Origin: Calditrichota bacterium
Lineage (GTDB): Bacteria; CLD3
Assembly (NCBI GenBank): GCA_008501735.1
Contig: QQUF01000007.1
Coordinates: forward strand, 1 to 64,000
DNA: 64,000 nucleotides
Direction: 5' to 3'
Shown here: positions 1 through 64,000 of the stretch, in pieces
Layout: the number at the start of each line of letters is the position of its first letter
How positions within the stretch are numbered: the stretch's first letter is position 1
Position numbers and translations under genes: made by a program
The notes under the pieces: model-generated
Told to the model about the DNA's origin: nothing
Database searches by the model: none
What the model saw: only the letters and a program-made list of their open reading frames with translations

Positions 1-1313
1 GAAGTTATGCAGTTGTTGGTGCTTATATAGCTAAAAATGGAAGTTTTACTAATGCTGGAGCTGCTTACCTTTATGAAAGAAGTGGCACTTCTTGGACTCA
101 ATTAGCAATTTATGCACAAAGCGATCCTGTGGCAAATGATCAATTAGGTTTTTCAATTGGATTGAGTGGAAATTTTATTATTGCAGGAGCTAGGTATGGT
201 GATGCTGGAGGAACTGATAGAGGAGAAGCTTATATTTTTTCTAGAAATCCATTTTATAATGGAAACGTAACTCAAACTGTTTCAAGTAATTCTACAATTA
301 GTTTTGATGAAGGAAATGCAAACACTGCGAATGTTGACGAAGACACAGGAATGGACATTGCTTTTACAGGAGTAACTAACTCTGCTGACATTCAATGTGA
401 ATCTTTCCCTGAAGCACCAACAGGAACTGATGGAATTACAGGAACTGTTAATCCAACTCGTTGGGTAATTACTGATGCAGGTCTGGCTTTCACAAATGCC
501 CAAATCAGAATTGATATGAACACACTTCCTTTCACACTTACAAACCCAAGTGCAGCAGTGATTTATCACCGTTCAACTCCCGGAAGTGGAAGTTTTACAG
601 GTCTTGCAACAACTGTTGAAGGAGATGAATTAGTTGCTAACACTCCAAGTTTTAGTGAATTTGTAATTGGTGGCGGAGATACTCCTCTTGCAATCGAACT
701 TGATTCTTTTAATGCACGTCAAATTGAAAATTCAATCCAACTTTCTTGGACGACTGCTTCTGAAACTGAAAACGAAGGTTTCAATGTTTACAGAAAAACA
801 GGAAATGGTGAATTTATCAAAATCTCTTCTTTCAAAGGAAATTCCGAGTTAGAAGGTGCATTAAACTCTACAGTTTCAAACAATTACTCTTTTGTTGACA
901 ATTCAGAATTTCGTAATGGAAAAACTTACACTTACTTCATTTCTGATGTTGAAACAAACGGAATTGAAACTAAACACGAAGAAGTAGCACAAACAGTTAA
1001 ATTCGTTTTGGGTGAGGAAATTGTACAATCAAAACTCGACTACGTTTTGGCACAAAACTTCCCGAATCCTTTTAACCCAAGCACAACAATCAATTTCCAA
1101 ATTGCCAAAGAGCAAACAGTGAAATTAGAAGTTTACAACTTAAACGGTGAAATTGTAAAAGAACTTGTGAACGAAAAAATGAGTCAAGGTTCACACAAAG
1201 CGGTTTGGAATGGAACTGACAATTTTGGCAAAACAGTTTCAAGCGGAACTTATTTTTACAAAATTTCAGCTGGAACTTTCACACAAACAAACAAAATGAT
1301 TTTACTCAAATAA
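1..1313 (+). CDS. T9SS-sorted FG-GAP-like surface protein, 5' end cut by window
   Basis: The frame is open from base 3 to the left edge, so this is the C-terminal part of a longer gene; the GTG at 129 is internal, not the start. The first residues (AYLYERSGTSWTQLA and similar) look like FG-GAP/integrin-type propeller repeats. A linker region rich in Thr and Gly follows, then a fibronectin-like module (about 1311-nt frame positions 690-1000) with the ETENEGFNVYRKTG motif. The last ~90 residues are a T9SS type A sorting domain: NFPNPFNPSTTINFQI, YNLNGE, GTYFYKISAG, ending in KMILLK. The protein is expected to be exported by Sec and then by T9SS and fixed at the surface or released. The sorting domain is closely similar to those of the next two genes, so the three form one paralogous cargo family. 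The role of the N-terminal part cannot be judged from the fragment. Confidence 0.85.
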   Translation, partial: SYAVVGAYIAKNGSFTNAGAAYLYERSGTSWTQLAIYAQSDPVANDQLGFSIGLSGNFIIAGARYGDAGGTDRGEAYIFSRNPFYNGNVTQTVSSNSTISFDEGNANTANVDEDTGMDIAFTGVTNSADIQCESFPEAPTGTDGITGTVNPTRWVITDAGLAFTNAQIRIDMNTLPFTLTNPSAAVIYHRSTPGSGSFTGLATTVEGDELVANTPSFSEFVIGGGDTPLAIELDSFNARQIENSIQLSWTTASETENEGFNVYRKTGNGEFIKISSFKGNSELEGALNSTVSNNYSFVDNSEFRNGKTYTYFISDVETNGIETKHEEVAQTVKFVLGEEIVQSKLDYVLAQNFPNPFNPSTTINFQIAKEQTVKLEVYNLNGEIVKELVNEKMSQGSHKAVWNGTDNFGKTVSSGTYFYKISAGTFTQTNKMILLK

Positions 1314-1333
1314 TTTTTCTCTCTCCTCTTATG

Positions 1334-1363
1334 AAAGCCCCATATTTTTATGGGGCTTTTTTT
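1334..1363 (+). terminator. Rho-independent terminator of the first T9SS gene
   Basis: A GC-rich stem (AAGCCCCA with TGGGGCTTT, arms 1335-1342 and 1351-1359) with an AT loop is followed by a run of seven T. It lies 21 bases after the stop codon. Confidence 0.9.
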
Positions 1364-1420
1364 GTTTAATCACTTCTTTACTTCCCTACAATTGACCTAA
1401 CTACACAAAATATTTACCCT

Positions 1421-1436
1421 GTAAGGAATTCCTTAC
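1421..1436. promoter_or_regulatory. 16-bp perfect palindrome, putative activator site
   Basis: GTAAGGAATTCCTTAC is a perfect palindrome. Its core GTAAGGA-N2-TCCTTAC recurs at 1508-1523, and a half site (CTGTAAGG) follows at 1438-1445. The palindromes lie upstream of a sigma-54-like promoter (1591-1606), the usual place for enhancer sites of NtrC-type activators. Binding by the activator encoded at 5341 is inferred. Confidence 0.55.
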
Positions 1437-1502
1437 ACTGTAAGGCAAACACTACAATTTGGGTAAACCTCTACTAATTAATTACTTATAGAAATATTTT
1501 CA

Positions 1503-1528
1503 ATTTTGTAAGGAAATCCTTACAAAAT
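1503..1528. promoter_or_regulatory. 26-bp inverted repeat, second putative activator site
   Basis: ATTTTGTAAGGA and TCCTTACAAAAT form perfect 12-base arms around AA. The central 16 bases match the palindrome at 1421-1436 except for the middle pair. The two centres are 87 bases apart, about eight helical turns. There is no T tract or neighbouring coding sequence that would make it a terminator. Confidence 0.55.
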
Positions 1529-1590
1529 CTATAATTTTCAAAATTTTACAAAATATGTGTTTAAAGCACCTAAAAGGTCTATTTTGAGTT

Positions 1591-1606
1591 TGGCACAGCC
1601 TTTGAA
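1591..1606 (+). promoter_or_regulatory. Sigma-54-type (-24/-12) promoter
   Basis: TGGCAC-N5-TTGAA matches the sigma-54 consensus TGGCAC-N5-TTGCA at all but one of the informative positions (GA instead of GC at -12). A start near 1617 would give a leader of about 45 bases for the gene at 1662. A very similar element (TTTGGCAC-N5-TTGAA) occurs at 57451. No mapped transcript supports it. Confidence 0.55.
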
Positions 1607-1661
1607 AGTTAGTTTAGAAAAAATTGACACAAATTTTTAAAAAAACTCAAAGGTTTTAAAA

Positions 1662-3602
1662 ATGAAAATCTTAACAAAAACAATATTGACTCTAAGCATT
1701 GGGTTAACACTTACTTCAAATCTTTTTTCTCAAAACAAAGTTTATTGGTCAGTTCTTAGTACACAAAGTATTCATAAATCAAATTTAGATGGAACAAGTG
1801 CAGAAACTGTAAAAACAGGCATAAATGCTTACGATTTTCAAATTGATTATTTTAACCAAAAAATGTATTGGATAGACAATGGCACAAGCATAAAAAGAGC
1901 AGATATTGATGGCTCTAATGTTGAGGGTTTAATTACTGGCTTAAGCCAATTAAAAGGGATTGCATTAGATTTAGAAAATGATAAAATTTATTTTACTAAC
2001 AGTGCTTTAGATAAAATCCAAAAATCGAATTTAGATGGCTCAAATGTTGAAGATGTTGTTGATACAAATGCAGGTCCTGTTGAAATAGAATTAGATCTAG
2101 TAAATTCAAAAATATATTGGTCTGATACTCAAGTTACAGATATTTTTAGATGTGATTTTGATGGCTCAAATATTGAATCTATCATTGATGCACAATGTTT
2201 TGATTTAGCAATTGATAACGTTAACAGTAAACTATATTTTTGTAATAATACTACTAAGAAAATTCAAAGATCAAATCTAGATGGCTCAAATGTTGAAGAT
2301 ATTATTGACAATGGTACGACGTGTTATCAGGTTTCACTTGATGCAACAAATGGAAAAATTTATTTCAATAATATTTTAGGAAATAAATTACAAAGAGCTG
2401 ATTTAGACGGTTCAAATATTGTTGATATAAATTCGGATAATGTTAAATCAATCGCAAATTTTGGAAATTTAAACTTAGTACAAAATCCAGGCTGTGAAGA
2501 GGAACTTGTTGGAGATGAAATTCCTAGTTGGACTGAAGCTTCAGGTACAAAATGGACTCAAAGATCAACAAATCCGTCGCCTTTTGAAGGTTCTTTTTAT
2601 TTTTATGCAGGTAGCCAATCCGGAACTGCTGAACTACAACAAGATGTCAATGTCTCAGAATACAGTAATTCAATTGATAATGGAAATGCAACCTTTAATT
2701 GGTCAAGTTATGCGGCAACTAAACAAGGTATTGATGACGCAAAAATTATTCTTGAATACAGAGATGTAACGAATACAACAGTTTTAGATACTTACGATTC
2801 AGGATTTTATAGCGGACAAACTTGGACAGAATTTTCGGATAGTAGAATAGCACCTGTTGGAACAAGATTTATCAGAATTAGAATGATTAGCGATAGAGAT
2901 TTGGGACCACAAAATAATGGTAATCACGATAATTTAAATTTATTCACTACAGCCGAGTCAAATGCTGATTCTCCTCTTGCAATCGAATTAGATTCATTCC
3001 AAGTTCGTCAAATTGAAAATTCAATTCAACTCAAATGGACGACTGCTTCTGAAACTGAAAATGAAGGTTTTAATGTTTACAGAAAAACAGGAAACAGAAA
3101 TTTCACTCAAATTGCTTCTTACAAAGGAAATTCTGAACTTCTTGGAGTATTGAACTCAACAGTTTCAAACAACTACATTTTCGTTGACAATTCAGAACTT
3201 CGTAACAACGAAACTTACACATACTACATTTCTGATGTTGAAACTAACGGAGTCGAAACTAAGCATAAAGAACAAGCTCAAACGATTAAATTCAATCTTA
3301 CCGAAGAAAATACTCAAACAAAACTTGACTACGTTTTAGCACAAAACTTTCCAAATCCTTTCAACCCAAGCACAACAATCAATTTCCAAATCAAAAAAGA
3401 CCAAAGAGTAAAACTCCAAGTTTACAACTTAAACGGTCAGCTTGTTAAAGAACTTTTGAACGATAAAAAGAACAAAGGTTCATACTCTGTTAAATGGAAT
3501 GGAACTGACAGTTTCGGAAATCAAGTTTCAAGTGGAACTTACTTCTACAAAATTTTAGCAGGAACTTTCACTCAAACCAACAAAATGATTTTGCTCAAAT
3601 AA
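1662..3602 (+). CDS. Secreted YWTD-propeller protein with T9SS sorting domain
   Basis: 646 residues. A signal peptide (residues 1-23, ending near FSQ) is followed by six YWTD/LDL-receptor-B-type blades (about 25-265), each with the tell-tale pair 'K.YW.d/yf' and 'R.DLDGSNVED'. Next come a jelly-roll-like insert (about 275-430), a fibronectin-like module with ETENEGFNVYRKTG (about 440-545) and a T9SS type A sorting domain ending in KMILLK. It should be a cell-surface or released protein; such propellers usually bind protein or glycan ligands, but no ligand can be named. The gene at 3698 is a tandem paralogue that lacks the insert. The sigma-54-like promoter at 1591 suggests control by the activator encoded at 5341. 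The ATG start is supported by the signal peptide. Confidence 0.85.
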   Translation: MKILTKTILTLSIGLTLTSNLFSQNKVYWSVLSTQSIHKSNLDGTSAETVKTGINAYDFQIDYFNQKMYWIDNGTSIKRADIDGSNVEGLITGLSQLKGIALDLENDKIYFTNSALDKIQKSNLDGSNVEDVVDTNAGPVEIELDLVNSKIYWSDTQVTDIFRCDFDGSNIESIIDAQCFDLAIDNVNSKLYFCNNTTKKIQRSNLDGSNVEDIIDNGTTCYQVSLDATNGKIYFNNILGNKLQRADLDGSNIVDINSDNVKSIANFGNLNLVQNPGCEEELVGDEIPSWTEASGTKWTQRSTNPSPFEGSFYFYAGSQSGTAELQQDVNVSEYSNSIDNGNATFNWSSYAATKQGIDDAKIILEYRDVTNTTVLDTYDSGFYSGQTWTEFSDSRIAPVGTRFIRIRMISDRDLGPQNNGNHDNLNLFTTAESNADSPLAIELDSFQVRQIENSIQLKWTTASETENEGFNVYRKTGNRNFTQIASYKGNSELLGVLNSTVSNNYIFVDNSELRNNETYTYYISDVETNGVETKHKEQAQTIKFNLTEENTQTKLDYVLAQNFPNPFNPSTTINFQIKKDQRVKLQVYNLNGQLVKELLNDKKNKGSYSVKWNGTDSFGNQVSSGTYFYKILAGTFTQTNKMILLK

Positions 3603-3624
3603 TTTTACTCCCCTGACAAAACAC

Positions 3625-3655
3625 TGAAAGTCTCAGATTCTTTTTGAGACTTTCA
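3625..3655 (+). terminator. Terminator-like hairpin between the two propeller genes
   Basis: TGAAAGTCTCA and TGAGACTTTCA form a perfect 11-bp stem with a nine-base loop. There is no clear T run after it, so it may stabilise a 3' end or allow partial read-through into the gene at 3698. The same hairpin and the same preceding bases occur after that gene. Confidence 0.5.
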
Positions 3656-3697
3656 CCTTAAACAGAAAATTAACTTTAAAAAAATAGGATAAAAACA

Positions 3698-5170
3698 ATG
3701 AAAACTTTAACTAAAACTCTTTTGACTTTAAGTATTGGCTTAACAATTTCAACAAACCTTATTGCTCAAGACAAAATTTATTTTACTGATAGAGGAACAA
3801 CTCCTCGACAAATTTTTAAAGCAAATTTAGACGGTTCAAATGTGGAATCAATTATCTCATCAGGTTTAAGTAGTCCAAGAGAAATTGTATTAGATGCAAC
3901 AAATTCTAAAATTTACTGGGCTGACCAAGGTACTCAGAAAATCCAAAGAGCTGATTTAGATGGCTCGAATGTAGAAGACCTTGTTACAGGAATTTCAGGA
4001 GCTCACGGAATGGCTATTGATTTTAATAGTCAGAAAATTTATTGGAGTGCTTTTGGTTTAGATAAAATTCAAAGAGCTGACTTAGATGGTTCAAATGTCG
4101 AAGACATTATTACAGGCTTAACGAGTCCCGTAGGAATTGCATTAGACCTTGTAAACTCAAAGTTATATTGGGGAGATATTGGACCTAATAAAATTCAAAG
4201 GTCAGATTTAGATGGTTCTAATATTGAAGATATTGTTACAGGACTTCATCCTTTTTATTCTTCAATGGAAATTGATACAGAAAACTCAAAAATTTACTTT
4301 GGTGAAGGTAGTTCAATAAGAAGAGCAGATTTAGATGGTTCTAATGAGGAAAGTGCTATTAGTGGTTTATCTCGAGTTTCTGGAATTGGATTAGATTTGA
4401 CAAATTCAAAAATTTATTGGACTGACCAAAACAACGATAAAGTTCAAAGGGCAAACTTAGATGGAACAAATGTTGAGGATTTAGTTTCAACAGGATTAGA
4501 TATTCCAGCCGGAATAGCACTTTTTGAAAATTCTGATGCTCCACTTTCAGTTGAATTAAATTCTTTCCAAGCTCGTCAAATCGAAAACTCAATCCAACTT
4601 ACTTGGTCAACTGCTTCTGAAACTGAAAATGAAGGCTTTAATGTTTACAGAAAAACAGGTGACAGAAATTTCATTCAAATTGCTTCTTACAAAAGTCATA
4701 ATGAACTTCTTGGTCAAGGAAATACATCTTTTAATTCTACTTACAGATTTGTTGATAATTCAAAATTGCAAAATAACGAACTTTACACTTACTACATTTC
4801 TGATGTAGAAACAAACGGACTTGAAACTAAACACGAAGAAAATTCTCAAACTGTAAAATTTGTTCTCGGTGAGGAAAATGTAAACACTAAAAAAGAATAC
4901 AAATTAGCACAAAACTTCCCGAACCCTTTTAACCCAAGCACAACAATTTCTTACCAACTCGCAAAAGATAGAAAAGTTCAACTAAAGATTTATAATCTCC
5001 AAGGTGAGCTTGTAAATGAACTTGTGAATGAGAAAAAGAATAAAGGTTCACACTCTGTAAATTGGAATGGAACTGACAAATATGGGAATCAAGTCTCAAG
5101 CGGTACTTACTTTTACAAACTGACAGCAGGAAATTTTACTCAAACTAACAAAATGATTTTACTCAAATAA
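3698..5170 (+). CDS. Secreted YWTD-propeller protein with T9SS sorting domain (tandem paralogue)
   Basis: 490 residues. A signal peptide (to about residue 23, LIAQ) is followed by six or seven YWTD-type blades (about 24-275) with repeated 'KIYW.D' and 'R.DLDGSNVED' strands, a fibronectin-like module (about 280-390) and a T9SS sorting domain (NFPNPFNPSTTISYQL to KMILLK). It parallels the gene at 1662 along its whole length except that the insert between propeller and fibronectin-like module is absent. The spacing (95 bases) and the lack of an obvious promoter of its own suggest co-transcription with 1662. Function beyond surface display is unknown. Confidence 0.85.
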   Translation: MKTLTKTLLTLSIGLTISTNLIAQDKIYFTDRGTTPRQIFKANLDGSNVESIISSGLSSPREIVLDATNSKIYWADQGTQKIQRADLDGSNVEDLVTGISGAHGMAIDFNSQKIYWSAFGLDKIQRADLDGSNVEDIITGLTSPVGIALDLVNSKLYWGDIGPNKIQRSDLDGSNIEDIVTGLHPFYSSMEIDTENSKIYFGEGSSIRRADLDGSNEESAISGLSRVSGIGLDLTNSKIYWTDQNNDKVQRANLDGTNVEDLVSTGLDIPAGIALFENSDAPLSVELNSFQARQIENSIQLTWSTASETENEGFNVYRKTGDRNFIQIASYKSHNELLGQGNTSFNSTYRFVDNSKLQNNELYTYYISDVETNGLETKHEENSQTVKFVLGEENVNTKKEYKLAQNFPNPFNPSTTISYQLAKDRKVQLKIYNLQGELVNELVNEKKNKGSHSVNWNGTDKYGNQVSSGTYFYKLTAGNFTQTNKMILLK

Positions 5171-5192
5171 TTTTACTCCCCTGACAAAACAC

Positions 5193-5224
5193 TGAAAGTC
5201 TCAAATTAATTTTTGAGACTTTCA
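5193..5224 (+). terminator. Terminator-like hairpin after the second propeller gene
   Basis: TGAAAGTCTCAAA and TTTGAGACTTTCA form a 13-bp stem, followed by CTTTTAATTCTT. It is a copy of the hairpin at 3625-3655, including the preceding segment CCCCTGACAAAACAC. Confidence 0.55.
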
Positions 5225-5340
5225 CTTTTAATTCTTCTCCAAAAAGAGTGCATTTTGATAGCTCAAGTTCACCTTAACAGATACGCTATCGACTAAGAAA
5301 TGAAAAAATTAGCATCATTTAAAAATCATAGGTTCTTATT

Positions 5341-6345
5341 TTGAATAAATTTCTAGAAACTGAGCTACGGAACTTTGGCATTATTGGAAAGAGTCCTCAA
5401 ATGCTCTCTCTTTTTGAAAAGATAAAACTAACAATAAATGTTAATTATCCAATCTACATTCACGGCGAAACAGGAACAGGAAAAGAGCTTGTCGCAAAAG
5501 CATTGCACAATTTTAGCCAAAGAAAAGAGAATAACTTTGTAGTAGTGAATTGTGCGACAATTCCTAAAGAATTAGCAGAAAGTGAACTTTTTGGTTTTGA
5601 AAAAGGTTCTTTTAGTGGTGCCTCATCTTTGACAAAAGGAAAGTTCGAACTTTCAGACGGCGGTACAATTTTCTTAGATGAGATTGGAGAATTACCCTTG
5701 AATTTACAATCAAAATTATTACGAGTTATTCAAGAAAGTGACATTTGGAGAGTCGGTGGTCAAAAACCGATAAAATTGGATTTGAGAATTATTGTAGCAA
5801 CCCAAAGAGATTTAGAAGAAGAGGTAAAAATAGGAAATTTTAGAGAAGACCTTTACCACAGACTAAACGTTGTAAAATTAGAAATTCCTCCTTTAAGAGA
5901 AAGAGTAGAAGATGTTGTAACATTAGCCAATTACTTCTTACAAAAGCAATCCTCAGAGTTAGGTAAAAAAGGGCTTTCTTTTACACACAAAGCATTATCA
6001 ATTTTAAAACTTCAAGATTGGAAAGGGAATGTGAGAGAATTAGAAAATACAATTGCAAAAGCGATAGTAATGAAAAAAGATGATTTACCTTTAAATTCAA
6101 AAGAACTTGGTTTTGCCAAAAACAAAAATTCATTTTTAGATTCTCAAGATTCAAATAGAAGTATTTTTGAAGGTAGAAATTTTACTGAAAAAATTAATAT
6201 TCTTGAGCAAAAAATATTAGTTGAAGAGCTTGAGAGAAATGACTGGAACAAGTCTAAAACCGCTAATTCTTTAGATTTAACCAGAGATAAATTATACCGA
6301 CTTTTGAACAAACACAATCTTTTGGAAAAAAATATTCTTCCTTAA
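5341..6345 (+). CDS. Sigma-54-dependent transcriptional activator without receiver domain
   Basis: 334 residues. The AAA+ sigma-54-interaction domain fills residues 8-235: Walker A GETGTGKE, a GSFSGA loop where the family usually has GAFTGA (the sigma-54 contact), Walker B TIFLDEIGELP, and an RxDLYHRLNV arginine-finger region. A Fis-type helix-turn-helix ends the protein (about 285-330; NDWNKSKTANSLDLTRDKLYRLL). There is no N-terminal sensor or receiver domain, so activity may be set by level or by a partner. The TTG start is chosen because the conserved IIGKSP stretch begins before the first ATG. A possible 14-codon ORF (5300-5344) overlaps the start as TTGA. The likely targets are the palindromes and sigma-54 promoter at 1421-1606, an inference from position. 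Confidence 0.9.
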   Translation: MNKFLETELRNFGIIGKSPQMLSLFEKIKLTINVNYPIYIHGETGTGKELVAKALHNFSQRKENNFVVVNCATIPKELAESELFGFEKGSFSGASSLTKGKFELSDGGTIFLDEIGELPLNLQSKLLRVIQESDIWRVGGQKPIKLDLRIIVATQRDLEEEVKIGNFREDLYHRLNVVKLEIPPLRERVEDVVTLANYFLQKQSSELGKKGLSFTHKALSILKLQDWKGNVRELENTIAKAIVMKKDDLPLNSKELGFAKNKNSFLDSQDSNRSIFEGRNFTEKINILEQKILVEELERNDWNKSKTANSLDLTRDKLYRLLNKHNLLEKNILP

Positions 6346-6353
6346 ACTTACTA

Positions 6354-6647
6354 AGTAGTCGAGCAGAATTGTTTGACAAATTAAGAAACTGTCTGCTGCT
6401 AATTTTTACGTGTCTCTAACCATCTCTGAAAAAAACTCTAACGCTTCGCTTGAATTTATTTTCTGTCTCCTCCTTGAAAAAGGAGGAGTTTTTTGTCGTA
6501 CAAAGCACGATTTTTTCTTTTCCTCTCCTTTTTAAGGAGTGGGAATTTTTTCGTTTTAGGAACCAAAGGTTTTTGAAAATGAAAAAATGGGGTGGTCAAA
6601 AGAGTGCAAAATTAGCTGAAAATGTCAAATAAATTTGCTCGACTACT
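6354..6647. mobile_element. MITE-like element with 12-bp terminal inverted repeats and TA duplication
   Basis: AGTAGTCGAGCA (6354-6365) and TGCTCGACTACT (6636-6647) are perfect inverted repeats, and the similarity continues inward to about 25 bases. Both ends are flanked by TA, the target duplication made by IS630/Tc1-type transposases. The ~294-bp interior has no transposase; a 60-codon open frame in it shows no family features. A strong terminator lies inside. A second copy, needed to prove mobility, is not in this window. Confidence 0.5.
6467..6494 (+). terminator. Rho-independent terminator inside the MITE-like element
   Basis: CTCCTCCTT and AAGGAGGAG form a nine-pair stem with a GAAA loop, followed by TTTTTT. 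It would end transcripts from the activator gene at 5341. Confidence 0.85.
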
Positions 6648-6689
6648 TATCTGAGGCTACGAAAAAAATCAAAGAAAATAATTGCCCAC

Positions 6690-6715
6690 GAAACACACTA
6701 AAAACACGAAAAAAT
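6690..6715. repeat. Short dispersed phrase CCACGAAACACAC
   Basis: CCACGAAACACAC followed by TAAAAACACGAAAAA occurs here, and CCACGAAACACACGAA occurs on the minus strand at 13377-13392. Both copies are in noncoding gaps. It looks like a degenerate intergenic repeat; no function is visible. The rest of 6650-6795 holds nothing else that I can recognise. Confidence 0.35.
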
Positions 6716-6795
6716 AAACTTCGTAGAGCCGCACAGAGGTGCATCTCCGAAACAAAAGCTAGATTTCATTTTACAAATTTATAAATTGATTTAAC

Positions 6796-9700
6796 CTACC
6801 GCCTTTTAACTTTTACAGCTTTGCTGAAAGTATATTTTTTTGCAGAGCCTAAGTTATTCCACGCTTTAACTGTAACAGTAAAATCTCCTCGCCGATTAAA
6901 GGTATGTTTTACTGTTTTTCCAAGTGCAGTTGTTCCGTCTCCAAAATTCCACTCGTAGTTTAGGTTTTTGTGGTTAGACTCCAAAACAGCATCAAAAACT
7001 ACTTCGTCTCTTGCTCCACCTGTGTAAATATTTTCGGGAGATTGAATCACAATTTTTGGAGGCTCTTCAACTGTTATTTTTACTTTGTAAGTTTCTGTTT
7101 TGCAATCTGAAAGTTGTTTATGAGTTACAGCTAATGAAGCAAAGTAAGTTCCTGCTTTGGTAAAACTGTAATCCAAGTTTTTGGTTTTAAATTCCTTTCC
7201 ATCTCCTGCGTTCCACGCAAAATTAAGATTTTTAGTGCTTTCTGAAACTCTTGGTCGAATGTTAATAATCTTTCCAACTTCTGCAAAAATTTCATCTGCT
7301 AATATTACTTGTGGAAGAGAAATTACTTCTATCTCCCGAACTTCATTCAAACCACCAGAAATTACTTGAACTTGGTACTTTCCAGCTTTTGCGAAAGCCT
7401 TTGAAACCTTTGAACCACTTTTCTTGTCTCCGTCACTAAAAGACCAACTGTAAACTGAGTTGCTTTTCCCGCCTTCTGCTTCAAAAGAAATTGGCGAATT
7501 TGCACAAGCGATTTGTGGAGAAGTTATTTCTAAATTCTTAGCTTTTTCAATTACCTCAACAAGAATTTTAGTTGAGTTCTTTGAACAATCAGTTTTACTG
7601 TTATCTGAAACTTCGAGGTTAACTTCGTAAATCCCAACTTTTGAAAATTGGTGTTTTACCAAAATTCCACTTCCTGTTTTTCCGTCTCCAAATTTCCAAT
7701 TGTAAGAACTTATTTTTCCGTCAGAGTCAGAACTTTTTGAAGCATCGAATTCTAAAATTGAATTGACGACAACATCAAAATTACTTGAATAATTTCTTCC
7801 TTCAGAATCTTTAGCAGAAATTCTTGCTTGAGGTGCAGAATTAACCAAAATTTGTCTTTCAATTTCTGAAGAATTACAACCTGCATTCGCATTGCTTTTG
7901 ACTTTTAATTTTACAGTAAAAAGCCCTGCTCTACTGAAAGAATGTTCGATTTTAGATTTTGTTGAAGTTGTCCCGTCACCGAAGTCCCACAAAAAGTCAT
8001 CAATTTTTGATTTCACTTTTGTTCCGTCAAAACTAACCTTTTCACCAATACAAACCTCTTTTGGAATCTCAAAAAATGCAACTGGTGAAGGTTGAACTTT
8101 TACAATTAATTCATCAGTTGAAGTATTTTCACAATCACCTTCCGAAGGAACTGTAATTGTTAAAGAAACGGTGTAAGTTCCTGAGTTCAAAAATGCGTGA
8201 GAAGCAGAAATTCCACCTCCAGTTGTTCCATCACCAAAATCCCAATCTAAACTTTGGATTTGTCTTCCGCCACCTTTTGAAGCAGAACCATCAAATTTCA
8301 CAACTTCACCTGCACAAACAGTAACATCTTTTCCTGCTTCAGCAACTGGAGCATCAGTTACTTGAACTAAAAACTCATCAAAAGAAGAATTACAATTCAA
8401 ATTGCTGTTGTCTTGAGCAGTAAGCCTAACTGTGTAAAATCCTGCTTTTTTGAATGTGTGAATCGGGTTAATTCCGTCTGCTTTTGTGCCATCGCCAAAA
8501 TCCCAAGAGAATTTGAGCAAATTCTTGTCGTCGTCGTCTGATTTACTTGCATCAAAAATTACACTTTCGCCCGCACAAACATTCTTTTTCGCTTCAATTT
8601 TTGCAATCGGAGCCGAATTAATTTTTACTTTAATCGAAGTTTTGTTTATTGAATTTGAAAGACCTTGTCCATCGTCAACAGTTAAGGTTACAGGGAAAGT
8701 TCCTGTTTTTGAGTAAGTGTGAGAAACCTTTATTCCTTTTGCCGAATTTCCATCGCCAAAATCCCAGTAGTAAGTCAGAAAATCTCCATCAGAATCTTTA
8801 CTTGAAGAAGCGTCGAAATCCACAGTTTGAGTACAAGAAAAAATGTCTTTTCCAGCATTTGCAACAGGTTGGTAATTTACTTCGACAGTTTTTGAAACCG
8901 ATTCACTACTGTTTTCAACATTTAAATTATCGGTAACTGTTAGAGTAACATTGTATCGACCCGACTCTTTAAATTTGTGAGTTGCCTTAAATCTTCTGCC
9001 TGTATTTCCGTCCCCGAAATCCCAATTTGCTGCAATAATTTTTCCGTCTTTGTCTTCTGAAAGTGAGCCGTCAAAATTTACAATCTCATTTGGTGCAACT
9101 CTCGGAATATTTGCAATAACGGGAATAGGTTTGGAGTTTACAGTAACATTTGTGTAATGAAAATCCTCAGCACCTTTGTCATCAGTAATTTTTAATTTTA
9201 CTTGATAAACTCCAGGTTTTTTGTAAGTGTAAGAAACTTTGTCTCCACTCAAAATTACACCTTGTTCAACTTCCCACTGAAATTTTGTAATTTTACCGTC
9301 TGAGTCCTGTGAGAAACTTGCATCAAACTCTACTTTTTCACCAAAAGAAACAACTTGAGAATTTCCTGCATCAGCCAAAGGAGGTGTATTTATTTTTACT
9401 TCAATTTCATCTATGCCTTTTGAAGTTGTAGTTTTTGAAGCGTCAGTAACTGTGAGTTTGATTTTGTAAGTTCCTGAGTTTTTGTAAACGTGTTCAACTT
9501 TTTTGCCTGTTTCAGAAGTTCCGTCTCCAAATTGCCAAAAATACCTCACAATTTCATCATCAGAATCGTAGGACTTAGAGCCATCGAAGAAAACTTTACT
9601 TTCATTTGTAATTTGATTTCCACCTGCGTTTGCTTTTGGAGGAGAATTTACTCTGACACTTAAAGTTGTTTCATCTGTATTGTTTCTTGCATTTGAGTTG

Positions 9701-11571
9701 TCAGTAACTTTCAGTTTAACATTGTAAGTTTTAGGGATTTTATAAGAGTGGGTTACTGATTTTCCGTTTGCAGATTTTCCGTCTCCAAAAGTCCAAAAGA
9801 AATCTGAAATTTCGCCGTCTGAATCTGCTGATTGAGTTGCCTTTAAAACAAAATTTTCATTTGCAGAAATTACTGTTTGAGCAGAAATTGTTGCCTTTGG
9901 TGGCTCATTTACGAAAATATTTTTGCGAATTGAACGAGTGCTGTTTCCAACGTTTGCATCGTCAGAAACGGAAAGTTTGACTTTATAGTTCCCTGACTTC
10001 TCGTAAGATTTTGTTACCGAAATTCCTTCTTGAGTTGTTCCGTCTCCAAAACTCCAAAGAAATTTTGAAATTTCTCCGTCATTGTCCAAAGATTTCCTTG
10101 CATCAAAATTGACTTTCTCGCCAATAGCTGCAATTTCTTGAAAGTCCATTAAAGGTGTTGGAGGAGCATTTACCCAAATTTCTTTTGTAACTGTGTTTTC
10201 ACGACAGAGAGTTTCACCATTGTCTTTAACAGTCAAACTTACATTGAACTTTCCAGCGAATTTGTAAGTGTGTTTTGCTAATTTCCCTTCGGTTTTTGTT
10301 CCGTCTCCAAAATCCCAAGAGTAAGACAAAATTCTTCCGTCAAAATCCTTTGAATCACTCCCGTTAAAGTTCACAATTTGGTTTGGCGAAACTACTGAAT
10401 CAAAAGTAAAATTTGCCTTTGGAACTTCGTTAACCCAAATCTTTTTGGTTTTTCTCTTTGAATGAGCCACAAAACCAGAATTGTCATTGACAGTAAGTTC
10501 AACTTCAAAAGTTCCTGCTTTCCTAAAATTATGGACAATGTTACTTCCTGTTTTTATTGAACCGTCTTCAAATTTCCACTCAAAATCTAAAGAGTGGTTG
10601 TCAGTGTCTTGTGAGCCTGAAGCGTCAAGAGTGACTGAATAACAATCAGAAAGTGGAATTACTTTAATTCTTGGAGTTGGTAAATTGTTGTAAGGGGCAA
10701 TCAAAGTTGGCAAAGAAAGTGGAAGGATTTTTCCGCTGTCATCTTTCACCCAAAGTTGAACATTTTCCGCAGACTTTTTATTTTTCGTAACAACTAAAGC
10801 TCCGAATTTGCCTTTTTCTTCTTCAAGCAAAGTAATTTTTGTTTCGGCAGTTTTCGCATCGCCTGCACTTTGGAGAGCAATTTTTCGCCTGTAATTTGTT
10901 TCAAAGAATAAAGACTCTACTCTATCAGCATCAAAATTAAAAATCGTCAATTCTTTGGCTGAGCTTGGAATTTCAAATTTGATTTGACTAACGTTCTCAA
11001 TGTTTAAAGGAGGTCGAATTGTCGCACAAGGAGTCGTAATTTTTAGATTTTTAATTTCTTTATTATTTTTCGGCTCGGAAGAAATGTAAAGTTGGTAAAG
11101 ATTGTTTCCATTACCTTCTGCTCCGTCAACAATTAGCTGAAAAGTTGAGTAACCATTTGTAGTTTCACCGTTGACTTTTTTCAACTCACCAAGAGTTCGC
11201 CATTGGTTGTCGTAAGTTACGTCTTCGCTCAAAGTCAAGTTTATTAAAGGCTGAATTCTCGGCAAAGCGTCTTCGATTGAAAACAATTTTTCAGAAATTG
11301 CACCTTTTCCAAAAACTCTGTAAGTTACTTTTGAAGGAGAAGCGGAACGGTCATAATTTGAACCAAAATCTGCATCAAAAACCCTTACGAAGATTTTACC
11401 AGAATGTGAATTTGGGATTTCAATTTTAAATACATTTCTAAAATTTTTGTCTCCTCTTGAAAGCGGAGAATCTTTTCCTGAAACAACGTAAAAGTTATTT
11501 TCTTGAATTTGAGCAAAAACTAAGACAGAAATGCTTAGAACGAAAATTAGTGTTAATACTTTTTTTATCAT
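6796..11571 (-). CDS. Giant secreted PKD-repeat protein (15 PKD modules)
   Basis: 1591 residues. A signal peptide (residues 1-20, ending VFAQ) is followed by a ~270-residue region of unknown fold, then about 15 consecutive PKD domains (roughly 300-1590). Twelve or so carry a clear W.FGDG signature and a following H.f...G strand; a few are degenerate (FEDG, VEQG, FSDG, NAGDG). PKD modules are beta-sandwich spacers of surface proteins. Unlike the other large secreted proteins here, it ends in basic KVKRR with no T9SS sorting domain. The start codon overlaps the stop of the cyclase gene (ATGA), so the two are translationally coupled and this is probably the last gene of the Sia-like operon. A structural or ligand-presenting output of that signalling system is possible but unproven. 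Confidence 0.85.
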   Translation of the reverse strand: MIKKVLTLIFVLSISVLVFAQIQENNFYVVSGKDSPLSRGDKNFRNVFKIEIPNSHSGKIFVRVFDADFGSNYDRSASPSKVTYRVFGKGAISEKLFSIEDALPRIQPLINLTLSEDVTYDNQWRTLGELKKVNGETTNGYSTFQLIVDGAEGNGNNLYQLYISSEPKNNKEIKNLKITTPCATIRPPLNIENVSQIKFEIPSSAKELTIFNFDADRVESLFFETNYRRKIALQSAGDAKTAETKITLLEEEKGKFGALVVTKNKKSAENVQLWVKDDSGKILPLSLPTLIAPYNNLPTPRIKVIPLSDCYSVTLDASGSQDTDNHSLDFEWKFEDGSIKTGSNIVHNFRKAGTFEVELTVNDNSGFVAHSKRKTKKIWVNEVPKANFTFDSVVSPNQIVNFNGSDSKDFDGRILSYSWDFGDGTKTEGKLAKHTYKFAGKFNVSLTVKDNGETLCRENTVTKEIWVNAPPTPLMDFQEIAAIGEKVNFDARKSLDNDGEISKFLWSFGDGTTQEGISVTKSYEKSGNYKVKLSVSDDANVGNSTRSIRKNIFVNEPPKATISAQTVISANENFVLKATQSADSDGEISDFFWTFGDGKSANGKSVTHSYKIPKTYNVKLKVTDNSNARNNTDETTLSVRVNSPPKANAGGNQITNESKVFFDGSKSYDSDDEIVRYFWQFGDGTSETGKKVEHVYKNSGTYKIKLTVTDASKTTTSKGIDEIEVKINTPPLADAGNSQVVSFGEKVEFDASFSQDSDGKITKFQWEVEQGVILSGDKVSYTYKKPGVYQVKLKITDDKGAEDFHYTNVTVNSKPIPVIANIPRVAPNEIVNFDGSLSEDKDGKIIAANWDFGDGNTGRRFKATHKFKESGRYNVTLTVTDNLNVENSSESVSKTVEVNYQPVANAGKDIFSCTQTVDFDASSSKDSDGDFLTYYWDFGDGNSAKGIKVSHTYSKTGTFPVTLTVDDGQGLSNSINKTSIKVKINSAPIAKIEAKKNVCAGESVIFDASKSDDDDKNLLKFSWDFGDGTKADGINPIHTFKKAGFYTVRLTAQDNSNLNCNSSFDEFLVQVTDAPVAEAGKDVTVCAGEVVKFDGSASKGGGRQIQSLDWDFGDGTTGGGISASHAFLNSGTYTVSLTITVPSEGDCENTSTDELIVKVQPSPVAFFEIPKEVCIGEKVSFDGTKVKSKIDDFLWDFGDGTTSTKSKIEHSFSRAGLFTVKLKVKSNANAGCNSSEIERQILVNSAPQARISAKDSEGRNYSSNFDVVVNSILEFDASKSSDSDGKISSYNWKFGDGKTGSGILVKHQFSKVGIYEVNLEVSDNSKTDCSKNSTKILVEVIEKAKNLEITSPQIACANSPISFEAEGGKSNSVYSWSFSDGDKKSGSKVSKAFAKAGKYQVQVISGGLNEVREIEVISLPQVILADEIFAEVGKIINIRPRVSESTKNLNFAWNAGDGKEFKTKNLDYSFTKAGTYFASLAVTHKQLSDCKTETYKVKITVEEPPKIVIQSPENIYTGGARDEVVFDAVLESNHKNLNYEWNFGDGTTALGKTVKHTFNRRGDFTVTVKAWNNLGSAKKYTFSKAVKVKRR

Positions 11572-13283
11572 ACTTCTGTAATTTCCTTCAAAATTTCATA
11601 AACTTTTACTGGTTGGCTTATGCCTTTTGCATTTATTTTTTCAATTTCATTTGCATCGAAGAATTGTGAGACTTTTTCGTAAACAGTTTCCGAAATAATT
11701 ATTGAATCAGGTTTTGCTGCCGAACAAAGTCTTGCACCCAAATTTACAGTATTTCCAAGAACAGTGTGGTCTTTTCTTTGTCCGTAACCAACTGTTCCCA
11801 TAACTGCAATTCCAGAATGAATTCCGATTCCAACGTGAATTTTTTCGCCTATTTTTTGACGTGCCTTTTCCAAATCACTTTGAATTTCTAAAGCACATTT
11901 TATCGCTCTTTTCTCAGAATCTTTGCCCATAAAGAGTGCAAAAATTTCATCTCCAACAAATTTGTCAATTTCACCACCAAACTCAGCAACCCTTTCGGAT
12001 TGTAATGAAATAAAATTATTTAGCATTGAAATAACTTGCTCAGGTTCACTTATTTCGGAGAAAGCCGTAAACCCACGAATGTCTGAAAAGAAAACTGTGA
12101 TTTCTTTTCGCTCAACATTGTTCTCAATTTTGTCACCTGATTTTGTAATCATTTGAACAGTGCTTTCGCTCATAAAATGTTTCATCAATTCTCTTTCTCG
12201 CAAGTCTTTAGCCATTTCTTCAAGTGCTTTTGCAAGTTGTCCAATTTCATCTTTTGAAGGGATTTTAACTTTTATTCCAAAGTTTCCTTGCCCAATTTCG
12301 TGAGCAACGTTTGTTAAATATTTCATTGAGCCAGCAAAACTTCTTGAGAAAATTACAGAAAAAAACAAGCACAAAATTATCGCAACGAGAACCCAAAGGG
12401 CAATGTCATTTCTCATTTGATTTACCAAAGCGTAAGCAGTTCCGAATTCATCAACAACAACAATTGCCCAATTTGTAAAACTTGTCCGTGAAACGTAGCT
12501 AAGGTATTTTTTATCTTCAAAATCAAAAGATTCCAAAGTAAAAGTTCGACTTTTTCCTTTTAAATTTTCTTTTATCTTTTCTGAAATTGGGTATCTAAAA
12601 CCTTCACCTTTTTGAAATTTCCCAAGAGGATTTGTAAAGATTACATTTCCGCTTTCGTCAATAACGTAAAGTTCTGTTTTGCCTGTGGTAATGTCTTTAT
12701 TCAGAAATTCCAAAATTGGCTTTAACTCAAAAATTGCTCTAATTACTGCGATTGCTCCGAAGTCAAACTCAAAAGTCATTTCAATTGGCAAAAATAAATC
12801 AGAATTGTTCTGACTTGAGATTGTAGAATTGATAAAAGTCTTACCAGTTTCTTCGGGGTTTTTGTTTTCAAAAGTGATTAGTTTTTCAATAATTGTTGAG
12901 TCATTTTGAACAAACTGATTGAGTTTATCTGTTTTCAGAAAGTGTTTTGGAGAGGTAAAATTTTCTTGATTAATAGAAATCAAAACTAACGCTTCATTTT
13001 GGTTTAAAAATGAATTTAAAATTGTGTTAATTGCTGATTCGTCTAAACCTTCTTGATAGTCTAAAGAATTTGTGAGAAACTGTAAATCTGAAATCCAGTT
13101 ATTGATATAAATTTGGTCAATTTGGGTAGTAATTTGTTCTGTAATTAAATAATACTTTTCATTCAAAGATGTCTTAAGCTCATTTTCTGCTTTGTTAATG
13201 CTTCCAAAACTTGCAATAAGTAGAGGTATGATTGCAACAAACAAAAATGCAAGAATGAATTTTTTGAGTAAAGTTGGCTTCAA
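11568..13283 (-). CDS. Membrane receptor class III adenylate/guanylate cyclase
   Basis: 571 residues. An N-terminal membrane segment (8-27) is followed by an extracellular Cache-like sensor (30-275), a second membrane segment (about 288-310), HAMP (310-365) and a class III cyclase domain (385-565). Catalytic features are visible: metal aspartates in FFSDIRGFT and FVGDEIFALF, the purine-site Lys in IDKFVGD, Thr in DHTVLGNTVN at the base-selecting position (class IIIb style), and the transition-state Asn and Arg in GNTVNLGARL. It should make cAMP, though cGMP cannot be excluded. The TTG start gives MKPTLLKKF, the same first residues as the phosphatase at 16623. The sensor half is clearly homologous to that of the phosphatase, so the two outputs may read related signals. 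Confidence 0.9.
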   Translation of the reverse strand: MKPTLLKKFILAFLFVAIIPLLIASFGSINKAENELKTSLNEKYYLITEQITTQIDQIYINNWISDLQFLTNSLDYQEGLDESAINTILNSFLNQNEALVLISINQENFTSPKHFLKTDKLNQFVQNDSTIIEKLITFENKNPEETGKTFINSTISSQNNSDLFLPIEMTFEFDFGAIAVIRAIFELKPILEFLNKDITTGKTELYVIDESGNVIFTNPLGKFQKGEGFRYPISEKIKENLKGKSRTFTLESFDFEDKKYLSYVSRTSFTNWAIVVVDEFGTAYALVNQMRNDIALWVLVAIILCLFFSVIFSRSFAGSMKYLTNVAHEIGQGNFGIKVKIPSKDEIGQLAKALEEMAKDLRERELMKHFMSESTVQMITKSGDKIENNVERKEITVFFSDIRGFTAFSEISEPEQVISMLNNFISLQSERVAEFGGEIDKFVGDEIFALFMGKDSEKRAIKCALEIQSDLEKARQKIGEKIHVGIGIHSGIAVMGTVGYGQRKDHTVLGNTVNLGARLCSAAKPDSIIISETVYEKVSQFFDANEIEKINAKGISQPVKVYEILKEITEV

Positions 13284-13356
13284 ATTAATGACTAAAGATT
13301 AGTGAATAATTACGAATAAATTGATTTGTGATTAAAAGTTCAATTTCATTTGTAAA

Positions 13357-13402
13357 TTAAACTTTTTTCCACATCGTTCGTGTGTTTCGTGGTTCAATTT
13401 CG
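13357..13402. other. Gap with a second copy of the dispersed phrase and a weak hairpin
   Basis: GTGTGTTTCGTGG (13380-13392) is the reverse complement of the phrase at 6690. Just before it, AAAAGTT (13334-13340) can pair with AACTTTT (13360-13366). The gap separates the coiled-coil gene from the cyclase gene; no start signal is clear. Confidence 0.3.
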
Positions 13403-13831
13403 CTACTTTTTTGGTTTAAAATTCGGATAAAGTCTTGTTGTACAATCAGGACAAATTCCGTGCGAGAAATCAGCTTCCGAATGAGCCGAAATGTAAACTT
13501 CCATTTGCTGCCAATTGTTTTCTTCGTTTCTAATTTTTTTGCAAGATGCACAAATTGGCAAAATCCCTTCAAGTTGCCTAATTTTCCCGATTGCTTCTTC
13601 CAAACTGTTCTTTTTAGTTTCTATTTCTTCTTTGTAAGCGAACAATTTCCTATCCATAATATCGCCGAGTTTGGTTAGTTTCTCGTTTTCCTTGAGCAAC
13701 TTTTCAAATGCTTTCACAACTTTTTCAAGTTCGTCTTTAATTAATTCAGGGCTTAAGTTTTCATTAGCAAGAGTTTCTTTCGCACTTTTAAGAACTGAAT
13801 TTTCTTTGTTAAAAATTGTTTCTTTTGGCAT
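13403..13831 (-). CDS. Coiled-coil protein with C-terminal CxxC...CxxC module
   Basis: 142 residues. Residues 25-95 form a charged coiled coil (KAFEKLLKENEKLTKLGDIM...). Residues 95-140 contain ILPICASCKKIRNEENNW, a Y-I-S-A-H-S stretch and FSHGICPDCTTRLYP. That C-terminal module is known as a tail of response regulators and PAS proteins; its four cysteines (CASC, CPDC) suggest a metal knuckle. Here it stands alone on a coil. The coil resembles the stalk segments that precede GGDEF or cyclase domains and to which SiaC binds in Pseudomonas, so an adaptor between the SiaC-like protein and the cyclase is a plausible inference. It sits between those two genes, 4 bases after the siaC-like stop. Confidence 0.65.
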   Translation of the reverse strand: MPKETIFNKENSVLKSAKETLANENLSPELIKDELEKVVKAFEKLLKENEKLTKLGDIMDRKLFAYKEEIETKKNSLEEAIGKIRQLEGILPICASCKKIRNEENNWQQMEVYISAHSEADFSHGICPDCTTRLYPNFKPKK

Positions 13832-13835
13832 AATT

Positions 13836-14210
13836 TTAATATGAAATAAAGTTAAAGTTTAAACTTGAGTCTTCTGCTAACTCTTCACCTGTTTCAAAAA
13901 TATCTTCATCATCTTCCTCTGAATACCAGTTTATGACAATTTTAGAATCTGAATTTTCTTGGTAAGATTCCAGAATCTCTAAAATGTTCAAAACACACTT
14001 CACTGAACTTGTGTTTAAGTAATCGAACCTAAGATTTAAGGTAATGTTTGTTCCGACTTCACTAACGAATCTATTTAACCAATCGTAAACTGGTGCGAAA
14101 AACTCTGCTGCACTTTCAGGATAAGAAGAGCCTTCCATTTCCAACGTTCCATTTGGGTTAAAATCAATTGCCAAAGTGAATTTCGTTTTGTCTAATTTGA
14201 GATGTTCCAT
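13836..14210 (-). CDS. SiaC-family (DUF1987) regulatory phosphoprotein
   Basis: 124 residues, the usual length of the family. The start LKLDKTKFTLAIDFNPNGTLEMEGSSYPE and the central FDYLNTSSVKCVLNILEIL are typical; the Thr in YLNTSS corresponds to the phosphorylated residue of Pseudomonas SiaC. In that system, unphosphorylated SiaC binds and activates the diguanylate cyclase SiaD, while the kinase SiaB and phosphatase SiaA set its state. Here the kinase (14214) and the phosphatase (14758) are directly upstream, and no GGDEF protein is present. The next enzyme in the operon is a class III cyclase. Confidence 0.85.
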   Translation of the reverse strand: MEHLKLDKTKFTLAIDFNPNGTLEMEGSSYPESAAEFFAPVYDWLNRFVSEVGTNITLNLRFDYLNTSSVKCVLNILEILESYQENSDSKIVINWYSEEDDEDIFETGEELAEDSSLNFNFISY

Positions 14211-14213
14211 ATT

Positions 14214-14771
14214 CTATTTTTCCTTGTTTATTTTAACACTTAAGATAAAAAATGAAGAGTTCTCGTCAACATTTTTAATTTGTACATCAAGTTTACTGCC
14301 TGATTTTCGAGCAATGTCTATGAACCCAATTCCACCACCATCTTTTTCAAGTTCTCTTGGAATCTTAACTTGTGCTTTGTAAAATGATTTTAATTCCACC
14401 GAGTCCAAAGAATTAATGTAGTTACATTTTTTCAAAATTGGCTCTGCGTTACCACTTTTCATTAAATTTCCAGAAGAAACCAAGTATTCAGATTCATTTT
14501 CTTGAATAATAATGATTCCTTTTCCGACTGATTTCCCTTCACTTATTTGAATTTTTTCAGTGGAGTAATGATGAATATTTTGAGCTAGCTCTACAAAAAT
14601 TGAAAAAATCTTTTTCGATGTTTTACTTTGCGAAGATTCAGCTGATAATTTTTCCTTTATCATTTCAGCCAAACCAACCAAAATACTTTGTGAAATTGCA
14701 CCTTTGAAAGCTAAAACCACATTCATTCCAGACATATTTTGATAGTAATCAAATAAGTCAACTTTTTGCAT
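14214..14771 (-). CDS. SiaB-family protein kinase
   Basis: 185 residues. The N-terminal half (SGMNVVLAFKGAISQ...LVGLAEMIKEKL) and the N-box-like FVELAQNIHHYSTE at about 67-80 match SiaB/DUF6272 kinases, which have a histidine-kinase-like ATPase fold but phosphorylate SiaC on Thr. A GGGIGFIDIARKSG stretch near residue 140 fits the glycine-rich ATP lid and the family's C-terminal block. The gene overlaps the phosphatase gene by 14 bases and is followed after 3 bases by the siaC-like gene, so the three are tightly co-expressed. Confidence 0.8.
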   Translation of the reverse strand: MQKVDLFDYYQNMSGMNVVLAFKGAISQSILVGLAEMIKEKLSAESSQSKTSKKIFSIFVELAQNIHHYSTEKIQISEGKSVGKGIIIIQENESEYLVSSGNLMKSGNAEPILKKCNYINSLDSVELKSFYKAQVKIPRELEKDGGGIGFIDIARKSGSKLDVQIKNVDENSSFFILSVKINKEK

Positions 14772-16623
14772 AAAATTGCCCTTTCAGGAGCTTAATTCCT
14801 AAAACTGTAATGTCATCTCTCTGTTCTTCTTCAAGTTGATGATTTGCAAGTTCTTCAATTACCAGCTCTTTTTGAGTATTTATATTTTCGATAGAAATTT
14901 TATTTATAAATTCTTTTAATCTTTTTGTCCCAAACTTTTTCCCTTCAGGATTTGATTGGTCACCAAACCCATCAGTTGTTAAATAAAGAACAACGTCGTT
15001 TTCAATCAATTTGGTATGAGTTGTAAATTCTCTGTGAACTTCTTTTTGAAGTCCGCCAATTGATTTTCTATCACCTTTAATTTCAATGAATTTATCATTT
15101 TCGACAAGGTAAAGAGGTCTTTTAGCACCTGAAAATGAAAGTGTTTTTTCTCCCGAATCAATAACACAAAGACAAACGTCCATTCCGTCAGTTGTATCCA
15201 ACTCATTTCTTTCTTGTTTCAAAGCTGTTCTAACGCCTTTGTGAAGATTCACAAGAATTTCTGCAGGGTCAAAAATTAGTCTTTCATTGACAATGTGATT
15301 TAACAAAGTATTTCCAATCATTGACATAAAAGCTCCCGGAACTCCGTGTCCCGTACAATCAACAACAGCAATCACAGTTTTCTCTTTAATTTGACTTAGC
15401 CAATAGAAATCACCTGAAACGTTGTCTTTCGGTTTGAAAATGATAAAATGTTCAGGCAAAGATTCTTTCATTTTTGACTTGAGTGGAAGAATTGCTTCCT
15501 GAATTCTTTGGGCGTAACGAATACTTGAAAGTAAATTTTCACGTTCCTTGAGTCCAATCACCATTTCTTGTAAAGAATCTGCTAATTGACCGATTTCATC
15601 TTTTGAAGGCGATTTAATTTTTACTTCCAAATCCCCTTTTCCTATTTCTTGAGCAACCTCTGCTAAATAAGAAATTGATTTTGAAAGCGATTTTGAGAAA
15701 ACTCCTGAAAACAAAAGACTTAAAACTACACCAAAAGTTATCCAAAGAATAATGTCATTTTTCATTTGCTCGACTAAAGCGTAAGCAATGCTAAATTCGT
15801 CAACAACTACAATTCCCCAATTAGATAATTTCGTAATTGAGAAAAATCCTAAGTAATTTTGCTTTTCAAATTCAAAACTTTCGAGCTGAAAAGCAATTCC
15901 TTGTCCATTCAAAGATTGCTTGAGTTTATCAGAAATTGAATATTTAAGTTGCTCACCAAAAGGAAATTTACCGAAGTTGTTCTTGAAAATTATTTTACCT
16001 GTTCCATCAACAATGTAAATTTCACTTTGTCCAATTGAAAAATCAGTTTGAATTATTTCAAAAGCAGCATCTAGACTAAAAATTCCACGCAAAACAACTC
16101 TTTCACCACCTCGCCAAACAAAAGGAATTTCAATTGGCAAAAATTGTTCTTTACTGCCTTTTAGCGTGATAAGGTCTCCAATATGAATCTTTGAAATTGT
16201 GTTTGCATTGTAGTTGAAAAGACGCTCAATCGAAGGTTTGTCAATTTCGATTAGTTCATCAATTTTTTCTCTTTGAACAAAATGAAGCGGATTTCCTGAA
16301 TGAAAAGAATAAAGCGAAACCATTAACAGATTTGGCGATTTGTCAATAAAAGCGTTCACCAAAGAGTTAATAACTGCATCATCAATTTCCTTTTCGACTG
16401 CCAAAGTTGTCGCCAACAAATCCAAATTCTGAATCCAACGCCTTACATAATTTTCATCAAGATGATTTATGATTTGTTTAGTAAGAAGGTAGTATTTTTC
16501 ATTTAATGAACTCTTAAGTTCAGTTTCAGCATTTTCAATACTCCCATAACTCGAAATTGAAAGTGGGAGTAAAGTAACAAGTAAAAATACTACTAAAAAT
16601 TTTTTTAAAAGTGTTGGCTTCAA
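14758..16623 (-). CDS. SiaA-like receptor phosphatase (Cache-HAMP-PP2C/SpoIIE)
   Basis: 621 residues. Membrane segment 8-27, extracellular Cache-like sensor 30-275, second membrane segment 288-310, HAMP to about 360, linker, then a SpoIIE-type PP2C phosphatase (375-615). Metal-binding motifs are visible: KPKDNVSGDFYW, VVDCTGHGVPGAFMS, LYLTTDGFGDQ and QRDDITVLGIK. This is the architecture of SiaA, which dephosphorylates SiaC on an external cue. The receptor half is paralogous to that of the cyclase at 11568, including the first nine residues and the bases before the TTG start. No Shine-Dalgarno sequence is visible. Confidence 0.88.
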   Translation of the reverse strand: MKPTLLKKFLVVFLLVTLLPLSISSYGSIENAETELKSSLNEKYYLLTKQIINHLDENYVRRWIQNLDLLATTLAVEKEIDDAVINSLVNAFIDKSPNLLMVSLYSFHSGNPLHFVQREKIDELIEIDKPSIERLFNYNANTISKIHIGDLITLKGSKEQFLPIEIPFVWRGGERVVLRGIFSLDAAFEIIQTDFSIGQSEIYIVDGTGKIIFKNNFGKFPFGEQLKYSISDKLKQSLNGQGIAFQLESFEFEKQNYLGFFSITKLSNWGIVVVDEFSIAYALVEQMKNDIILWITFGVVLSLLFSGVFSKSLSKSISYLAEVAQEIGKGDLEVKIKSPSKDEIGQLADSLQEMVIGLKERENLLSSIRYAQRIQEAILPLKSKMKESLPEHFIIFKPKDNVSGDFYWLSQIKEKTVIAVVDCTGHGVPGAFMSMIGNTLLNHIVNERLIFDPAEILVNLHKGVRTALKQERNELDTTDGMDVCLCVIDSGEKTLSFSGAKRPLYLVENDKFIEIKGDRKSIGGLQKEVHREFTTHTKLIENDVVLYLTTDGFGDQSNPEGKKFGTKRLKEFINKISIENINTQKELVIEELANHQLEEEQRDDITVLGIKLLKGQFYAKS

Positions 16624-16638
16624 ATTAGTTACTAAAGT

Positions 16639-18909
16639 TTAATGAATTGTTTCGTTACCGATGTAATCTTTAATTTTTATTGAACTTATTTTAGTCGAAC
16701 CACTAATTCCAAACGGCACTAAGACACTTCCCTCGTAAGTATTCTTTCCGTTTAGTTTAAGAACTCCGTTTACTTCTTGTGTTCCAATTTTTATTGTAAA
16801 ATTTCCTGTTCTTGCTAAGCCTGATTCAGAATCTTTTGCCGAAATTGTAACTTCCAAAATTTCGCCACCTTTTGCACTCGGTTTTGAAATTTTTGATGAA
16901 ATTATTTTTGGTGGAATGTTATCCAAAGTGATTTCGTAAGTCTTTTTTGTCGAATTTCCTGCTTTGTCGGTAGCTTCAAACTTTAGAGAATTTTTACCAT
17001 TTTTTAACGTAATTTGTTTTTTGAATGAATTTCCACTTAACTCTAACTTTTCTTTTTCCAAAAATAATTCTCCACTCTCAGAAATGCTTCCTTCTAAAGT
17101 AAAATCCTTTTCTGAAGTAACCTTGTGAAAATTATTTAGTTTAATTTTAGGAGGAACAGAATCAACTGTAATGTTCAAATTTTCTTTTTGTATTTTTCCA
17201 TTTAAACTTGCCTCAATTGTTACAACTTGATTTCCATTTTGTAGGACAAGTGTGTGTTCAAAGATTGTTTCTTTTACGCTAAATGAATCATTTCCAATTT
17301 TGATTTGAGTGTTTTGTTTAGCTTTTCCTTTAACCACAAAATCAAACGAATTTGTAAAAATTTGACTTGGAGTTTCCAAAACTAAAATTTCGTCTTGAAG
17401 ATTACAAATCACATTTCTGTTAATTTCACTTTTGTTTTTAGCCTTGTCAATTGCTTGAATTTGGATTTTATTTTTACCTGCTTCCAAAAAGATTTTTTTG
17501 CTAAAACTTCCGTCATAGCTAACATTTGCATTTTCTGAATTAACTAAAACCTCAACAGAACTTTCAGTTTTACCCGTAACAGTCAATTCTTTTGAAAAAA
17601 TCACTTCATTATTTTTTGGGTTTTCAACAACTAAAAATGGAGGTGTTTTGTCTAAAAAATATGAAAATTCAATTACGTCAGTAAAAGGTCCAGGAAGTTT
17701 GTCTGAATCAACAGAGCTAACGTGCCAAAAATAAATCCCACTTTTTTCAGGTTTCCAAGAAAATGAAGTTCGCGAAAGATTTTTTTGAACTAAAATTTCT
17801 CCAAGATTTTTATCAGAGGCAATTTCAATCAAATAATTTCTTGCACCGCTTACTCTTTCCCAATTGAAATTTATCGAAGTTGAAAAGAAACTTTGGTTAG
17901 CTGTCGGACTTGAAGTTTTTGGTGAAGGTAAAAGTTTTTTGGGAGGAGTTGGAGCTTTTCCCGGTTCGATTTTACTACCTTCGTTTTGCCCAACTGTAAC
18001 TTGTTTTCCTGCTGCAACAAGGTCAATTTCCCCGTCATAATTTGCAACACGTACAACTTGATTTTCATCTCTTCCAGTCCAAAATTTTCTTGAACGAATC
18101 TTAGTTTCTATTCCCGGAGCTGAAACGTTTACTTGATTTTTTTTGCTCAAAGAACTTAGGTAAGTAGAAATATCTCCTTGCAAAACGACAACGTCTGTTG
18201 TGTTTGTATTGGAAATTAAATCTTGTTTCATCGCCTCGATTACGGCAAGAGCATTTTCTCCAATTTGCAAACGACTTCCGTCAATAAATTGAATTTGCCC
18301 ATTTGAATTTGAGAAAGTTCTAAGTCGTTCTTTTTCAAAAAGTTCTTGTTTTATTTTGGCAGAATTCCATACAACTTGGTTAGATTTTTTAGTTTCAATT
18401 GAACCCTTTTTCTCTTTTAAAATCGCCGTTATAGATTTTACTCTTTTGTTTTTTGCATCTTGAAGAGCTTCTTTTGCAAAGTACAAAGCACTTTGAGCAG
18501 CACTGTTACTGTTAATCAAATCACCATTTTTTTTAAATGAAACAGCCTTTTCTTTTTCATTTAAAGCTGAATTTATTTTTTCTTTAGCAAGAAGCCCTGC
18601 ACCTTCTTTGTTCGCATTTTGAATATTTTTTTCAGTTCCTTCAAGTTTCTTTGCAACTGATTTATAAAGTTTAATAGGAACTTTTAGTTTTGCTCCATTA
18701 CTAACTTCTGCAATCGAATTGAATCCGTTAAACTTCAGAATCACTTCCCAATCATCAGGATTATCAAAGTATTTTTTTGAAATTTCACGCAAAGAAGTCT
18801 TTTCTGAATAAGTAATCGTAACCACGTCGGATTGGCTGAAAACTGATAAAAATGAGAAAAGAATGAGGATTAGAGAATTTGTAAAAATGTTTTTCAATGC
18901 TTGATTCAA
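16639..18909 (-). CDS. LysM-FecR-Ig-like envelope protein
   Basis: 756 residues. A signal peptide (to about 27, FSQS) is followed by LysM (28-85; TITYSEKTSLREISKKYF), an alpha-helical stretch (90-165), a FecR-type domain (170-310; ...VVLQGDISTYL...VRVANYDGEIDLVAAGK), a fibronectin-like module (335-420) and about four Ig-like repeats (430-750) with 'ITLKNGKNSLKFEATDKAGNS'-type strands. LysM binds peptidoglycan and FecR domains occur in periplasmic proteins of signalling operons, so this may anchor or feed the sensory receptors downstream (phosphatase gene 15 bases away). The TTG start is the only one that gives a full signal peptide. It is probably the first gene of the Sia-like operon. Its specific role is unknown. 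Confidence 0.75.
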   Translation of the reverse strand: MNQALKNIFTNSLILILFSFLSVFSQSDVVTITYSEKTSLREISKKYFDNPDDWEVILKFNGFNSIAEVSNGAKLKVPIKLYKSVAKKLEGTEKNIQNANKEGAGLLAKEKINSALNEKEKAVSFKKNGDLINSNSAAQSALYFAKEALQDAKNKRVKSITAILKEKKGSIETKKSNQVVWNSAKIKQELFEKERLRTFSNSNGQIQFIDGSRLQIGENALAVIEAMKQDLISNTNTTDVVVLQGDISTYLSSLSKKNQVNVSAPGIETKIRSRKFWTGRDENQVVRVANYDGEIDLVAAGKQVTVGQNEGSKIEPGKAPTPPKKLLPSPKTSSPTANQSFFSTSINFNWERVSGARNYLIEIASDKNLGEILVQKNLSRTSFSWKPEKSGIYFWHVSSVDSDKLPGPFTDVIEFSYFLDKTPPFLVVENPKNNEVIFSKELTVTGKTESSVEVLVNSENANVSYDGSFSKKIFLEAGKNKIQIQAIDKAKNKSEINRNVICNLQDEILVLETPSQIFTNSFDFVVKGKAKQNTQIKIGNDSFSVKETIFEHTLVLQNGNQVVTIEASLNGKIQKENLNITVDSVPPKIKLNNFHKVTSEKDFTLEGSISESGELFLEKEKLELSGNSFKKQITLKNGKNSLKFEATDKAGNSTKKTYEITLDNIPPKIISSKISKPSAKGGEILEVTISAKDSESGLARTGNFTIKIGTQEVNGVLKLNGKNTYEGSVLVPFGISGSTKISSIKIKDYIGNETIH

Positions 18910-18975
18910 CTGATTTTTTAAAGGGTTCGAGAATTAACAAACATTTGAGTTTCAATCAAAATGAAAAACGATTGT

Positions 18976-20166
18976 TTAAATTGCTTCTCTTTTGATAATT
19001 CCAACTGCGTTTTGCAACTTTTCTTGACTAACTAAAGGGTGAATTGGAATTAGCAAAATTTTTTCCGAAAACATTGTTGAATTTGGAAACAAGTCTTCTG
19101 AACCAGAATTTCTAAACTCCTCGTATTCAGAGACTTTATGGATTGGTCTGTCGTAAAGAGTTGTTACTTCAAGTTGAGTTTCTTCCAAAATTTTGCTAAC
19201 AATTTTCTCGCGGTTTTTTGGATTTTTCAGCAGAAGTGGAAATTGATTAAAGCAAGTAAAAGTATCTTTTGGAAGTTCAGGAATAACAATTTTTTCAAAA
19301 TTTTTAAATTCACCTATTAAAAAATCACCATTCTTTTTTCTTGCTTCAAAAATCTCTTCGGCAATTTCAAACTGCGAACTTCCCAAACCTCCTTGAAAAT
19401 CTGTGAATTCAAATGACACAAAATCAAGGTGAATTTCTGTGTATTTGAAACGAGAAATCACTTTGAGCAAAAGTGTGTAAAAAAACGGTCTCACAGCCAG
19501 AGCCAACGCAATTGCTCTAAACTTTTGAATTAATTTTTCTTTTAAAGTTAATTTTTTGAGTTGTTCAACTTTTGGTTTGCAAATTTCATAAACCTCAGAA
19601 TTGTTTGTGAAAATCGCACCGCCGTTTAAAGTCGAGTAATTTTTTCCACGATTAAAACTAATCACTCCGACATCACAAATTCCACCACTTTGAGAATCGC
19701 CAATTTTAGTTCCCATTGAACTTGCGGCATCTTCAATTAGAAAAATATCTTGCCCAGAATCTTTGATTTTTTGACGAAGTTTGTCCATTTCAAGTGGAAT
19801 TCCAAACATATGCACAACCATCACAGCCAAAGTTTTTTCTGTGATTTCAAAAGTATCAAAATCAATATTAAAAGTCTTCGGCGAAGTGTCTGCCAAAACA
19901 GGCTTCAAACCTGCTTTCCGGATTGGCAAAATCAAAGAAGGAGCTGTGTAAGCCTGTAAAATTATTTCATTTCTTTCGGGCTTTAACTTTTTTAGAGCTT
20001 CGAGTGCAATCCAAATTGAAGTTGTTCCACTGTTTGTAAGTAGAATTTTTTCATTTTGGACAAAATCTAAAAGTTTGTTTTCAAATTGTTTTTTATTTCC
20101 AAAAATCCCGCCCAAAATATCTTTAAATCGAGTTGGAGTTCCAGCAGAAGGAGTAATGATTTTCAT
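18976..20166 (-). CDS. DegT/DnrJ/EryC1-family PLP aminotransferase
   Basis: 396 residues, the normal length for the family. Motifs along the fold: LLTNSGTTSIWIALEAL (cofactor phosphate site), MVVHMFGIP, IEDAASSMGTKIG (Asp on the pyridine nitrogen) and SFNRGKNYSTLNGGAIFTN with the Schiff-base Lys. These enzymes transaminate nucleotide-linked keto sugars for cell-surface glycans, but the central part and C terminus are divergent and no other sugar genes are adjacent, so the substrate is open. It is transcribed toward the LysM/FecR gene, 66 bases away, and could share its transcript. The ATG start is unambiguous. Confidence 0.8.
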   Translation of the reverse strand: MKIITPSAGTPTRFKDILGGIFGNKKQFENKLLDFVQNEKILLTNSGTTSIWIALEALKKLKPERNEIILQAYTAPSLILPIRKAGLKPVLADTSPKTFNIDFDTFEITEKTLAVMVVHMFGIPLEMDKLRQKIKDSGQDIFLIEDAASSMGTKIGDSQSGGICDVGVISFNRGKNYSTLNGGAIFTNNSEVYEICKPKVEQLKKLTLKEKLIQKFRAIALALAVRPFFYTLLLKVISRFKYTEIHLDFVSFEFTDFQGGLGSSQFEIAEEIFEARKKNGDFLIGEFKNFEKIVIPELPKDTFTCFNQFPLLLKNPKNREKIVSKILEETQLEVTTLYDRPIHKVSEYEEFRNSGSEDLFPNSTMFSEKILLIPIHPLVSQEKLQNAVGIIKREAI

Positions 20167-20329
20167 AAAATTGGTTCTTTAGTTTTCTATTCAAGTGATT
20201 TTGGAAAGTAAATTAATTTTTTGGAAAAGAATTGAAATTTCTTTACAAATTTAGTGTTAATTTAATCTCCAATATTTCTCAAAAAGAATTTATCTTTCAG
20301 ACTTTAATAAAAATAGATGAGTTATTTCT

Positions 20330-21643
20330 GTGGCAAAAAATCCTTTTAAACAAATTTTCGACATTAAACGCTCTGAACTCCCACAAAGCCTTTCAATGGG
20401 ATTTACATTTTTTCTAATTATTTGCGTTTTTTGGATTCTAAAACCTATAAAAAAAGGCATCTTTTTAAGTTTTTACAAATCTGAAGGATTTACTTTTTTA
20501 GGAACACTTTACAGTGCTGAACAAGCAGAATTGATTGCTAAAGTTTTAAATATGGTTGTTGCATTTTTTGCCGTTTGGGTCTTTTCGATGCTCTCGAACA
20601 AACTAAGGCGTGAAAAATTAATGTACGTATTTTCTGCATTTTTTGTTCTAACACTCATTTTATTTAGTCAATTTATTGGAAGCGTTTCAAGTTCAGTTGC
20701 TTGGTCTTTTTATCTTTACGGAGACCTTTTTTCTACTTTGATGGTTGCAACATTTTTTGCCTTTTTGAATGACTCAGTCAATCCTGATTCCGCAAAAAGA
20801 CTTTACGGTTTAATCGGTTTTGGAGGAGTTGCAGGTGGAGCTTTTAGTACAACAACTTTAAGAGGTTTGCAAAAATCTGGAGCTTTTAGCAACGAACAAT
20901 TTTTGTTAATGTGTGTTGGGATTGTGATTCTAATTGCGATTCTTTCATTTTTCGCATCAAAATATTCCGAGAGTGAAAACCCTACTCAAATTAAAGAATC
21001 AGAAGAAGCGAAAAGTGGAAATGCTGCAATTGAAGGCGGAAAATTGGTTCTTTCTTCAAGGTATTTTCTTTCGATTGTTGCGATTGTAGGACTTTACGAA
21101 ATGGTTTCGACGATTATGGATTTTCAGTTTTCATCTGCAATCGTAAACCTTGTTCCAAAAGAAGAAATCGGCGAAGCCTTCACAACTGCTTTTGCCACAA
21201 CAAACGTTGTTGCGATGTTTGTCCAATTGTTTTTGACAAGTTTTGTAATGAGCAGATTTGGTGTTGGAATTGCGTTACTTTTTTTGCCAATTGCTTCGAT
21301 GCTTGGTTCGGTTGGATTTTTACTTTTCCCTTCAGTCCTGACAGGAAGTTTACTTAACACTGCTGACAACGGATTTTCTTATTCAATCAACCAATCTGCA
21401 AAAGAAGCTCTTTATGTCCCGACTTCAAAAGACGAAAAATACAAAGCAAAAGCATTTATTGATATGTTTGTGCAAAGATTTGCAAAGGCTTTGGCTGTTG
21501 GGCTTAGTTTAGGAATTACGATGATTTTCCAAGAATTCAGTGCAATTAAATACCTTTCCCTTTTAACAGCAGTAATTCTTGTTGTTTGGATTCTCGCAGT
21601 AAAATACGCAGGTAAAAGATTTAAAGAACTTACTCAAAATTAG
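20330..21643 (+). CDS. Npt/Tlc-family nucleotide transporter
   Basis: 437 residues with about 12 predicted membrane segments. The start FKQIFDIKRSELPQSLSMGFTFFLIICVFWILKPIKKGIFL and the glycine-rich FGGVAGGAFSTTTLRGL match the ATP/ADP antiporter (Npt/Tlc) superfamily. Members in energy parasites exchange ATP for ADP; free-living FCB bacteria also carry divergent ones whose substrate is unknown. A GTG start is chosen because it precedes the conserved N terminus. The next gene (Omp85) follows after 6 bases, and a second Npt-type gene follows that, so the three probably form one transcript. Divergent from the aminotransferase gene; 20167-20329 shows no clear promoter motif to me. Confidence 0.8.
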   Translation: MAKNPFKQIFDIKRSELPQSLSMGFTFFLIICVFWILKPIKKGIFLSFYKSEGFTFLGTLYSAEQAELIAKVLNMVVAFFAVWVFSMLSNKLRREKLMYVFSAFFVLTLILFSQFIGSVSSSVAWSFYLYGDLFSTLMVATFFAFLNDSVNPDSAKRLYGLIGFGGVAGGAFSTTTLRGLQKSGAFSNEQFLLMCVGIVILIAILSFFASKYSESENPTQIKESEEAKSGNAAIEGGKLVLSSRYFLSIVAIVGLYEMVSTIMDFQFSSAIVNLVPKEEIGEAFTTAFATTNVVAMFVQLFLTSFVMSRFGVGIALLFLPIASMLGSVGFLLFPSVLTGSLLNTADNGFSYSINQSAKEALYVPTSKDEKYKAKAFIDMFVQRFAKALAVGLSLGITMIFQEFSAIKYLSLLTAVILVVWILAVKYAGKRFKELTQN

Positions 21644-21649
21644 AAAGAA

Positions 21650-23005
21650 ATGAATTTGAAACTAATAAGTATTATTTTTGCCCTTCTTTTTTCTCTCCAA
21701 ATTTTTGCAAATGACACAACAGCTTTTCTTAAAATTTATGAAGGTAGGAAAGTTGATAAAATCACATTCAAAGGTAACAAAACTAAAAAATATATAATTG
21801 ACCGAGAGTTACAGACTCAAATTGGAGATTCGCTTAATCTTCAAATTATTGCAGAAGACATTCAGAGGTTAAGAAATCTCGACGTTTTTGCTACAATTAA
21901 TGTTGGCGGAATTGAAACCGAAAACGGTGTTGAATTGGTTTACGATTTTAAAGAAATTATTGCTGCCTTGCCTTACGTGAGTTACCAAATTTCAGACGAA
22001 AATGGATTGGCTTTAGGTCCTGCTGTTCGTTCAGGAAATTTTCTTTACAGAGACATAACTTTTAACGCATTCTTCCTTTTTGGTGGTTTTACTGCTTACA
22101 GAGTAGAATTTAGCTGGCCTTGGATTACCGGAAATCACATTTCATTTGATATGGAAGCAAGTCACATTGTTCGTGAAAGTCAAATTGATAACTACAATGA
22201 AGTAATTGATAATTTTCTTGTCAAACCTGGAACTTACATTGGAAAAGATTTTCGACTTTTCGGTGAGTTTGAATTTTTACGTCTTGAAAATGAAGGAATT
22301 ATCGACAGTTCAAGTAAGATTAATCAATTTCCTGACGGAACTTTTAGAAAAGTAACTCTAGGAAACAAAGTTGATAATATGCCAAGTTTGGGCGTTTCGT
22401 TTGTTCAAGACACAAGAGATTCTTTTACGAATCCAAATAAAGGTTGGTTCAATGAAGTGAAAATTCAAAAGACTGGAGGCTTCTTAGGTGGCAAAACTGA
22501 TTTTGAAACCTATACTTTTGATTTTCAAAAATACATTCCGATTGCAAAAAGACAACGAATCCAACTTGCAACACTTTCGACTTTGAGAAGAGGCGAAATG
22601 GGAATTGACATTCCATACAATATGGATTTCCACATTGGTGGAGCAAACACAGTTCGTGGTTACGAAGTTGCAGCCGAAGACCAATTTTTTGGGAAAAATC
22701 AATTCATTGGAACATTAGAGTACCGCTACGACGTAATCAAGCCACAAAACATTTCATTGTTCGGATTGAATTACAGAATTGGTGGACAACTTACAGCTTT
22801 TGCAGATGCAGGAACTGTTTCAAACACATTTGACGATTACTTAAAAGAAAAATGGCGAATCGGTTACGGAATCGGTTTTGGAATTCTTTTGCCTTCTGTC
22901 AACACTGTTAGAATTGAAGCTGCTTTTAACAGAGACGGAGAGTTCAACCCAACAATTTTAATTTCATTTTACAAAACAACTGCTCAACGTTGGAGAATTC
23001 GATAA
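21650..23005 (+). CDS. Small Omp85/BamA-superfamily outer-membrane protein
   Basis: 451 residues. A signal peptide (1-20, IFAN) is followed by one clear POTRA-like domain (about 33-105; VDKITFKGNKTKKYIIDRELQ...RLRNLDVFATINV) and a 16-strand-type beta-barrel. FVQDTRDSFTNPNKGW and VRGYEVAAEDQF are the conserved Omp85 strand and loop-6 VRGY motifs. BamA has five POTRA domains; a single one suggests a specialised or TamA/FhaC-like role, such as inserting one partner or a lipid task. It lies between two nucleotide-transporter-family genes, a combination whose logic I do not know. Confidence 0.82.
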   Translation: MNLKLISIIFALLFSLQIFANDTTAFLKIYEGRKVDKITFKGNKTKKYIIDRELQTQIGDSLNLQIIAEDIQRLRNLDVFATINVGGIETENGVELVYDFKEIIAALPYVSYQISDENGLALGPAVRSGNFLYRDITFNAFFLFGGFTAYRVEFSWPWITGNHISFDMEASHIVRESQIDNYNEVIDNFLVKPGTYIGKDFRLFGEFEFLRLENEGIIDSSSKINQFPDGTFRKVTLGNKVDNMPSLGVSFVQDTRDSFTNPNKGWFNEVKIQKTGGFLGGKTDFETYTFDFQKYIPIAKRQRIQLATLSTLRRGEMGIDIPYNMDFHIGGANTVRGYEVAAEDQFFGKNQFIGTLEYRYDVIKPQNISLFGLNYRIGGQLTAFADAGTVSNTFDDYLKEKWRIGYGIGFGILLPSVNTVRIEAAFNRDGEFNPTILISFYKTTAQRWRIR

Positions 23006-23065
23006 CTTTTTAGCGGTTAAAACGAAAGTCGAATCACAGTTTCAAAACTTTCTGCAAAATATTAA

Positions 23066-25843
23066 ATGAATAAAATTTTCAAAAAATTTTTTGATATTCG
23101 GCAAGGTGAACACCAAATTGCAATTTTGATGTTCATTCAAATTTTTCTTATCATTTCCTCGTTCACAGTTTTAAAAGCAGTTCGAGATGCTGTTTTCCTT
23201 GCAAAATTCAGTGCTAACGAAATCCCATATCTTTACATTTTAATTGCAGTAATTGTTGGCTTTGTAGCTTATGTTTACTCTGAGTTCAGCACAAAATTTC
23301 ACCTTGTGAAATTCATTCTTGCAACTAATTTAATTTTAGTAGGGCTTTTAGTTTCTCTATTTCTTTTGATGAAATTTTATCCACTTTCATTTTTACCTTT
23401 TGTACTCTACTTGCTTTCTGCAATTTTCGGAATCCTTACCAACGCTCAATTTTGGCTTTTCGCAAATTTTATTTACAATCCTCGTGAAGCAAAAAGACTT
23501 TTCAGTTTTATTGGAACAGGAGCAATTGCAGGTGGAATTTTTGGAGGACAATTTGCACAACAAGGAGCAGATTTTCTGGGAACTGAGAATTTACTTCTAC
23601 TATGTTCAGGATTAGTTTTTATCTCCTCTGCTCTAACAAAACTCACAGCAAAAGTTCTTGAAAAAAATGATTTTATACTCATCAAACCAGAAACTGAAAA
23701 AACCAAAGTCATTAGAAATTCTTCACCGATAAAATTAATTTTGGGCTCAAAATATTTGAGTTTGATTTCAGGCATAATTTTTATGACAATTATGGTTTCG
23801 ACCTTTGCAGATTTTCAGTTCAAAGTAATCGCTAAAGAAAACTTTCTTACTGAAGATACTTTAACTCACTTTTTTGGCTTATTTTACACTTACTTGGGAA
23901 TTGTTTCATTAATTTTCCAAATCCTCTTCACAAGTCCGATTTTAAGAAAATACGGAATTGGGATTTCTGCAATGATTTTGCCAATTGCAATGTTTTTGGG
24001 TTCAACTTTTACAATTTTTGAAGCAAGTATTTTAGTAGGTGTTTACCTAAAAGGTAGTGAAGGAGTCTTTGGAAATTCAATTAATAAATCGGTGATGGAA
24101 TTATTTTTTATGCCAGTAAACGAAGCTGTAAAAAAGCGTGTTAAAGCCTTCATCGAAATGTTTATTGACCGCTCAGCGACAGGAATTGCAGGAATTTTTC
24201 TTTTATTTTTAGTTTCATTTTTGGACTTGACTATTTCTCATATTGCTTGGTTTTCACTTTCATTTGTTGGGATTTGGTTAACACTAATTTGGTATGCCAA
24301 AAAAGAGTATTTAAAAGCTCTGCAAAAGACTTTTGAGAGAAAAGAAATTGACCCTGAAATAGTTTTAAATGTTGAAGATTCGGCTGGTTTGGAATTAGTA
24401 AAGAAAACATTTAGAAATGGAACTGAAAAACAGATTTTGTATTTAATTTCAATTATGAATGACGACGAGAAAATAAATTTAAATGAAGTATTTTCAGAAC
24501 TTCTTGAAAATGAAAGTCCAGCAATTCGTTATGAAGCGATTTCATTTTTATCTAGTCAAAACGAACCTAAACTTCTATCTAAAATTGAACCTTTTTTAAA
24601 CGATTCTGATCCCAAAATTGTTGCTGAAGCTATTTGCTTTACTTTGAGAAATTCTGATAAACAAAGAGATTTAATTGAAAAAAGACTTCAAAATGAAAAT
24701 GACGTAAAGTTTTTGTTAGCTTATTTTCTATTTGCAGTGAAACACAAGCAACTTGATTCAAAATCAATTTCAAAATACATTCAAAAATTTGAGACTCTTT
24801 TAGACCCAAGTTCAAACGAAGCAATTAGTGGGCAACTTGAGATTGCTAAAATTATTGGTGACATTGACAAAGATTCTCCACTCTTTAGGTTAATTCCAAA
24901 TTTTCTCAATAATCCAAATTTAGAAGTTGCTAGAAAAGCATTAGAAAATGTTGGAAAGTCTAGAAACACAGATTTAATACCTATTTTAATTGAAAAACTT
25001 TCTAATGTGAAATTACGAAAAGAAGCTGCGAAAGCACTTTCAGAGTATGGTGACGAGGTAATTGATATTTTACTTAAATATTTAAACGATACGAATTCAA
25101 GTATAACATTGAGAAGAAACATTCCATTTGTTTTAAGAAGGTTTGAAACTCAAGAAGCTGTTGATAAAGTTTTAAAAAATTTAGGTCAATCTGATTCTTT
25201 AGTAGAATATCGATTAATAAAAGCTGTTAATAAAATCAAAGCGAAAAAACCTGAAATAATTTTTGATAATAAATTAGTCGAAGAAGCAATTATTGAGAAA
25301 GCTGAAAAGTATTACAAATTATTGGTGTTAGAAAAAGGTATCAAATTATTGCCAAGTTCGTACAAAGCAAAGGCAATTACCAAAAAGGCAGTTATAGAGA
25401 AACAAGATTTAACTTTTGAGGAAATTTTCAGACTTCTTGGACTAAAATTTGATTTACTAAGAATGCGTTCAACCTTTAGTGGGTTAAAAAGCAAGGATAA
25501 ACGAATTAGAGCAAATGCTTTAGAATTTATTGACACTTTTCTCACAGGACAAAAAATTAAACCAATTATTTTTCCAATATTCTTAGGAGATGAAATTTCT
25601 ATCAATACAAAATTGAGTAATATTAAGAATCATTTAGAAGTTGAATCAAAATTAACTTCTACAACAATTTTTGTAAATTCAATGATTGAATTTAAGGACA
25701 CTTGGTTAATAATTTTATCACTAGATATAATTGGGAAATTAAGATTATTAGATTTGGCAGAAAATTTGCAAAAAATTTTAGTAAACCAGCCTATTTCAAT
25801 TCAAAAGATTGGAAGACAAACTTTTGAGGAACTGAAATCCTAA
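23066..25843 (+). CDS. Npt-family transporter fused to HEAT repeats
   Basis: 925 residues. Residues 1-430 are a 12-segment Npt/Tlc-type transporter (KKFFDIRQGEHQIAILMF start, GTGAIAGGIFGGQFAQQ glycine-rich segment, IEMFIDRSATGIAG) homologous to the protein at 20330. From about 440 to 760 the chain is helical with HEAT-like repeats (SPAIRYEAISFLSSQNEP, NPNLEVARKALENVGKS, NVKLRKEAAKALSEYGDE). The last ~150 residues are helical and unassigned. HEAT arrays bind proteins, so the transporter part may recruit or respond to a cytoplasmic partner. The codon usage is even along the length, so the fusion looks genuine. A cyclic-nucleotide domain, which some fused homologues have, is not evident. Confidence 0.8.
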   Translation: MNKIFKKFFDIRQGEHQIAILMFIQIFLIISSFTVLKAVRDAVFLAKFSANEIPYLYILIAVIVGFVAYVYSEFSTKFHLVKFILATNLILVGLLVSLFLLMKFYPLSFLPFVLYLLSAIFGILTNAQFWLFANFIYNPREAKRLFSFIGTGAIAGGIFGGQFAQQGADFLGTENLLLLCSGLVFISSALTKLTAKVLEKNDFILIKPETEKTKVIRNSSPIKLILGSKYLSLISGIIFMTIMVSTFADFQFKVIAKENFLTEDTLTHFFGLFYTYLGIVSLIFQILFTSPILRKYGIGISAMILPIAMFLGSTFTIFEASILVGVYLKGSEGVFGNSINKSVMELFFMPVNEAVKKRVKAFIEMFIDRSATGIAGIFLLFLVSFLDLTISHIAWFSLSFVGIWLTLIWYAKKEYLKALQKTFERKEIDPEIVLNVEDSAGLELVKKTFRNGTEKQILYLISIMNDDEKINLNEVFSELLENESPAIRYEAISFLSSQNEPKLLSKIEPFLNDSDPKIVAEAICFTLRNSDKQRDLIEKRLQNENDVKFLLAYFLFAVKHKQLDSKSISKYIQKFETLLDPSSNEAISGQLEIAKIIGDIDKDSPLFRLIPNFLNNPNLEVARKALENVGKSRNTDLIPILIEKLSNVKLRKEAAKALSEYGDEVIDILLKYLNDTNSSITLRRNIPFVLRRFETQEAVDKVLKNLGQSDSLVEYRLIKAVNKIKAKKPEIIFDNKLVEEAIIEKAEKYYKLLVLEKGIKLLPSSYKAKAITKKAVIEKQDLTFEEIFRLLGLKFDLLRMRSTFSGLKSKDKRIRANALEFIDTFLTGQKIKPIIFPIFLGDEISINTKLSNIKNHLEVESKLTSTTIFVNSMIEFKDTWLIILSLDIIGKLRLLDLAENLQKILVNQPISIQKIGRQTFEELKS

Positions 25844-25887
25844 TTTTAAAATTACCAATGAGAATAATATTTACCTTGAAATAATCA

Positions 25888-26048
25888 TTGACCTTTAAAC
25901 AATTATTCATTTATTTATTGCTATTATGTTTAAGTAGTTTAACGAGACCCCACTTTTCGCTAAACTACTATTTTATAAGCAATAACACAAATTAGGATTA
26001 TTTTTTAGATTCAATTACTTTAACAATTTATTTCAAAGGTACATCCTT
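25888..26048 (+). promoter_or_regulatory. Conserved promoter/leader with hairpin, copy 1
   Basis: TTGACCTTTAA (25888) is followed 60 bases later by the loop motif CCCCACTTTTCGCTAA (25948-25963) held in a hairpin: AGTAGTTTA (25933-25941) pairs with TAAACTACT (25961-25969), and TTATTGCT (25915-25922) with AGCAATAA (25978-25985). A 36-base segment at 26005-26040 is identical to copy 2, and AAGG-N5-CCTT brackets the ribosome binding site just before ATG. Copy 2 (30834-30994) has the same motif, spacing and start region but different stem bases. No known riboswitch class is recognised. Confidence 0.6.
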
Positions 26049-29000
26049 ATGAAAAAAAGTTTTACTATTTCTGATTTGGCTTTTACCCGAAAGTCATTTG
26101 GAAAATTTGTCTTTAGTGTAGTAGCAAGTGGATTCTTGCTAGGTTCTGGATTGACATCTTCAGATGCTTATGCAGACACATTTATTATTGGAACTGGAAC
26201 AACTGTAAATGGCGGTACAGGTTACCCTACTCCTTTTGGGAATTATTATGATAGTGCTAGAACTCAGTATCTTTACACAGCAGCCGAGTTAATTGGGACT
26301 TCGATGAATGCAGGAACTACAATAAGCCAAATTGGCTTTTACGTTACTGCTTTAAACGGAATGGGAACTATGGGAGATTTTACTGTAAGTATGAAAAATT
26401 CTACCTCCTCTTCTTTAACAAGCACTTTTGAAACAGGTTTATCTACTGTTTATGGTCCTGTCGGAGAAACTGCGACTGCTGGCGATTGGCATATGATTAC
26501 TTTAGATAACCCATTTATTTGGGACGGATCTTCAAATATAGTTGTCGAAACTTGCTTTTTTAGTTCTTATACTAACAATGCTTCTGTCCAATCAACAGCT
26601 GCTCCTGGAACTACAGTTTATAAAAATGCAGATGGTTCATCTCAATGTAGTGCATTAACTGGAACAACAACGACTAACCGTGCAAATATCCGTTTTGAAG
26701 GAACATTAGGAGTCGCTTCTTCAGATGATGTTGGAGTAACAAATATTGTTGTGGTAGGCGACCCAAATGATATTGGAGTATCAACAGATTTTCAAGTAAC
26801 AATTAAAAACTTCGGAACGAATCCTGCTACGGGAACTGTTGCTATCGATGTAACTAATGATGGTGTTGATGAGTTATTTGGAAACCCTTTTTCTAACATT
26901 CCACCGGACGGAACAGAGCTTGTTACTTTTACAAATGTTTCCTTGCCTGGTACAGGAGGTACATTTACCTGTAAAGCCACAGCAACTTTAACTTCTGGGT
27001 CTGATGGTAACAACCTTAACGATACTCGAACACAAACTTATAATATGATTGCACCTTGTGTACCAGTTGATTTAGGAGATGCTGGGTCAGATCATACAAA
27101 ATTTGCAAGTTCAGACCCAAGTTTACCAGCTGGTTTTGGTGCGACTAATATTACTTCTACAATCGATTTATCTGGACTTACTGGAATTGTAATGGATATT
27201 AACGTTTATGTTGATATTGATCATGTGTATGATGGAGATGTTGAAATTTCATTAGAATCTCCAAATGGAACAATTATTGATTTATCAAGTGGTAACGGTA
27301 GTTCTGGAGACGATTATAGCTGTACTGTTTTTGATGATGATACTCCAGCTGGAGGAGCTATAACAGGTGGCTCTCCACCTTTTAGTAATTCTTTTAGTCC
27401 AGAAGTTGCTCTTTCAGGATTTGACGGGGAATCAATTACAGGTAATTGGATTTTACATGTTGATGACAACTACCCTTCTCTTGATAATGGAACCCTTAAT
27501 GAATGGGGAATTTTTGTATCTTATGGAGCACCTCCTTCAATTGATGGAGAAGTTGTAAGTGTTGCTGTTGTGGAACCAGCTTTTACTGGACTTCCAATGA
27601 CAGTGAATATAGATGTCAAAAACAATAGTACTGATCCAATTAGTGGAACAGTTAATTTTGATAGTGATAATGACGGAACCGATGAATCAACTGGAAATGC
27701 TTTTACAGAATTAGCCAGTGGAGCAACTTCTACTGTTGTTGTAACAACTAATGCTCCAGCAACTGCAGGGACTTTCACAGGTCGTGCAACTATTGTTTTG
27801 GCTGGTGACGGAAATGCTTCAAATGACACTGAAACTGATAGTTATGCTGTTATACCCGCAAATGATGTTGCCCTCAATAGTGTAACTGGAGGTGGGGTTT
27901 ACGGTGAATCGGATTTAATTGATATTACTGTCGAATACGAAAACAAAGGTGCGTCTAATGCAACTTTCGATATTGCTGTAGATATTACTAATGATGGAAC
28001 TCCAGATGCTCTTCTTACAGTAAATGAAATTGGTCCTGGTGTAATTGGAACACTTCCTTTTAACGGGTTAGCTAATCCTGGAACTCCTGGTTCTTATACA
28101 GTATCAGCAACAGTAACTCAAACAAACGCAACTGATACAAATGCTTCAAACAATACTGTAACGAATACTTACAGTGTTATACCTGGTTGTATAACAACTT
28201 TCCCTTATACTCAAGATTTTGAGTCAACTGCTGATTTCCCAAATGCAACCGGAACTGGTGGTGGAAATCCATCTCCTGCAACTGGTTGGTTAAATGGAAC
28301 AGTTGATTTTAATTGGGGTTATGATTCTGGAACAACAGGTTCAGGTAGTACAGGTCCAACAGTAGATAATACTTTAGGAAATTCTTCAGGAAGATATGCT
28401 TATGTAGAAGCATCAAGTCCTAATTTCCCTTCAAAATTTGCTCATTTGTATTCACCATGTTTTGACATTAGTGGTTTGACTAATCCAAGTCTTTCATTCT
28501 TTTACCATATGTTTGGACAAACAATGGGAGATCTTCACATTGACATTGTTCAAGAAGATTTAACTACTATTGCTGCAAGTGTTCTTACTTTAACTGGACA
28601 ACAACAAGCTGCAACTGGAGATCCTTGGTTAGAATCAATTGTTGATTTATCTGCTTATATTGGAAATGGTCAAATTAGAATTCGTTTTGTAGGTAGTACA
28701 GGTAGTGATTTCTATAGTGATATTTGTATTGATGATGTAATGGTTCAAGATCTGGTTGGCGGTTCTGCACCAACAATTACTCACACACCAATTTCTTCAA
28801 ATTCAGAAGGAAATACTGCAACAGTTACAGCGGATATTAATGATGTTGACGGAGACTTAGCAAGCGGTGAAAATGCACCAACAGTTTGGTATCGAGTAAA
28901 TGGTGGTGCTTTTAACTCTGTTTCAATGACTTCTGCTCCTTCTCCTTCTTCACAAGGAATTGTAGATGTAAAAAGAGTTGAATCTAAATCTAAAGCACAA

Positions 29001-30740
29001 ATTACTTCTTCCAAAAAATATGGAAACAACCAAGTTTTCGCTACTTTTAGTGCTGACATTCCTGCTCAAACTGGTAATGATTTAGTTGAATATTACATCG
29101 CTGCCCAAGATGAAGCTAGTAATGTGAAAACTGCTCCAAATGGTGGAAGCGGTTTAACTCCTCCTGGTTCAACTCCTCCAGGAAGTTTCTATTCTTACAC
29201 TGTAACTCCTCCTCCTCCAGCAAATGATGACTGTGCAAATGCAATTGAAATTACTAACTGGACAACCCAAATTACTGGTAATACTGCTCAAGCTACTCAA
29301 GACGCTACAGATAACCAATCTTGTGGTGGTTCTTCTACTCACAAATCTGTTTGGTATAAATTTACAATTCCTGCCGGTGAAAATTGGAATGTTAGTTTCG
29401 ATTTAAGCGGTTCAAGTTATGATACTGCAATGGAACTATTTTCAGGAACTTGCGGTGGTGGATTAACTTCAATTGTTTGTGATGATGATGGAGCTGGAAC
29501 AACTACACAATCAAGAATTCCTGAAAACTCAGGAACAATTGGCATAACAGCTGGTAATTACTACTTATTAGTTTCTGGTTATAATTCAAATAGTGGAGAT
29601 TATACTTTACAACCGACTTGTAATCAAATTCTTCCTCCTGTTAACAATGGAGGAGCTCCATTAGGTAATGGTTCAAATCCTGTAAACACAAATGGTGGCA
29701 CAACTCCTGTTGTTGACATAATTCTTAATGGTGGTGCAAACAACCCAACTTCAATAACAGTAAATACTTCTGCTGGAACAACTCCTGGAGGTTTCCAAAA
29801 TGGGGTTTCTAGAACTTTCAATATTCAAACTACAGGTGGAACTAATTTCACAACTGACTTAAAATTCTACTTCTTAGCTACTGAAGCTGCTGCTGGAATG
29901 TCTGTTGGAACAACTGCTAAAGTTTGGAGAAAAGATGGAAGTACTTGGGTTGAAGTTGGTTCAGGAACTGTTGTTAATGAAGGTGGATCTCCAGAATGGT
30001 GGTCTGTAACAATTACAGGAGTTTCTTCTACTGCTCCAAGTTCAGATAAACACGTTGGTAATTTAAGTGCTGTTGATGGAGAATTTGGAATTGCTAATGA
30101 TGGTGATTCTCCTCTATTTGTTGAACTTGCTTACTTGAATGTCAAACAAGAGAAACAATCAGCTGTTCTTTCTTGGGGAACTGAGAGTGAAGTTGATAAC
30201 ATTGGATTTGAGATTTACAGAAGAGATTCTGATAATTCCGAATTCAGTTTGATTGCTTCATACAGAACTCACGAAGTTCTTAAAGGAGCAGGAAACTCTT
30301 CTTTACCAATTGATTACAGTTTTGTAGATGACAATGTTGTTGTTGGTAAAACTTACACTTACAAGTTAGTTGATGTTGATGCTGACTTATTTGAAACAGC
30401 ACACGAAGTAGTAAGTTTGACAATTGACTACAGCAAAGCTACAGTTATTGATAGATTTGTTTTAAGACAAAACTACCCTAACCCATTTAACCCTGAAACT
30501 ACAATTAGTTTTGAGGTTCCAAATGTTACTTCTTCAATGTCTCGAGTTGAGATTTCAATTTTCAACATCAAAGGACAAGTAGTTCGTAACTTGGTAAATC
30601 AAGCTTACAGTGGTGGTTTACACAGTGTTGTTTGGGATGGAAAAGATAACAGTGGTAAGTCTTTAGCTTCTGGAGTTTATTTCTTCAAACTTAGAACTAA
30701 TGACAATCAACTCACTAGAAAAATGTTGTTACTCAAATAA
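26049..30740 (+). CDS. Giant multidomain T9SS-sorted protein (P-domain, MAM, CARDB)
   Basis: 1563 residues. A long signal peptide (1-43, DAYA; the first 25 residues almost identical to those of the gene at 30995) is followed by a beta-rich domain (45-225), a CARDB-like domain (230-335), a proprotein-convertase P-type domain (about 337-490; DVEISLESPNGT, ITGNWILHVDD), two CARDB-like domains (495-710), a MAM-like domain (713-905), a linker, a PPC-like domain starting ANDDCANAIEI (about 1058-1195), a further beta domain, a fibronectin-like module (1352-1460) and a T9SS sorting domain (1468-1563; NYPNPFNPETTISFEV to KMLLLK). No protease or other catalytic domain is seen, so it looks like an adhesin or scaffold. 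The 3' 2 kb is shared with 30995. Confidence 0.85.
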   Translation: MKKSFTISDLAFTRKSFGKFVFSVVASGFLLGSGLTSSDAYADTFIIGTGTTVNGGTGYPTPFGNYYDSARTQYLYTAAELIGTSMNAGTTISQIGFYVTALNGMGTMGDFTVSMKNSTSSSLTSTFETGLSTVYGPVGETATAGDWHMITLDNPFIWDGSSNIVVETCFFSSYTNNASVQSTAAPGTTVYKNADGSSQCSALTGTTTTNRANIRFEGTLGVASSDDVGVTNIVVVGDPNDIGVSTDFQVTIKNFGTNPATGTVAIDVTNDGVDELFGNPFSNIPPDGTELVTFTNVSLPGTGGTFTCKATATLTSGSDGNNLNDTRTQTYNMIAPCVPVDLGDAGSDHTKFASSDPSLPAGFGATNITSTIDLSGLTGIVMDINVYVDIDHVYDGDVEISLESPNGTIIDLSSGNGSSGDDYSCTVFDDDTPAGGAITGGSPPFSNSFSPEVALSGFDGESITGNWILHVDDNYPSLDNGTLNEWGIFVSYGAPPSIDGEVVSVAVVEPAFTGLPMTVNIDVKNNSTDPISGTVNFDSDNDGTDESTGNAFTELASGATSTVVVTTNAPATAGTFTGRATIVLAGDGNASNDTETDSYAVIPANDVALNSVTGGGVYGESDLIDITVEYENKGASNATFDIAVDITNDGTPDALLTVNEIGPGVIGTLPFNGLANPGTPGSYTVSATVTQTNATDTNASNNTVTNTYSVIPGCITTFPYTQDFESTADFPNATGTGGGNPSPATGWLNGTVDFNWGYDSGTTGSGSTGPTVDNTLGNSSGRYAYVEASSPNFPSKFAHLYSPCFDISGLTNPSLSFFYHMFGQTMGDLHIDIVQEDLTTIAASVLTLTGQQQAATGDPWLESIVDLSAYIGNGQIRIRFVGSTGSDFYSDICIDDVMVQDLVGGSAPTITHTPISSNSEGNTATVTADINDVDGDLASGENAPTVWYRVNGGAFNSVSMTSAPSPSSQGIVDVKRVESKSKAQITSSKKYGNNQVFATFSADIPAQTGNDLVEYYIAAQDEASNVKTAPNGGSGLTPPGSTPPGSFYSYTVTPPPPANDDCANAIEITNWTTQITGNTAQATQDATDNQSCGGSSTHKSVWYKFTIPAGENWNVSFDLSGSSYDTAMELFSGTCGGGLTSIVCDDDGAGTTTQSRIPENSGTIGITAGNYYLLVSGYNSNSGDYTLQPTCNQILPPVNNGGAPLGNGSNPVNTNGGTTPVVDIILNGGANNPTSITVNTSAGTTPGGFQNGVSRTFNIQTTGGTNFTTDLKFYFLATEAAAGMSVGTTAKVWRKDGSTWVEVGSGTVVNEGGSPEWWSVTITGVSSTAPSSDKHVGNLSAVDGEFGIANDGDSPLFVELAYLNVKQEKQSAVLSWGTESEVDNIGFEIYRRDSDNSEFSLIASYRTHEVLKGAGNSSLPIDYSFVDDNVVVGKTYTYKLVDVDADLFETAHEVVSLTIDYSKATVIDRFVLRQNYPNPFNPETTISFEVPNVTSSMSRVEISIFNIKGQVVRNLVNQAYSGGLHSVVWDGKDNSGKSLASGVYFFKLRTNDNQLTRKMLLLK

Positions 30741-30799
30741 CTTACAATTTTCTTCTCGATAATAAAAAAGCCCGTCAAAAACTGACGGGCTTTTTTTGT
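28833..30799 (+). repeat. Long direct repeat, copy 1 (3' end of giant T9SS gene plus terminator)
   Basis: By eye, bases 28833-30799 match 34754-36720 without a difference, offset 5921. A less perfect match extends upstream to about 28450. It covers the last 635 codons and the terminator, and ends right after the T run. Confidence 0.9.
30764..30798 (+). terminator. Rho-independent terminator after the first giant gene
   Basis: AAAAAGCCCGTCA (30765-30777) and TGACGGGCTTTTT (30783-30795) form a strong stem with a five-base loop and a T run. Confidence 0.95.
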
Positions 30800-30833
30800 T
30801 TAATAACTACAAAGTTTTATTTTAAAATATCTA

Positions 30834-30994
30834 TTGACCTTTAATAAAATTTTGATTTCTTTATAATTATTATTTACCAATAGATTTGCAATTCCCCACT
30901 TTTTGCTAACCTATTGGTAAATAAGAAGTAATGCATATAAAATTAAATTATTAGATTCAATTACTTTAACAATTTATTTCAAAGGTGAAACCTT
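30834..30994 (+). promoter_or_regulatory. Conserved promoter/leader with hairpin, copy 2
   Basis: TTGACCTTTAA (30834) is followed by CCCCACTTTTTGCTAA (30894-30909), 60 bases on, as in copy 1. The motif sits in a hairpin whose stem TTATTTACCAATAG (30870-30883) pairs perfectly with CTATTGGTAAATAA (30911-30924), while GCA/TGC can close an inner loop. The stem bases differ from copy 1 on both sides, yet pairing is kept. The 36 bases at 30951-30986 are identical to copy 1, and AAGGT-gaa-ACCTT directly precedes the ATG and could hide the Shine-Dalgarno sequence. Confidence 0.6.
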
Positions 30995-33900
30995 ATGAAA
31001 AAAAGTTTTACTATTTCCGATTTGGCTTTTACCCGAAAGTCAATTGGAAAATTTGTCTTTAGTGTAGTAGCAGGCTGTTCCCTGTTAGTTTCATCTGTTT
31101 CTTTGACAGAAGTTTATGGTCAATGTGTTACAACATTTCCTTATTCACAAAACTTTGATAACAATGCTGATTTCCCTCCTAGTACAAGTACAACCGGAAC
31201 AACTCCTGCCGTAGGCACAGGTTGGACAACCGGAGTTGCAGACTTTAAATGGGCAGTTGATACAGGTACAACAGGTTCCAGTTTAACAGGACCTTCTGGA
31301 GATAACACTTCAGGTTCAGGGTATTATGCTTATACCGAAGCAACAAGTAATTTTAATAAAACTGCTATTCTTTATTCACCTTGTTTCGATATTTCAGGAT
31401 TAGCAGCTCCTCAACTTTCATTTTGGTATCATATGTATGGAGCTGATATGGGAGATTTAATTATTGACATTGTAGATGAAAATGATGTCTCGATTGCAAC
31501 TGATATTTTTTCAATTTCGGGACAACAACAAACATCTTCTGCTGATGCTTGGCTTGAAGCTACCGTAAGTTTGACTCCTTACAAGGCAAACGGGCAAATT
31601 AGAATTTGTTTTAGAGGCGTTACAGGTCCTCAATATACAAGTGATATGGCATTTGATGATGTTTTAGTTGGCGAAGCACCTTCCGTTGACGCACAGATTT
31701 TATCTGTAACAGCTGGCGGTCCTTATGCTGAAAGCTCAACAATGTCAATTGATGTTCAAGTCCAAAATAATGGTGCAGACCCTTTAGAAGGAAATATTAA
31801 TTTAGACTTGACAAATGACGGAAGTACTGATTTTACTCAGGCTTTTGCTGGTTTAGGTTCAGGATTAACTACAACTGTCAATTTTAGCGTTACAGCTCCT
31901 GGGACTGCTGGTTCTTATACTGCTTCAGCGACTGTAGTTGTTGTAGGTGACGGAAATCCTTTAAATGACTCAGGAAGTGATACTTATGACGTAGTTCCTG
32001 GTTGTGTTACATCTTATCCTTTCAATGAAACATTTGACGGTTTTGCAAGTGGTAATGGTGCATTTACTCCTTCTACAGGTTGGTTAAATTCTACTAATTC
32101 AACTGCTGCCTCATACAATTGGACTGTAGATGCCTCTGGAACTCCTTCATCTCCAACAGGACCTTCAGACGATGTATCAAATCAATTAAGTGGCACTACT
32201 GGAAATTATGTTTTTGTTGAGACTTCTAGCGGTGCAGATGGAGATGTTACAACACTCCTTTCACCTTGTTTTAACTTAGCTTCATTAACAACGCCGCAAG
32301 CCAGTTTTTGGTATCATATGTTTGGTGATTTGATTGGTGATTTACACGTTGATATCGTTAACAATGAAACTGGAGTTGACGTTGTAACAAGTGCTTGGAG
32401 TCAAAGTGGAGCTGTTCAAACTTCATCAGCAGACCTTTGGTTAGAGCAATTAATTGACCTTACACCAGCAGCTGGATTGTCTATTAATCTACGTTTTAGA
32501 TACATTAAAAACGGAGGTTGTTGTACTGGTGATGCTGCTATTGACCATTTGACTGTTCGTGAAGCTCCAAGTGTTGATGTTCAAGTTCTTTCTGTAAATA
32601 TTGGTGGACCATTCGGCGAAGGAACAGCAATGACTGTTGACGTTCAAGTCCAAAATAATGCTGGTGAACTTGTTAGTGGTGATGTAAACTTAGATTTAAC
32701 TGATGATGGAAGTACTGATTTTACTCTTCCTTTCGCTGATTTAGGAGCTGGTGCAAACACAACTGTTACTTTTAACGTTACTGCTCCTGGAACTGCTGGT
32801 TCTTACACTGCTTCTGCTACAACAGTTGCGGCAGGTGATGGAAACCCATTAAATGACTCGGGAAGTGATACTTATGACGTTGTTCCTGGTTGTGTAACAA
32901 CTTACCCATTTAATGAAACCTTTGATGGCTTTGCGAGTGGAAATGGAGCCTTTACTGCTGTAACAGGTTGGACAAACTCTACAAATTCTTCTGCTGCCGG
33001 ATACAATTGGACAGTTGATGATTCCGGAACTCCTTCGTCTCCAACAGGACCAGCAAATGATGTAACAAATCAATTAAGCGGAAGCACAGGAAATTATGTT
33101 TTTGTAGAAACTTCAAGTGGTAGTAACGGAGATGTTACTACACTTCTTTCACCTTGTTTTGATTTAACTTCATTAACAACACCACAAGCAAGTTTTTGGT
33201 ATCATATGTTTGGAGCTTTAATTGGTGACTTACACGTTGATATTGTAAACAATGAAACCGGTGTTGACATTGTAACAAGTGCTTGGAGTCAAAGTGGAGC
33301 TGTTCAAACGGCATCTGCTGACCCTTTTTTGGAGCAATTAATTGACCTTTCTCCAGCTGCTGGATTAGCTATAAACTTGCGATTTAGATACATTAAAAAT
33401 GGTGGTTGCTGTACTGGTGATGCTGCTATAGATCATTTAACAGTTCGTGAAGCTCCAAATGTAGATGCTGAAATTACAAGTGTAACTGTAGTTGAGCCAA
33501 CTTATCCTAGTGTTGTAATGACTGTTAATGTTGATGTATTAAATAACAGTGTTGACCCAATTGAGGGTTCTGTAAACTTTGACATCGACAATGACGGAAC
33601 TGATGAATCTACAGGAACATCATTTGCAGGCTTAGCTTCCGGTGCAACTACAACTGTTGTAATTACAACAAACTCTCCGGCAACAATAGGTTCATTTACA
33701 GGAAAAGCAACTGTTGTTGTAGCTGGCGATGGAAATGTAAACAATAACTCTGGAATTGATAGTTATACAGTTTCACACGCAGACGATATGGCAATTACAA
33801 GCGTAAATGCACCTGCAGTAGCTGACGGAACTCCAACAATGAGCGTTGATGTTGTAGTTACAAACAACGGACTTAATCCTGCTACCGGAAATGTTTCTCT

Positions 33901-36661
33901 TGATTTAACAACTGATGGTTCTTCTGACGGAACAGAAACAGTTACTGAGTTAGCATCAGGTGCATCTACCACTGTTACATTCAGTGGACTTACAACACCT
34001 GCTTTGGGTTCTTACACAGCAACCGCAACAATAACCCAAACAGATGCTACTGACACTAATAATGGTAATGATTCAGGAACAGGTACATTTAATGTTACAC
34101 CAGGTTGTGTAACAACTTTCCCTTATACTCAAGATTTTGAGTCAACTGCTGAATTCCCAACAGCAACTTCTGCAACAACTAATGGAAATCCTAATATTAC
34201 AACAGGTTGGATAAATGGAAGCGGAGATTTTGATTGGGGTTATGATAGTGGAACAACTGTTTCAAGTAATACAGGTCCAACAGTGGATAATACTTTAGGA
34301 ACTTCTTCTGGACGTTACGCTTACACAGAAGCATCAAGTCCAAATAATAACATGGATACAGCAATTCTTTATTCACCATGTTTTGACATTAGTGGTTTGA
34401 CTAATCCAAGTCTTTCATTCTTTTACCATATGTTTGGACAAACAATGGGAGATCTTCACATTGACATTGTTCAAGAAGACTTAACTACTATTGCTGCAAG
34501 TGTTCTTACTTTAACTGGACAACAACAAGCTGCAACTGGAGATCCTTGGTTAGAATCAATTGTTGATTTAACTGCTTATGTGGGCTCTGGCCAGGTTAGG
34601 GTTTGTTTTAGAGCAATTACAGGTAGTGATTTCTACAGTGATATTTGTATTGATGATGTAATGGTTCAAGATCTGGTTGGCGGTTCTGCACCAACAATTA
34701 CTCACACACCAATTTCTTCAAATTCAGAAGGAAATACTGCAACAGTTACAGCAGATATTAATGATGTTGACGGAGACTTAGCAAGCGGTGAAAATGCACC
34801 AACAGTTTGGTATCGAGTAAATGGTGGTGCTTTTAACTCTGTTTCAATGACTTCTGCTCCTTCTCCTTCTTCACAAGGAATTGTAGATGTAAAAAGAGTT
34901 GAATCTAAATCTAAAGCACAAATTACTTCTTCCAAAAAATATGGAAACAACCAAGTTTTCGCTACTTTTAGTGCTGACATTCCTGCTCAAACTGGTAATG
35001 ATTTAGTTGAATATTACATCGCTGCCCAAGATGAAGCTAGTAATGTGAAAACTGCTCCAAATGGTGGAAGCGGTTTAACTCCTCCTGGTTCAACTCCTCC
35101 AGGAAGTTTCTATTCTTACACTGTAACTCCTCCTCCTCCAGCAAATGATGACTGTGCAAATGCAATTGAAATTACTAACTGGACAACCCAAATTACTGGT
35201 AATACTGCTCAAGCTACTCAAGACGCTACAGATAACCAATCTTGTGGTGGTTCTTCTACTCACAAATCTGTTTGGTATAAATTTACAATTCCTGCCGGTG
35301 AAAATTGGAATGTTAGTTTCGATTTAAGCGGTTCAAGTTATGATACTGCAATGGAACTATTTTCAGGAACTTGCGGTGGTGGATTAACTTCAATTGTTTG
35401 TGATGATGATGGAGCTGGAACAACTACACAATCAAGAATTCCTGAAAACTCAGGAACAATTGGCATAACAGCTGGTAATTACTACTTATTAGTTTCTGGT
35501 TATAATTCAAATAGTGGAGATTATACTTTACAACCGACTTGTAATCAAATTCTTCCTCCTGTTAACAATGGAGGAGCTCCATTAGGTAATGGTTCAAATC
35601 CTGTAAACACAAATGGTGGCACAACTCCTGTTGTTGACATAATTCTTAATGGTGGTGCAAACAACCCAACTTCAATAACAGTAAATACTTCTGCTGGAAC
35701 AACTCCTGGAGGTTTCCAAAATGGGGTTTCTAGAACTTTCAATATTCAAACTACAGGTGGAACTAATTTCACAACTGACTTAAAATTCTACTTCTTAGCT
35801 ACTGAAGCTGCTGCTGGAATGTCTGTTGGAACAACTGCTAAAGTTTGGAGAAAAGATGGAAGTACTTGGGTTGAAGTTGGTTCAGGAACTGTTGTTAATG
35901 AAGGTGGATCTCCAGAATGGTGGTCTGTAACAATTACAGGAGTTTCTTCTACTGCTCCAAGTTCAGATAAACACGTTGGTAATTTAAGTGCTGTTGATGG
36001 AGAATTTGGAATTGCTAATGATGGTGATTCTCCTCTATTTGTTGAACTTGCTTACTTGAATGTCAAACAAGAGAAACAATCAGCTGTTCTTTCTTGGGGA
36101 ACTGAGAGTGAAGTTGATAACATTGGATTTGAGATTTACAGAAGAGATTCTGATAATTCCGAATTCAGTTTGATTGCTTCATACAGAACTCACGAAGTTC
36201 TTAAAGGAGCAGGAAACTCTTCTTTACCAATTGATTACAGTTTTGTAGATGACAATGTTGTTGTTGGTAAAACTTACACTTACAAGTTAGTTGATGTTGA
36301 TGCTGACTTATTTGAAACAGCACACGAAGTAGTAAGTTTGACAATTGACTACAGCAAAGCTACAGTTATTGATAGATTTGTTTTAAGACAAAACTACCCT
36401 AACCCATTTAACCCTGAAACTACAATTAGTTTTGAGGTTCCAAATGTTACTTCTTCAATGTCTCGAGTTGAGATTTCAATTTTCAACATCAAAGGACAAG
36501 TAGTTCGTAACTTGGTAAATCAAGCTTACAGTGGTGGTTTACACAGTGTTGTTTGGGATGGAAAAGATAACAGTGGTAAGTCTTTAGCTTCTGGAGTTTA
36601 TTTCTTCAAACTTAGAACTAATGACAATCAACTCACTAGAAAAATGTTGTTACTCAAATAA
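30995..36661 (+). CDS. Giant multidomain T9SS-sorted protein with four MAM-like domains
   Basis: 1888 residues. Long signal peptide (1-42), then four MAM-like domains, each starting 'GCVT..PF/PY...F' and containing a SPCF...S/A.L and WYHMFG/FYHMFG strand (about 43-225, 336-525, 633-820, 1038-1225), separated by CARDB-like domains (225-335, 525-632, 820-1037). Then the same tail as the gene at 26049: PPC-like domain beginning ANDDCANAIEI, fibronectin-like module and T9SS sorting domain ending KMLLLK. MAM and CARDB modules are adhesive beta-sandwiches, so a surface adhesin is likely; no enzyme domain is seen. The second and third MAM-CARDB units are recent tandem duplicates. Leader and 3' end are shared with the upstream paralogue, while the N-terminal domains differ. 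Confidence 0.87.
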   Translation: MKKSFTISDLAFTRKSIGKFVFSVVAGCSLLVSSVSLTEVYGQCVTTFPYSQNFDNNADFPPSTSTTGTTPAVGTGWTTGVADFKWAVDTGTTGSSLTGPSGDNTSGSGYYAYTEATSNFNKTAILYSPCFDISGLAAPQLSFWYHMYGADMGDLIIDIVDENDVSIATDIFSISGQQQTSSADAWLEATVSLTPYKANGQIRICFRGVTGPQYTSDMAFDDVLVGEAPSVDAQILSVTAGGPYAESSTMSIDVQVQNNGADPLEGNINLDLTNDGSTDFTQAFAGLGSGLTTTVNFSVTAPGTAGSYTASATVVVVGDGNPLNDSGSDTYDVVPGCVTSYPFNETFDGFASGNGAFTPSTGWLNSTNSTAASYNWTVDASGTPSSPTGPSDDVSNQLSGTTGNYVFVETSSGADGDVTTLLSPCFNLASLTTPQASFWYHMFGDLIGDLHVDIVNNETGVDVVTSAWSQSGAVQTSSADLWLEQLIDLTPAAGLSINLRFRYIKNGGCCTGDAAIDHLTVREAPSVDVQVLSVNIGGPFGEGTAMTVDVQVQNNAGELVSGDVNLDLTDDGSTDFTLPFADLGAGANTTVTFNVTAPGTAGSYTASATTVAAGDGNPLNDSGSDTYDVVPGCVTTYPFNETFDGFASGNGAFTAVTGWTNSTNSSAAGYNWTVDDSGTPSSPTGPANDVTNQLSGSTGNYVFVETSSGSNGDVTTLLSPCFDLTSLTTPQASFWYHMFGALIGDLHVDIVNNETGVDIVTSAWSQSGAVQTASADPFLEQLIDLSPAAGLAINLRFRYIKNGGCCTGDAAIDHLTVREAPNVDAEITSVTVVEPTYPSVVMTVNVDVLNNSVDPIEGSVNFDIDNDGTDESTGTSFAGLASGATTTVVITTNSPATIGSFTGKATVVVAGDGNVNNNSGIDSYTVSHADDMAITSVNAPAVADGTPTMSVDVVVTNNGLNPATGNVSLDLTTDGSSDGTETVTELASGASTTVTFSGLTTPALGSYTATATITQTDATDTNNGNDSGTGTFNVTPGCVTTFPYTQDFESTAEFPTATSATTNGNPNITTGWINGSGDFDWGYDSGTTVSSNTGPTVDNTLGTSSGRYAYTEASSPNNNMDTAILYSPCFDISGLTNPSLSFFYHMFGQTMGDLHIDIVQEDLTTIAASVLTLTGQQQAATGDPWLESIVDLTAYVGSGQVRVCFRAITGSDFYSDICIDDVMVQDLVGGSAPTITHTPISSNSEGNTATVTADINDVDGDLASGENAPTVWYRVNGGAFNSVSMTSAPSPSSQGIVDVKRVESKSKAQITSSKKYGNNQVFATFSADIPAQTGNDLVEYYIAAQDEASNVKTAPNGGSGLTPPGSTPPGSFYSYTVTPPPPANDDCANAIEITNWTTQITGNTAQATQDATDNQSCGGSSTHKSVWYKFTIPAGENWNVSFDLSGSSYDTAMELFSGTCGGGLTSIVCDDDGAGTTTQSRIPENSGTIGITAGNYYLLVSGYNSNSGDYTLQPTCNQILPPVNNGGAPLGNGSNPVNTNGGTTPVVDIILNGGANNPTSITVNTSAGTTPGGFQNGVSRTFNIQTTGGTNFTTDLKFYFLATEAAAGMSVGTTAKVWRKDGSTWVEVGSGTVVNEGGSPEWWSVTITGVSSTAPSSDKHVGNLSAVDGEFGIANDGDSPLFVELAYLNVKQEKQSAVLSWGTESEVDNIGFEIYRRDSDNSEFSLIASYRTHEVLKGAGNSSLPIDYSFVDDNVVVGKTYTYKLVDVDADLFETAHEVVSLTIDYSKATVIDRFVLRQNYPNPFNPETTISFEVPNVTSSMSRVEISIFNIKGQVVRNLVNQAYSGGLHSVVWDGKDNSGKSLASGVYFFKLRTNDNQLTRKMLLLK
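31988..33470 (+). repeat. Tandem intragenic repeat of ~890 bp (MAM + CARDB unit)
   Basis: Two MAM-like units starting near 31994 and 32885 are very similar in bases and residues (for example NETFDGFASGNGAFT, SAWSQSGAVQT and RYIKNGGCCTGDAAIDHLTV in both). They lie in frame within one gene. This kind of array can expand or contract by recombination. Confidence 0.8.
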
Positions 36662-36720
36662 CTTACAATTTTCTTCTCGATAATAAAAAAGCCCGTCAAA
36701 AACTGACGGGCTTTTTTTGT
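34754..36720 (+). repeat. Long direct repeat, copy 2
   Basis: The counterpart of 28833-30799, including the stop codon and terminator. The base just upstream (34753) is the nearest difference that I found. Confidence 0.9.
36685..36719 (+). terminator. Rho-independent terminator after the second giant gene
   Basis: An exact copy of the stem-loop and T run at 30764-30798. Confidence 0.95.
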
Positions 36721-37302
36721 GTGATGAAGAGGTTTTCACCAATTCATCATTTTAGACTACTCAAATACGCATTTCAATATACTCGTGCCCTTTTTCTGTA
36801 ATAGTTTTGCAGGTTTATTGAAACAAAGCCCCTATTTATTAGAAGTATAAATATTGATTATAATTTTCTAAAGTTTGTTCAATTTCACCATCTTCGTCAA
36901 GTGTTTCTATACCTTTTTTCAAATTTTAGTAAATCTGAACATTAGTGGATCTTACACAGTTTTCTTTTCTAATATCAGAATTCACTTCAAAAAAGGAGCA
37001 ATTATGAAACATCTTTTAAGTTTTCGAATATCTCCTATTTTTTTGTTATTTCCTTAGTTTGCATTTTTATACTTTAGGAATGCCTTAAACATTATTAATT
37101 ATTAGAAATAAATAATAATTATCTATATAATCATAAATTTAGCTTTCTAATAAAAAATAAAGACTGAAAAAAATTATACATATATTATTGAATTCTATTA
37201 TCTTACAACTATTAAAATACTTACTTCACTTTTCATAAGCCTTATTTTATTGATTGTCATAATTCTAATGATTTGGAAACCAAATTTCTAAGGAGCTAAA
37301 AG
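36721..37302. other. AT-rich gap with a 17-codon relic frame
   Basis: No complete gene is seen. At 37004-37057 an AAAAAAGGAG ribosome binding site precedes ATG and the short frame MKHLLSFRISPIFLLFP. A one-base shift at a T7 run would continue it as a typical hydrophobic signal-peptide core. This may be the decayed start of another secreted-protein gene. The rest (37060-37260) is very AT-rich and may include the promoter of the gene at 37303. Confidence 0.4.
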
Positions 37303-38511
37303 TTGAAATTTTTAATCAAGATAATTTTAACAGTAATCCTACTTATAGGATTAAGTTTTGTTGTTAGTGCACAAACTTATGTCGAAATGCAATTAAAAAT
37401 TGAAGGCTCTAGTAATGGAAATTTTCTAGCCGAGTCAACAATTACTTCCATAACTGGGACTTATTCAAGCCCTATTCAAACTTTGGTTGTAGGTCCATCA
37501 ATGCCAAATACGTTAGGGTTAAATTATTTCGAGAACATTGGAGTTTTAACATGTAATCTATCTAATTTTGGCTCTGCACTAATCTTTTCTCCATTTGCTT
37601 TTCCTTCCACATTTCAATTTGATATTCAAATTGATGACCCAACTTTATTAATTCCTTCACAACAAATTAGTACAGGATCTTTTATTATTCCACAATCTAC
37701 AATTAGCGGTCAAGCTCTGCCAGTTGATATGGGAACTTTAAATTATGATGATTTACCGTTAAACTTCATTCCACCTGTTGATCCAACACCACCAAATGTT
37801 ATTACCTGGACACCTCAACCTTCAATTTTGGGAATTCCTGTTCAGAATTTGAATGGAACAAATTTTCTAGCTCCAAATGGTGGAGTTATTGGTGGAATGG
37901 TGAGTCAAAATGGTGGAAATATGGGAGGAGTAGAATCAATAAGCATTGTTTCATTATCGTCAAAATTATTAACTTCTCCAAATGGTAACCTAGTTGATGT
38001 CGGAATGATTTGGAATATTGAAGGTTGTTCACAACCTTCTTATGTAATTACCCTAAATATTCCGCAAGCGTCACTAGAAAATTTTGTATTAACTATTAAT
38101 AACATTGGAATTTCACATGATAATGTTTTGTATTCTTTGCCAAATGGAAACCTTACTGTTTTAAATGGAAACTTAGACGGTTCGGACCCAAATGGTGCAC
38201 AAGTTCAATTTATAGCTCAATCTTGCTCACCATTTTATCTCCAAGATGCTGACAAGGATCCTTTAAACAATAATTCTTATGTACCGCTACCTTCTCCACA
38301 GAATTTAGAAATCGAACTATTACCGAATTCAAACGACATTAGGTTAACTTGGAATACAGTGACAGGTGCTGGGAGTTACCAAATTTACATTGGGCTTAAT
38401 TCTAACTCATTTATTCCAAGTTTTTTGGTTAGTGGAACTAATTCATTTATTCATTCAAATGCAACTTTATCTAATCAAAAATTATATTATTTTGTAACCG
38501 CAGAAGATTAA
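37303..38511 (+). CDS. Secreted protein of unknown function with fibronectin-like C terminus
   Basis: 402 residues. A signal peptide (1-23, VVSA-QT) is followed by a beta-rich body that I do not recognise, with many Asn, Ser, Pro and Gly. The last ~80 residues (EIELLPNSNDIRLTWNTVTGAGSYQIYIG...LYYFVTAED) look like one fibronectin type III module. There is no T9SS sorting domain, no lipobox and no catalytic motif. The TTG start is supported by AAGGAG seven bases upstream and by the signal peptide. The protein ends right after the fibronectin-like strand, so a lost C-terminal sorting domain is possible. Confidence 0.65.
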   Translation: MKFLIKIILTVILLIGLSFVVSAQTYVEMQLKIEGSSNGNFLAESTITSITGTYSSPIQTLVVGPSMPNTLGLNYFENIGVLTCNLSNFGSALIFSPFAFPSTFQFDIQIDDPTLLIPSQQISTGSFIIPQSTISGQALPVDMGTLNYDDLPLNFIPPVDPTPPNVITWTPQPSILGIPVQNLNGTNFLAPNGGVIGGMVSQNGGNMGGVESISIVSLSSKLLTSPNGNLVDVGMIWNIEGCSQPSYVITLNIPQASLENFVLTINNIGISHDNVLYSLPNGNLTVLNGNLDGSDPNGAQVQFIAQSCSPFYLQDADKDPLNNNSYVPLPSPQNLEIELLPNSNDIRLTWNTVTGAGSYQIYIGLNSNSFIPSFLVSGTNSFIHSNATLSNQKLYYFVTAED

Positions 38512-38642
38512 AGAATTATTTGTATTGCAATATCCAAGTTAGATATTTTTGTTTTGTCAAGAATCTTCATATCTTTCTTTTAAGGAATGTATATAATTTT
38601 TCTCAACTAAACTCACATTATAATAAGAACATCACAAAACTA

Positions 38643-38667
38643 AAAACGCCCTTTAAAGAGCGTTTTA
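38643..38667 (-). terminator. Terminator of the tmRNA gene
   Basis: On the minus strand, AAAACGCTCTTT and AAAGGGCGTTTTT form a hairpin with one G-T pair, directly after the tmRNA 3' end. Confidence 0.8.
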
Positions 38668-39067
38668 TGGAGATGCAGGGAATCGAACCCTGGTCCAAGA
38701 ACAAGACCATTTGAACTTCTACACGCTTAGGCAATTTGAAAAGTTTAATTTTGTGAAGTCCAAAGTGCCAACACCATTCACAAAACGAGCTTCAAAAATC
38801 TCATTCCAACTCCGAAGCAAAGTCGAAACCAGTCCTTTAAATTTATGACAATTTTAGAAAGTCTAAAGGACAAAATTTTCTAAAATCGTGGCGCTCAAGC
38901 CTTTACAGGCGAACTGCCATGCGACTATTTAGTTATACTAAGCAGCCATTGCGTATGAATAATTATCATCTGCATTTAATTGTTTTTCTAACATTTTTAC
39001 GGTGTGTTAGAAAACCCGACGTGCAATTCAAAACCTCTTTCGTTCCCGTCGAATCCATTTCATCCCC
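38668..39067 (-). ncRNA. ssrA: tmRNA (ssrA)
   Basis: About 400 bases. The 5' end GGGGATGAAATGGATTCGAC and the 3' T-arm GGGTTCGATTCCCTGCATCTCCA give the tRNA-like domain; GGGGATG pairs with CATCTCC with one G-U pair, leaving the A as discriminator and the CCA tail not encoded. The tag frame (38938-38973 on the minus strand) reads ADDNYSYAMAA and then TAG. The tag-reading Ala codon is inferred from the usual GCA resume codon. tmRNA rescues ribosomes stalled on broken mRNAs and marks their products for proteolysis. The gene lies 17 bases after the GH57 gene, in the same direction, with its own terminator. Confidence 0.97.
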
Positions 39068-39084
39068 GAGAGTTTGAGAGACTT

Positions 39085-40812
39085 TTAGATGAATTTTCTA
39101 AAGTCTAAATTTTTAAAGAGCGAATCCTTTTTACAGCACAATCTTACAAAAAGTTCCTGCCTTTTCGTAAGATTTTTATTTTCTTTTTTATAATCTGCAA
39201 TTTTCAATAATCTTCTAAAATAAATGTGGTGTCTGTACATTCTTCTTTCTGCATAATCTTTCGCCGAAACTGTCGTTATCAAAAATTGCCAATCCGAACT
39301 TTGCATCAAAAGAAGTTCTCTTGCCACTTGATTCATTATTTTTATCAACTTTTTATCTTTCGTTACTTCAAACTCAGCGACTTTTTCTTTAAACAATTTT
39401 TCGTCGTTGTAAAGTAAAGTCCAAGTCCAAACTGTCGGCTTGAAAGGGTCAGAAGTGAGCCAAGTTCCGTGGTCATTGTTTTCGCCCCAAGAACCTTCCG
39501 CCAATTTCGCCACATCAAAAAAGTCTTTTGATTCGTAATATTTTTTGGCTGTCTGAACTTTGATTCTTGGATTCAGAGCGATTTTTTTCAAAGCCGATTT
39601 CAAAAATGAAGGACCTTCAAACCACCAATGTCCAAAAAGTTCACTGTCAAAAGGAGCCACTAAAACGCCTTCTGTTCCAGTCCAAAGTTTGTAACCGTCA
39701 AGTACTTTGTAAACAAGTTCTGAAAAATGATGAGCATTTTCCTCAATCGCTTTCGGAATGTCTTGCGGATAGTAATCGTGTTTGTAAGCCATATCTAATT
39801 CGTTGTCAGTAACTTTCCAATAACGCAAACCGCCTTCTGAATATTTTTTATGAAAATCCAAATAAACAGGAGTTCCCGGATAACCAATTTCACCACTCCA
39901 AACTTGTCTTGCAGTTTCTGGGTCGCGAATAAAAGCAACTGCTGCATCTCCTCCAAGATGACTTGAAACTGCACTGTAAACTCTGAAAGGAGTTCTTTGT
40001 GAAGCATCAGGTCTGAAATCAAATTCCTTTTGGGCAAAATGGAAAAAGCCGTCTTTTTCATCAAAAGTTGCGTAATGAGACTTACTAACTTCGCCTTTTC
40101 TGACAAGCTCGTAATCTGCAAAGAAGTAACGAATCTCGTTTTCGTGCATCAACGACTCTACTCCTCTTCGCATTTTGGGCTCAAAACCTAAATCCGAATT
40201 TACATTTGGTCGCCAATTGTAAGCTGGTCTGTAAGCACATTCTGGAAGCCACATTCCCGAAGGTTTTGTTCCAAAATGTTTTTCGTGTGTGTCAACGCCG
40301 ATTCGAATTTGCGAAGAAATTAATTTGTCGTCAGAAAGAAGTGGAAAATATCCGTGAGTCGCTCCCGAAGTCAGAATGTCAACGATTCCTCTTTCTTGGA
40401 GTTTGCGAAATTCTCCCAAAATATCTTTGTTAAATTTTTTGGTAAAGTCCTCTTTAGCTGTTTTAAAAATTCTTTGCCACTGTTTTGCTAAGTAGGCTTT
40501 GTGTTCGTCATTTTCTTTTTTGAACTGCTTTTCGTTTTGCTTTGCAAATTTGATGTTTTGGTTCAAATACTTTACAAAACCTCTTTTGAAAACAGGGTGG
40601 TCAAGTTGCTCCGCTAAAACAGGAGTAATTCCAACAGTGATTCCAAATTCAAGACCTTCGTCAGCAAGTTCATTTAAAGCATTAATCAGCGGAATGTAAG
40701 TTTCCGCAGCAGCTTCGTAAAGCCAATCAATTCCAAAGGGCCAAGTTCCATTGTTAACGACGTAAGGCAAATGCGAATGAAGAACTAAAACAAAACTTCC
40801 AACTGTATCCAT
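39085..40812 (-). CDS. GH57 1,4-alpha-glucan branching enzyme
   Basis: 575 residues from the chosen start. GH57 motifs in order: LVLHSHLPYV (motif 1), SGATHGYFPLL (motif 2), GMWLPECAY with the nucleophile Glu (motif 3), APFDSELFGHWWFEGP with the acid/base Asp (motif 4), and WGENNDHGTWL followed by a helical C-terminal domain typical of the branching-enzyme branch. It should add alpha-1,6 branches to glycogen or an alpha-glucan in the cytoplasm. The ATG at 40812 is preferred to the upstream TTG (40833) because AAAGGTGG lies six bases before it and the PqqD-like frame ends just before it. The gene follows the PqqD-like gene with no gap. Confidence 0.92.
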   Translation of the reverse strand: MDTVGSFVLVLHSHLPYVVNNGTWPFGIDWLYEAAAETYIPLINALNELADEGLEFGITVGITPVLAEQLDHPVFKRGFVKYLNQNIKFAKQNEKQFKKENDEHKAYLAKQWQRIFKTAKEDFTKKFNKDILGEFRKLQERGIVDILTSGATHGYFPLLSDDKLISSQIRIGVDTHEKHFGTKPSGMWLPECAYRPAYNWRPNVNSDLGFEPKMRRGVESLMHENEIRYFFADYELVRKGEVSKSHYATFDEKDGFFHFAQKEFDFRPDASQRTPFRVYSAVSSHLGGDAAVAFIRDPETARQVWSGEIGYPGTPVYLDFHKKYSEGGLRYWKVTDNELDMAYKHDYYPQDIPKAIEENAHHFSELVYKVLDGYKLWTGTEGVLVAPFDSELFGHWWFEGPSFLKSALKKIALNPRIKVQTAKKYYESKDFFDVAKLAEGSWGENNDHGTWLTSDPFKPTVWTWTLLYNDEKLFKEKVAEFEVTKDKKLIKIMNQVARELLLMQSSDWQFLITTVSAKDYAERRMYRHHIYFRRLLKIADYKKENKNLTKRQELFVRLCCKKDSLFKNLDFRKFI

Positions 40813-40813
40813 T

Positions 40814-41089
40814 TTAACCACCTTTGACTTCAATTAAATTTTGGGATTTAAGATTTTCGAAAAAACTTTGAGCATCTTCTAAAGCAACTTCTTTTTCAAC
40901 TTCAAATTCCGAAATTATTTCTTTTGCGATTTCTTCCAGAGTTTTTTCTCCGTCGCAAGAAGAAAGAATTTTTGCTCCCATTTCATTGACTCGACTGTAA
41001 ACACCTGTTTCGAGGTTCAAAATTATTCCGCCTTTGTCAATCGCTTGCCACTCAACATTTTCGGGGATTTTAAAAATTAGGTTTTCCAT
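40814..41089 (-). CDS. PqqD-like (RRE-fold) protein
   Basis: 91 residues from the chosen ATG (an upstream start at 41134 would overlap murA). The sequence EWQAIDKGGIILNLETGVYSRVNEMGAKILSSCDGEKTLEEIAKEI matches PqqD and related winged-helix peptide-recognition elements, which present precursor peptides to modifying enzymes. No radical-SAM enzyme, precursor peptide or other pqq gene is visible nearby. It lies between murA and the branching enzyme, so its partner is unknown; a simple housekeeping role is equally possible. Confidence 0.65.
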   Translation of the reverse strand: MENLIFKIPENVEWQAIDKGGIILNLETGVYSRVNEMGAKILSSCDGEKTLEEIAKEIISEFEVEKEVALEDAQSFFENLKSQNLIEVKGG

Positions 41090-41096
41090 AATTTTT

Positions 41097-42356
41097 TTAA
41101 AGTCCGCCTTCTTCACGCCAAATGTCAGCTCCAAGAGCTTTCAATTTTTCCTCAATCTTTTCGTAACCTCTGTCAATGTGATAAACTCGCAAAACGTCTG
41201 TCCTTCCTTTTGCCTTCAAACCTGCGATAATCAGACAAGCACTTGCACGCAAATCCGTTGACATTACAGAAGCTCCGTTAATATTTTCACGACCTTTTAC
41301 GAATGCGATATTTCCATCTAATTTTATGTTTGCTCCGAGTCTGCTAAGTTCCGAAACGTGAGTAAACCTGTCTTTGTAAATTGTGTCCGTTACTGTACAA
41401 CTTCCTTCAGCAACGGACATTAAAGCAATCCATTGAGCTTGCATATCAGTTGGGAATCCCGGATAAACTGCGGTTTTTACGTTAACAGATTTTACTTTCT
41501 CAGGTGCAAAAAGTGTAACAGATTTCCCAGAAATTTTAAATTTACAACCTGTTTCTTCTAATTTATTTATGACTGATTCTATGTGGTGGATTTCGCAATT
41601 GTGAAGAGTAATTTCTCCACCTGTAATTGCTCCTGCGACCAAAAACGTTCCTGCTTCAATCCTATCTGAAACAACTTCTGCATCAACAGGAAATAATTCG
41701 TCAACACCGATAATTTCGAGTTCAGATGTTCCAATTCCTTTAATTTTTGCACCCATTTTCACTAAGAACTCAGCAAGTGCTGTAACTTCTGGTTCAATCG
41801 CTGAATTTTGGATTACAGTTTTTCCGTCGGCTAAAGTAGCTGCCATCAAGATATTACAAGTTGCTCCAACACTTGGAATGTCAAAATTTACGATGTTACC
41901 TTTAAGTTTCTTTGAACGTGCAATTATGTAACCGCTTTCAAGTTCGACTTCTGCACCAAGTTTTTTTATTCCTTGAATATGAAAATCAACAGGTCTTGGA
42001 CCCCAAGCACAACCTCCGGGAAGACTAACTTCTGCTTCTCCGAATCTTGCAACTAAAGGACCTAAAACATAAATCGATGCTCTCATAGTTTTGACAAGTT
42101 CGTAAGGTGCTTTGAAGTAATTGCAACCAGTTGTGTCAATTGTCATATTTCCGTCTTCAATTGTTACTGTTGCACCAATAATTCGGAGCATATTTGCCAT
42201 CGTTTTTATGTCTCTTAGGTCAGGAACTCCACGAATTGTAGATTTTCCTTCTGCAAGCAAAGCCGCAGCCATTAACGGAAGAGTTGCGTTTTTTGAGCCA
42301 CTAATTTTGATTTCGCCTTTTAGAGGTTTTCCTCCGTTAATTACAATTTTATCCAT
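41097..42356 (-). CDS. murA: UDP-N-acetylglucosamine 1-carboxyvinyltransferase
   Basis: 419 residues, the normal length. The first committed step of peptidoglycan synthesis: it transfers enolpyruvate from PEP to UDP-GlcNAc. Conserved features: KIVINGGKPLKGEIKISGSKNATLPLMAA at the start with the Lys-Asn pair, the active-site loop LPGGCAWGPRPVDFHIQGI with the catalytic (fosfomycin-reactive) Cys, and the AVYPGFPTDMQAQW and RFTHVSELSRLGA blocks. W replaces the usual I/G after GGCA. It is divergent from the rlmB-like gene, with 160 bases between; the PqqD-like gene follows. Confidence 0.97.
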   Translation of the reverse strand: MDKIVINGGKPLKGEIKISGSKNATLPLMAAALLAEGKSTIRGVPDLRDIKTMANMLRIIGATVTIEDGNMTIDTTGCNYFKAPYELVKTMRASIYVLGPLVARFGEAEVSLPGGCAWGPRPVDFHIQGIKKLGAEVELESGYIIARSKKLKGNIVNFDIPSVGATCNILMAATLADGKTVIQNSAIEPEVTALAEFLVKMGAKIKGIGTSELEIIGVDELFPVDAEVVSDRIEAGTFLVAGAITGGEITLHNCEIHHIESVINKLEETGCKFKISGKSVTLFAPEKVKSVNVKTAVYPGFPTDMQAQWIALMSVAEGSCTVTDTIYKDRFTHVSELSRLGANIKLDGNIAFVKGRENINGASVMSTDLRASACLIIAGLKAKGRTDVLRVYHIDRGYEKIEEKLKALGADIWREEGGL

Positions 42357-42516
42357 CTAAAATTTTAACCTTATTGAATATTAAGAATGCAGACCAATAT
42401 TTTTATTTTGGCAACTAAACAAGTTAAGTTGAAAATTTTTAATCAAAATGTCAATATAATTTGGTATATTTGAGCCAATTGTTTATTGTTATTTAATAAA
42501 AAACATATCGAGTTAA

Positions 42517-43296
42517 ATGAAATCAAAAAAAGAATCTAAGAAAGAATCAATCAGCGAACAAAATTATGTTAGCGGAAAAGATAGGGTTCTTGAAGCAATT
42601 CGCTCAGGAAATGAAATTGAGAAAATAATTATTTCTCAAGGTATTCCCTACCACCAATTTGGTGAAATCAGTCTTGAATGCCGAAGAAGAAAAATTGTTA
42701 AAACTCAGCTTCCTAAAGAGAGATTGGATGAACTTTATCCCGATAATGGCGGAATTATCGCAATTATTGGACAAGTTCAGTATAAAGACTTTGAAGATAT
42801 TTTAGTTGACGTTAAAGAAGACGCCACTTTTGTAATCTTAGACCAAATTGAAGACCCTCAGAACTTGGGTGCAATTTTAAGAAGTTGCGAATGTGCAGGA
42901 GTTGATGCAGTAATTATTCCAGATAGAAGAGCTTGTGCAGTTACAAAAGCTGCTGTAAGAGTTTCTTCAGGAGCTGCAAACTACCTTAGCATCGCCAAAA
43001 TTAGTAATCTTTCAAATTGTATTCAAAGACTCAAAAGCGAAGGTTTTTGGATTTATGGAACTGACATAGAAGGTCAGAAAAATTACTACGACGAGCAGTT
43101 CAAAGGAAAAGTCGCAATCGTAATCGGCAACGAAGGTAAAGGAATGAGGAAATTAGTAACGCAGAATTGCGATGTCATTCTACAAATTCCTACCAAAGGC
43201 GTTGTTACAAGTTTGAATGCTTCTGTTTCAACAGGCGTAATTATTTACGAGATTTTGAGACAAAGAGTTCTTAGCGAAACAGTAAAACTCGTCTAA
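42517..43296 (+). CDS. rlmB: SpoU/TrmH-family 23S rRNA 2'-O-methyltransferase (RlmB-like)
   Basis: 259 residues. A short charged N-terminal tail precedes the substrate-binding domain (SGKDRVLEAIRSGNEIEKIIISQG, residues 18-95) and the knotted SPOUT domain (about 105-259) with its three motifs: LDQIEDPQNLGAILRSCECAGVDA, VIGNEGKGMRKL and IPTKGVVTSLNASVSTGVIIYE. The fold binds S-adenosylmethionine at the knot. RlmB methylates G2251 of 23S rRNA; the name is by resemblance, and another SpoU target is possible. It precedes rpsO and pnp on the same strand but has its own terminator. Confidence 0.85.
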   Translation: MKSKKESKKESISEQNYVSGKDRVLEAIRSGNEIEKIIISQGIPYHQFGEISLECRRRKIVKTQLPKERLDELYPDNGGIIAIIGQVQYKDFEDILVDVKEDATFVILDQIEDPQNLGAILRSCECAGVDAVIIPDRRACAVTKAAVRVSSGAANYLSIAKISNLSNCIQRLKSEGFWIYGTDIEGQKNYYDEQFKGKVAIVIGNEGKGMRKLVTQNCDVILQIPTKGVVTSLNASVSTGVIIYEILRQRVLSETVKLV

Positions 43297-43328
43297 TTTT
43301 AGCACATAAAATTTTCAAAATTTTATTC

Positions 43329-43360
43329 AACCTCTAAGAAAATACTTAGAGGTTTTCTTT
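43329..43360 (+). terminator. Rho-independent terminator of the rlmB-like gene
   Basis: AACCTCTAAG and CTTAGAGGTT form a ten-pair stem with a six-base loop and a following T-rich run. Confidence 0.85.
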
Positions 43361-43459
43361 TACTTAAAATGTCTTGCTAAGGGAAATTATTTTTTTTAAT
43401 TTGCAAGGCTTTTAAAGTCAATAATTTTTTTACAAAATAATTTTTTAGGAGATGTAATT

Positions 43460-43726
43460 TTGATTACACTAGAACGTAAAAAAGAAATTGCTATCGAACT
43501 TGGCGGAAACGAAAACAACACTGGTCTCTCAGAAGTTCAAATCGGCATTTTCTCAGATAGAATTAAGTATTTAACAGATCACTTAAAAACACACAAAAAA
43601 GACCACCATACAAGAAGAGGTCTTTTTATTTTAATCGGTAAAAGAAGAAGACTCTTAGATTATTTGAAAGCTTCTGACATTAGTCGTTACAGAGCAGTAA
43701 TTGCCAAACTCGGCATAAGAAAGTAA
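43460..43726 (+). CDS. rpsO: 30S ribosomal protein S15
   Basis: 88 residues, the normal length. SEVQIGIFSDRIKYLTDHLKTHKKDHHTRRGL and the GKRRRLLDYLK block are diagnostic; S15 binds the central domain of 16S rRNA. The TTG start has AGGAG ten bases upstream. pnp follows after 19 bases, the arrangement found in many bacteria. In E. coli rpsO is autoregulated through its leader, but no such structure is clear here. Confidence 0.97.
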   Translation: MITLERKKEIAIELGGNENNTGLSEVQIGIFSDRIKYLTDHLKTHKKDHHTRRGLFILIGKRRRLLDYLKASDISRYRAVIAKLGIRK

Positions 43727-43745
43727 TTTAGGAGAACTTTGATTT

Positions 43746-45947
43746 ATGATTACTCGCAAAGAAATTGAACTTGGCGGTAGAAAATTCTCTATCGAAATTG
43801 GAAAAGTCGCCAAACAAGCTGACGGAACTGCGTGGGTTCGGTATAACGATACAATTGCACTTGTTACTGTTGTTGCAGCACACGAAGCTAGACCTGACCA
43901 AGGGTTTTTTCCTCTTTCAGTAGATTATCGCGAAAAGTATTACTCTGCGGGTAAGATCCCTGGAGGTTACATTAAGAGAGAAGCAAGACCATCTGAGAAA
44001 GAAATCTTAAGTGCAAGACTTGTAGATAGACCAATAAGACCTCTGTTTCCAAGTAGTTTTATGAATGAAACTCAAGTAATGGTGCAAATCATTTCAAGCG
44101 ACCAAGAAAACGATGCAGATGTTTTAGCTGTTATCGGAGCAAGTGTCGCAATTTGTACTTCTGACATTCCTTTCGCTGGACCTTGTGCAGCTGTTAGAGT
44201 TGGAAGAATCGACAATGAATTGGTAATCAATCCAACTTTCAAGCAAGTCGAAGAAAGTGATTTAGAGCTTGTAATTGCAGGTTCAGCAGATTCAATTTTA
44301 ATGGTTGAAGGTGCTGTAAAAGAACTCACTGAAAGTGATATTCTTGAAGCAATAAAATTCGGGCATACTTACATTCAACAAATTGTTGAGTTGCAAAACG
44401 AAATTATCAGTGAAATTGGTAAAGAAAAACGTGAACACGTTGAGCCAGAAGTTGACGAAGAACTCGTTGCAAAAATCACTGAACTAATCGGCGACCAACT
44501 TGTAGAAGCAGTCAGAATTACCGATAGACAAGATAGAAAAGCTAGATTCAAAGAAATCAATACAACAATAATTGAAGCCTTAGAAGAAGAATATCCTGAA
44601 TGCGGAAAACTCGTTAAAACTATCGCTCACGACATCGAAAAAGTCGAAACTCGTAAGATGATGATTAACGAAAACGTAAGACTTGACGGAAGAAGTCCTG
44701 ACGAAATTCGCGATATTACTTGCGAAGTCGGAATTTTACCAAGAGCTCACGGTTCAGGTTTATTCACAAGAGGTCAAACACAATCACTTGGAGTTTGTAC
44801 TCTCGGAACTGGTGTTGACGCTCAAAGAATTGACAACCTCGAAGGCGATATTTCTAAAAGTTTTATGCTTCATTACAACTTCCCTCCTTTTTCAACAGGT
44901 GAAGTAAAAAGAGTTGGTTCTGTAAGCCGTCGTGAAATTGGTCACGGAAACTTAGCTGAAAGAGCTTTAACTCCTGTCATTCCAAATGAAGAAATTTTCC
45001 CATACACAATCAGACTTGTTTCTGAAGTTCTTGAATCAAACGGTTCAAGTTCAATGGCTTCTGTTTGTTCAAATTCAATGTCTTTAATGGACACTGGAGT
45101 TCCGATAAAAGCTCCTGTTGCAGGAATTGCAATGGGCTTAATCAAGGAAGACGATAACATTGTTATCCTTTCTGACATTCTTGGAGATGAAGACCATCTT
45201 GGAGATATGGATTTTAAAGTTGCTGGAACTGCCGAAGGAATTACTGCCGTTCAAATGGATATTAAAATCAAAGGGATTTCCTTTGAAATTATGGAAGAAG
45301 CACTCGAAAGAGCTTTGCAAGGCAGACTTCATATTTTAGAAATTATGAACAAAACAATTTCTTCACCAAGAAAAGAACTTAGCGAATACGCTCCAAGAAT
45401 TGTATCTTTCCGAATTCCGCAAGATACAATTGGTTCGGTAATTGGACCTGGTGGAAAAATGATTCGTGAAATTATCGAAACAACTGGTGCAAAAATTGAC
45501 ATTAGCGATGACGGAACTGTGATTGTTGCTTCTGTTGACGGAGCAGGTGGAGAACAAGCTGTTAACTTTATCAAAAAACTTGTTGAACAACCTGAACCCG
45601 GAAAAACTTACGAAGGAACTATTAAAAAAATCGTCGATTTTGGTGCTTTCGTTGAAATTCTTCCAGGTAAAGAAGGTCTTTTACACATTTCTGAAATTTC
45701 AAATGAAACCAGAGTTAATGATGTAAATGATTTCTACAAAGTTGGCGATACAGTTAAAGTTAAACTTCTCAAAGTTGACCGAGGCAAATTCGTTTTGAGT
45801 GCAAGAGCTTTGCTTCCTGGTTACGTTGAAAAACCAAGCAGACCACAAAGAGATGGTGGAAGAAATTTCAGTCGTGATAACAGAGACAGGGATAATCGCG
45901 ATAACAGAGATAAATTCCGTAAACCACCTCGTAGAGATGACAATTAA
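43746..45947 (+). CDS. pnp: Polynucleotide phosphorylase
   Basis: 733 residues. Two RNase PH domains (about 1-215 and 310-545) with a helical linker, then KH (555-615; IGSVIGPGGKMIREI) and S1 (620-690; YEGTIKKIVDFGAFVEILPGKEGLLHIS), and an Arg/Asp-rich tail (700-733) of the kind that binds RNA or partner proteins. The catalytic second core has the ILSDILGDEDHLGDMDFKVAGT block. It degrades RNA from the 3' end by phosphorolysis. AGGAGA precedes the ATG. Co-transcribed with rpsO. Confidence 0.97.
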   Translation: MITRKEIELGGRKFSIEIGKVAKQADGTAWVRYNDTIALVTVVAAHEARPDQGFFPLSVDYREKYYSAGKIPGGYIKREARPSEKEILSARLVDRPIRPLFPSSFMNETQVMVQIISSDQENDADVLAVIGASVAICTSDIPFAGPCAAVRVGRIDNELVINPTFKQVEESDLELVIAGSADSILMVEGAVKELTESDILEAIKFGHTYIQQIVELQNEIISEIGKEKREHVEPEVDEELVAKITELIGDQLVEAVRITDRQDRKARFKEINTTIIEALEEEYPECGKLVKTIAHDIEKVETRKMMINENVRLDGRSPDEIRDITCEVGILPRAHGSGLFTRGQTQSLGVCTLGTGVDAQRIDNLEGDISKSFMLHYNFPPFSTGEVKRVGSVSRREIGHGNLAERALTPVIPNEEIFPYTIRLVSEVLESNGSSSMASVCSNSMSLMDTGVPIKAPVAGIAMGLIKEDDNIVILSDILGDEDHLGDMDFKVAGTAEGITAVQMDIKIKGISFEIMEEALERALQGRLHILEIMNKTISSPRKELSEYAPRIVSFRIPQDTIGSVIGPGGKMIREIIETTGAKIDISDDGTVIVASVDGAGGEQAVNFIKKLVEQPEPGKTYEGTIKKIVDFGAFVEILPGKEGLLHISEISNETRVNDVNDFYKVGDTVKVKLLKVDRGKFVLSARALLPGYVEKPSRPQRDGGRNFSRDNRDRDNRDNRDKFRKPPRRDDN

Positions 45948-45962
45948 TAAAAGGACTTTTAG

Positions 45963-47192
45963 TTGTCAAACTTTCAAAAATCTACACTTCCTAACGGAGT
46001 CAGAGTTTTAACTGAAAAAATGGCGAATGTTCGCTCCGTTAGTTTAGGTGTTTGGGTAATGTCAGGTTCTCGTAATGAAACTCCTGAAAACAACGGAGTT
46101 AGTCACTTTGTCGAGCATATGGTTTTCAAAGGAACTGAAACGCGAAGTGCAAATGACATTGCTGAAAGTATCGAATCAGTAGGTGGGATTTTGAATGCTT
46201 TTACAAGTCGCGAAACAACTTGTTTTTATGCAAAAGTTATGGACCAACATCAGCCAATGGCTTTGGAGGTCCTTTCTGATTTAATTACTTCCCCAAAATT
46301 AGACATTAAAGATGTTCGTAAGGAACGCAAAGTTGTTCTTGAAGAATTGAAAAATTCTGAAGACACTCCCGACGACATTATTCACGATCATTTTATTAAA
46401 AATGTTTTTTACCGCTCTCCTTTGGGATTCCCAATTTTAGGACCTAAAAAAAATGTTCGCTCTTTTAGCCCTGAATCTGTACAAAGCTACTTAACATCAA
46501 ATTACACTCCTGACAGAATCCTCGTTTCTGCTTCAGGTAATATTGACCACCAAAAAATTGTTGAAGATTCCGCAAAGTGGCTCGGAATATTAAAAGGGCA
46601 ATTTCAAGGTACTGAAAACCAAATTGGAACTTTTAGAAAAGGCACTTTCACCAAAACAGCTGAAATTCAACAAGCACATATTTTAATGGGTGGAAGATGT
46701 TTCTCTTACGCTCACAAATATAGATTTCCCTTGCTTGTCTTAAACACAGTTTTAGGTGGTGGAATGAGCTCAAGACTTTTCAGAACAATTCGTGAAGACA
46801 AAGGTTTAGCTTACTCAATTTATTCATATTTAGAAAAATTTGTCGATTCTGGGATCTATGGAATTTATGCAGGAACTGACAAAAACAAAGTTCAACAGTG
46901 CATAGACTTAATTTGGAAAGAGCTTAAAAAACTAACCAAAGAAAAAATATCTGATGCTGAACTTTCAAGAATAAAATCTCAGATAAAGGGTAGCTTAATG
47001 CTTTCCCTTGAAAGCACTTCCTCAAGAATGATGAAGTTAGCTCGAATGGAACTTTATTCAGGAAAATTTGAGACTTTAGACTCAACAATCAAAGCAATAG
47101 ATTCTGTAACGGCAGAGCAAGTTATGGAAGTTGCAAATGAAATATTTACAGACAAAAATTTATCAATAACAATTATTAAACCTAAAAAATAG
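45963..47192 (+). CDS. M16-family zinc metallopeptidase (processing-peptidase type)
   Basis: 409 residues. The inverted zinc motif is HFVEHMVFKG (HxxEH) at about residue 48, with the third ligand Glu about 75 residues on. The C-terminal half has GGGMSSRLFRTIREDKGLAYSIYSY, the glycine-rich and RxxY substrate-binding block of the inactive M16 half. The length and single chain fit the mitochondrial-processing-peptidase-like branch (PqqL/YmxG type). No signal peptide is seen, so it is probably cytoplasmic. The TTG start follows AGGACTTTTAG; pnp ends 15 bases upstream, so it may share the transcript. Confidence 0.9.
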   Translation: MSNFQKSTLPNGVRVLTEKMANVRSVSLGVWVMSGSRNETPENNGVSHFVEHMVFKGTETRSANDIAESIESVGGILNAFTSRETTCFYAKVMDQHQPMALEVLSDLITSPKLDIKDVRKERKVVLEELKNSEDTPDDIIHDHFIKNVFYRSPLGFPILGPKKNVRSFSPESVQSYLTSNYTPDRILVSASGNIDHQKIVEDSAKWLGILKGQFQGTENQIGTFRKGTFTKTAEIQQAHILMGGRCFSYAHKYRFPLLVLNTVLGGGMSSRLFRTIREDKGLAYSIYSYLEKFVDSGIYGIYAGTDKNKVQQCIDLIWKELKKLTKEKISDAELSRIKSQIKGSLMLSLESTSSRMMKLARMELYSGKFETLDSTIKAIDSVTAEQVMEVANEIFTDKNLSITIIKPKK

Positions 47193-47200
47193 GTACCAAA

Positions 47201-48316
47201 ATGTTAATCGGTTTACCCAAAGAAATAAAAAATAATGAGAACCGTGTTGCATTAACTCCTGGTGGAGTTGAATTATTTAAGTCAAACGGACACGATGTTC
47301 TTGTAGAAAAGAATGCTGGAATTGGAAGCGGCTTTGAAGACGAAACTTACATAAATGCCGGAGCAACAATTGTTGAAACAGCAAGTGAAGTTTTTGAAAA
47401 AGCCGAAATGATTGTAAAAGTAAAAGAACCACAACCAAACGAAGTCAAAATGATTCGCCACGGACAAATTGTGTTTACTTACTTTCACTTTGCGGCAAGT
47501 AGGGAATTAACTGACGGAATTATGAACACTGGTTGTATCGCTATTGCTTACGAGACTGTGAAATCTAAAGATGGGAAATTGCCTTTGCTCGAACCAATGA
47601 GTGAAATCGCTGGAAGAATGTCAATCCAAGAAGGTGCATTAAACTTAGAAAGTCGAATGGGTGGAAGAGGCGTTTTACTTTCTGGAGTCCCTGGTACTCA
47701 AAGAGGAAATGTAATGATTCTTGGTGGTGGAACTGTTGGAACAAACGCTGCCAAAATGGCTGCTGGACTCGGTGCAAACGTAACAATTTTCGATATAAAT
47801 TTGGAAAGACTTCGTTACCTTGATGACGTAATGCCTAAAAATGTAATGACAAGAATGTCAAGCCCTGCAAACATTAAAGAAGCACTCCCAACAACTGATT
47901 TGGTAATTGGGGCTGTTTTACTTCCAGGAGCAAAAGCACCAAATTTAATCACAAAAGATATGCTTAATTTGATGAGAAAAGGTTCAGTTGTTGTTGATGT
48001 TGCTGTTGACCAAGGTGGTTGCATCGAAACTTGTAAACCAACTACTCACGAAAATCCAACTTATGTAGTTAATGATGTAATTCATTATTGTGTTGCGAAT
48101 ATGCCAGGAGCAGTTCCTTACACTTCAACAATTGCTTTAACAAATGCAACCTTGAGTTATGCAATCCAAATCGCAAACAAAGGTTACAAAAAAGCACTTC
48201 TTGAAAACACAGACTTACTAAGTGGATTGAGTGTTCACAAAGGCACTTTAACTTGTGCAGGAACTGCAAAAAGTTTTGATATGGATTATACTTCACCGAT
48301 TGGAGTCCTTAGCTAA
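47201..48316 (+). CDS. ald: Alanine dehydrogenase
   Basis: 371 residues, the normal length. It starts MLIGLPKEIKNNENRVALTPGGV (pyruvate-site Arg and Lys), with MSEIAGRMSIQEGA, the Rossmann motif VMILGGGTVGTNAAKMAAGLGANVTIFD and VDQGGCIETCKPTTHENP. It interconverts L-alanine and pyruvate plus ammonia with NAD. The gene follows the M16 peptidase gene after 8 bases. Confidence 0.96.
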   Translation: MLIGLPKEIKNNENRVALTPGGVELFKSNGHDVLVEKNAGIGSGFEDETYINAGATIVETASEVFEKAEMIVKVKEPQPNEVKMIRHGQIVFTYFHFAASRELTDGIMNTGCIAIAYETVKSKDGKLPLLEPMSEIAGRMSIQEGALNLESRMGGRGVLLSGVPGTQRGNVMILGGGTVGTNAAKMAAGLGANVTIFDINLERLRYLDDVMPKNVMTRMSSPANIKEALPTTDLVIGAVLLPGAKAPNLITKDMLNLMRKGSVVVDVAVDQGGCIETCKPTTHENPTYVVNDVIHYCVANMPGAVPYTSTIALTNATLSYAIQIANKGYKKALLENTDLLSGLSVHKGTLTCAGTAKSFDMDYTSPIGVLS

Positions 48317-48349
48317 AATTTCATTTTGAAATTTTAGAAAAATTCAACT

Positions 48350-48793
48350 GTGAAAAATATTCAGGTCAAAATTAAATTTCTTACTGAAAAAAAACTTTTT
48401 CCCAAATACCAAACGATTGGCTCTTCAGGAATGGACATTTATGCTTGTACTGAAAAGCCAATTGTTATTTCTGCAGGTGAAACGGCAAAGATTCCAACAG
48501 GTTTTGCTATGGCAATTCCAGAAGGTTACGAAGCTCAAATCCGTCCAAGAAGTGGACTTGCTGCAAAATTTAATATTGGTGTGATAAATTCACCTGGAAC
48601 AATTGATGCAGATTATCGAGGTGAAGTTCAGATTCTACTGTCAAATTTTTCAAAAAATGAATTCACTGTGAACCCGAATGACAGAATTGCTCAAATGGTA
48701 ATTCAAGAAGTTATTTTGGCAAATTGGCAAGAAACCGAGAAACTTCCTGACAGCCTCAGAAGTGAAGGCGGTTTTGGACACACAGGGATTTAA
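48350..48793 (+). CDS. dut: dUTP diphosphatase
   Basis: 147 residues, a trimeric dUTPase subunit. The five motifs are present: SSGMDIYACTE, RPRSGLAAK, GVINSPGTIDADYRGE, NPNDRIAQMVIQ and the C-terminal SEGGFGHTG. It hydrolyses dUTP to dUMP, keeping uracil out of DNA. GTG start. Confidence 0.96.
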   Translation: MKNIQVKIKFLTEKKLFPKYQTIGSSGMDIYACTEKPIVISAGETAKIPTGFAMAIPEGYEAQIRPRSGLAAKFNIGVINSPGTIDADYRGEVQILLSNFSKNEFTVNPNDRIAQMVIQEVILANWQETEKLPDSLRSEGGFGHTGI

Positions 48794-48866
48794 ATGTTAG
48801 CTTAATCACAAAATTTAATTTTCAAATTGATTAGATTTTGAGCTACACAAAATAAACAAAGATACA

Positions 48867-49648
48867 ATGGGACAAATTCTTAACTACCACAAAGTAATGG
48901 ATAATTTTGAATGGGGTTTAACGCGAGTTAATCTCAAGCAATTTGAAAATCATTGCAAATACTTGTCTGAGAATGGCTTCGAATCTTTAACTTTCGAAGA
49001 ATTTTCTAAAAACAAAATTTCAAATGAAGACAAAAAATTTGCAATTACTTTTGATGACGGTTATGAAAGTGTTTACGAAAATGCTTTTCCAATTCTTAAA
49101 AAATATGGATTCAAAGCAACAGTGTTTGTAATTACAAACTTTATTAACAAAGAAAATTTGTGGGATGTAAATATTGGTTGGAAAAAATTCAAACACCTTA
49201 GCGAAAAACAAATTTTAGAATTAGACGCAAGTGGTTGGGAAATTGCCTCTCATACTTGCAACCACAAATCTTTAAGTCATTTAAATGACAAAGATTTAAA
49301 AAGTGAACTACAAGACTCTAAACAAAGATTAGAATCTTTACTAAAAAAAAAATTCTGTCAATTGCATATCCTTTCGGCATTTTTGATAAAAAAGTTATTA
49401 AATTCGCTGAAGAATTGGGTTACAAATACGGAACAGGTAATTATTCTTTTTTTGAAACCGAAAACCCAAAGATGCAAATTACAAGGTTTAATGTGTATTT
49501 AACTGATACATTAAATGATTTTGTTAATAAATTAGAATCAAAGAAATTTGAACAGAGGAAACTTAGATTGATAAATTTTTGTGCAAATGGAACTGTTATT
49601 GTAAAACAATGGCGAGATTTTTTAGTTAGGAGAACTTTATGCCTTTAA
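48867..49648 (+). pseudogene. Polysaccharide deacetylase (NodB fold), frame broken at an A10 tract
   Basis: The first frame (48867-49502) encodes NodB motif 1 (FAITFDDGYES) and motif 2 (SHTCNHKSLSHL). At the run of ten A (49343-49352) the homologous reading passes to the -1 frame: ILSIAYPFGIFDKKVIKFAEELGYKYGTG..., which carries motif 3 (AYPFG) and runs to the stop at 49648. Without a shift the product has an unrelated 50-residue tail and lacks motif 3. The A10 tract could be a mutation, a sequencing error, or a site of slippage in transcription or translation (A AAA AAA). The enzyme class removes acetyl groups from cell-wall or surface glycans. The downstream PEGA gene overlaps its end by 10 bases. 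Confidence 0.8.
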
Positions 49649-51477
49649 GCAAAGAAGAACTCGAAAAAATCCGTTTAGAGGTTCGACAAAACCTTGAATC
49701 TGAAGTTCGTGATGGAAAATTCAATCCTTTAGAAGGCACTGAGAAGAAAAAAGTTGTCATAAAAGACAGCGAAGCTATTAAAGATAAAGTCAAAGAGTCT
49801 ATCGTTGACGAGGAGAAAAAAAGACTTCAACTTTTAGCTCAAGGAATGGTCGAATATACAAATCGAGACGGCGAAATTGACATCGTAAGCCCAGAAGTTG
49901 CCTACGCAAGAGATTCTGAAAGAGAAATTTATGAAAGTGCACTTCGAAAAGAGACCCTTCAGAAACAAATTCCAATTTGGGTTGGAGTATTTTTACTTGT
50001 TGTTTTAGTTGGATTATATTTCCTTCCAAACCCTGAGCAATCAGAACCTAATTTGCTAAAAGTGGATTCAAATATTGAAGGAGCAACAGTTTATATTGAC
50101 GGTCAAATTTCAGATTATACAACCCCTTGCTTAATCCAAAATATCGAAGTCGGAACTCACGCAATTAGTGTAAAAAAAGATGGCTTTTTTGTTGATGCTC
50201 CTTTTAAAGAAGTAACAATTGATACAACAAAATTAATTTCTGTTTACTTTCAACTAAAAGCATCTACAGAATATGGTTACTTAGATATAAAAACAAATAT
50301 TGATGGCGTAAATATTTTAATTGAAGATGAATACATTGAGCAAAAGGCAAATGAAGGTCCAGTTAAAGTTGAAATCGGCTCTCGAAAAGTTGCCGTTGAA
50401 CGTTCTGGATATACAGCATTTCCTTTTTTTCAATCAGTTGAAGTTCAAAAAGACCAAACTTCAAATGTTTATTTCAACCTTTCGAGAATTGAAGTAAAAA
50501 AAGCTGTTAGACGAGAATTGAGAATCACTTCTAATGTTAAGGATAGCGAAATTTACTTAAATGGAGAACCCACAGGAAAATTTGCTGATTATACTTTTAC
50601 AGACTTAGAAGCTGGTGTTTACTCTGTTTTCGTAAAAAAAGATGGCTTTGAAGAACCTAAACCCAAAAGTATTACTTTTAGTACGACAAGTGATAAGATT
50701 GTTGAATTTAACTTTGAACTTTCTGAAATTTACATTGGTGGAATTGAAGTTACAACTGAACCTGTTCAAGGTGAAATTATTATCGATGGCATTTCTAGAG
50801 GTTTTGGGCAATATAGAAAAACTCTAAATACAATTGGCGAAGTTGAAATTGCTTTTGGAAAAGTAGAAGGTTACTTAACTCCTAAACCTGAAAGAATTCT
50901 ATTTGCTGGTGAAAATGAGCTTGTTAAAGTAAATGGTGTTTATGATCCTTTTATCAAAATAAGCGTTGCATTAGACCAGTCTAAAACCGTCCAAGAAAAT
51001 GGTGCAAAGGTTGATGTTGGTTACTTTGATATTCAAAGTAACAATTTTACCGTTCAAGAGAATTCGGAAGGTGTAATTATACGGCGTTCAGATATTCAGA
51101 AATTTTATCATTGGGAACTTGGTTACGATAAACTTGGAAGTCCAGCTATTCAACTATCGTTTGACCTACCAGAAAATTACGATTTCTCTAAAGGTTTCAA
51201 ACTTTACCTTTGGGCTTATTCTTCAAATGATAATTATCCTTTAACTTTTGTGAATAATTCAACAATGGCAATTTTTATCAATAACCGTTACATTCGCAAA
51301 AAATATGAGCCTAAATACAACGTTAGCAAAGACACAAGGCTTGGTTTTGATGAACTTGACATTAGCTCCTATGTAAAACCTGGTGAAAATAAATTAGTTT
51401 TACGTACAACAGAAGAAACAACAAATTACTTACTCGTCAGAAGAATAGAATTATCCAATGAAACAAGCCAAAATTAA
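49639..51477 (+). CDS. Membrane-anchored PEGA-repeat protein
   Basis: 612 residues. A charged cytoplasmic part with KEELEKIRLEVRQNLESE at the start (1-110), one membrane segment (about 113-133; IPIWVGVFLLVVLVGLYFLP), then four PEGA-type beta domains on the outside (about 140-215, 215-290, 292-365, 368-445) with 'VYIDG..sdyTTPc..', 'GTHAISVKKDGF' and 'GVYSVFVKKDGF' strands, and a C-terminal beta domain (450-612). PEGA domains are found in periplasmic and surface proteins; the partner is unknown. TAGGAG precedes the ATG. It overlaps purD by 20 bases and the deacetylase by 10. Confidence 0.8.
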   Translation: MPLSKEELEKIRLEVRQNLESEVRDGKFNPLEGTEKKKVVIKDSEAIKDKVKESIVDEEKKRLQLLAQGMVEYTNRDGEIDIVSPEVAYARDSEREIYESALRKETLQKQIPIWVGVFLLVVLVGLYFLPNPEQSEPNLLKVDSNIEGATVYIDGQISDYTTPCLIQNIEVGTHAISVKKDGFFVDAPFKEVTIDTTKLISVYFQLKASTEYGYLDIKTNIDGVNILIEDEYIEQKANEGPVKVEIGSRKVAVERSGYTAFPFFQSVEVQKDQTSNVYFNLSRIEVKKAVRRELRITSNVKDSEIYLNGEPTGKFADYTFTDLEAGVYSVFVKKDGFEEPKPKSITFSTTSDKIVEFNFELSEIYIGGIEVTTEPVQGEIIIDGISRGFGQYRKTLNTIGEVEIAFGKVEGYLTPKPERILFAGENELVKVNGVYDPFIKISVALDQSKTVQENGAKVDVGYFDIQSNNFTVQENSEGVIIRRSDIQKFYHWELGYDKLGSPAIQLSFDLPENYDFSKGFKLYLWAYSSNDNYPLTFVNNSTMAIFINNRYIRKKYEPKYNVSKDTRLGFDELDISSYVKPGENKLVLRTTEETTNYLLVRRIELSNETSQN

Positions 51478-52747
51478 TGTTCTTCTTATCGGCTCTGGAG
51501 GTCGTGAGCATTCTCTTGCTTTGTCAATTTCCAAAAGCCCTAATTTACAAAAACTAATTTGTATTCCGGGGAATCCGGGAATTTCTGAAACCTGCGAATC
51601 AATTCAAGTTTCAATTTCTGACTTCGACTCAATCAATGAAATTGTTGTCAGCAATTCCATTGATTTAATAATTGTTGGACCTGAACAACCTCTGGCAGAA
51701 GGTATTCAAGATTATTTCACTGAAAAGGGAATTTTGGTTTTCGGACCTTCTCAAAAAGCCGCCCAAATCGAAAGTTCAAAAGCATTTGCAAAAGATTTGA
51801 TGAAAAAATACGGCATTCCAACAGCTGCTTATGAAATCTGTAATTCCTTTTCAGAATCCTTAGTTACACTCAAAAAATTCAATGAGCAAGTTGTTGTAAA
51901 AGTTTCAGGTTTAGCTGGTGGAAAAGGTGCAATCGTTTGCCAATCTCATACAGAAGCTAGACAAGCATTAAAAGACATTTTTACTGAAAAATCTTACGGT
52001 GAAGCAGGTAGTTCAGTTGTTTTGGAAGAATTTATGGAAGGTGAAGAAGTCTCACTTTTCGCTTTTTGCGATGGAAAAGATTATGTTTTGCTTTCTTCTG
52101 CCCAAGACCACAAAAGAATTTATGAAGGAGACAAAGGAGCAAACACTGGAGGAATGGGAGCTTATTCACCTGCTCCAATTGCTACAAAAGAACTCATTGA
52201 AGAAGCTAAAAATAAAATTATCTCACCAACTCTTGAAGCACTAAACAAAGAAGGAATTCCTTACATTGGAGTTCTTTACGCAGGTTTAATGGTTACGAAT
52301 GAAGGTGCGAAAGTTGTTGAATTTAATTGCCGTTTGGGAGACCCTGAAACGCAAGTTGTTTTACCTTTGGTCAAATCCGACACTTTAGAACTAATGTTTC
52401 AATGTGCAAAAGGCGATGTCTCCAATTACAAATTAGAACTCTCAGACAAATTTGCTTCGACAGTTGTTTTAGCTTCAAAAGGTTATCCTTTCTCTTATAG
52501 CAAAGGAAAAGAAATTAAGTTACACCCTAACTTTGAAAACTCTGATTCACAAATTCTTTTTCACGCTGGAACAAAATTAGAAAACGGAAAATTACTTACA
52601 AATGGCGGAAGAGTTTTAGCTTGCACTGGAATTGGTAACTCTGTCAAAGAAAGTTTGGACTTAGCTTACGACTTAGTCGAGAAAGTTGAATTTGCAGGCA
52701 AAACTTTCCGTAAAGACATTGGGTGGCGAGCTTTAGCAAAAAGTTAA
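51458..52747 (+). CDS. purD: Phosphoribosylamine-glycine ligase
   Basis: 429 residues. An ATP-grasp enzyme of purine synthesis that joins glycine to phosphoribosylamine. Seen: VLLIGSGGREHSLALSI at the start, GPEQPLAEG, VVKVSGLAGGKGAIVC, AQDHKRIYEGDKGANTGGMGAYSP and FNCRLGDPETQVV. The first codons overlap the PEGA gene in another frame. Confidence 0.96.
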   Translation: MKQAKINVLLIGSGGREHSLALSISKSPNLQKLICIPGNPGISETCESIQVSISDFDSINEIVVSNSIDLIIVGPEQPLAEGIQDYFTEKGILVFGPSQKAAQIESSKAFAKDLMKKYGIPTAAYEICNSFSESLVTLKKFNEQVVVKVSGLAGGKGAIVCQSHTEARQALKDIFTEKSYGEAGSSVVLEEFMEGEEVSLFAFCDGKDYVLLSSAQDHKRIYEGDKGANTGGMGAYSPAPIATKELIEEAKNKIISPTLEALNKEGIPYIGVLYAGLMVTNEGAKVVEFNCRLGDPETQVVLPLVKSDTLELMFQCAKGDVSNYKLELSDKFASTVVLASKGYPFSYSKGKEIKLHPNFENSDSQILFHAGTKLENGKLLTNGGRVLACTGIGNSVKESLDLAYDLVEKVEFAGKTFRKDIGWRALAKS

Positions 52748-52749
52748 TT

Positions 52750-53355
52750 TTACTTAGCTTTACTTGTCCATTTGTTGTTCTGGATTCTGAATCTCCAAGG
52801 AAGTTTGGCATCTTCTTCTGCGTAATCAACTCCGACTCTTGAACTTCTCAAAATTTCATTTTTAGAAATTTCTACTCCTCTACTCTCAATCCAAATTTCA
52901 TCTTTTTGCAAATCCAAACCGTTGTGTTCACGAAAATTTATTCCGAGAGCTTGAGATAAAATCCCTGGACCAGAAGTTAGATTTGTTTCTAATTTTGACT
53001 TACCTCTTCTTTCCAACATTTTTTCAATTCCGTCAATTGGTTCAATTGCTCGAATCAAAACTGCGTGAGGAATTTCTTTCAGATTTGTAACAACATTAAA
53101 AAGCGAATAAATTCCGTAACAAAGGTAAACGTAGGAGAATCCTCCTTCTCCAAACATAATTTCTGTTCGTTTTGTTCTTCGATTACCAAAAGCGTGAGAG
53201 GCTTTGTCGGAAATTCCGTTGTAAGCCTCTGTTTCGACAATCATTCCTGAAGTCAAAATTCCGTCAATTTTTGTGCAGAGAACTTTACCTAAAAGTTGTT
53301 CACTAACTTCCAAAACATTTTCATTCAGGAAAAATGACTTCGGTAATTTGCTCAT
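52750..53355 (-). CDS. 3-methyladenine DNA glycosylase (AAG/Mpg family)
   Basis: 201 residues. IVETEAYNGISDKASHAFGNRRTKRTEIMFGEGGFSYVYLCYG and VLIRAIEPIDG are the family signature; the Glu-Thr-Glu-Ala-Tyr stretch holds the active-site Glu. It removes alkylated purines from DNA. It converges with purD (2 bases between stops) and lies 6 bases after hemB on the same strand, so it is probably co-transcribed with hemB. Confidence 0.93.
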   Translation of the reverse strand: MSKLPKSFFLNENVLEVSEQLLGKVLCTKIDGILTSGMIVETEAYNGISDKASHAFGNRRTKRTEIMFGEGGFSYVYLCYGIYSLFNVVTNLKEIPHAVLIRAIEPIDGIEKMLERRGKSKLETNLTSGPGILSQALGINFREHNGLDLQKDEIWIESRGVEISKNEILRSSRVGVDYAEEDAKLPWRFRIQNNKWTSKAK

Positions 53356-53361
53356 AAAAAA

Positions 53362-54354
<993 letters not shown>

Positions 54355-54510
54355 CTATTTTTTCCTTATTTTTCTTTTCAGAGTTTAATTTAAAAAGATA
54401 CAAAAATTCTAAATTTTCCACTAACACAACAAAATTAAAATTCTTCTAAACAAAAGAAATGAGAATGGCTATTTCTTAAAATGAAATTTTTCTAAAGGAG
54501 AAAAAAATAA

Positions 54511-55044
54511 ATGAAAAAGTTACTGGTTTACATCACGATGCTTACTTTCCTACTTTCAAGTTGTGCTTCTTCAACTGGAGTTATTAATTTTAACTCTGAC
54601 GAAAGAGTAACTGCAAAAATCAAAAGATTAAACATTGTTTCCAGAGATAGACCTTGTGAGATTTGGTTAAAAAATGGTCAAAAACACTTTGGCAAAAAAC
54701 TCATCGTGAAAGCTGGCTCAACTACTTGGGAAGATTCTACTAAAGTAAAAAATTCAATTTTAACCACCGAGATTTCAAAAATTGAATTAGGTAAAAAAAG
54801 TAGGTCGAATTTTACTCTTAAATTTATGCTCATTTCTGGATTGATTGCTGGTATTACTACTGCCAACAATGAACCTGCAAAACATTTTTCAAAAGTTCCA
54901 ACAAACTTTCTTTTGGGGATTTTAGGATTAGGAGTCGGAGCTTTTGTCGGAGTTCTTTTTGATTCGTTTGCAAATTCTGATAAAACTGAAACCTACACTT
55001 TCTCCTTTGAAGATTTTGAAGAACCAAATAAGATGCTAAAATGA
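54511..55044 (+). CDS. Putative lipoprotein with hydrophobic C-terminal hairpin
   Basis: 177 residues. A lipoprotein signal peptide with lipobox LLSSC (Cys at about 18) is followed by a beta-rich domain with a WLKNGQKHFGKKL strand and two Gly-rich hydrophobic segments near the C terminus (about 106-119 and 130-150). AAGGAG precedes the ATG. It overlaps the next gene by 4 bases (ATGA). The two proteins share layout: lipobox, an 'S.E.. / V.NGK.Y' beta domain, then glycine-rich helices. Function unknown. Confidence 0.7.
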   Translation: MKKLLVYITMLTFLLSSCASSTGVINFNSDERVTAKIKRLNIVSRDRPCEIWLKNGQKHFGKKLIVKAGSTTWEDSTKVKNSILTTEISKIELGKKSRSNFTLKFMLISGLIAGITTANNEPAKHFSKVPTNFLLGILGLGVGAFVGVLFDSFANSDKTETYTFSFEDFEEPNKMLK

Positions 55045-55547
55045 AAAAGCTAATTGTTTCCTTAACAATTTTCAGTTTGCTCTTTACAAGTTGTGCGACA
55101 ATTTCAAATGTAAAACCAAATCAAAACAGCACAAAATTATTCAGCATAATTGAAGAAAATGCAAAAGACAGGCAAACAACAGTTGAACTCGTTAACGGTA
55201 AATTCTACCATACAACAAATTTATATTTCAAAAACGAATCTCTGACTTTTGTTGAGATTGACTCAAACAAAATTGAGAAAGTGAAACTAGATGAAATTCA
55301 TAGAATTGTAATTGAAAAGAAAGATATTTCATCTTGGAATACTTTTGGTTATTGGATTTACTCAGGAGCAACTTTAGGTGGAGTTTTAGGTTTTATAGGA
55401 GTAAGTGGCGAAAACAGCCTTGTTCAGCCTTCTACCATTTTCGCATTTACAATGTTAGCTGGTTTGACAATTGGAGCTACTTTTGGCTTAATTCACGTTA
55501 GCATTCAAGACTCAAACAATAAAATTATCTATAATTTCTCACATTAA
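55041..55547 (+). CDS. Putative lipoprotein, paralogue of its upstream neighbour
   Basis: 168 residues. Lipobox LLFTSC (Cys at about 19), then a beta domain (RQTTVELVNGKFYHTTNLYFKNESLTFVEIDSNKI) followed by DEIHRIVIEKKD and two Gly-rich hydrophobic stretches (about 108-125 and 133-155). The first and last parts parallel the protein at 54511, so the pair arose by duplication and may work as a hetero-oligomer in the outer membrane. I do not recognise the family. Confidence 0.7.
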   Translation: MKKLIVSLTIFSLLFTSCATISNVKPNQNSTKLFSIIEENAKDRQTTVELVNGKFYHTTNLYFKNESLTFVEIDSNKIEKVKLDEIHRIVIEKKDISSWNTFGYWIYSGATLGGVLGFIGVSGENSLVQPSTIFAFTMLAGLTIGATFGLIHVSIQDSNNKIIYNFSH

Positions 55548-55556
55548 AATTCTAAC

Positions 55557-57323
55557 CTACTCTACTTTCAAATTGTATTGGAGTCTGTAAAGTTTGTAGT
55601 AGATATTTTTGTTTGCAAGAAGTTCTTGGTGATTTCCGATTTCACGGACTTTACCTTTGTGAAGCACCAAAATTTTGTCAGCTTCTTGAATTGTCGAAAG
55701 TCTATGAGCAACGATTATCGAAGTTCGATTTTGCATCAATTCGTGGACTGCGTCTTGAATTAAACTTTCAGTTTCAGTGTCAATGTTTGAAGTCGCTTCG
55801 TCAAGCACCAAAATTTTCGGGTCAAAAGCCAAAGCCCTTGCAAAAGAAATGAGCTGTTTTTGTCCTGTCGAAAGCAATGAACCTCTTTCTCGAAGTTGTG
55901 TCTTGTATCCGTCAGAAAGTTTTGAAATGAAATCGTGAGCATTTGCTTTTTTGGCAACTTCAACAATTTGTGCTTCCGAAATTTCACTGTTCCCCAAACG
56001 AATGTTATTCAAAACACTTTCTGAAAAAAGAAAAACATCTTGTAAAACAAGGCTAATATTTTTTCTTAACTCCAAAACATCTAAATCTTTTAGTGAAACC
56101 CCATCAACAAAAATCTCACCCTTTTGAATGTCATAAAACCTACACAAAAGAGAAATAATTGTAGATTTTCCACTTCCTGTTGCTCCGACAAGTGCAAGGC
56201 TTTCTCCAGCTTCAACTTTAAACGAAACATCTTTCAAAACCCAATCTTCACCTTCGTAAGCGAACCAAACATTTTTGAATTCGATTTCGCCTTGAAAATT
56301 TTCTTTGATAATCGGATTTGGGGAATTTATGATTTTTGGTTCTGTGTCAAAAACTGTAAAAATTCTTTCACTCGAAGCCATTGCTCCTTGCAAAATATTG
56401 TATTTCTCTGAAAGGTCTCGAATTGGTCTGAAAATTACTTGAGTGTACTGAATGAATGCAACTAAAGTCCCGAAAGTCAAAGTTGATTCCAAATTCCTCA
56501 CGCCACCAAACCAAATTATCATCGAAATCGCAATTGAATTGATGAATTCAACACCTGGGAAAAATATTGCAAAATTAAAAATCGTCTTAACGTGAGAATC
56601 CAAAAGCTCATTGTTTTCTTTTACAAAATTTTCATAATTTCTTTCTTCACGATTGAAAAGCTGAACTACATTCATTCCACTGATGTTTTCTTGAAGCTGA
56701 GAATTAATTACAGCAGTTCTTAACTTTACTTCCCGAAATGCAAAACGCACTCGTTTTTTGAACAAAAAAGTAACATAAAAAAGAATTGGGAAAACTGTGA
56801 AGGTGATTAGAGCAAGTTTCCAGTCGAGGTAAAAAAGCATTCCAGTAATTATTGCAATCGAAAAAACATCTCCAAAAACAGTTACCAAACCAGAAGAGAA
56901 AAGTTCATTCAAGGCTTCAACATCAGAAGTAAGTCGCGTCATCACTCTTCCGACAGGATTTTTATCAAAATACTTAAGTGACAGATTCTGAACGTGTTTG
57001 AAGAGCTTCACTCTCAAATCGTACATAATTTTCTGTCCCATCAGATTTGTAAAGTACGTTTGCCCAAATCTTGACACAAAAGTTACTGAGACGGCAATCA
57101 AGAAAAGTCCAGCAATCCAAGCTAAACCTCCTAAATCACCATTTGCAATGTAATTGTCAATCGCTTCTTTAGTCAGAAACGGTCCAATGTTCTCCCCAAC
57201 AGAAGTCAAACAAAGAAGAGGTAAAGCTATGTAAATATATTTTTTATGTGGTTTAATGAACTCGATTAATCGTTTCATTAATTTACTGTCGTAGGCTTTC
57301 CCTAAGACTTCTTCGTCTTGCAT
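55557..57323 (-). CDS. MsbA-like ABC exporter, fused membrane and ATPase domains
   Basis: 588 residues. The membrane domain (about 20-320) has six segments and GRVMTRLTSDVEALNELFSSG. The nucleotide-binding domain (about 340-585) has Walker A VGATGSGKST, signature LLSTGQKQLISFARAL (the canonical LSGGQ reads LSTGQ), Walker B ILVLDEATSNID and the switch His in VAHRLST. Half-transporters of this type export lipids, drugs or peptides as dimers. No neighbour identifies the cargo. A homodimer is likely because no second half is adjacent. Confidence 0.92.
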   Translation of the reverse strand: MQDEEVLGKAYDSKLMKRLIEFIKPHKKYIYIALPLLCLTSVGENIGPFLTKEAIDNYIANGDLGGLAWIAGLFLIAVSVTFVSRFGQTYFTNLMGQKIMYDLRVKLFKHVQNLSLKYFDKNPVGRVMTRLTSDVEALNELFSSGLVTVFGDVFSIAIITGMLFYLDWKLALITFTVFPILFYVTFLFKKRVRFAFREVKLRTAVINSQLQENISGMNVVQLFNREERNYENFVKENNELLDSHVKTIFNFAIFFPGVEFINSIAISMIIWFGGVRNLESTLTFGTLVAFIQYTQVIFRPIRDLSEKYNILQGAMASSERIFTVFDTEPKIINSPNPIIKENFQGEIEFKNVWFAYEGEDWVLKDVSFKVEAGESLALVGATGSGKSTIISLLCRFYDIQKGEIFVDGVSLKDLDVLELRKNISLVLQDVFLFSESVLNNIRLGNSEISEAQIVEVAKKANAHDFISKLSDGYKTQLRERGSLLSTGQKQLISFARALAFDPKILVLDEATSNIDTETESLIQDAVHELMQNRTSIIVAHRLSTIQEADKILVLHKGKVREIGNHQELLANKNIYYKLYRLQYNLKVE

Positions 57324-57450
57324 TAACTTTCTTTCGTGTTAAGTTTTTAGACAGACTGACGGATTTTGAACATAATTTTGAATATCCCCTTGAGCCAAAC
57401 AAAACCATAAATCTATTATAATCAATTATTTAGAAAATCAATTACTAATT

Positions 57451-57466
57451 TGGCACAAAGATTGAA
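57451..57466 (+). promoter_or_regulatory. Sigma-54-type (-24/-12) promoter facing a noncoding stretch
   Basis: TGGCAC-N5-TTGAA, preceded by TT, is the same sequence pattern as the element at 1591-1606. It lies in the gap upstream of the ABC exporter gene but points the other way. No open frame with family features follows on the plus strand before the terminator at 57674-57717. Confidence 0.45.
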
Positions 57467-57476
57467 GCTGAATATA

Positions 57477-57717
57477 GTGAATGTTCATTTAAAATTTAAC
57501 CGAATTTGGTTACTAATTTAATGGCTTCAAAGTTCTTAGTCCCAACTTTGAAGCGTGGATTTTTCTCCTTGCACAAAATAGGAAATCGAGGAAATTCAAA
57601 CTTAACAAAATGCTTCTCCCTCAACAAAGTTTTAATTCGATTTCCTATTTTATTTTTAAACCTTCCTCGAAATAAATAACCACCGAACAATTTCAAATCA
57701 ATCGATGGTTATTTTTT
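57477..57717 (+). ncRNA. Candidate small RNA between a sigma-54-like promoter and a terminator
   Basis: The stretch holds three inverted repeats: GCTTCAAAGTT (57524-57534) with AACTTTGAAGC (57544-57554); AAAATAGGAAATCGA (57575-57589) with TCGATTTCCTATTTT (57637-57651); and AAATAACCA (57674-57682) with TGGTTATTT (57706-57714) followed by T residues. The last also ends the convergent gene at 57716. Expression is untested; a decayed mobile element could give similar repeats. Confidence 0.35.
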
Positions 57718-60700
57718 AATCTTCTGTAAAAATTGTCGTTACAACAAAATAATTCTTCAAGTCCTTTTCTCGAACTTGCACCCTAAATTCATTTTTATAG
57801 GTTAAACCAACAAATTCCATTTCGGAAATTTCACTTGTCGGTGAACTGCTTTTGAAAATTTTGTAGCCTTCGGAAAGTTCAATAGGGTTCCAAGTTAAAA
57901 CTGCTTCATTCCCAATAAAATTAATTGCAACATTCGGAACTAAGTTAGAAGCCCCAACGATTAACCTTACTGGAATAATTTTTGATGGAACTGTTAAAGA
58001 ATTGCTATTTACGACCAATTCAGCATTGTAAATTCCATCAGCTAAATCTTTAGTTTTGTAAAAAATTGAAACCAATTCTTCTTCACCACCTTTAACTTGA
58101 CCTGACAAAGAATTAAGCTCTAACCAAGTGTAGCTTTGTCCAAAATTTCCAGAATTTGTTGTTCCTTGAGAAGTCGCTGTTCCAATTTCCCAATCTGTTG
58201 CTTTGTCGCTGTCAAAACCAAATTGGTTCCGTGCAATCGGGTCAGAGGAAGAAGTTGGATTTGGGATTAAAACATTTTGCTTCCAACCTAAATCTTGTGG
58301 AACTTGAGTAGTTGAAGAACCCCAACGAACAAAATCAACTCCGTTACCGTTTGCATCTTTCAAAGTCGCAGAACCACTTGTCGTCAAACCCCACCAAATA
58401 TTTGAATCCATAAAAATTGTCGTTGAAGTATTTGTTCCCGACTCCTCAGTTAGAGTAACAAAACTGTTTGGTTGTAAAATAAAATTTGGCAAAATATGGG
58501 TTGAGTTGTCAGTTGGTGAAGATTCATTTTTACACTCCAAGACATAATTTGAAAGGTCAACAGGTGAATTAGTTCCGTTGTAAATTTCAATCCAATCCGT
58601 TCCAACTGAAATTTCATTCATCACTAATTTTCCTTCATTTCCACCAGCAGAAACATTTTGTAAAGACAAATTGTATTTCAAGTTTCCAGCATCGGCAATT
58701 GGGTTTTCAATTTCTAACTTTGAACCAAATTTTTTGTTTACCAAAGTTGGGTTTGCAAAAGGAGTGTAAAAAGTTACAGATTTTAAGTCGAATTTAATTT
58801 CAGGTGGAATGTTTGTAATCGGTGATTTCCAAAGACCACGTCCAAAAGTTCCTGCAAAAAGTGTGTTAGTAGCAGAATGAATTTCCAAATCTTGAACTAC
58901 TACGTTTGGCAAATTATTTTGGTAAGTTTCCCAAGTTGTTCCAGCATCTGAAGAATGAAAAACTCCGATGTCTGTTCCAACGTAAACATTGTTCGTTGAA
59001 TTTGGGTCGATTGCAATGCAATTGTGTGGAACGTTTGGTAAAAGCCCTGAAATATTTTGCCAAGAATTTCCACCGTTTGTTGTCTTAAAAACTTTGTTTC
59101 CTGACGAATAACCTGAAAAAGTAACGTAAGCAGTGTTTGGGTCTGTTGGGTCAACTTTTACATTTGTAACAGAAGCACTTGAAGTTGGTAAACCTGAATT
59201 TAGACTTGAGAATGAGCTTCCACCGTCAACTGACTTCCAAACTCCATTTGGTGTTGAAATGTAAATTACATTTGTGTTAGCTTCACAAACGCTGATTTCA
59301 CGAATGTCTGTTGCTCCGTTAACATTTGAAGCAAGTTGAGTCCAATTTGTTCCTTGATTTGTAGATTTATAAAAGTCTTCTGTTCCTGAATAAATCGTAT
59401 TCGGGTTTACAGGGTCAATTACAATTGGAGTTACCCAAGCACCATTTCCAGAAATTGGTCCTCCAATACTAATGAAAGTATTTCCACTGTTTGTTGAACG
59501 AAACATATTTCCGTAATAATATTCTGCGTAACAAGTTGTTCCATTCGAGTAATCAATTGCACAATCCATTCCGTCACCACCAAGAACATTGTCCCAACTC
59601 GAATTTAAAAGTCTGTTTGTTCCGTTGTCTTGTGAACCACCAAGAACGAAACCAGGATTTAAAGCAGAAACAGCAATTTTATAAAATTGCATAATATTCA
59701 TTCCGCCGTTACTCAAATCTATCCAACCTGTTCCTGAATTTATTGAGACAAAAAGTCCGCCATCATTTGCGGCATAAACTGTATTCGGGTCGTTTGGGTG
59801 AAAAGCAAAATGATGTTGGTCTGCATGAACATAAGGAATTCCTGTTCCACTGTACCAATGAGAAATTTTTGTCCAATTCGTCCCACCGTTGTTAGTTCGG
59901 TAAAGATTCACACCGCCAACAAAAGCTTGATTCTCATCATTTGGGTTTACTTCTAAAACCAAATCATACCAACCTTGTCCGTCGCTTCCTGAGCCGTCCC
60001 AAGAAAGTAAATTCGGCGAAGAGCCGTGAACTTGATTCCAAGTCGAACCCGAATCTATAGATTTGTAAATTCCTGCAAGTCCAGAGGAACTGTTCACGAA
60101 AAGTGAGTAAATTGTCGAAGGATTTGACTGTGCAACTGCAATTGCAATTCTGCTCGAAGCACTTGGCAAACCGCCAGCAAGCAATGACCAAGAAACTCCA
60201 CTGTTTGAAGATTTGTAAATTCCATTTCCTTCTCTTGCTGCGTACCATTCATTAGAATTTGAAAGATTCACTTCAAGGTCTCTAAAATTTCCTGTTGCAA
60301 CTTGTGTCCAACTTCCTGCTCCGTCAATTGAGCGATAAATTCCTTGATTCGTCGCAGCGACTAAAGTGTTTGCGTTTGTTGGGTCAATTAAAACTTTTTG
60401 AACTCTTCTTGTTTGTGCAACATTCCAATCCAAACCTGTTGTATTCCAAGTGTTTCCGCCATCAGTTGACTTTAAAATTCCGATGCTGTAAGTGTCGTTT
60501 GCGTCTGCATCTCCTGTTCCGATGTACATTGTATTCGTGTCACTTGGTGCAATTTCAATCCAGCTAATTCCGAGTGAAGGCAAATTGTCTGTAAGTGTAA
60601 ACCAAGTTGTTCCACCATTTTCAGACTTCCAAAGTCCGCCTGCAGGAGCTCCAACCCAAACCGAACTTGGGTTTTGTGAGTTAATTGTAACACAATTCAA

Positions 60701-61075
60701 CCTTCCTGCTCCACCACTGTTGACAAGTTCAGGTCCAAGAACTTCCCAATTTGAAGTACTGACTTGGTTTTGAGATTTTGAACCAAAATTCATTTCAACT
60801 TCTTTTGTCGCTTCCCAAGTTGCTCCCGAAGGCATAAAACCGCTTGGAAAAACTCTTGGTTCCGCAAACCATTCGTAGCGTTTAAATTGTTTCCAACCAG
60901 AGCCTTTTGTGATGGTTTTGTTTTGCCAATAACTATCAAATTCTCTTTGAACTTCATAAAAATTGATTGGTTTTGATTTGTCAATATTTTGCATCCAAGG
61001 TTGTGCAAAAGAAGAACCGACAAGTGAAAAAGAAAGGACAGAAAGTGAGATTAAGAAACTTTTGGTATGTTTCAT
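57716..61075 (-). CDS. Secreted BNR/sortilin-type propeller protein with lamin-tail domain
   Basis: 1119 residues. Signal peptide (1-24, SFAQ), then about 700 residues of BNR/VPS10-type propeller repeats (100-790) with 'GLWKSENGGTTW', 'GIYRSIDGAGSW' and 'VFHSSDAGTTW' (S-x-D-x-G-x-T-W boxes), a lamin-tail domain (about 825-960; KLVMNEISVGTDWIEIYNGTNSPVDLSNYVLE), a beta domain (960-1035) and a fibronectin-like end. Such proteins are secreted glycan- or protein-binding propellers; related FCB proteins usually end in a T9SS sorting domain, which is absent here. The gene converges on the candidate small RNA, with which it shares a terminator. Confidence 0.85.
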   Translation of the reverse strand: MKHTKSFLISLSVLSFSLVGSSFAQPWMQNIDKSKPINFYEVQREFDSYWQNKTITKGSGWKQFKRYEWFAEPRVFPSGFMPSGATWEATKEVEMNFGSKSQNQVSTSNWEVLGPELVNSGGAGRLNCVTINSQNPSSVWVGAPAGGLWKSENGGTTWFTLTDNLPSLGISWIEIAPSDTNTMYIGTGDADANDTYSIGILKSTDGGNTWNTTGLDWNVAQTRRVQKVLIDPTNANTLVAATNQGIYRSIDGAGSWTQVATGNFRDLEVNLSNSNEWYAAREGNGIYKSSNSGVSWSLLAGGLPSASSRIAIAVAQSNPSTIYSLFVNSSSGLAGIYKSIDSGSTWNQVHGSSPNLLSWDGSGSDGQGWYDLVLEVNPNDENQAFVGGVNLYRTNNGGTNWTKISHWYSGTGIPYVHADQHHFAFHPNDPNTVYAANDGGLFVSINSGTGWIDLSNGGMNIMQFYKIAVSALNPGFVLGGSQDNGTNRLLNSSWDNVLGGDGMDCAIDYSNGTTCYAEYYYGNMFRSTNSGNTFISIGGPISGNGAWVTPIVIDPVNPNTIYSGTEDFYKSTNQGTNWTQLASNVNGATDIREISVCEANTNVIYISTPNGVWKSVDGGSSFSSLNSGLPTSSASVTNVKVDPTDPNTAYVTFSGYSSGNKVFKTTNGGNSWQNISGLLPNVPHNCIAIDPNSTNNVYVGTDIGVFHSSDAGTTWETYQNNLPNVVVQDLEIHSATNTLFAGTFGRGLWKSPITNIPPEIKFDLKSVTFYTPFANPTLVNKKFGSKLEIENPIADAGNLKYNLSLQNVSAGGNEGKLVMNEISVGTDWIEIYNGTNSPVDLSNYVLECKNESSPTDNSTHILPNFILQPNSFVTLTEESGTNTSTTIFMDSNIWWGLTTSGSATLKDANGNGVDFVRWGSSTTQVPQDLGWKQNVLIPNPTSSSDPIARNQFGFDSDKATDWEIGTATSQGTTNSGNFGQSYTWLELNSLSGQVKGGEEELVSIFYKTKDLADGIYNAELVVNSNSLTVPSKIIPVRLIVGASNLVPNVAINFIGNEAVLTWNPIELSEGYKIFKSSSPTSEISEMEFVGLTYKNEFRVQVREKDLKNYFVVTTIFTED

Positions 61076-61420
61076 TGATTTCCTCTAAAGTGGTTAAGGT
61101 TAAAAGAGTGAGTTTTGAGTTTTGATTAATTTCCTACAAAGTCTTAAAATACAACAAAATCCGTTTGTAAAATATTCAAAAAAATTGTTTTTTGTCAATG
61201 TTACCTTCTGTCGGAATCACAGATTTACAAAAGATTACACAGATTTTGTTTAGTGCAAAGAGTTAAAGATTGAACCAAAGCTAACCCGTGTTTATCCCGA
61301 AATCCATCAAATCCGTGATTCTAATTTCCTCAAAATTACTCCAAAAAGATGTAACACTTTCTAAATTTCGGCACTATCTTAACAACGTTGTTACCATAGT
61401 AACGTAGGAAGTGTAGTAAA
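61076..61420. other. Divergent gap with degenerate inverted phrase and operator-like palindromes
   Basis: GGAATCACAGATTT (61213-61226) and its near-complement AAATCCGTGATTCT (61308-61321) form an imperfect inverted repeat; a related CACAGATT lies between, a wording common in intergenic relics of this kind. At 61381-61392 AACAACGTTGTT is a perfect palindrome, and GTTAC-N4-GTAAC follows at 61390-61403, just before the kinase start, where a repressor or activator could bind. The gap probably holds promoters for both neighbouring genes. Confidence 0.4.
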
Positions 61421-64000
61421 ATGTCAAAAAATAGATTTGAAAAAATTCATTTAATCGCTCAAGGTGTTTCGGGTAAAGTCCACAAAGCATTTGACAATGA
61501 TTCCAAAAAGATTGTCGCACTTAAGTCTTTCCCTGATTTTCTGAATGACTCAGTAAGCATCACTGAAAGTATTCAGAATGAGTTTGGAATTCTCAAAGAT
61601 TTGCATTCCGAATACTTTGTGGAAGTTCACGAAATTGCTCAAGATTCTAAGAATTTGTCACAAATTGTTTTGGAATTTATTGATGGTTCGCCACTAAAAG
61701 TTGCTTTCAATCTGGATAAAGCCTTAGAAACGAAACAAGTTTTTGTGCAAATTTTAAATGCTTTAGTTGAACTTGAGAAAGTTGGAATCATTCACGGAGA
61801 TTTGAAGTCCGATAACATTTTAATTCAGAACCACAAAGTAAAAATTATAGATTTCGGTTTTGCACAGACTTTAGGCGGAAGAATTGACTCAAATTCTGTA
61901 AGCGGTACTTTGGAATACACTGCTCCTGAAAAATTTACTGGAGAAAACATCAGTTCGAAAGTTGATATTTATTCAATTGGAGTTTTATTTTACGAAATAC
62001 TCACAGGGACAAACCCTTTCGCAGATTCCTCTGTTGAAGCAATTATTGAAAAACATTTGAACCTTACTCCTAAACAAATGACGGAAATTAATTCTGAAAT
62101 TGACTCTTTTTGGGAAAATGTAATTTTTGAAATGCTTGAAAAAGAACCTGCAAGCAGACCAAAAGCGGAAGAAATTTTACAAAAATATTTTCAAGATGTA
62201 AAATTGGAAAGTGTTGGAAATTTGGTTAAGCAATTTGAAAAAATTGAAGACGTTTTTGAGAAACGTGAAAAATTATTAGAACTTTTTGAACAAGTAAAAA
62301 ATGACGAAAACTCAGAAGGTTTTGCAAACGTTACTTTTAACCTAAGCAAAGTTTACCAAAAATTAGGTAACTACGAAAATGCAATTGAGTTTGCGAAAAA
62401 AGCTTTGAAAGTTTCAGATGAAAAAACAAAAATTGAACTTCTTTGTTTAATTGGAGTTTGTTTTTGGGCTTTGGAGAAACTTGAAAATTCAAATGATTAC
62501 TTACTTCTTGCACGAAAAACTTCAGTCGAATCAACCCAAAACAAAAGTTATTTTCTCGGTTTAATTGAAAAAAACCTTGGGAATCTTTACTGCAAATTTT
62601 TAGACTTCAACAAAGCTTTTGAACATTATAACACTGCTTTAGCAATTTTCATTAATGAAAAAAATACTGTTGAGCGTTACAATGTTTTGGGAAATCTTGG
62701 GCGACTCTGCTCAGAGATTTTTGATTTTGAAAAGGCACTTAGCTACTTAAATCAAATCAAAGACTACTTTGAGAAAATTGAAGATTTACGTCAACTTAGC
62801 ACGACTCTTCTTAATATCGCAGTAATTAACACTCAACTTTTGAAACTTGGAAATGCAAAAAATACTCTCGAATACGCTTTGCAACTTCATCAGAAACACG
62901 GCTTTCGCGAAGAGTCAACAAGAGATTGGCTGATTCTTGGTTATGTTTGTGGTGAAATCGGCGAATTTGGAGTAGCAATAAAATATTTACAAAATGCACT
63001 TGAAGAGTACAAAGAACTTGACGACCAAGCAGGAATTCAAACTGCAAAACTTTACCTTTCACAAGTCTTCCAAAAAATTGGAGATTTTGAAGCCTCATCA
63101 GAAATTGCACTTTCGGAAACTGAATTTTTTAGAAAGGATTTGGAATTAGAATTTTTGCAAGAGGAAATAAAATTTAGCGATATTTTTAACTTAGAAAAAG
63201 TTGAAAAAGGAATTTCAGAAGCTCAAAGTGCTAATTTTAAAAATTTGGAAATTGATTTCAAGATTTTAAGAAGTGAACATTTTTTTCAAATTGAAGAATT
63301 TGAAACCGCCAAAGAATCCCTTCACGAGCTAATTAAAGAGACTTTGAGAATCAGTTACATAAGTGGAATGATTCGAGCTTCGTTTTTACTTTGTCGAATT
63401 TTGGAAAGTGAGGAACTTTGGAATGAGGCTTACAAAGTCCTCGAAAGAGTCATAAAAATCGTTACCAAAGAAGAATACTTTTTTACCGATATGCTTTTTT
63501 ACCACTTCGGGAAAATTCAAAAAAAGATTTTTTACCCTGACGCTGATTACTACTTAATCGAATCTGGAAAGGAATTTGAAAGAGTAAATTCTTTAATTCA
63601 CGCTCAAAATCGTAAAGAAATTCACCGAGAAAGCCGTAGGGAAATTTTCAAAATTGAAGAAATTATTTCTGGTCCTAAAAACGAAAAAAGACGTGAATTT
63701 AGAAGAACAGAAGACGAGTATTACTACCATTTCGGTTTACTAATGGAAATTAACAAAAGTATAAATTCTGAATTAGACCCGAAACGCGTGATGAAATTGA
63801 TTATGGAAAAAGCGATTCTAATTACTGATGCTGACAAAGGTTTCATAATGATTCGTAACGCCGAAACTAATGAACTTGAATTTGTGGAATCTTACGGTTT
63901 TGAGGACGAAATTTTAAGTCTCAAAAAAGGTTCTGCACTAAGTACGACAATCACTTTAGACGTTTACAAAACTGGTCAAGCTTACCTAAAAAATCACGTG
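61421..64000 (+). CDS. Ser/Thr protein kinase-TPR-GAF signalling protein, 3' end cut by window
   Basis: At least 860 residues, open to the right edge. The N-terminal kinase domain (1-265) has a GVSGKV loop, VALK lysine, HGDLKSDN catalytic loop (HRD reads HGD, the Asp is kept), IDFGFAQ (DFG) and APEKFTG. Residues 275-620 are TPR-like helical repeats (GNYENAIEFAKKALKV, LDFNKAFEHYNTALAIF, GEFGVAIKYLQNALEEY). From about 770 a GAF-type sensor begins (INSELDPKRVMKLIMEKAILITDADKGFIMI). A sensor or output domain probably follows beyond the window. The ATG follows TAGGAAGTG. The layout is that of large signalling hubs of FCB bacteria and delta-like lineages; the target is unknown. Confidence 0.88.
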   Translation, partial: MSKNRFEKIHLIAQGVSGKVHKAFDNDSKKIVALKSFPDFLNDSVSITESIQNEFGILKDLHSEYFVEVHEIAQDSKNLSQIVLEFIDGSPLKVAFNLDKALETKQVFVQILNALVELEKVGIIHGDLKSDNILIQNHKVKIIDFGFAQTLGGRIDSNSVSGTLEYTAPEKFTGENISSKVDIYSIGVLFYEILTGTNPFADSSVEAIIEKHLNLTPKQMTEINSEIDSFWENVIFEMLEKEPASRPKAEEILQKYFQDVKLESVGNLVKQFEKIEDVFEKREKLLELFEQVKNDENSEGFANVTFNLSKVYQKLGNYENAIEFAKKALKVSDEKTKIELLCLIGVCFWALEKLENSNDYLLLARKTSVESTQNKSYFLGLIEKNLGNLYCKFLDFNKAFEHYNTALAIFINEKNTVERYNVLGNLGRLCSEIFDFEKALSYLNQIKDYFEKIEDLRQLSTTLLNIAVINTQLLKLGNAKNTLEYALQLHQKHGFREESTRDWLILGYVCGEIGEFGVAIKYLQNALEEYKELDDQAGIQTAKLYLSQVFQKIGDFEASSEIALSETEFFRKDLELEFLQEEIKFSDIFNLEKVEKGISEAQSANFKNLEIDFKILRSEHFFQIEEFETAKESLHELIKETLRISYISGMIRASFLLCRILESEELWNEAYKVLERVIKIVTKEEYFFTDMLFYHFGKIQKKIFYPDADYYLIESGKEFERVNSLIHAQNRKEIHRESRREIFKIEEIISGPKNEKRREFRRTEDEYYYHFGLLMEINKSINSELDPKRVMKLIMEKAILITDADKGFIMIRNAETNELEFVESYGFEDEILSLKKGSALSTTITLDVYKTGQAYLKNHV

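Follow-up and report, generated by a model that had tools for sequence, protein, structure and literature searches.

A near-identical 3' tail shared by two neighbouring T9SS-type cargo genes of a Calditrichota bacterium, and its likely homogenisation by recombination

Two tandem cargo genes and their common 3' end

The window analysed here (64,000 nucleotides of contig QQUF01000007.1) carries two large neighbouring genes on the forward strand, both of the type IX secretion system (T9SS) cargo type. Gene 1 (26049-30740, 1563 amino acids) contains a P_proprotein domain (residues 383-488) and a single MAM domain (residues 746-900) in front of the shared tail, and gene 2 (30995-36661, 1888 amino acids) contains four MAM and three CARDB stretches in front of the same tail. 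The names of these domains suggest that the heads may serve binding or adhesion. Both genes have a complete reading frame behind an upstream region of their own, and no 40-mer is present on both of the window's strands. Immediately upstream of the two genes, positions 23066-25843 encode a TLC-type ATP/ADP transporter domain with HEAT repeats, and three more tandem open reading frames with related cargo tails (76-81% DNA identity over the last 100 codons) lie at 351-5170.

Domain matches, converted from residues to bases, place a GBD_T9SS_assoc domain at 29220-29489 (copy at 35141-35410) and a FlgD_ig/Por_Secre_tail-type C-terminal sorting domain at 30507-30701 (copy at 36428-36622). Both proteins matched the sorting-domain models by which T9SS cargo is recognised, with 36.2 and 35.8 bits for TIGR04183 (cut-off 23) and 29.2 and 28.7 for PF18962 (cut-off 27). 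FlgD_ig outscored these models (49.1 and 46.8), which points to a fold common to flagellar FlgD-type domains. A search of the same genome for SprA and PorU-type components of the secretion machinery returned an SprA_N match above cut-off on contig C28 and a PorU-type sortase on contig C48 (C48:147265; 696.6 bits, cut-off 420). Both proteins therefore look like T9SS cargo and are putatively secreted or displayed on the surface.

The first-pass annotation had described by eye a tail of about 2 kb with no difference between the genes and with undrifted synonymous sites. Exact base comparison bore out both statements: 28833-30799 equals 34754-36720 over 1967 bp at an offset of 5921, with 0 differences, and third codon positions are unchanged throughout. 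The repeat includes the stop codon and a terminator-like hairpin with a T-run, recognised by eye at 30764-30797 (copy at 36685-36718); identity extends 59 bp beyond the stop codon, through this hairpin, and stops there, so that 59 of the 60 bases directly after the stop are equal. Among the 35 matches listed from the 59-contig assembly, for which 40 of 217 candidates were scored, the two copies in the window were the only full-length ones.

Near-identity begins to the left of the exact repeat, within the MAM domain of gene 1. Positions 28449-28649 differ from 34370-34570 at 1 of 201 bases (99.5% identity), and after a diverged patch at 28650-28697 (17 differences in 48 bp from 34571-34618) the stretch 28698-28832 again differs from gene 2 at only 2 of 135. 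The corresponding near-identical tract in gene 2 is 34370-36720. Immediately in front of it, the flank of gene 1 (28089-28448) is homologous to gene 2 but diverged, with 48 of 187 bases different at 28262-28448 (74.3% identity, offset 5921) and 34 of 161 at 28089-28249 (79%, offset 5918). Identity thus steps from 74.3% to 99.5% at 28449, and because the probability of 1 difference or fewer in 201 bases beside 48 in 187 is 5e-16, a chance origin of this border is excluded. The three features by which we recognised recombining tandem paralogues, namely a near-identical part, a diverged homologous flank and a sharp border between them, were all found in the pair.

The front ends, previously called quite different, do differ in their domains, but not along their whole length. 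Over 257 bp, the start of gene 1 and the region upstream of it (25870-26126) are 81% identical to their counterparts in gene 2 (30816-31072). In windows of 150 alignment columns, identity was 65-71% at 27514-27813, 55-57% at 27814-28113 and 76-81% at 28114-28410; to the left of 27514, where the domains are different, global alignment gave 37-58%. The upstream match and the 74-79% coding flank mark the two genes as the product of an old tandem duplication; their tails became alike only later, most probably through recombination.

Tails of neighbouring cargo genes in this genome and in others

We also compared cargo tails elsewhere in the genome, in stretches chosen for their matches to the window tail or heads and hence biased. 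Among 168 long open reading frames, 59 had this type of tail, and the 58 of at least 250 amino acids were kept. DNA identity over the last 100 codons reached 85% or more in 9 of the 24 adjacent pairs, in 5 of the 60 that were near but not adjacent and in 20 of the 1569 other cargo pairs. Six of the nine adjacent pairs have related heads, so simple tandem duplication may account for some of them, and the other three have unrelated heads. When only pairs with unrelated heads were considered, tails of at least 90% identity were found in 3 of the 11 adjacent pairs and in 1 of the 1187 non-adjacent ones (Fisher 2e-6), of at least 85% in 3 of 11 versus 14 of 1187 (9 of 5000 label shuffles reached 3) and of at least 80% in 3 of 11 versus 35 of 1187 (P = 0.004); these figures come from a post hoc test with thresholds picked after looking, on non-independent pairs from a biased sample, and with 222 pairs (one of them adjacent) set apart for want of a usable head.

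Several of these pairs show a limited tract at the 3' end. Read back from the stop codon, C24:30872/32429 is 89% identical over the last 90 nt, 97-100% from 90 to 540 nt, then 76% and then about 40%, and holds a 374-bp exact match within both genes. Identity falls after about 270 nt in C46:138791/140294 and after about 630 nt in C47:5159/7120 and in the C13 pair. Under a permissive rule, a head relative other than the neighbour with the alike tail was identified for 9 of 36 genes; for 6 of these the best tail match is the neighbour's and the best head match is clearly another gene's (C24:30872, C24:32429, C38:4629, C46:140294, C47:5159 and C47:7120). Identity continues past the stop codon in 3 of 10 pairs (nine from this genome and one from another, L056, described below): besides the window pair, these are C38:7748/10235, with 60 of 60 bases equal, and L056, with 58 of 60. 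In the other 7 pairs only 14-38 of the first 60 bases after the stop are equal, as would be expected if selection acted on the coding tail or if homology were confined to it; this speaks against a general process at the DNA level.

One genome of the same family (G001) and seven more of the same class were found among the genomes searched, and the species itself was not among the best 80 of 572 relatives in a contig scan. At 6 of 91 loci the search for direct repeats (120 bp or longer, identity 90% or higher) gave a match, and two of these are shared cargo tails. One, in the Ignavibacteriota MAG IGN3 (CP053447.1; L036), is 98.6% identical over 1384 bp, and the other, in Ignavibacterium sp. CROMO_A_100 (L056), is 90.6% identical over 1446 bp, with tails mostly at 75-99% and heads near 34-41%. 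In both, as in the window pair, cargo genes lie side by side and have similar tails behind dissimilar fronts. The IGN3 repeat differs from that of the window in comprising roughly the last 190 codons and some 810 bp of downstream sequence, and the CROMO_A_100 repeat in its lower identity over a shorter stretch. Of the remaining four loci, L092 has its repeat (239 bp) downstream of its open reading frames, and L053, L058 and L059 have repeats of 136-192 bp. When 93 loci were screened with protein guidance, tail DNA identity of 72% or more was reached by 4 of the 101 cargo pairs lying at one locus, from which the IGN3 pair had dropped out through the length filter, so strong tail sharing appears to be uncommon in the loci scanned.

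No syntenic pair was found in G001, the nearest relative, where homologues of the TLC transporter, the GH57 gene and the tail lie on three separate contigs and the reading frame of the tail homologue runs into a contig end. The GH57 branching-enzyme homologue in that genome (C172:6503-8233; L257) is 75% identical and contains one TAA within the match, which may be terminal.

Reliability of the assembled repeat

The first-pass annotation had also raised the possibility of a duplicated contig end. We reject this explanation, as the repeat lies at 28-37 kb in the interior of a 107,526-bp contig; nevertheless, part of the concern about the assembly stands, because there are signs of a de Bruijn assembly with k=127 that leave the zero difference and the copy number insecure. 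The assembly comprises 59 contigs (4.14 Mb), of which 116 of 118 termini were read (C2 consists of N throughout). Four contig-end dovetails share exactly 127 bases and one more is exact over 108, six contig-end forks share 127-130 bases, and 25 further pairs of contig ends overlap inexactly over 122-377 bp at 95% identity or more, perhaps through strain variation in the sample. Exact 127-base overlaps between contig ends are a mark of k=127 de Bruijn assembly. In the graph of such an assembly, a shared tail forms a loop, which the assembler may unroll, and closely similar variants may be collapsed into one. Three contigs, C18 (59,088 bp), C22 (44,888 bp) and C27 (39,448 bp), have exactly 127 bases in common between their own two ends, and may therefore be circular replicons, phages or graph loops.

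Exact direct repeats of at least 127 bases within single pieces of sequence were those of the window pair (1967), C38 (931 and 820), C24 (374) and C10 (128) among 25 further stretches, and C38 again, C42 (137) and C33 (127) among 117 contig-end pieces. Those of C24 and C10 sit inside neighbouring cargo genes. The 820-bp repeat of C38 (9465-10284 and 11964-12783; L240) is mostly intergenic, running from the end of one cargo gene across a gap of 643 bp into the start of the following one, and the 931-bp repeat (C38:994-2899; L155) is direct, has a period of 975 and lies in one reading frame, with an assembled copy number that is doubtful.

It is quite possible, albeit not what we would expect, that the zero difference in the window is partly a product of assembly, the real tails being about 1% different and having been merged by a k=127 assembler that unrolled the loop of head 1, tail, head 2 and tail. 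The dovetails and forks of this length speak for it, the inexact overlaps are what a sample containing variants would give, and the identical runs at 28449-28832 measure 110, 90, 18 and 116 bp, all shorter than 127, before the run of 1967 begins. If the exact part differed as often as the near-identical blocks do (3 differences in 336), zero differences in 1967 bp would have a probability of 0.003 (computed post hoc). For these reasons the perfect identity may be inflated by the assembler, and the exact copy number is insecure. The two blocks to the left of 28833, with 200 of 201 and 133 of 135 bases equal and exact runs below 127, were nevertheless kept apart, so the near-identity itself does not depend on merging. 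Merged tails would also be compatible with recombination, in which case homogenisation was real but older and less perfect than it appears. A second tail that is wholly artefactual, one real tail having been used twice, is much less probable: the repeat does exceed a typical short read, but each head enters its own version of the near tail (20 differences in 28449-28832) before the exact part, and the same layout occurs in other organisms, one of them represented by a MAG whose record is titled chromosome. It is in repeats of this kind that de Bruijn assemblies deserve the least trust.

Origin of the shared tail and comparison with known systems

We consider it likely that the near-identity of the tails is real and was produced by recombination, although the evidence for the pair itself is one assembled sequence. 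An old tandem duplication gave rise to two large T9SS-type cargo genes, whose heads then diverged and now differ in their MAM, CARDB and P domains. The last 2.35 kb or so would subsequently have been homogenised by homologous recombination of the tails, either gene conversion or unequal exchange between sister chromosomes, from within the last MAM domain to just beyond the terminator-like hairpin; here the tract is observed and the process inferred. The diverged patch of about 48 bp inside the tract suggests at least two tracts. Gene conversion and unequal exchange are indistinguishable from one sequence, and either would be the simplest account. As the tail carries the sorting domain, a swap should leave export intact. 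A similar exchange seemingly affects some other neighbouring cargo genes of the genome, over roughly their last 270-630 nt. The earlier proposal of recent copying or gene conversion thus remains the best reading, given the sharp step, the mosaic patch and the similar cases in the genome, with the proviso that the zero differences on which it leaned are insecure in a k=127 assembly.

Two other histories would account for alike tails in neighbouring genes. The tandem layout and the upstream match could suggest a recent duplication of the whole gene followed by rapid divergence of the heads, but the DNA of the upstream region and start has fallen to 81% while the third positions of the tail are unchanged, and the step in identity is sharp; we set this history aside for its uneven divergence and regard it as very improbable. 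Purifying selection on the protein is barely conceivable as the cause. The tail protein sequence is conserved across the genome, and in several other pairs identity does end at the stop codon, but in the window pair the synonymous sites and the 59 bp after the stop are identical as well, and in the 1569 other pairs, where two genes have the same residue, the codon is also the same in a median of 53.5% of cases. This explanation, too, was set aside on account of the synonymous and downstream identity.

Homogenisation of the tails by recombination while the heads diversify suggests a simple route by which new surface proteins could become exportable. A broader and rather doubtful reading is that the sorting tail serves as a recombination handle in T9SS bacteria, with neighbouring cargo genes continually exchanging tails, such that heads and tails form separate lineages. 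If so, a new head arriving beside an existing cargo gene would gain a working, locally standard export tail, and the window pair would be the freshest event. In most of the other pairs identity goes no further than the stop codon, which makes this reading less likely.

A comparable arrangement is known from Porphyromonas gingivalis. According to the passages of PMC9328147 that deal with this locus, hagA and kgp are tandem T9SS cargo genes with virtually identical 3' ends that include the sorting domain, and variants BE1 and BR1 lost kgp, for which the authors propose homologous recombination involving the hagA/kgp 3' ends. The window pair shares the tandem layout and alike 3' ends, and differs in its heads (MAM, CARDB and P-domain as opposed to haemagglutinin and Lys-gingipain), in that hagA-kgp, as described there, has genes lying between, and in that gene-loss variants are known for hagA-kgp and none for the window pair. 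In the relevant part of PMC5266723, the gingipain adhesin modules (rgpA, kgp, hagA) are described as rearranged among P. gingivalis strains; this too concerns modular C-terminal regions of T9SS cargo genes, but between strains of a competent pathogen, whereas the window case is found in one genome. Among the papers listed in a literature search, none on tail exchange among T9SS cargo was seen beyond the P. gingivalis work, which is no proof of absence, and two candidate precedents for gene conversion (PMC5808330 and PMC5714932) were discarded because the phrase occurs there only in the title of a reference. The window pair adds one more example to a kind already known from P. gingivalis; what is less familiar is a neighbour effect that extends to several cargo genes within a single genome.

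Recombination between the tails would be mechanically expected to delete or duplicate gene 2, as had been suggested earlier, and variation of the displayed proteins is plausible. We think it unlikely that the locus is a variable surface-protein system, in which deletion, duplication or reshuffling of the genes changes the protein displayed. A long direct repeat 5.9 kb apart behind different heads would suit such a system, as would the disappearance of kgp from BE1 and BR1, which the pertinent passages of PMC9328147 attribute to recombination, but both genes retain their own upstream region and full reading frame. An exact-pattern scan of viral contigs gave no match.

Finally, relatives of the window heads occur on contig C48 (95114-107505 and 126306-144427; L111-L113), where five giant genes of 1719-2089 amino acids form two tandem groups. 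They have shuffled segments in common, at 65-86% DNA identity; the pairwise maximum of 86% counts against a general homogenisation at the DNA level, and no FlgD-type tail was seen at the C-termini in the printed ends of these genes. The PorU-type sortase gene at C48:147265 lies close by.
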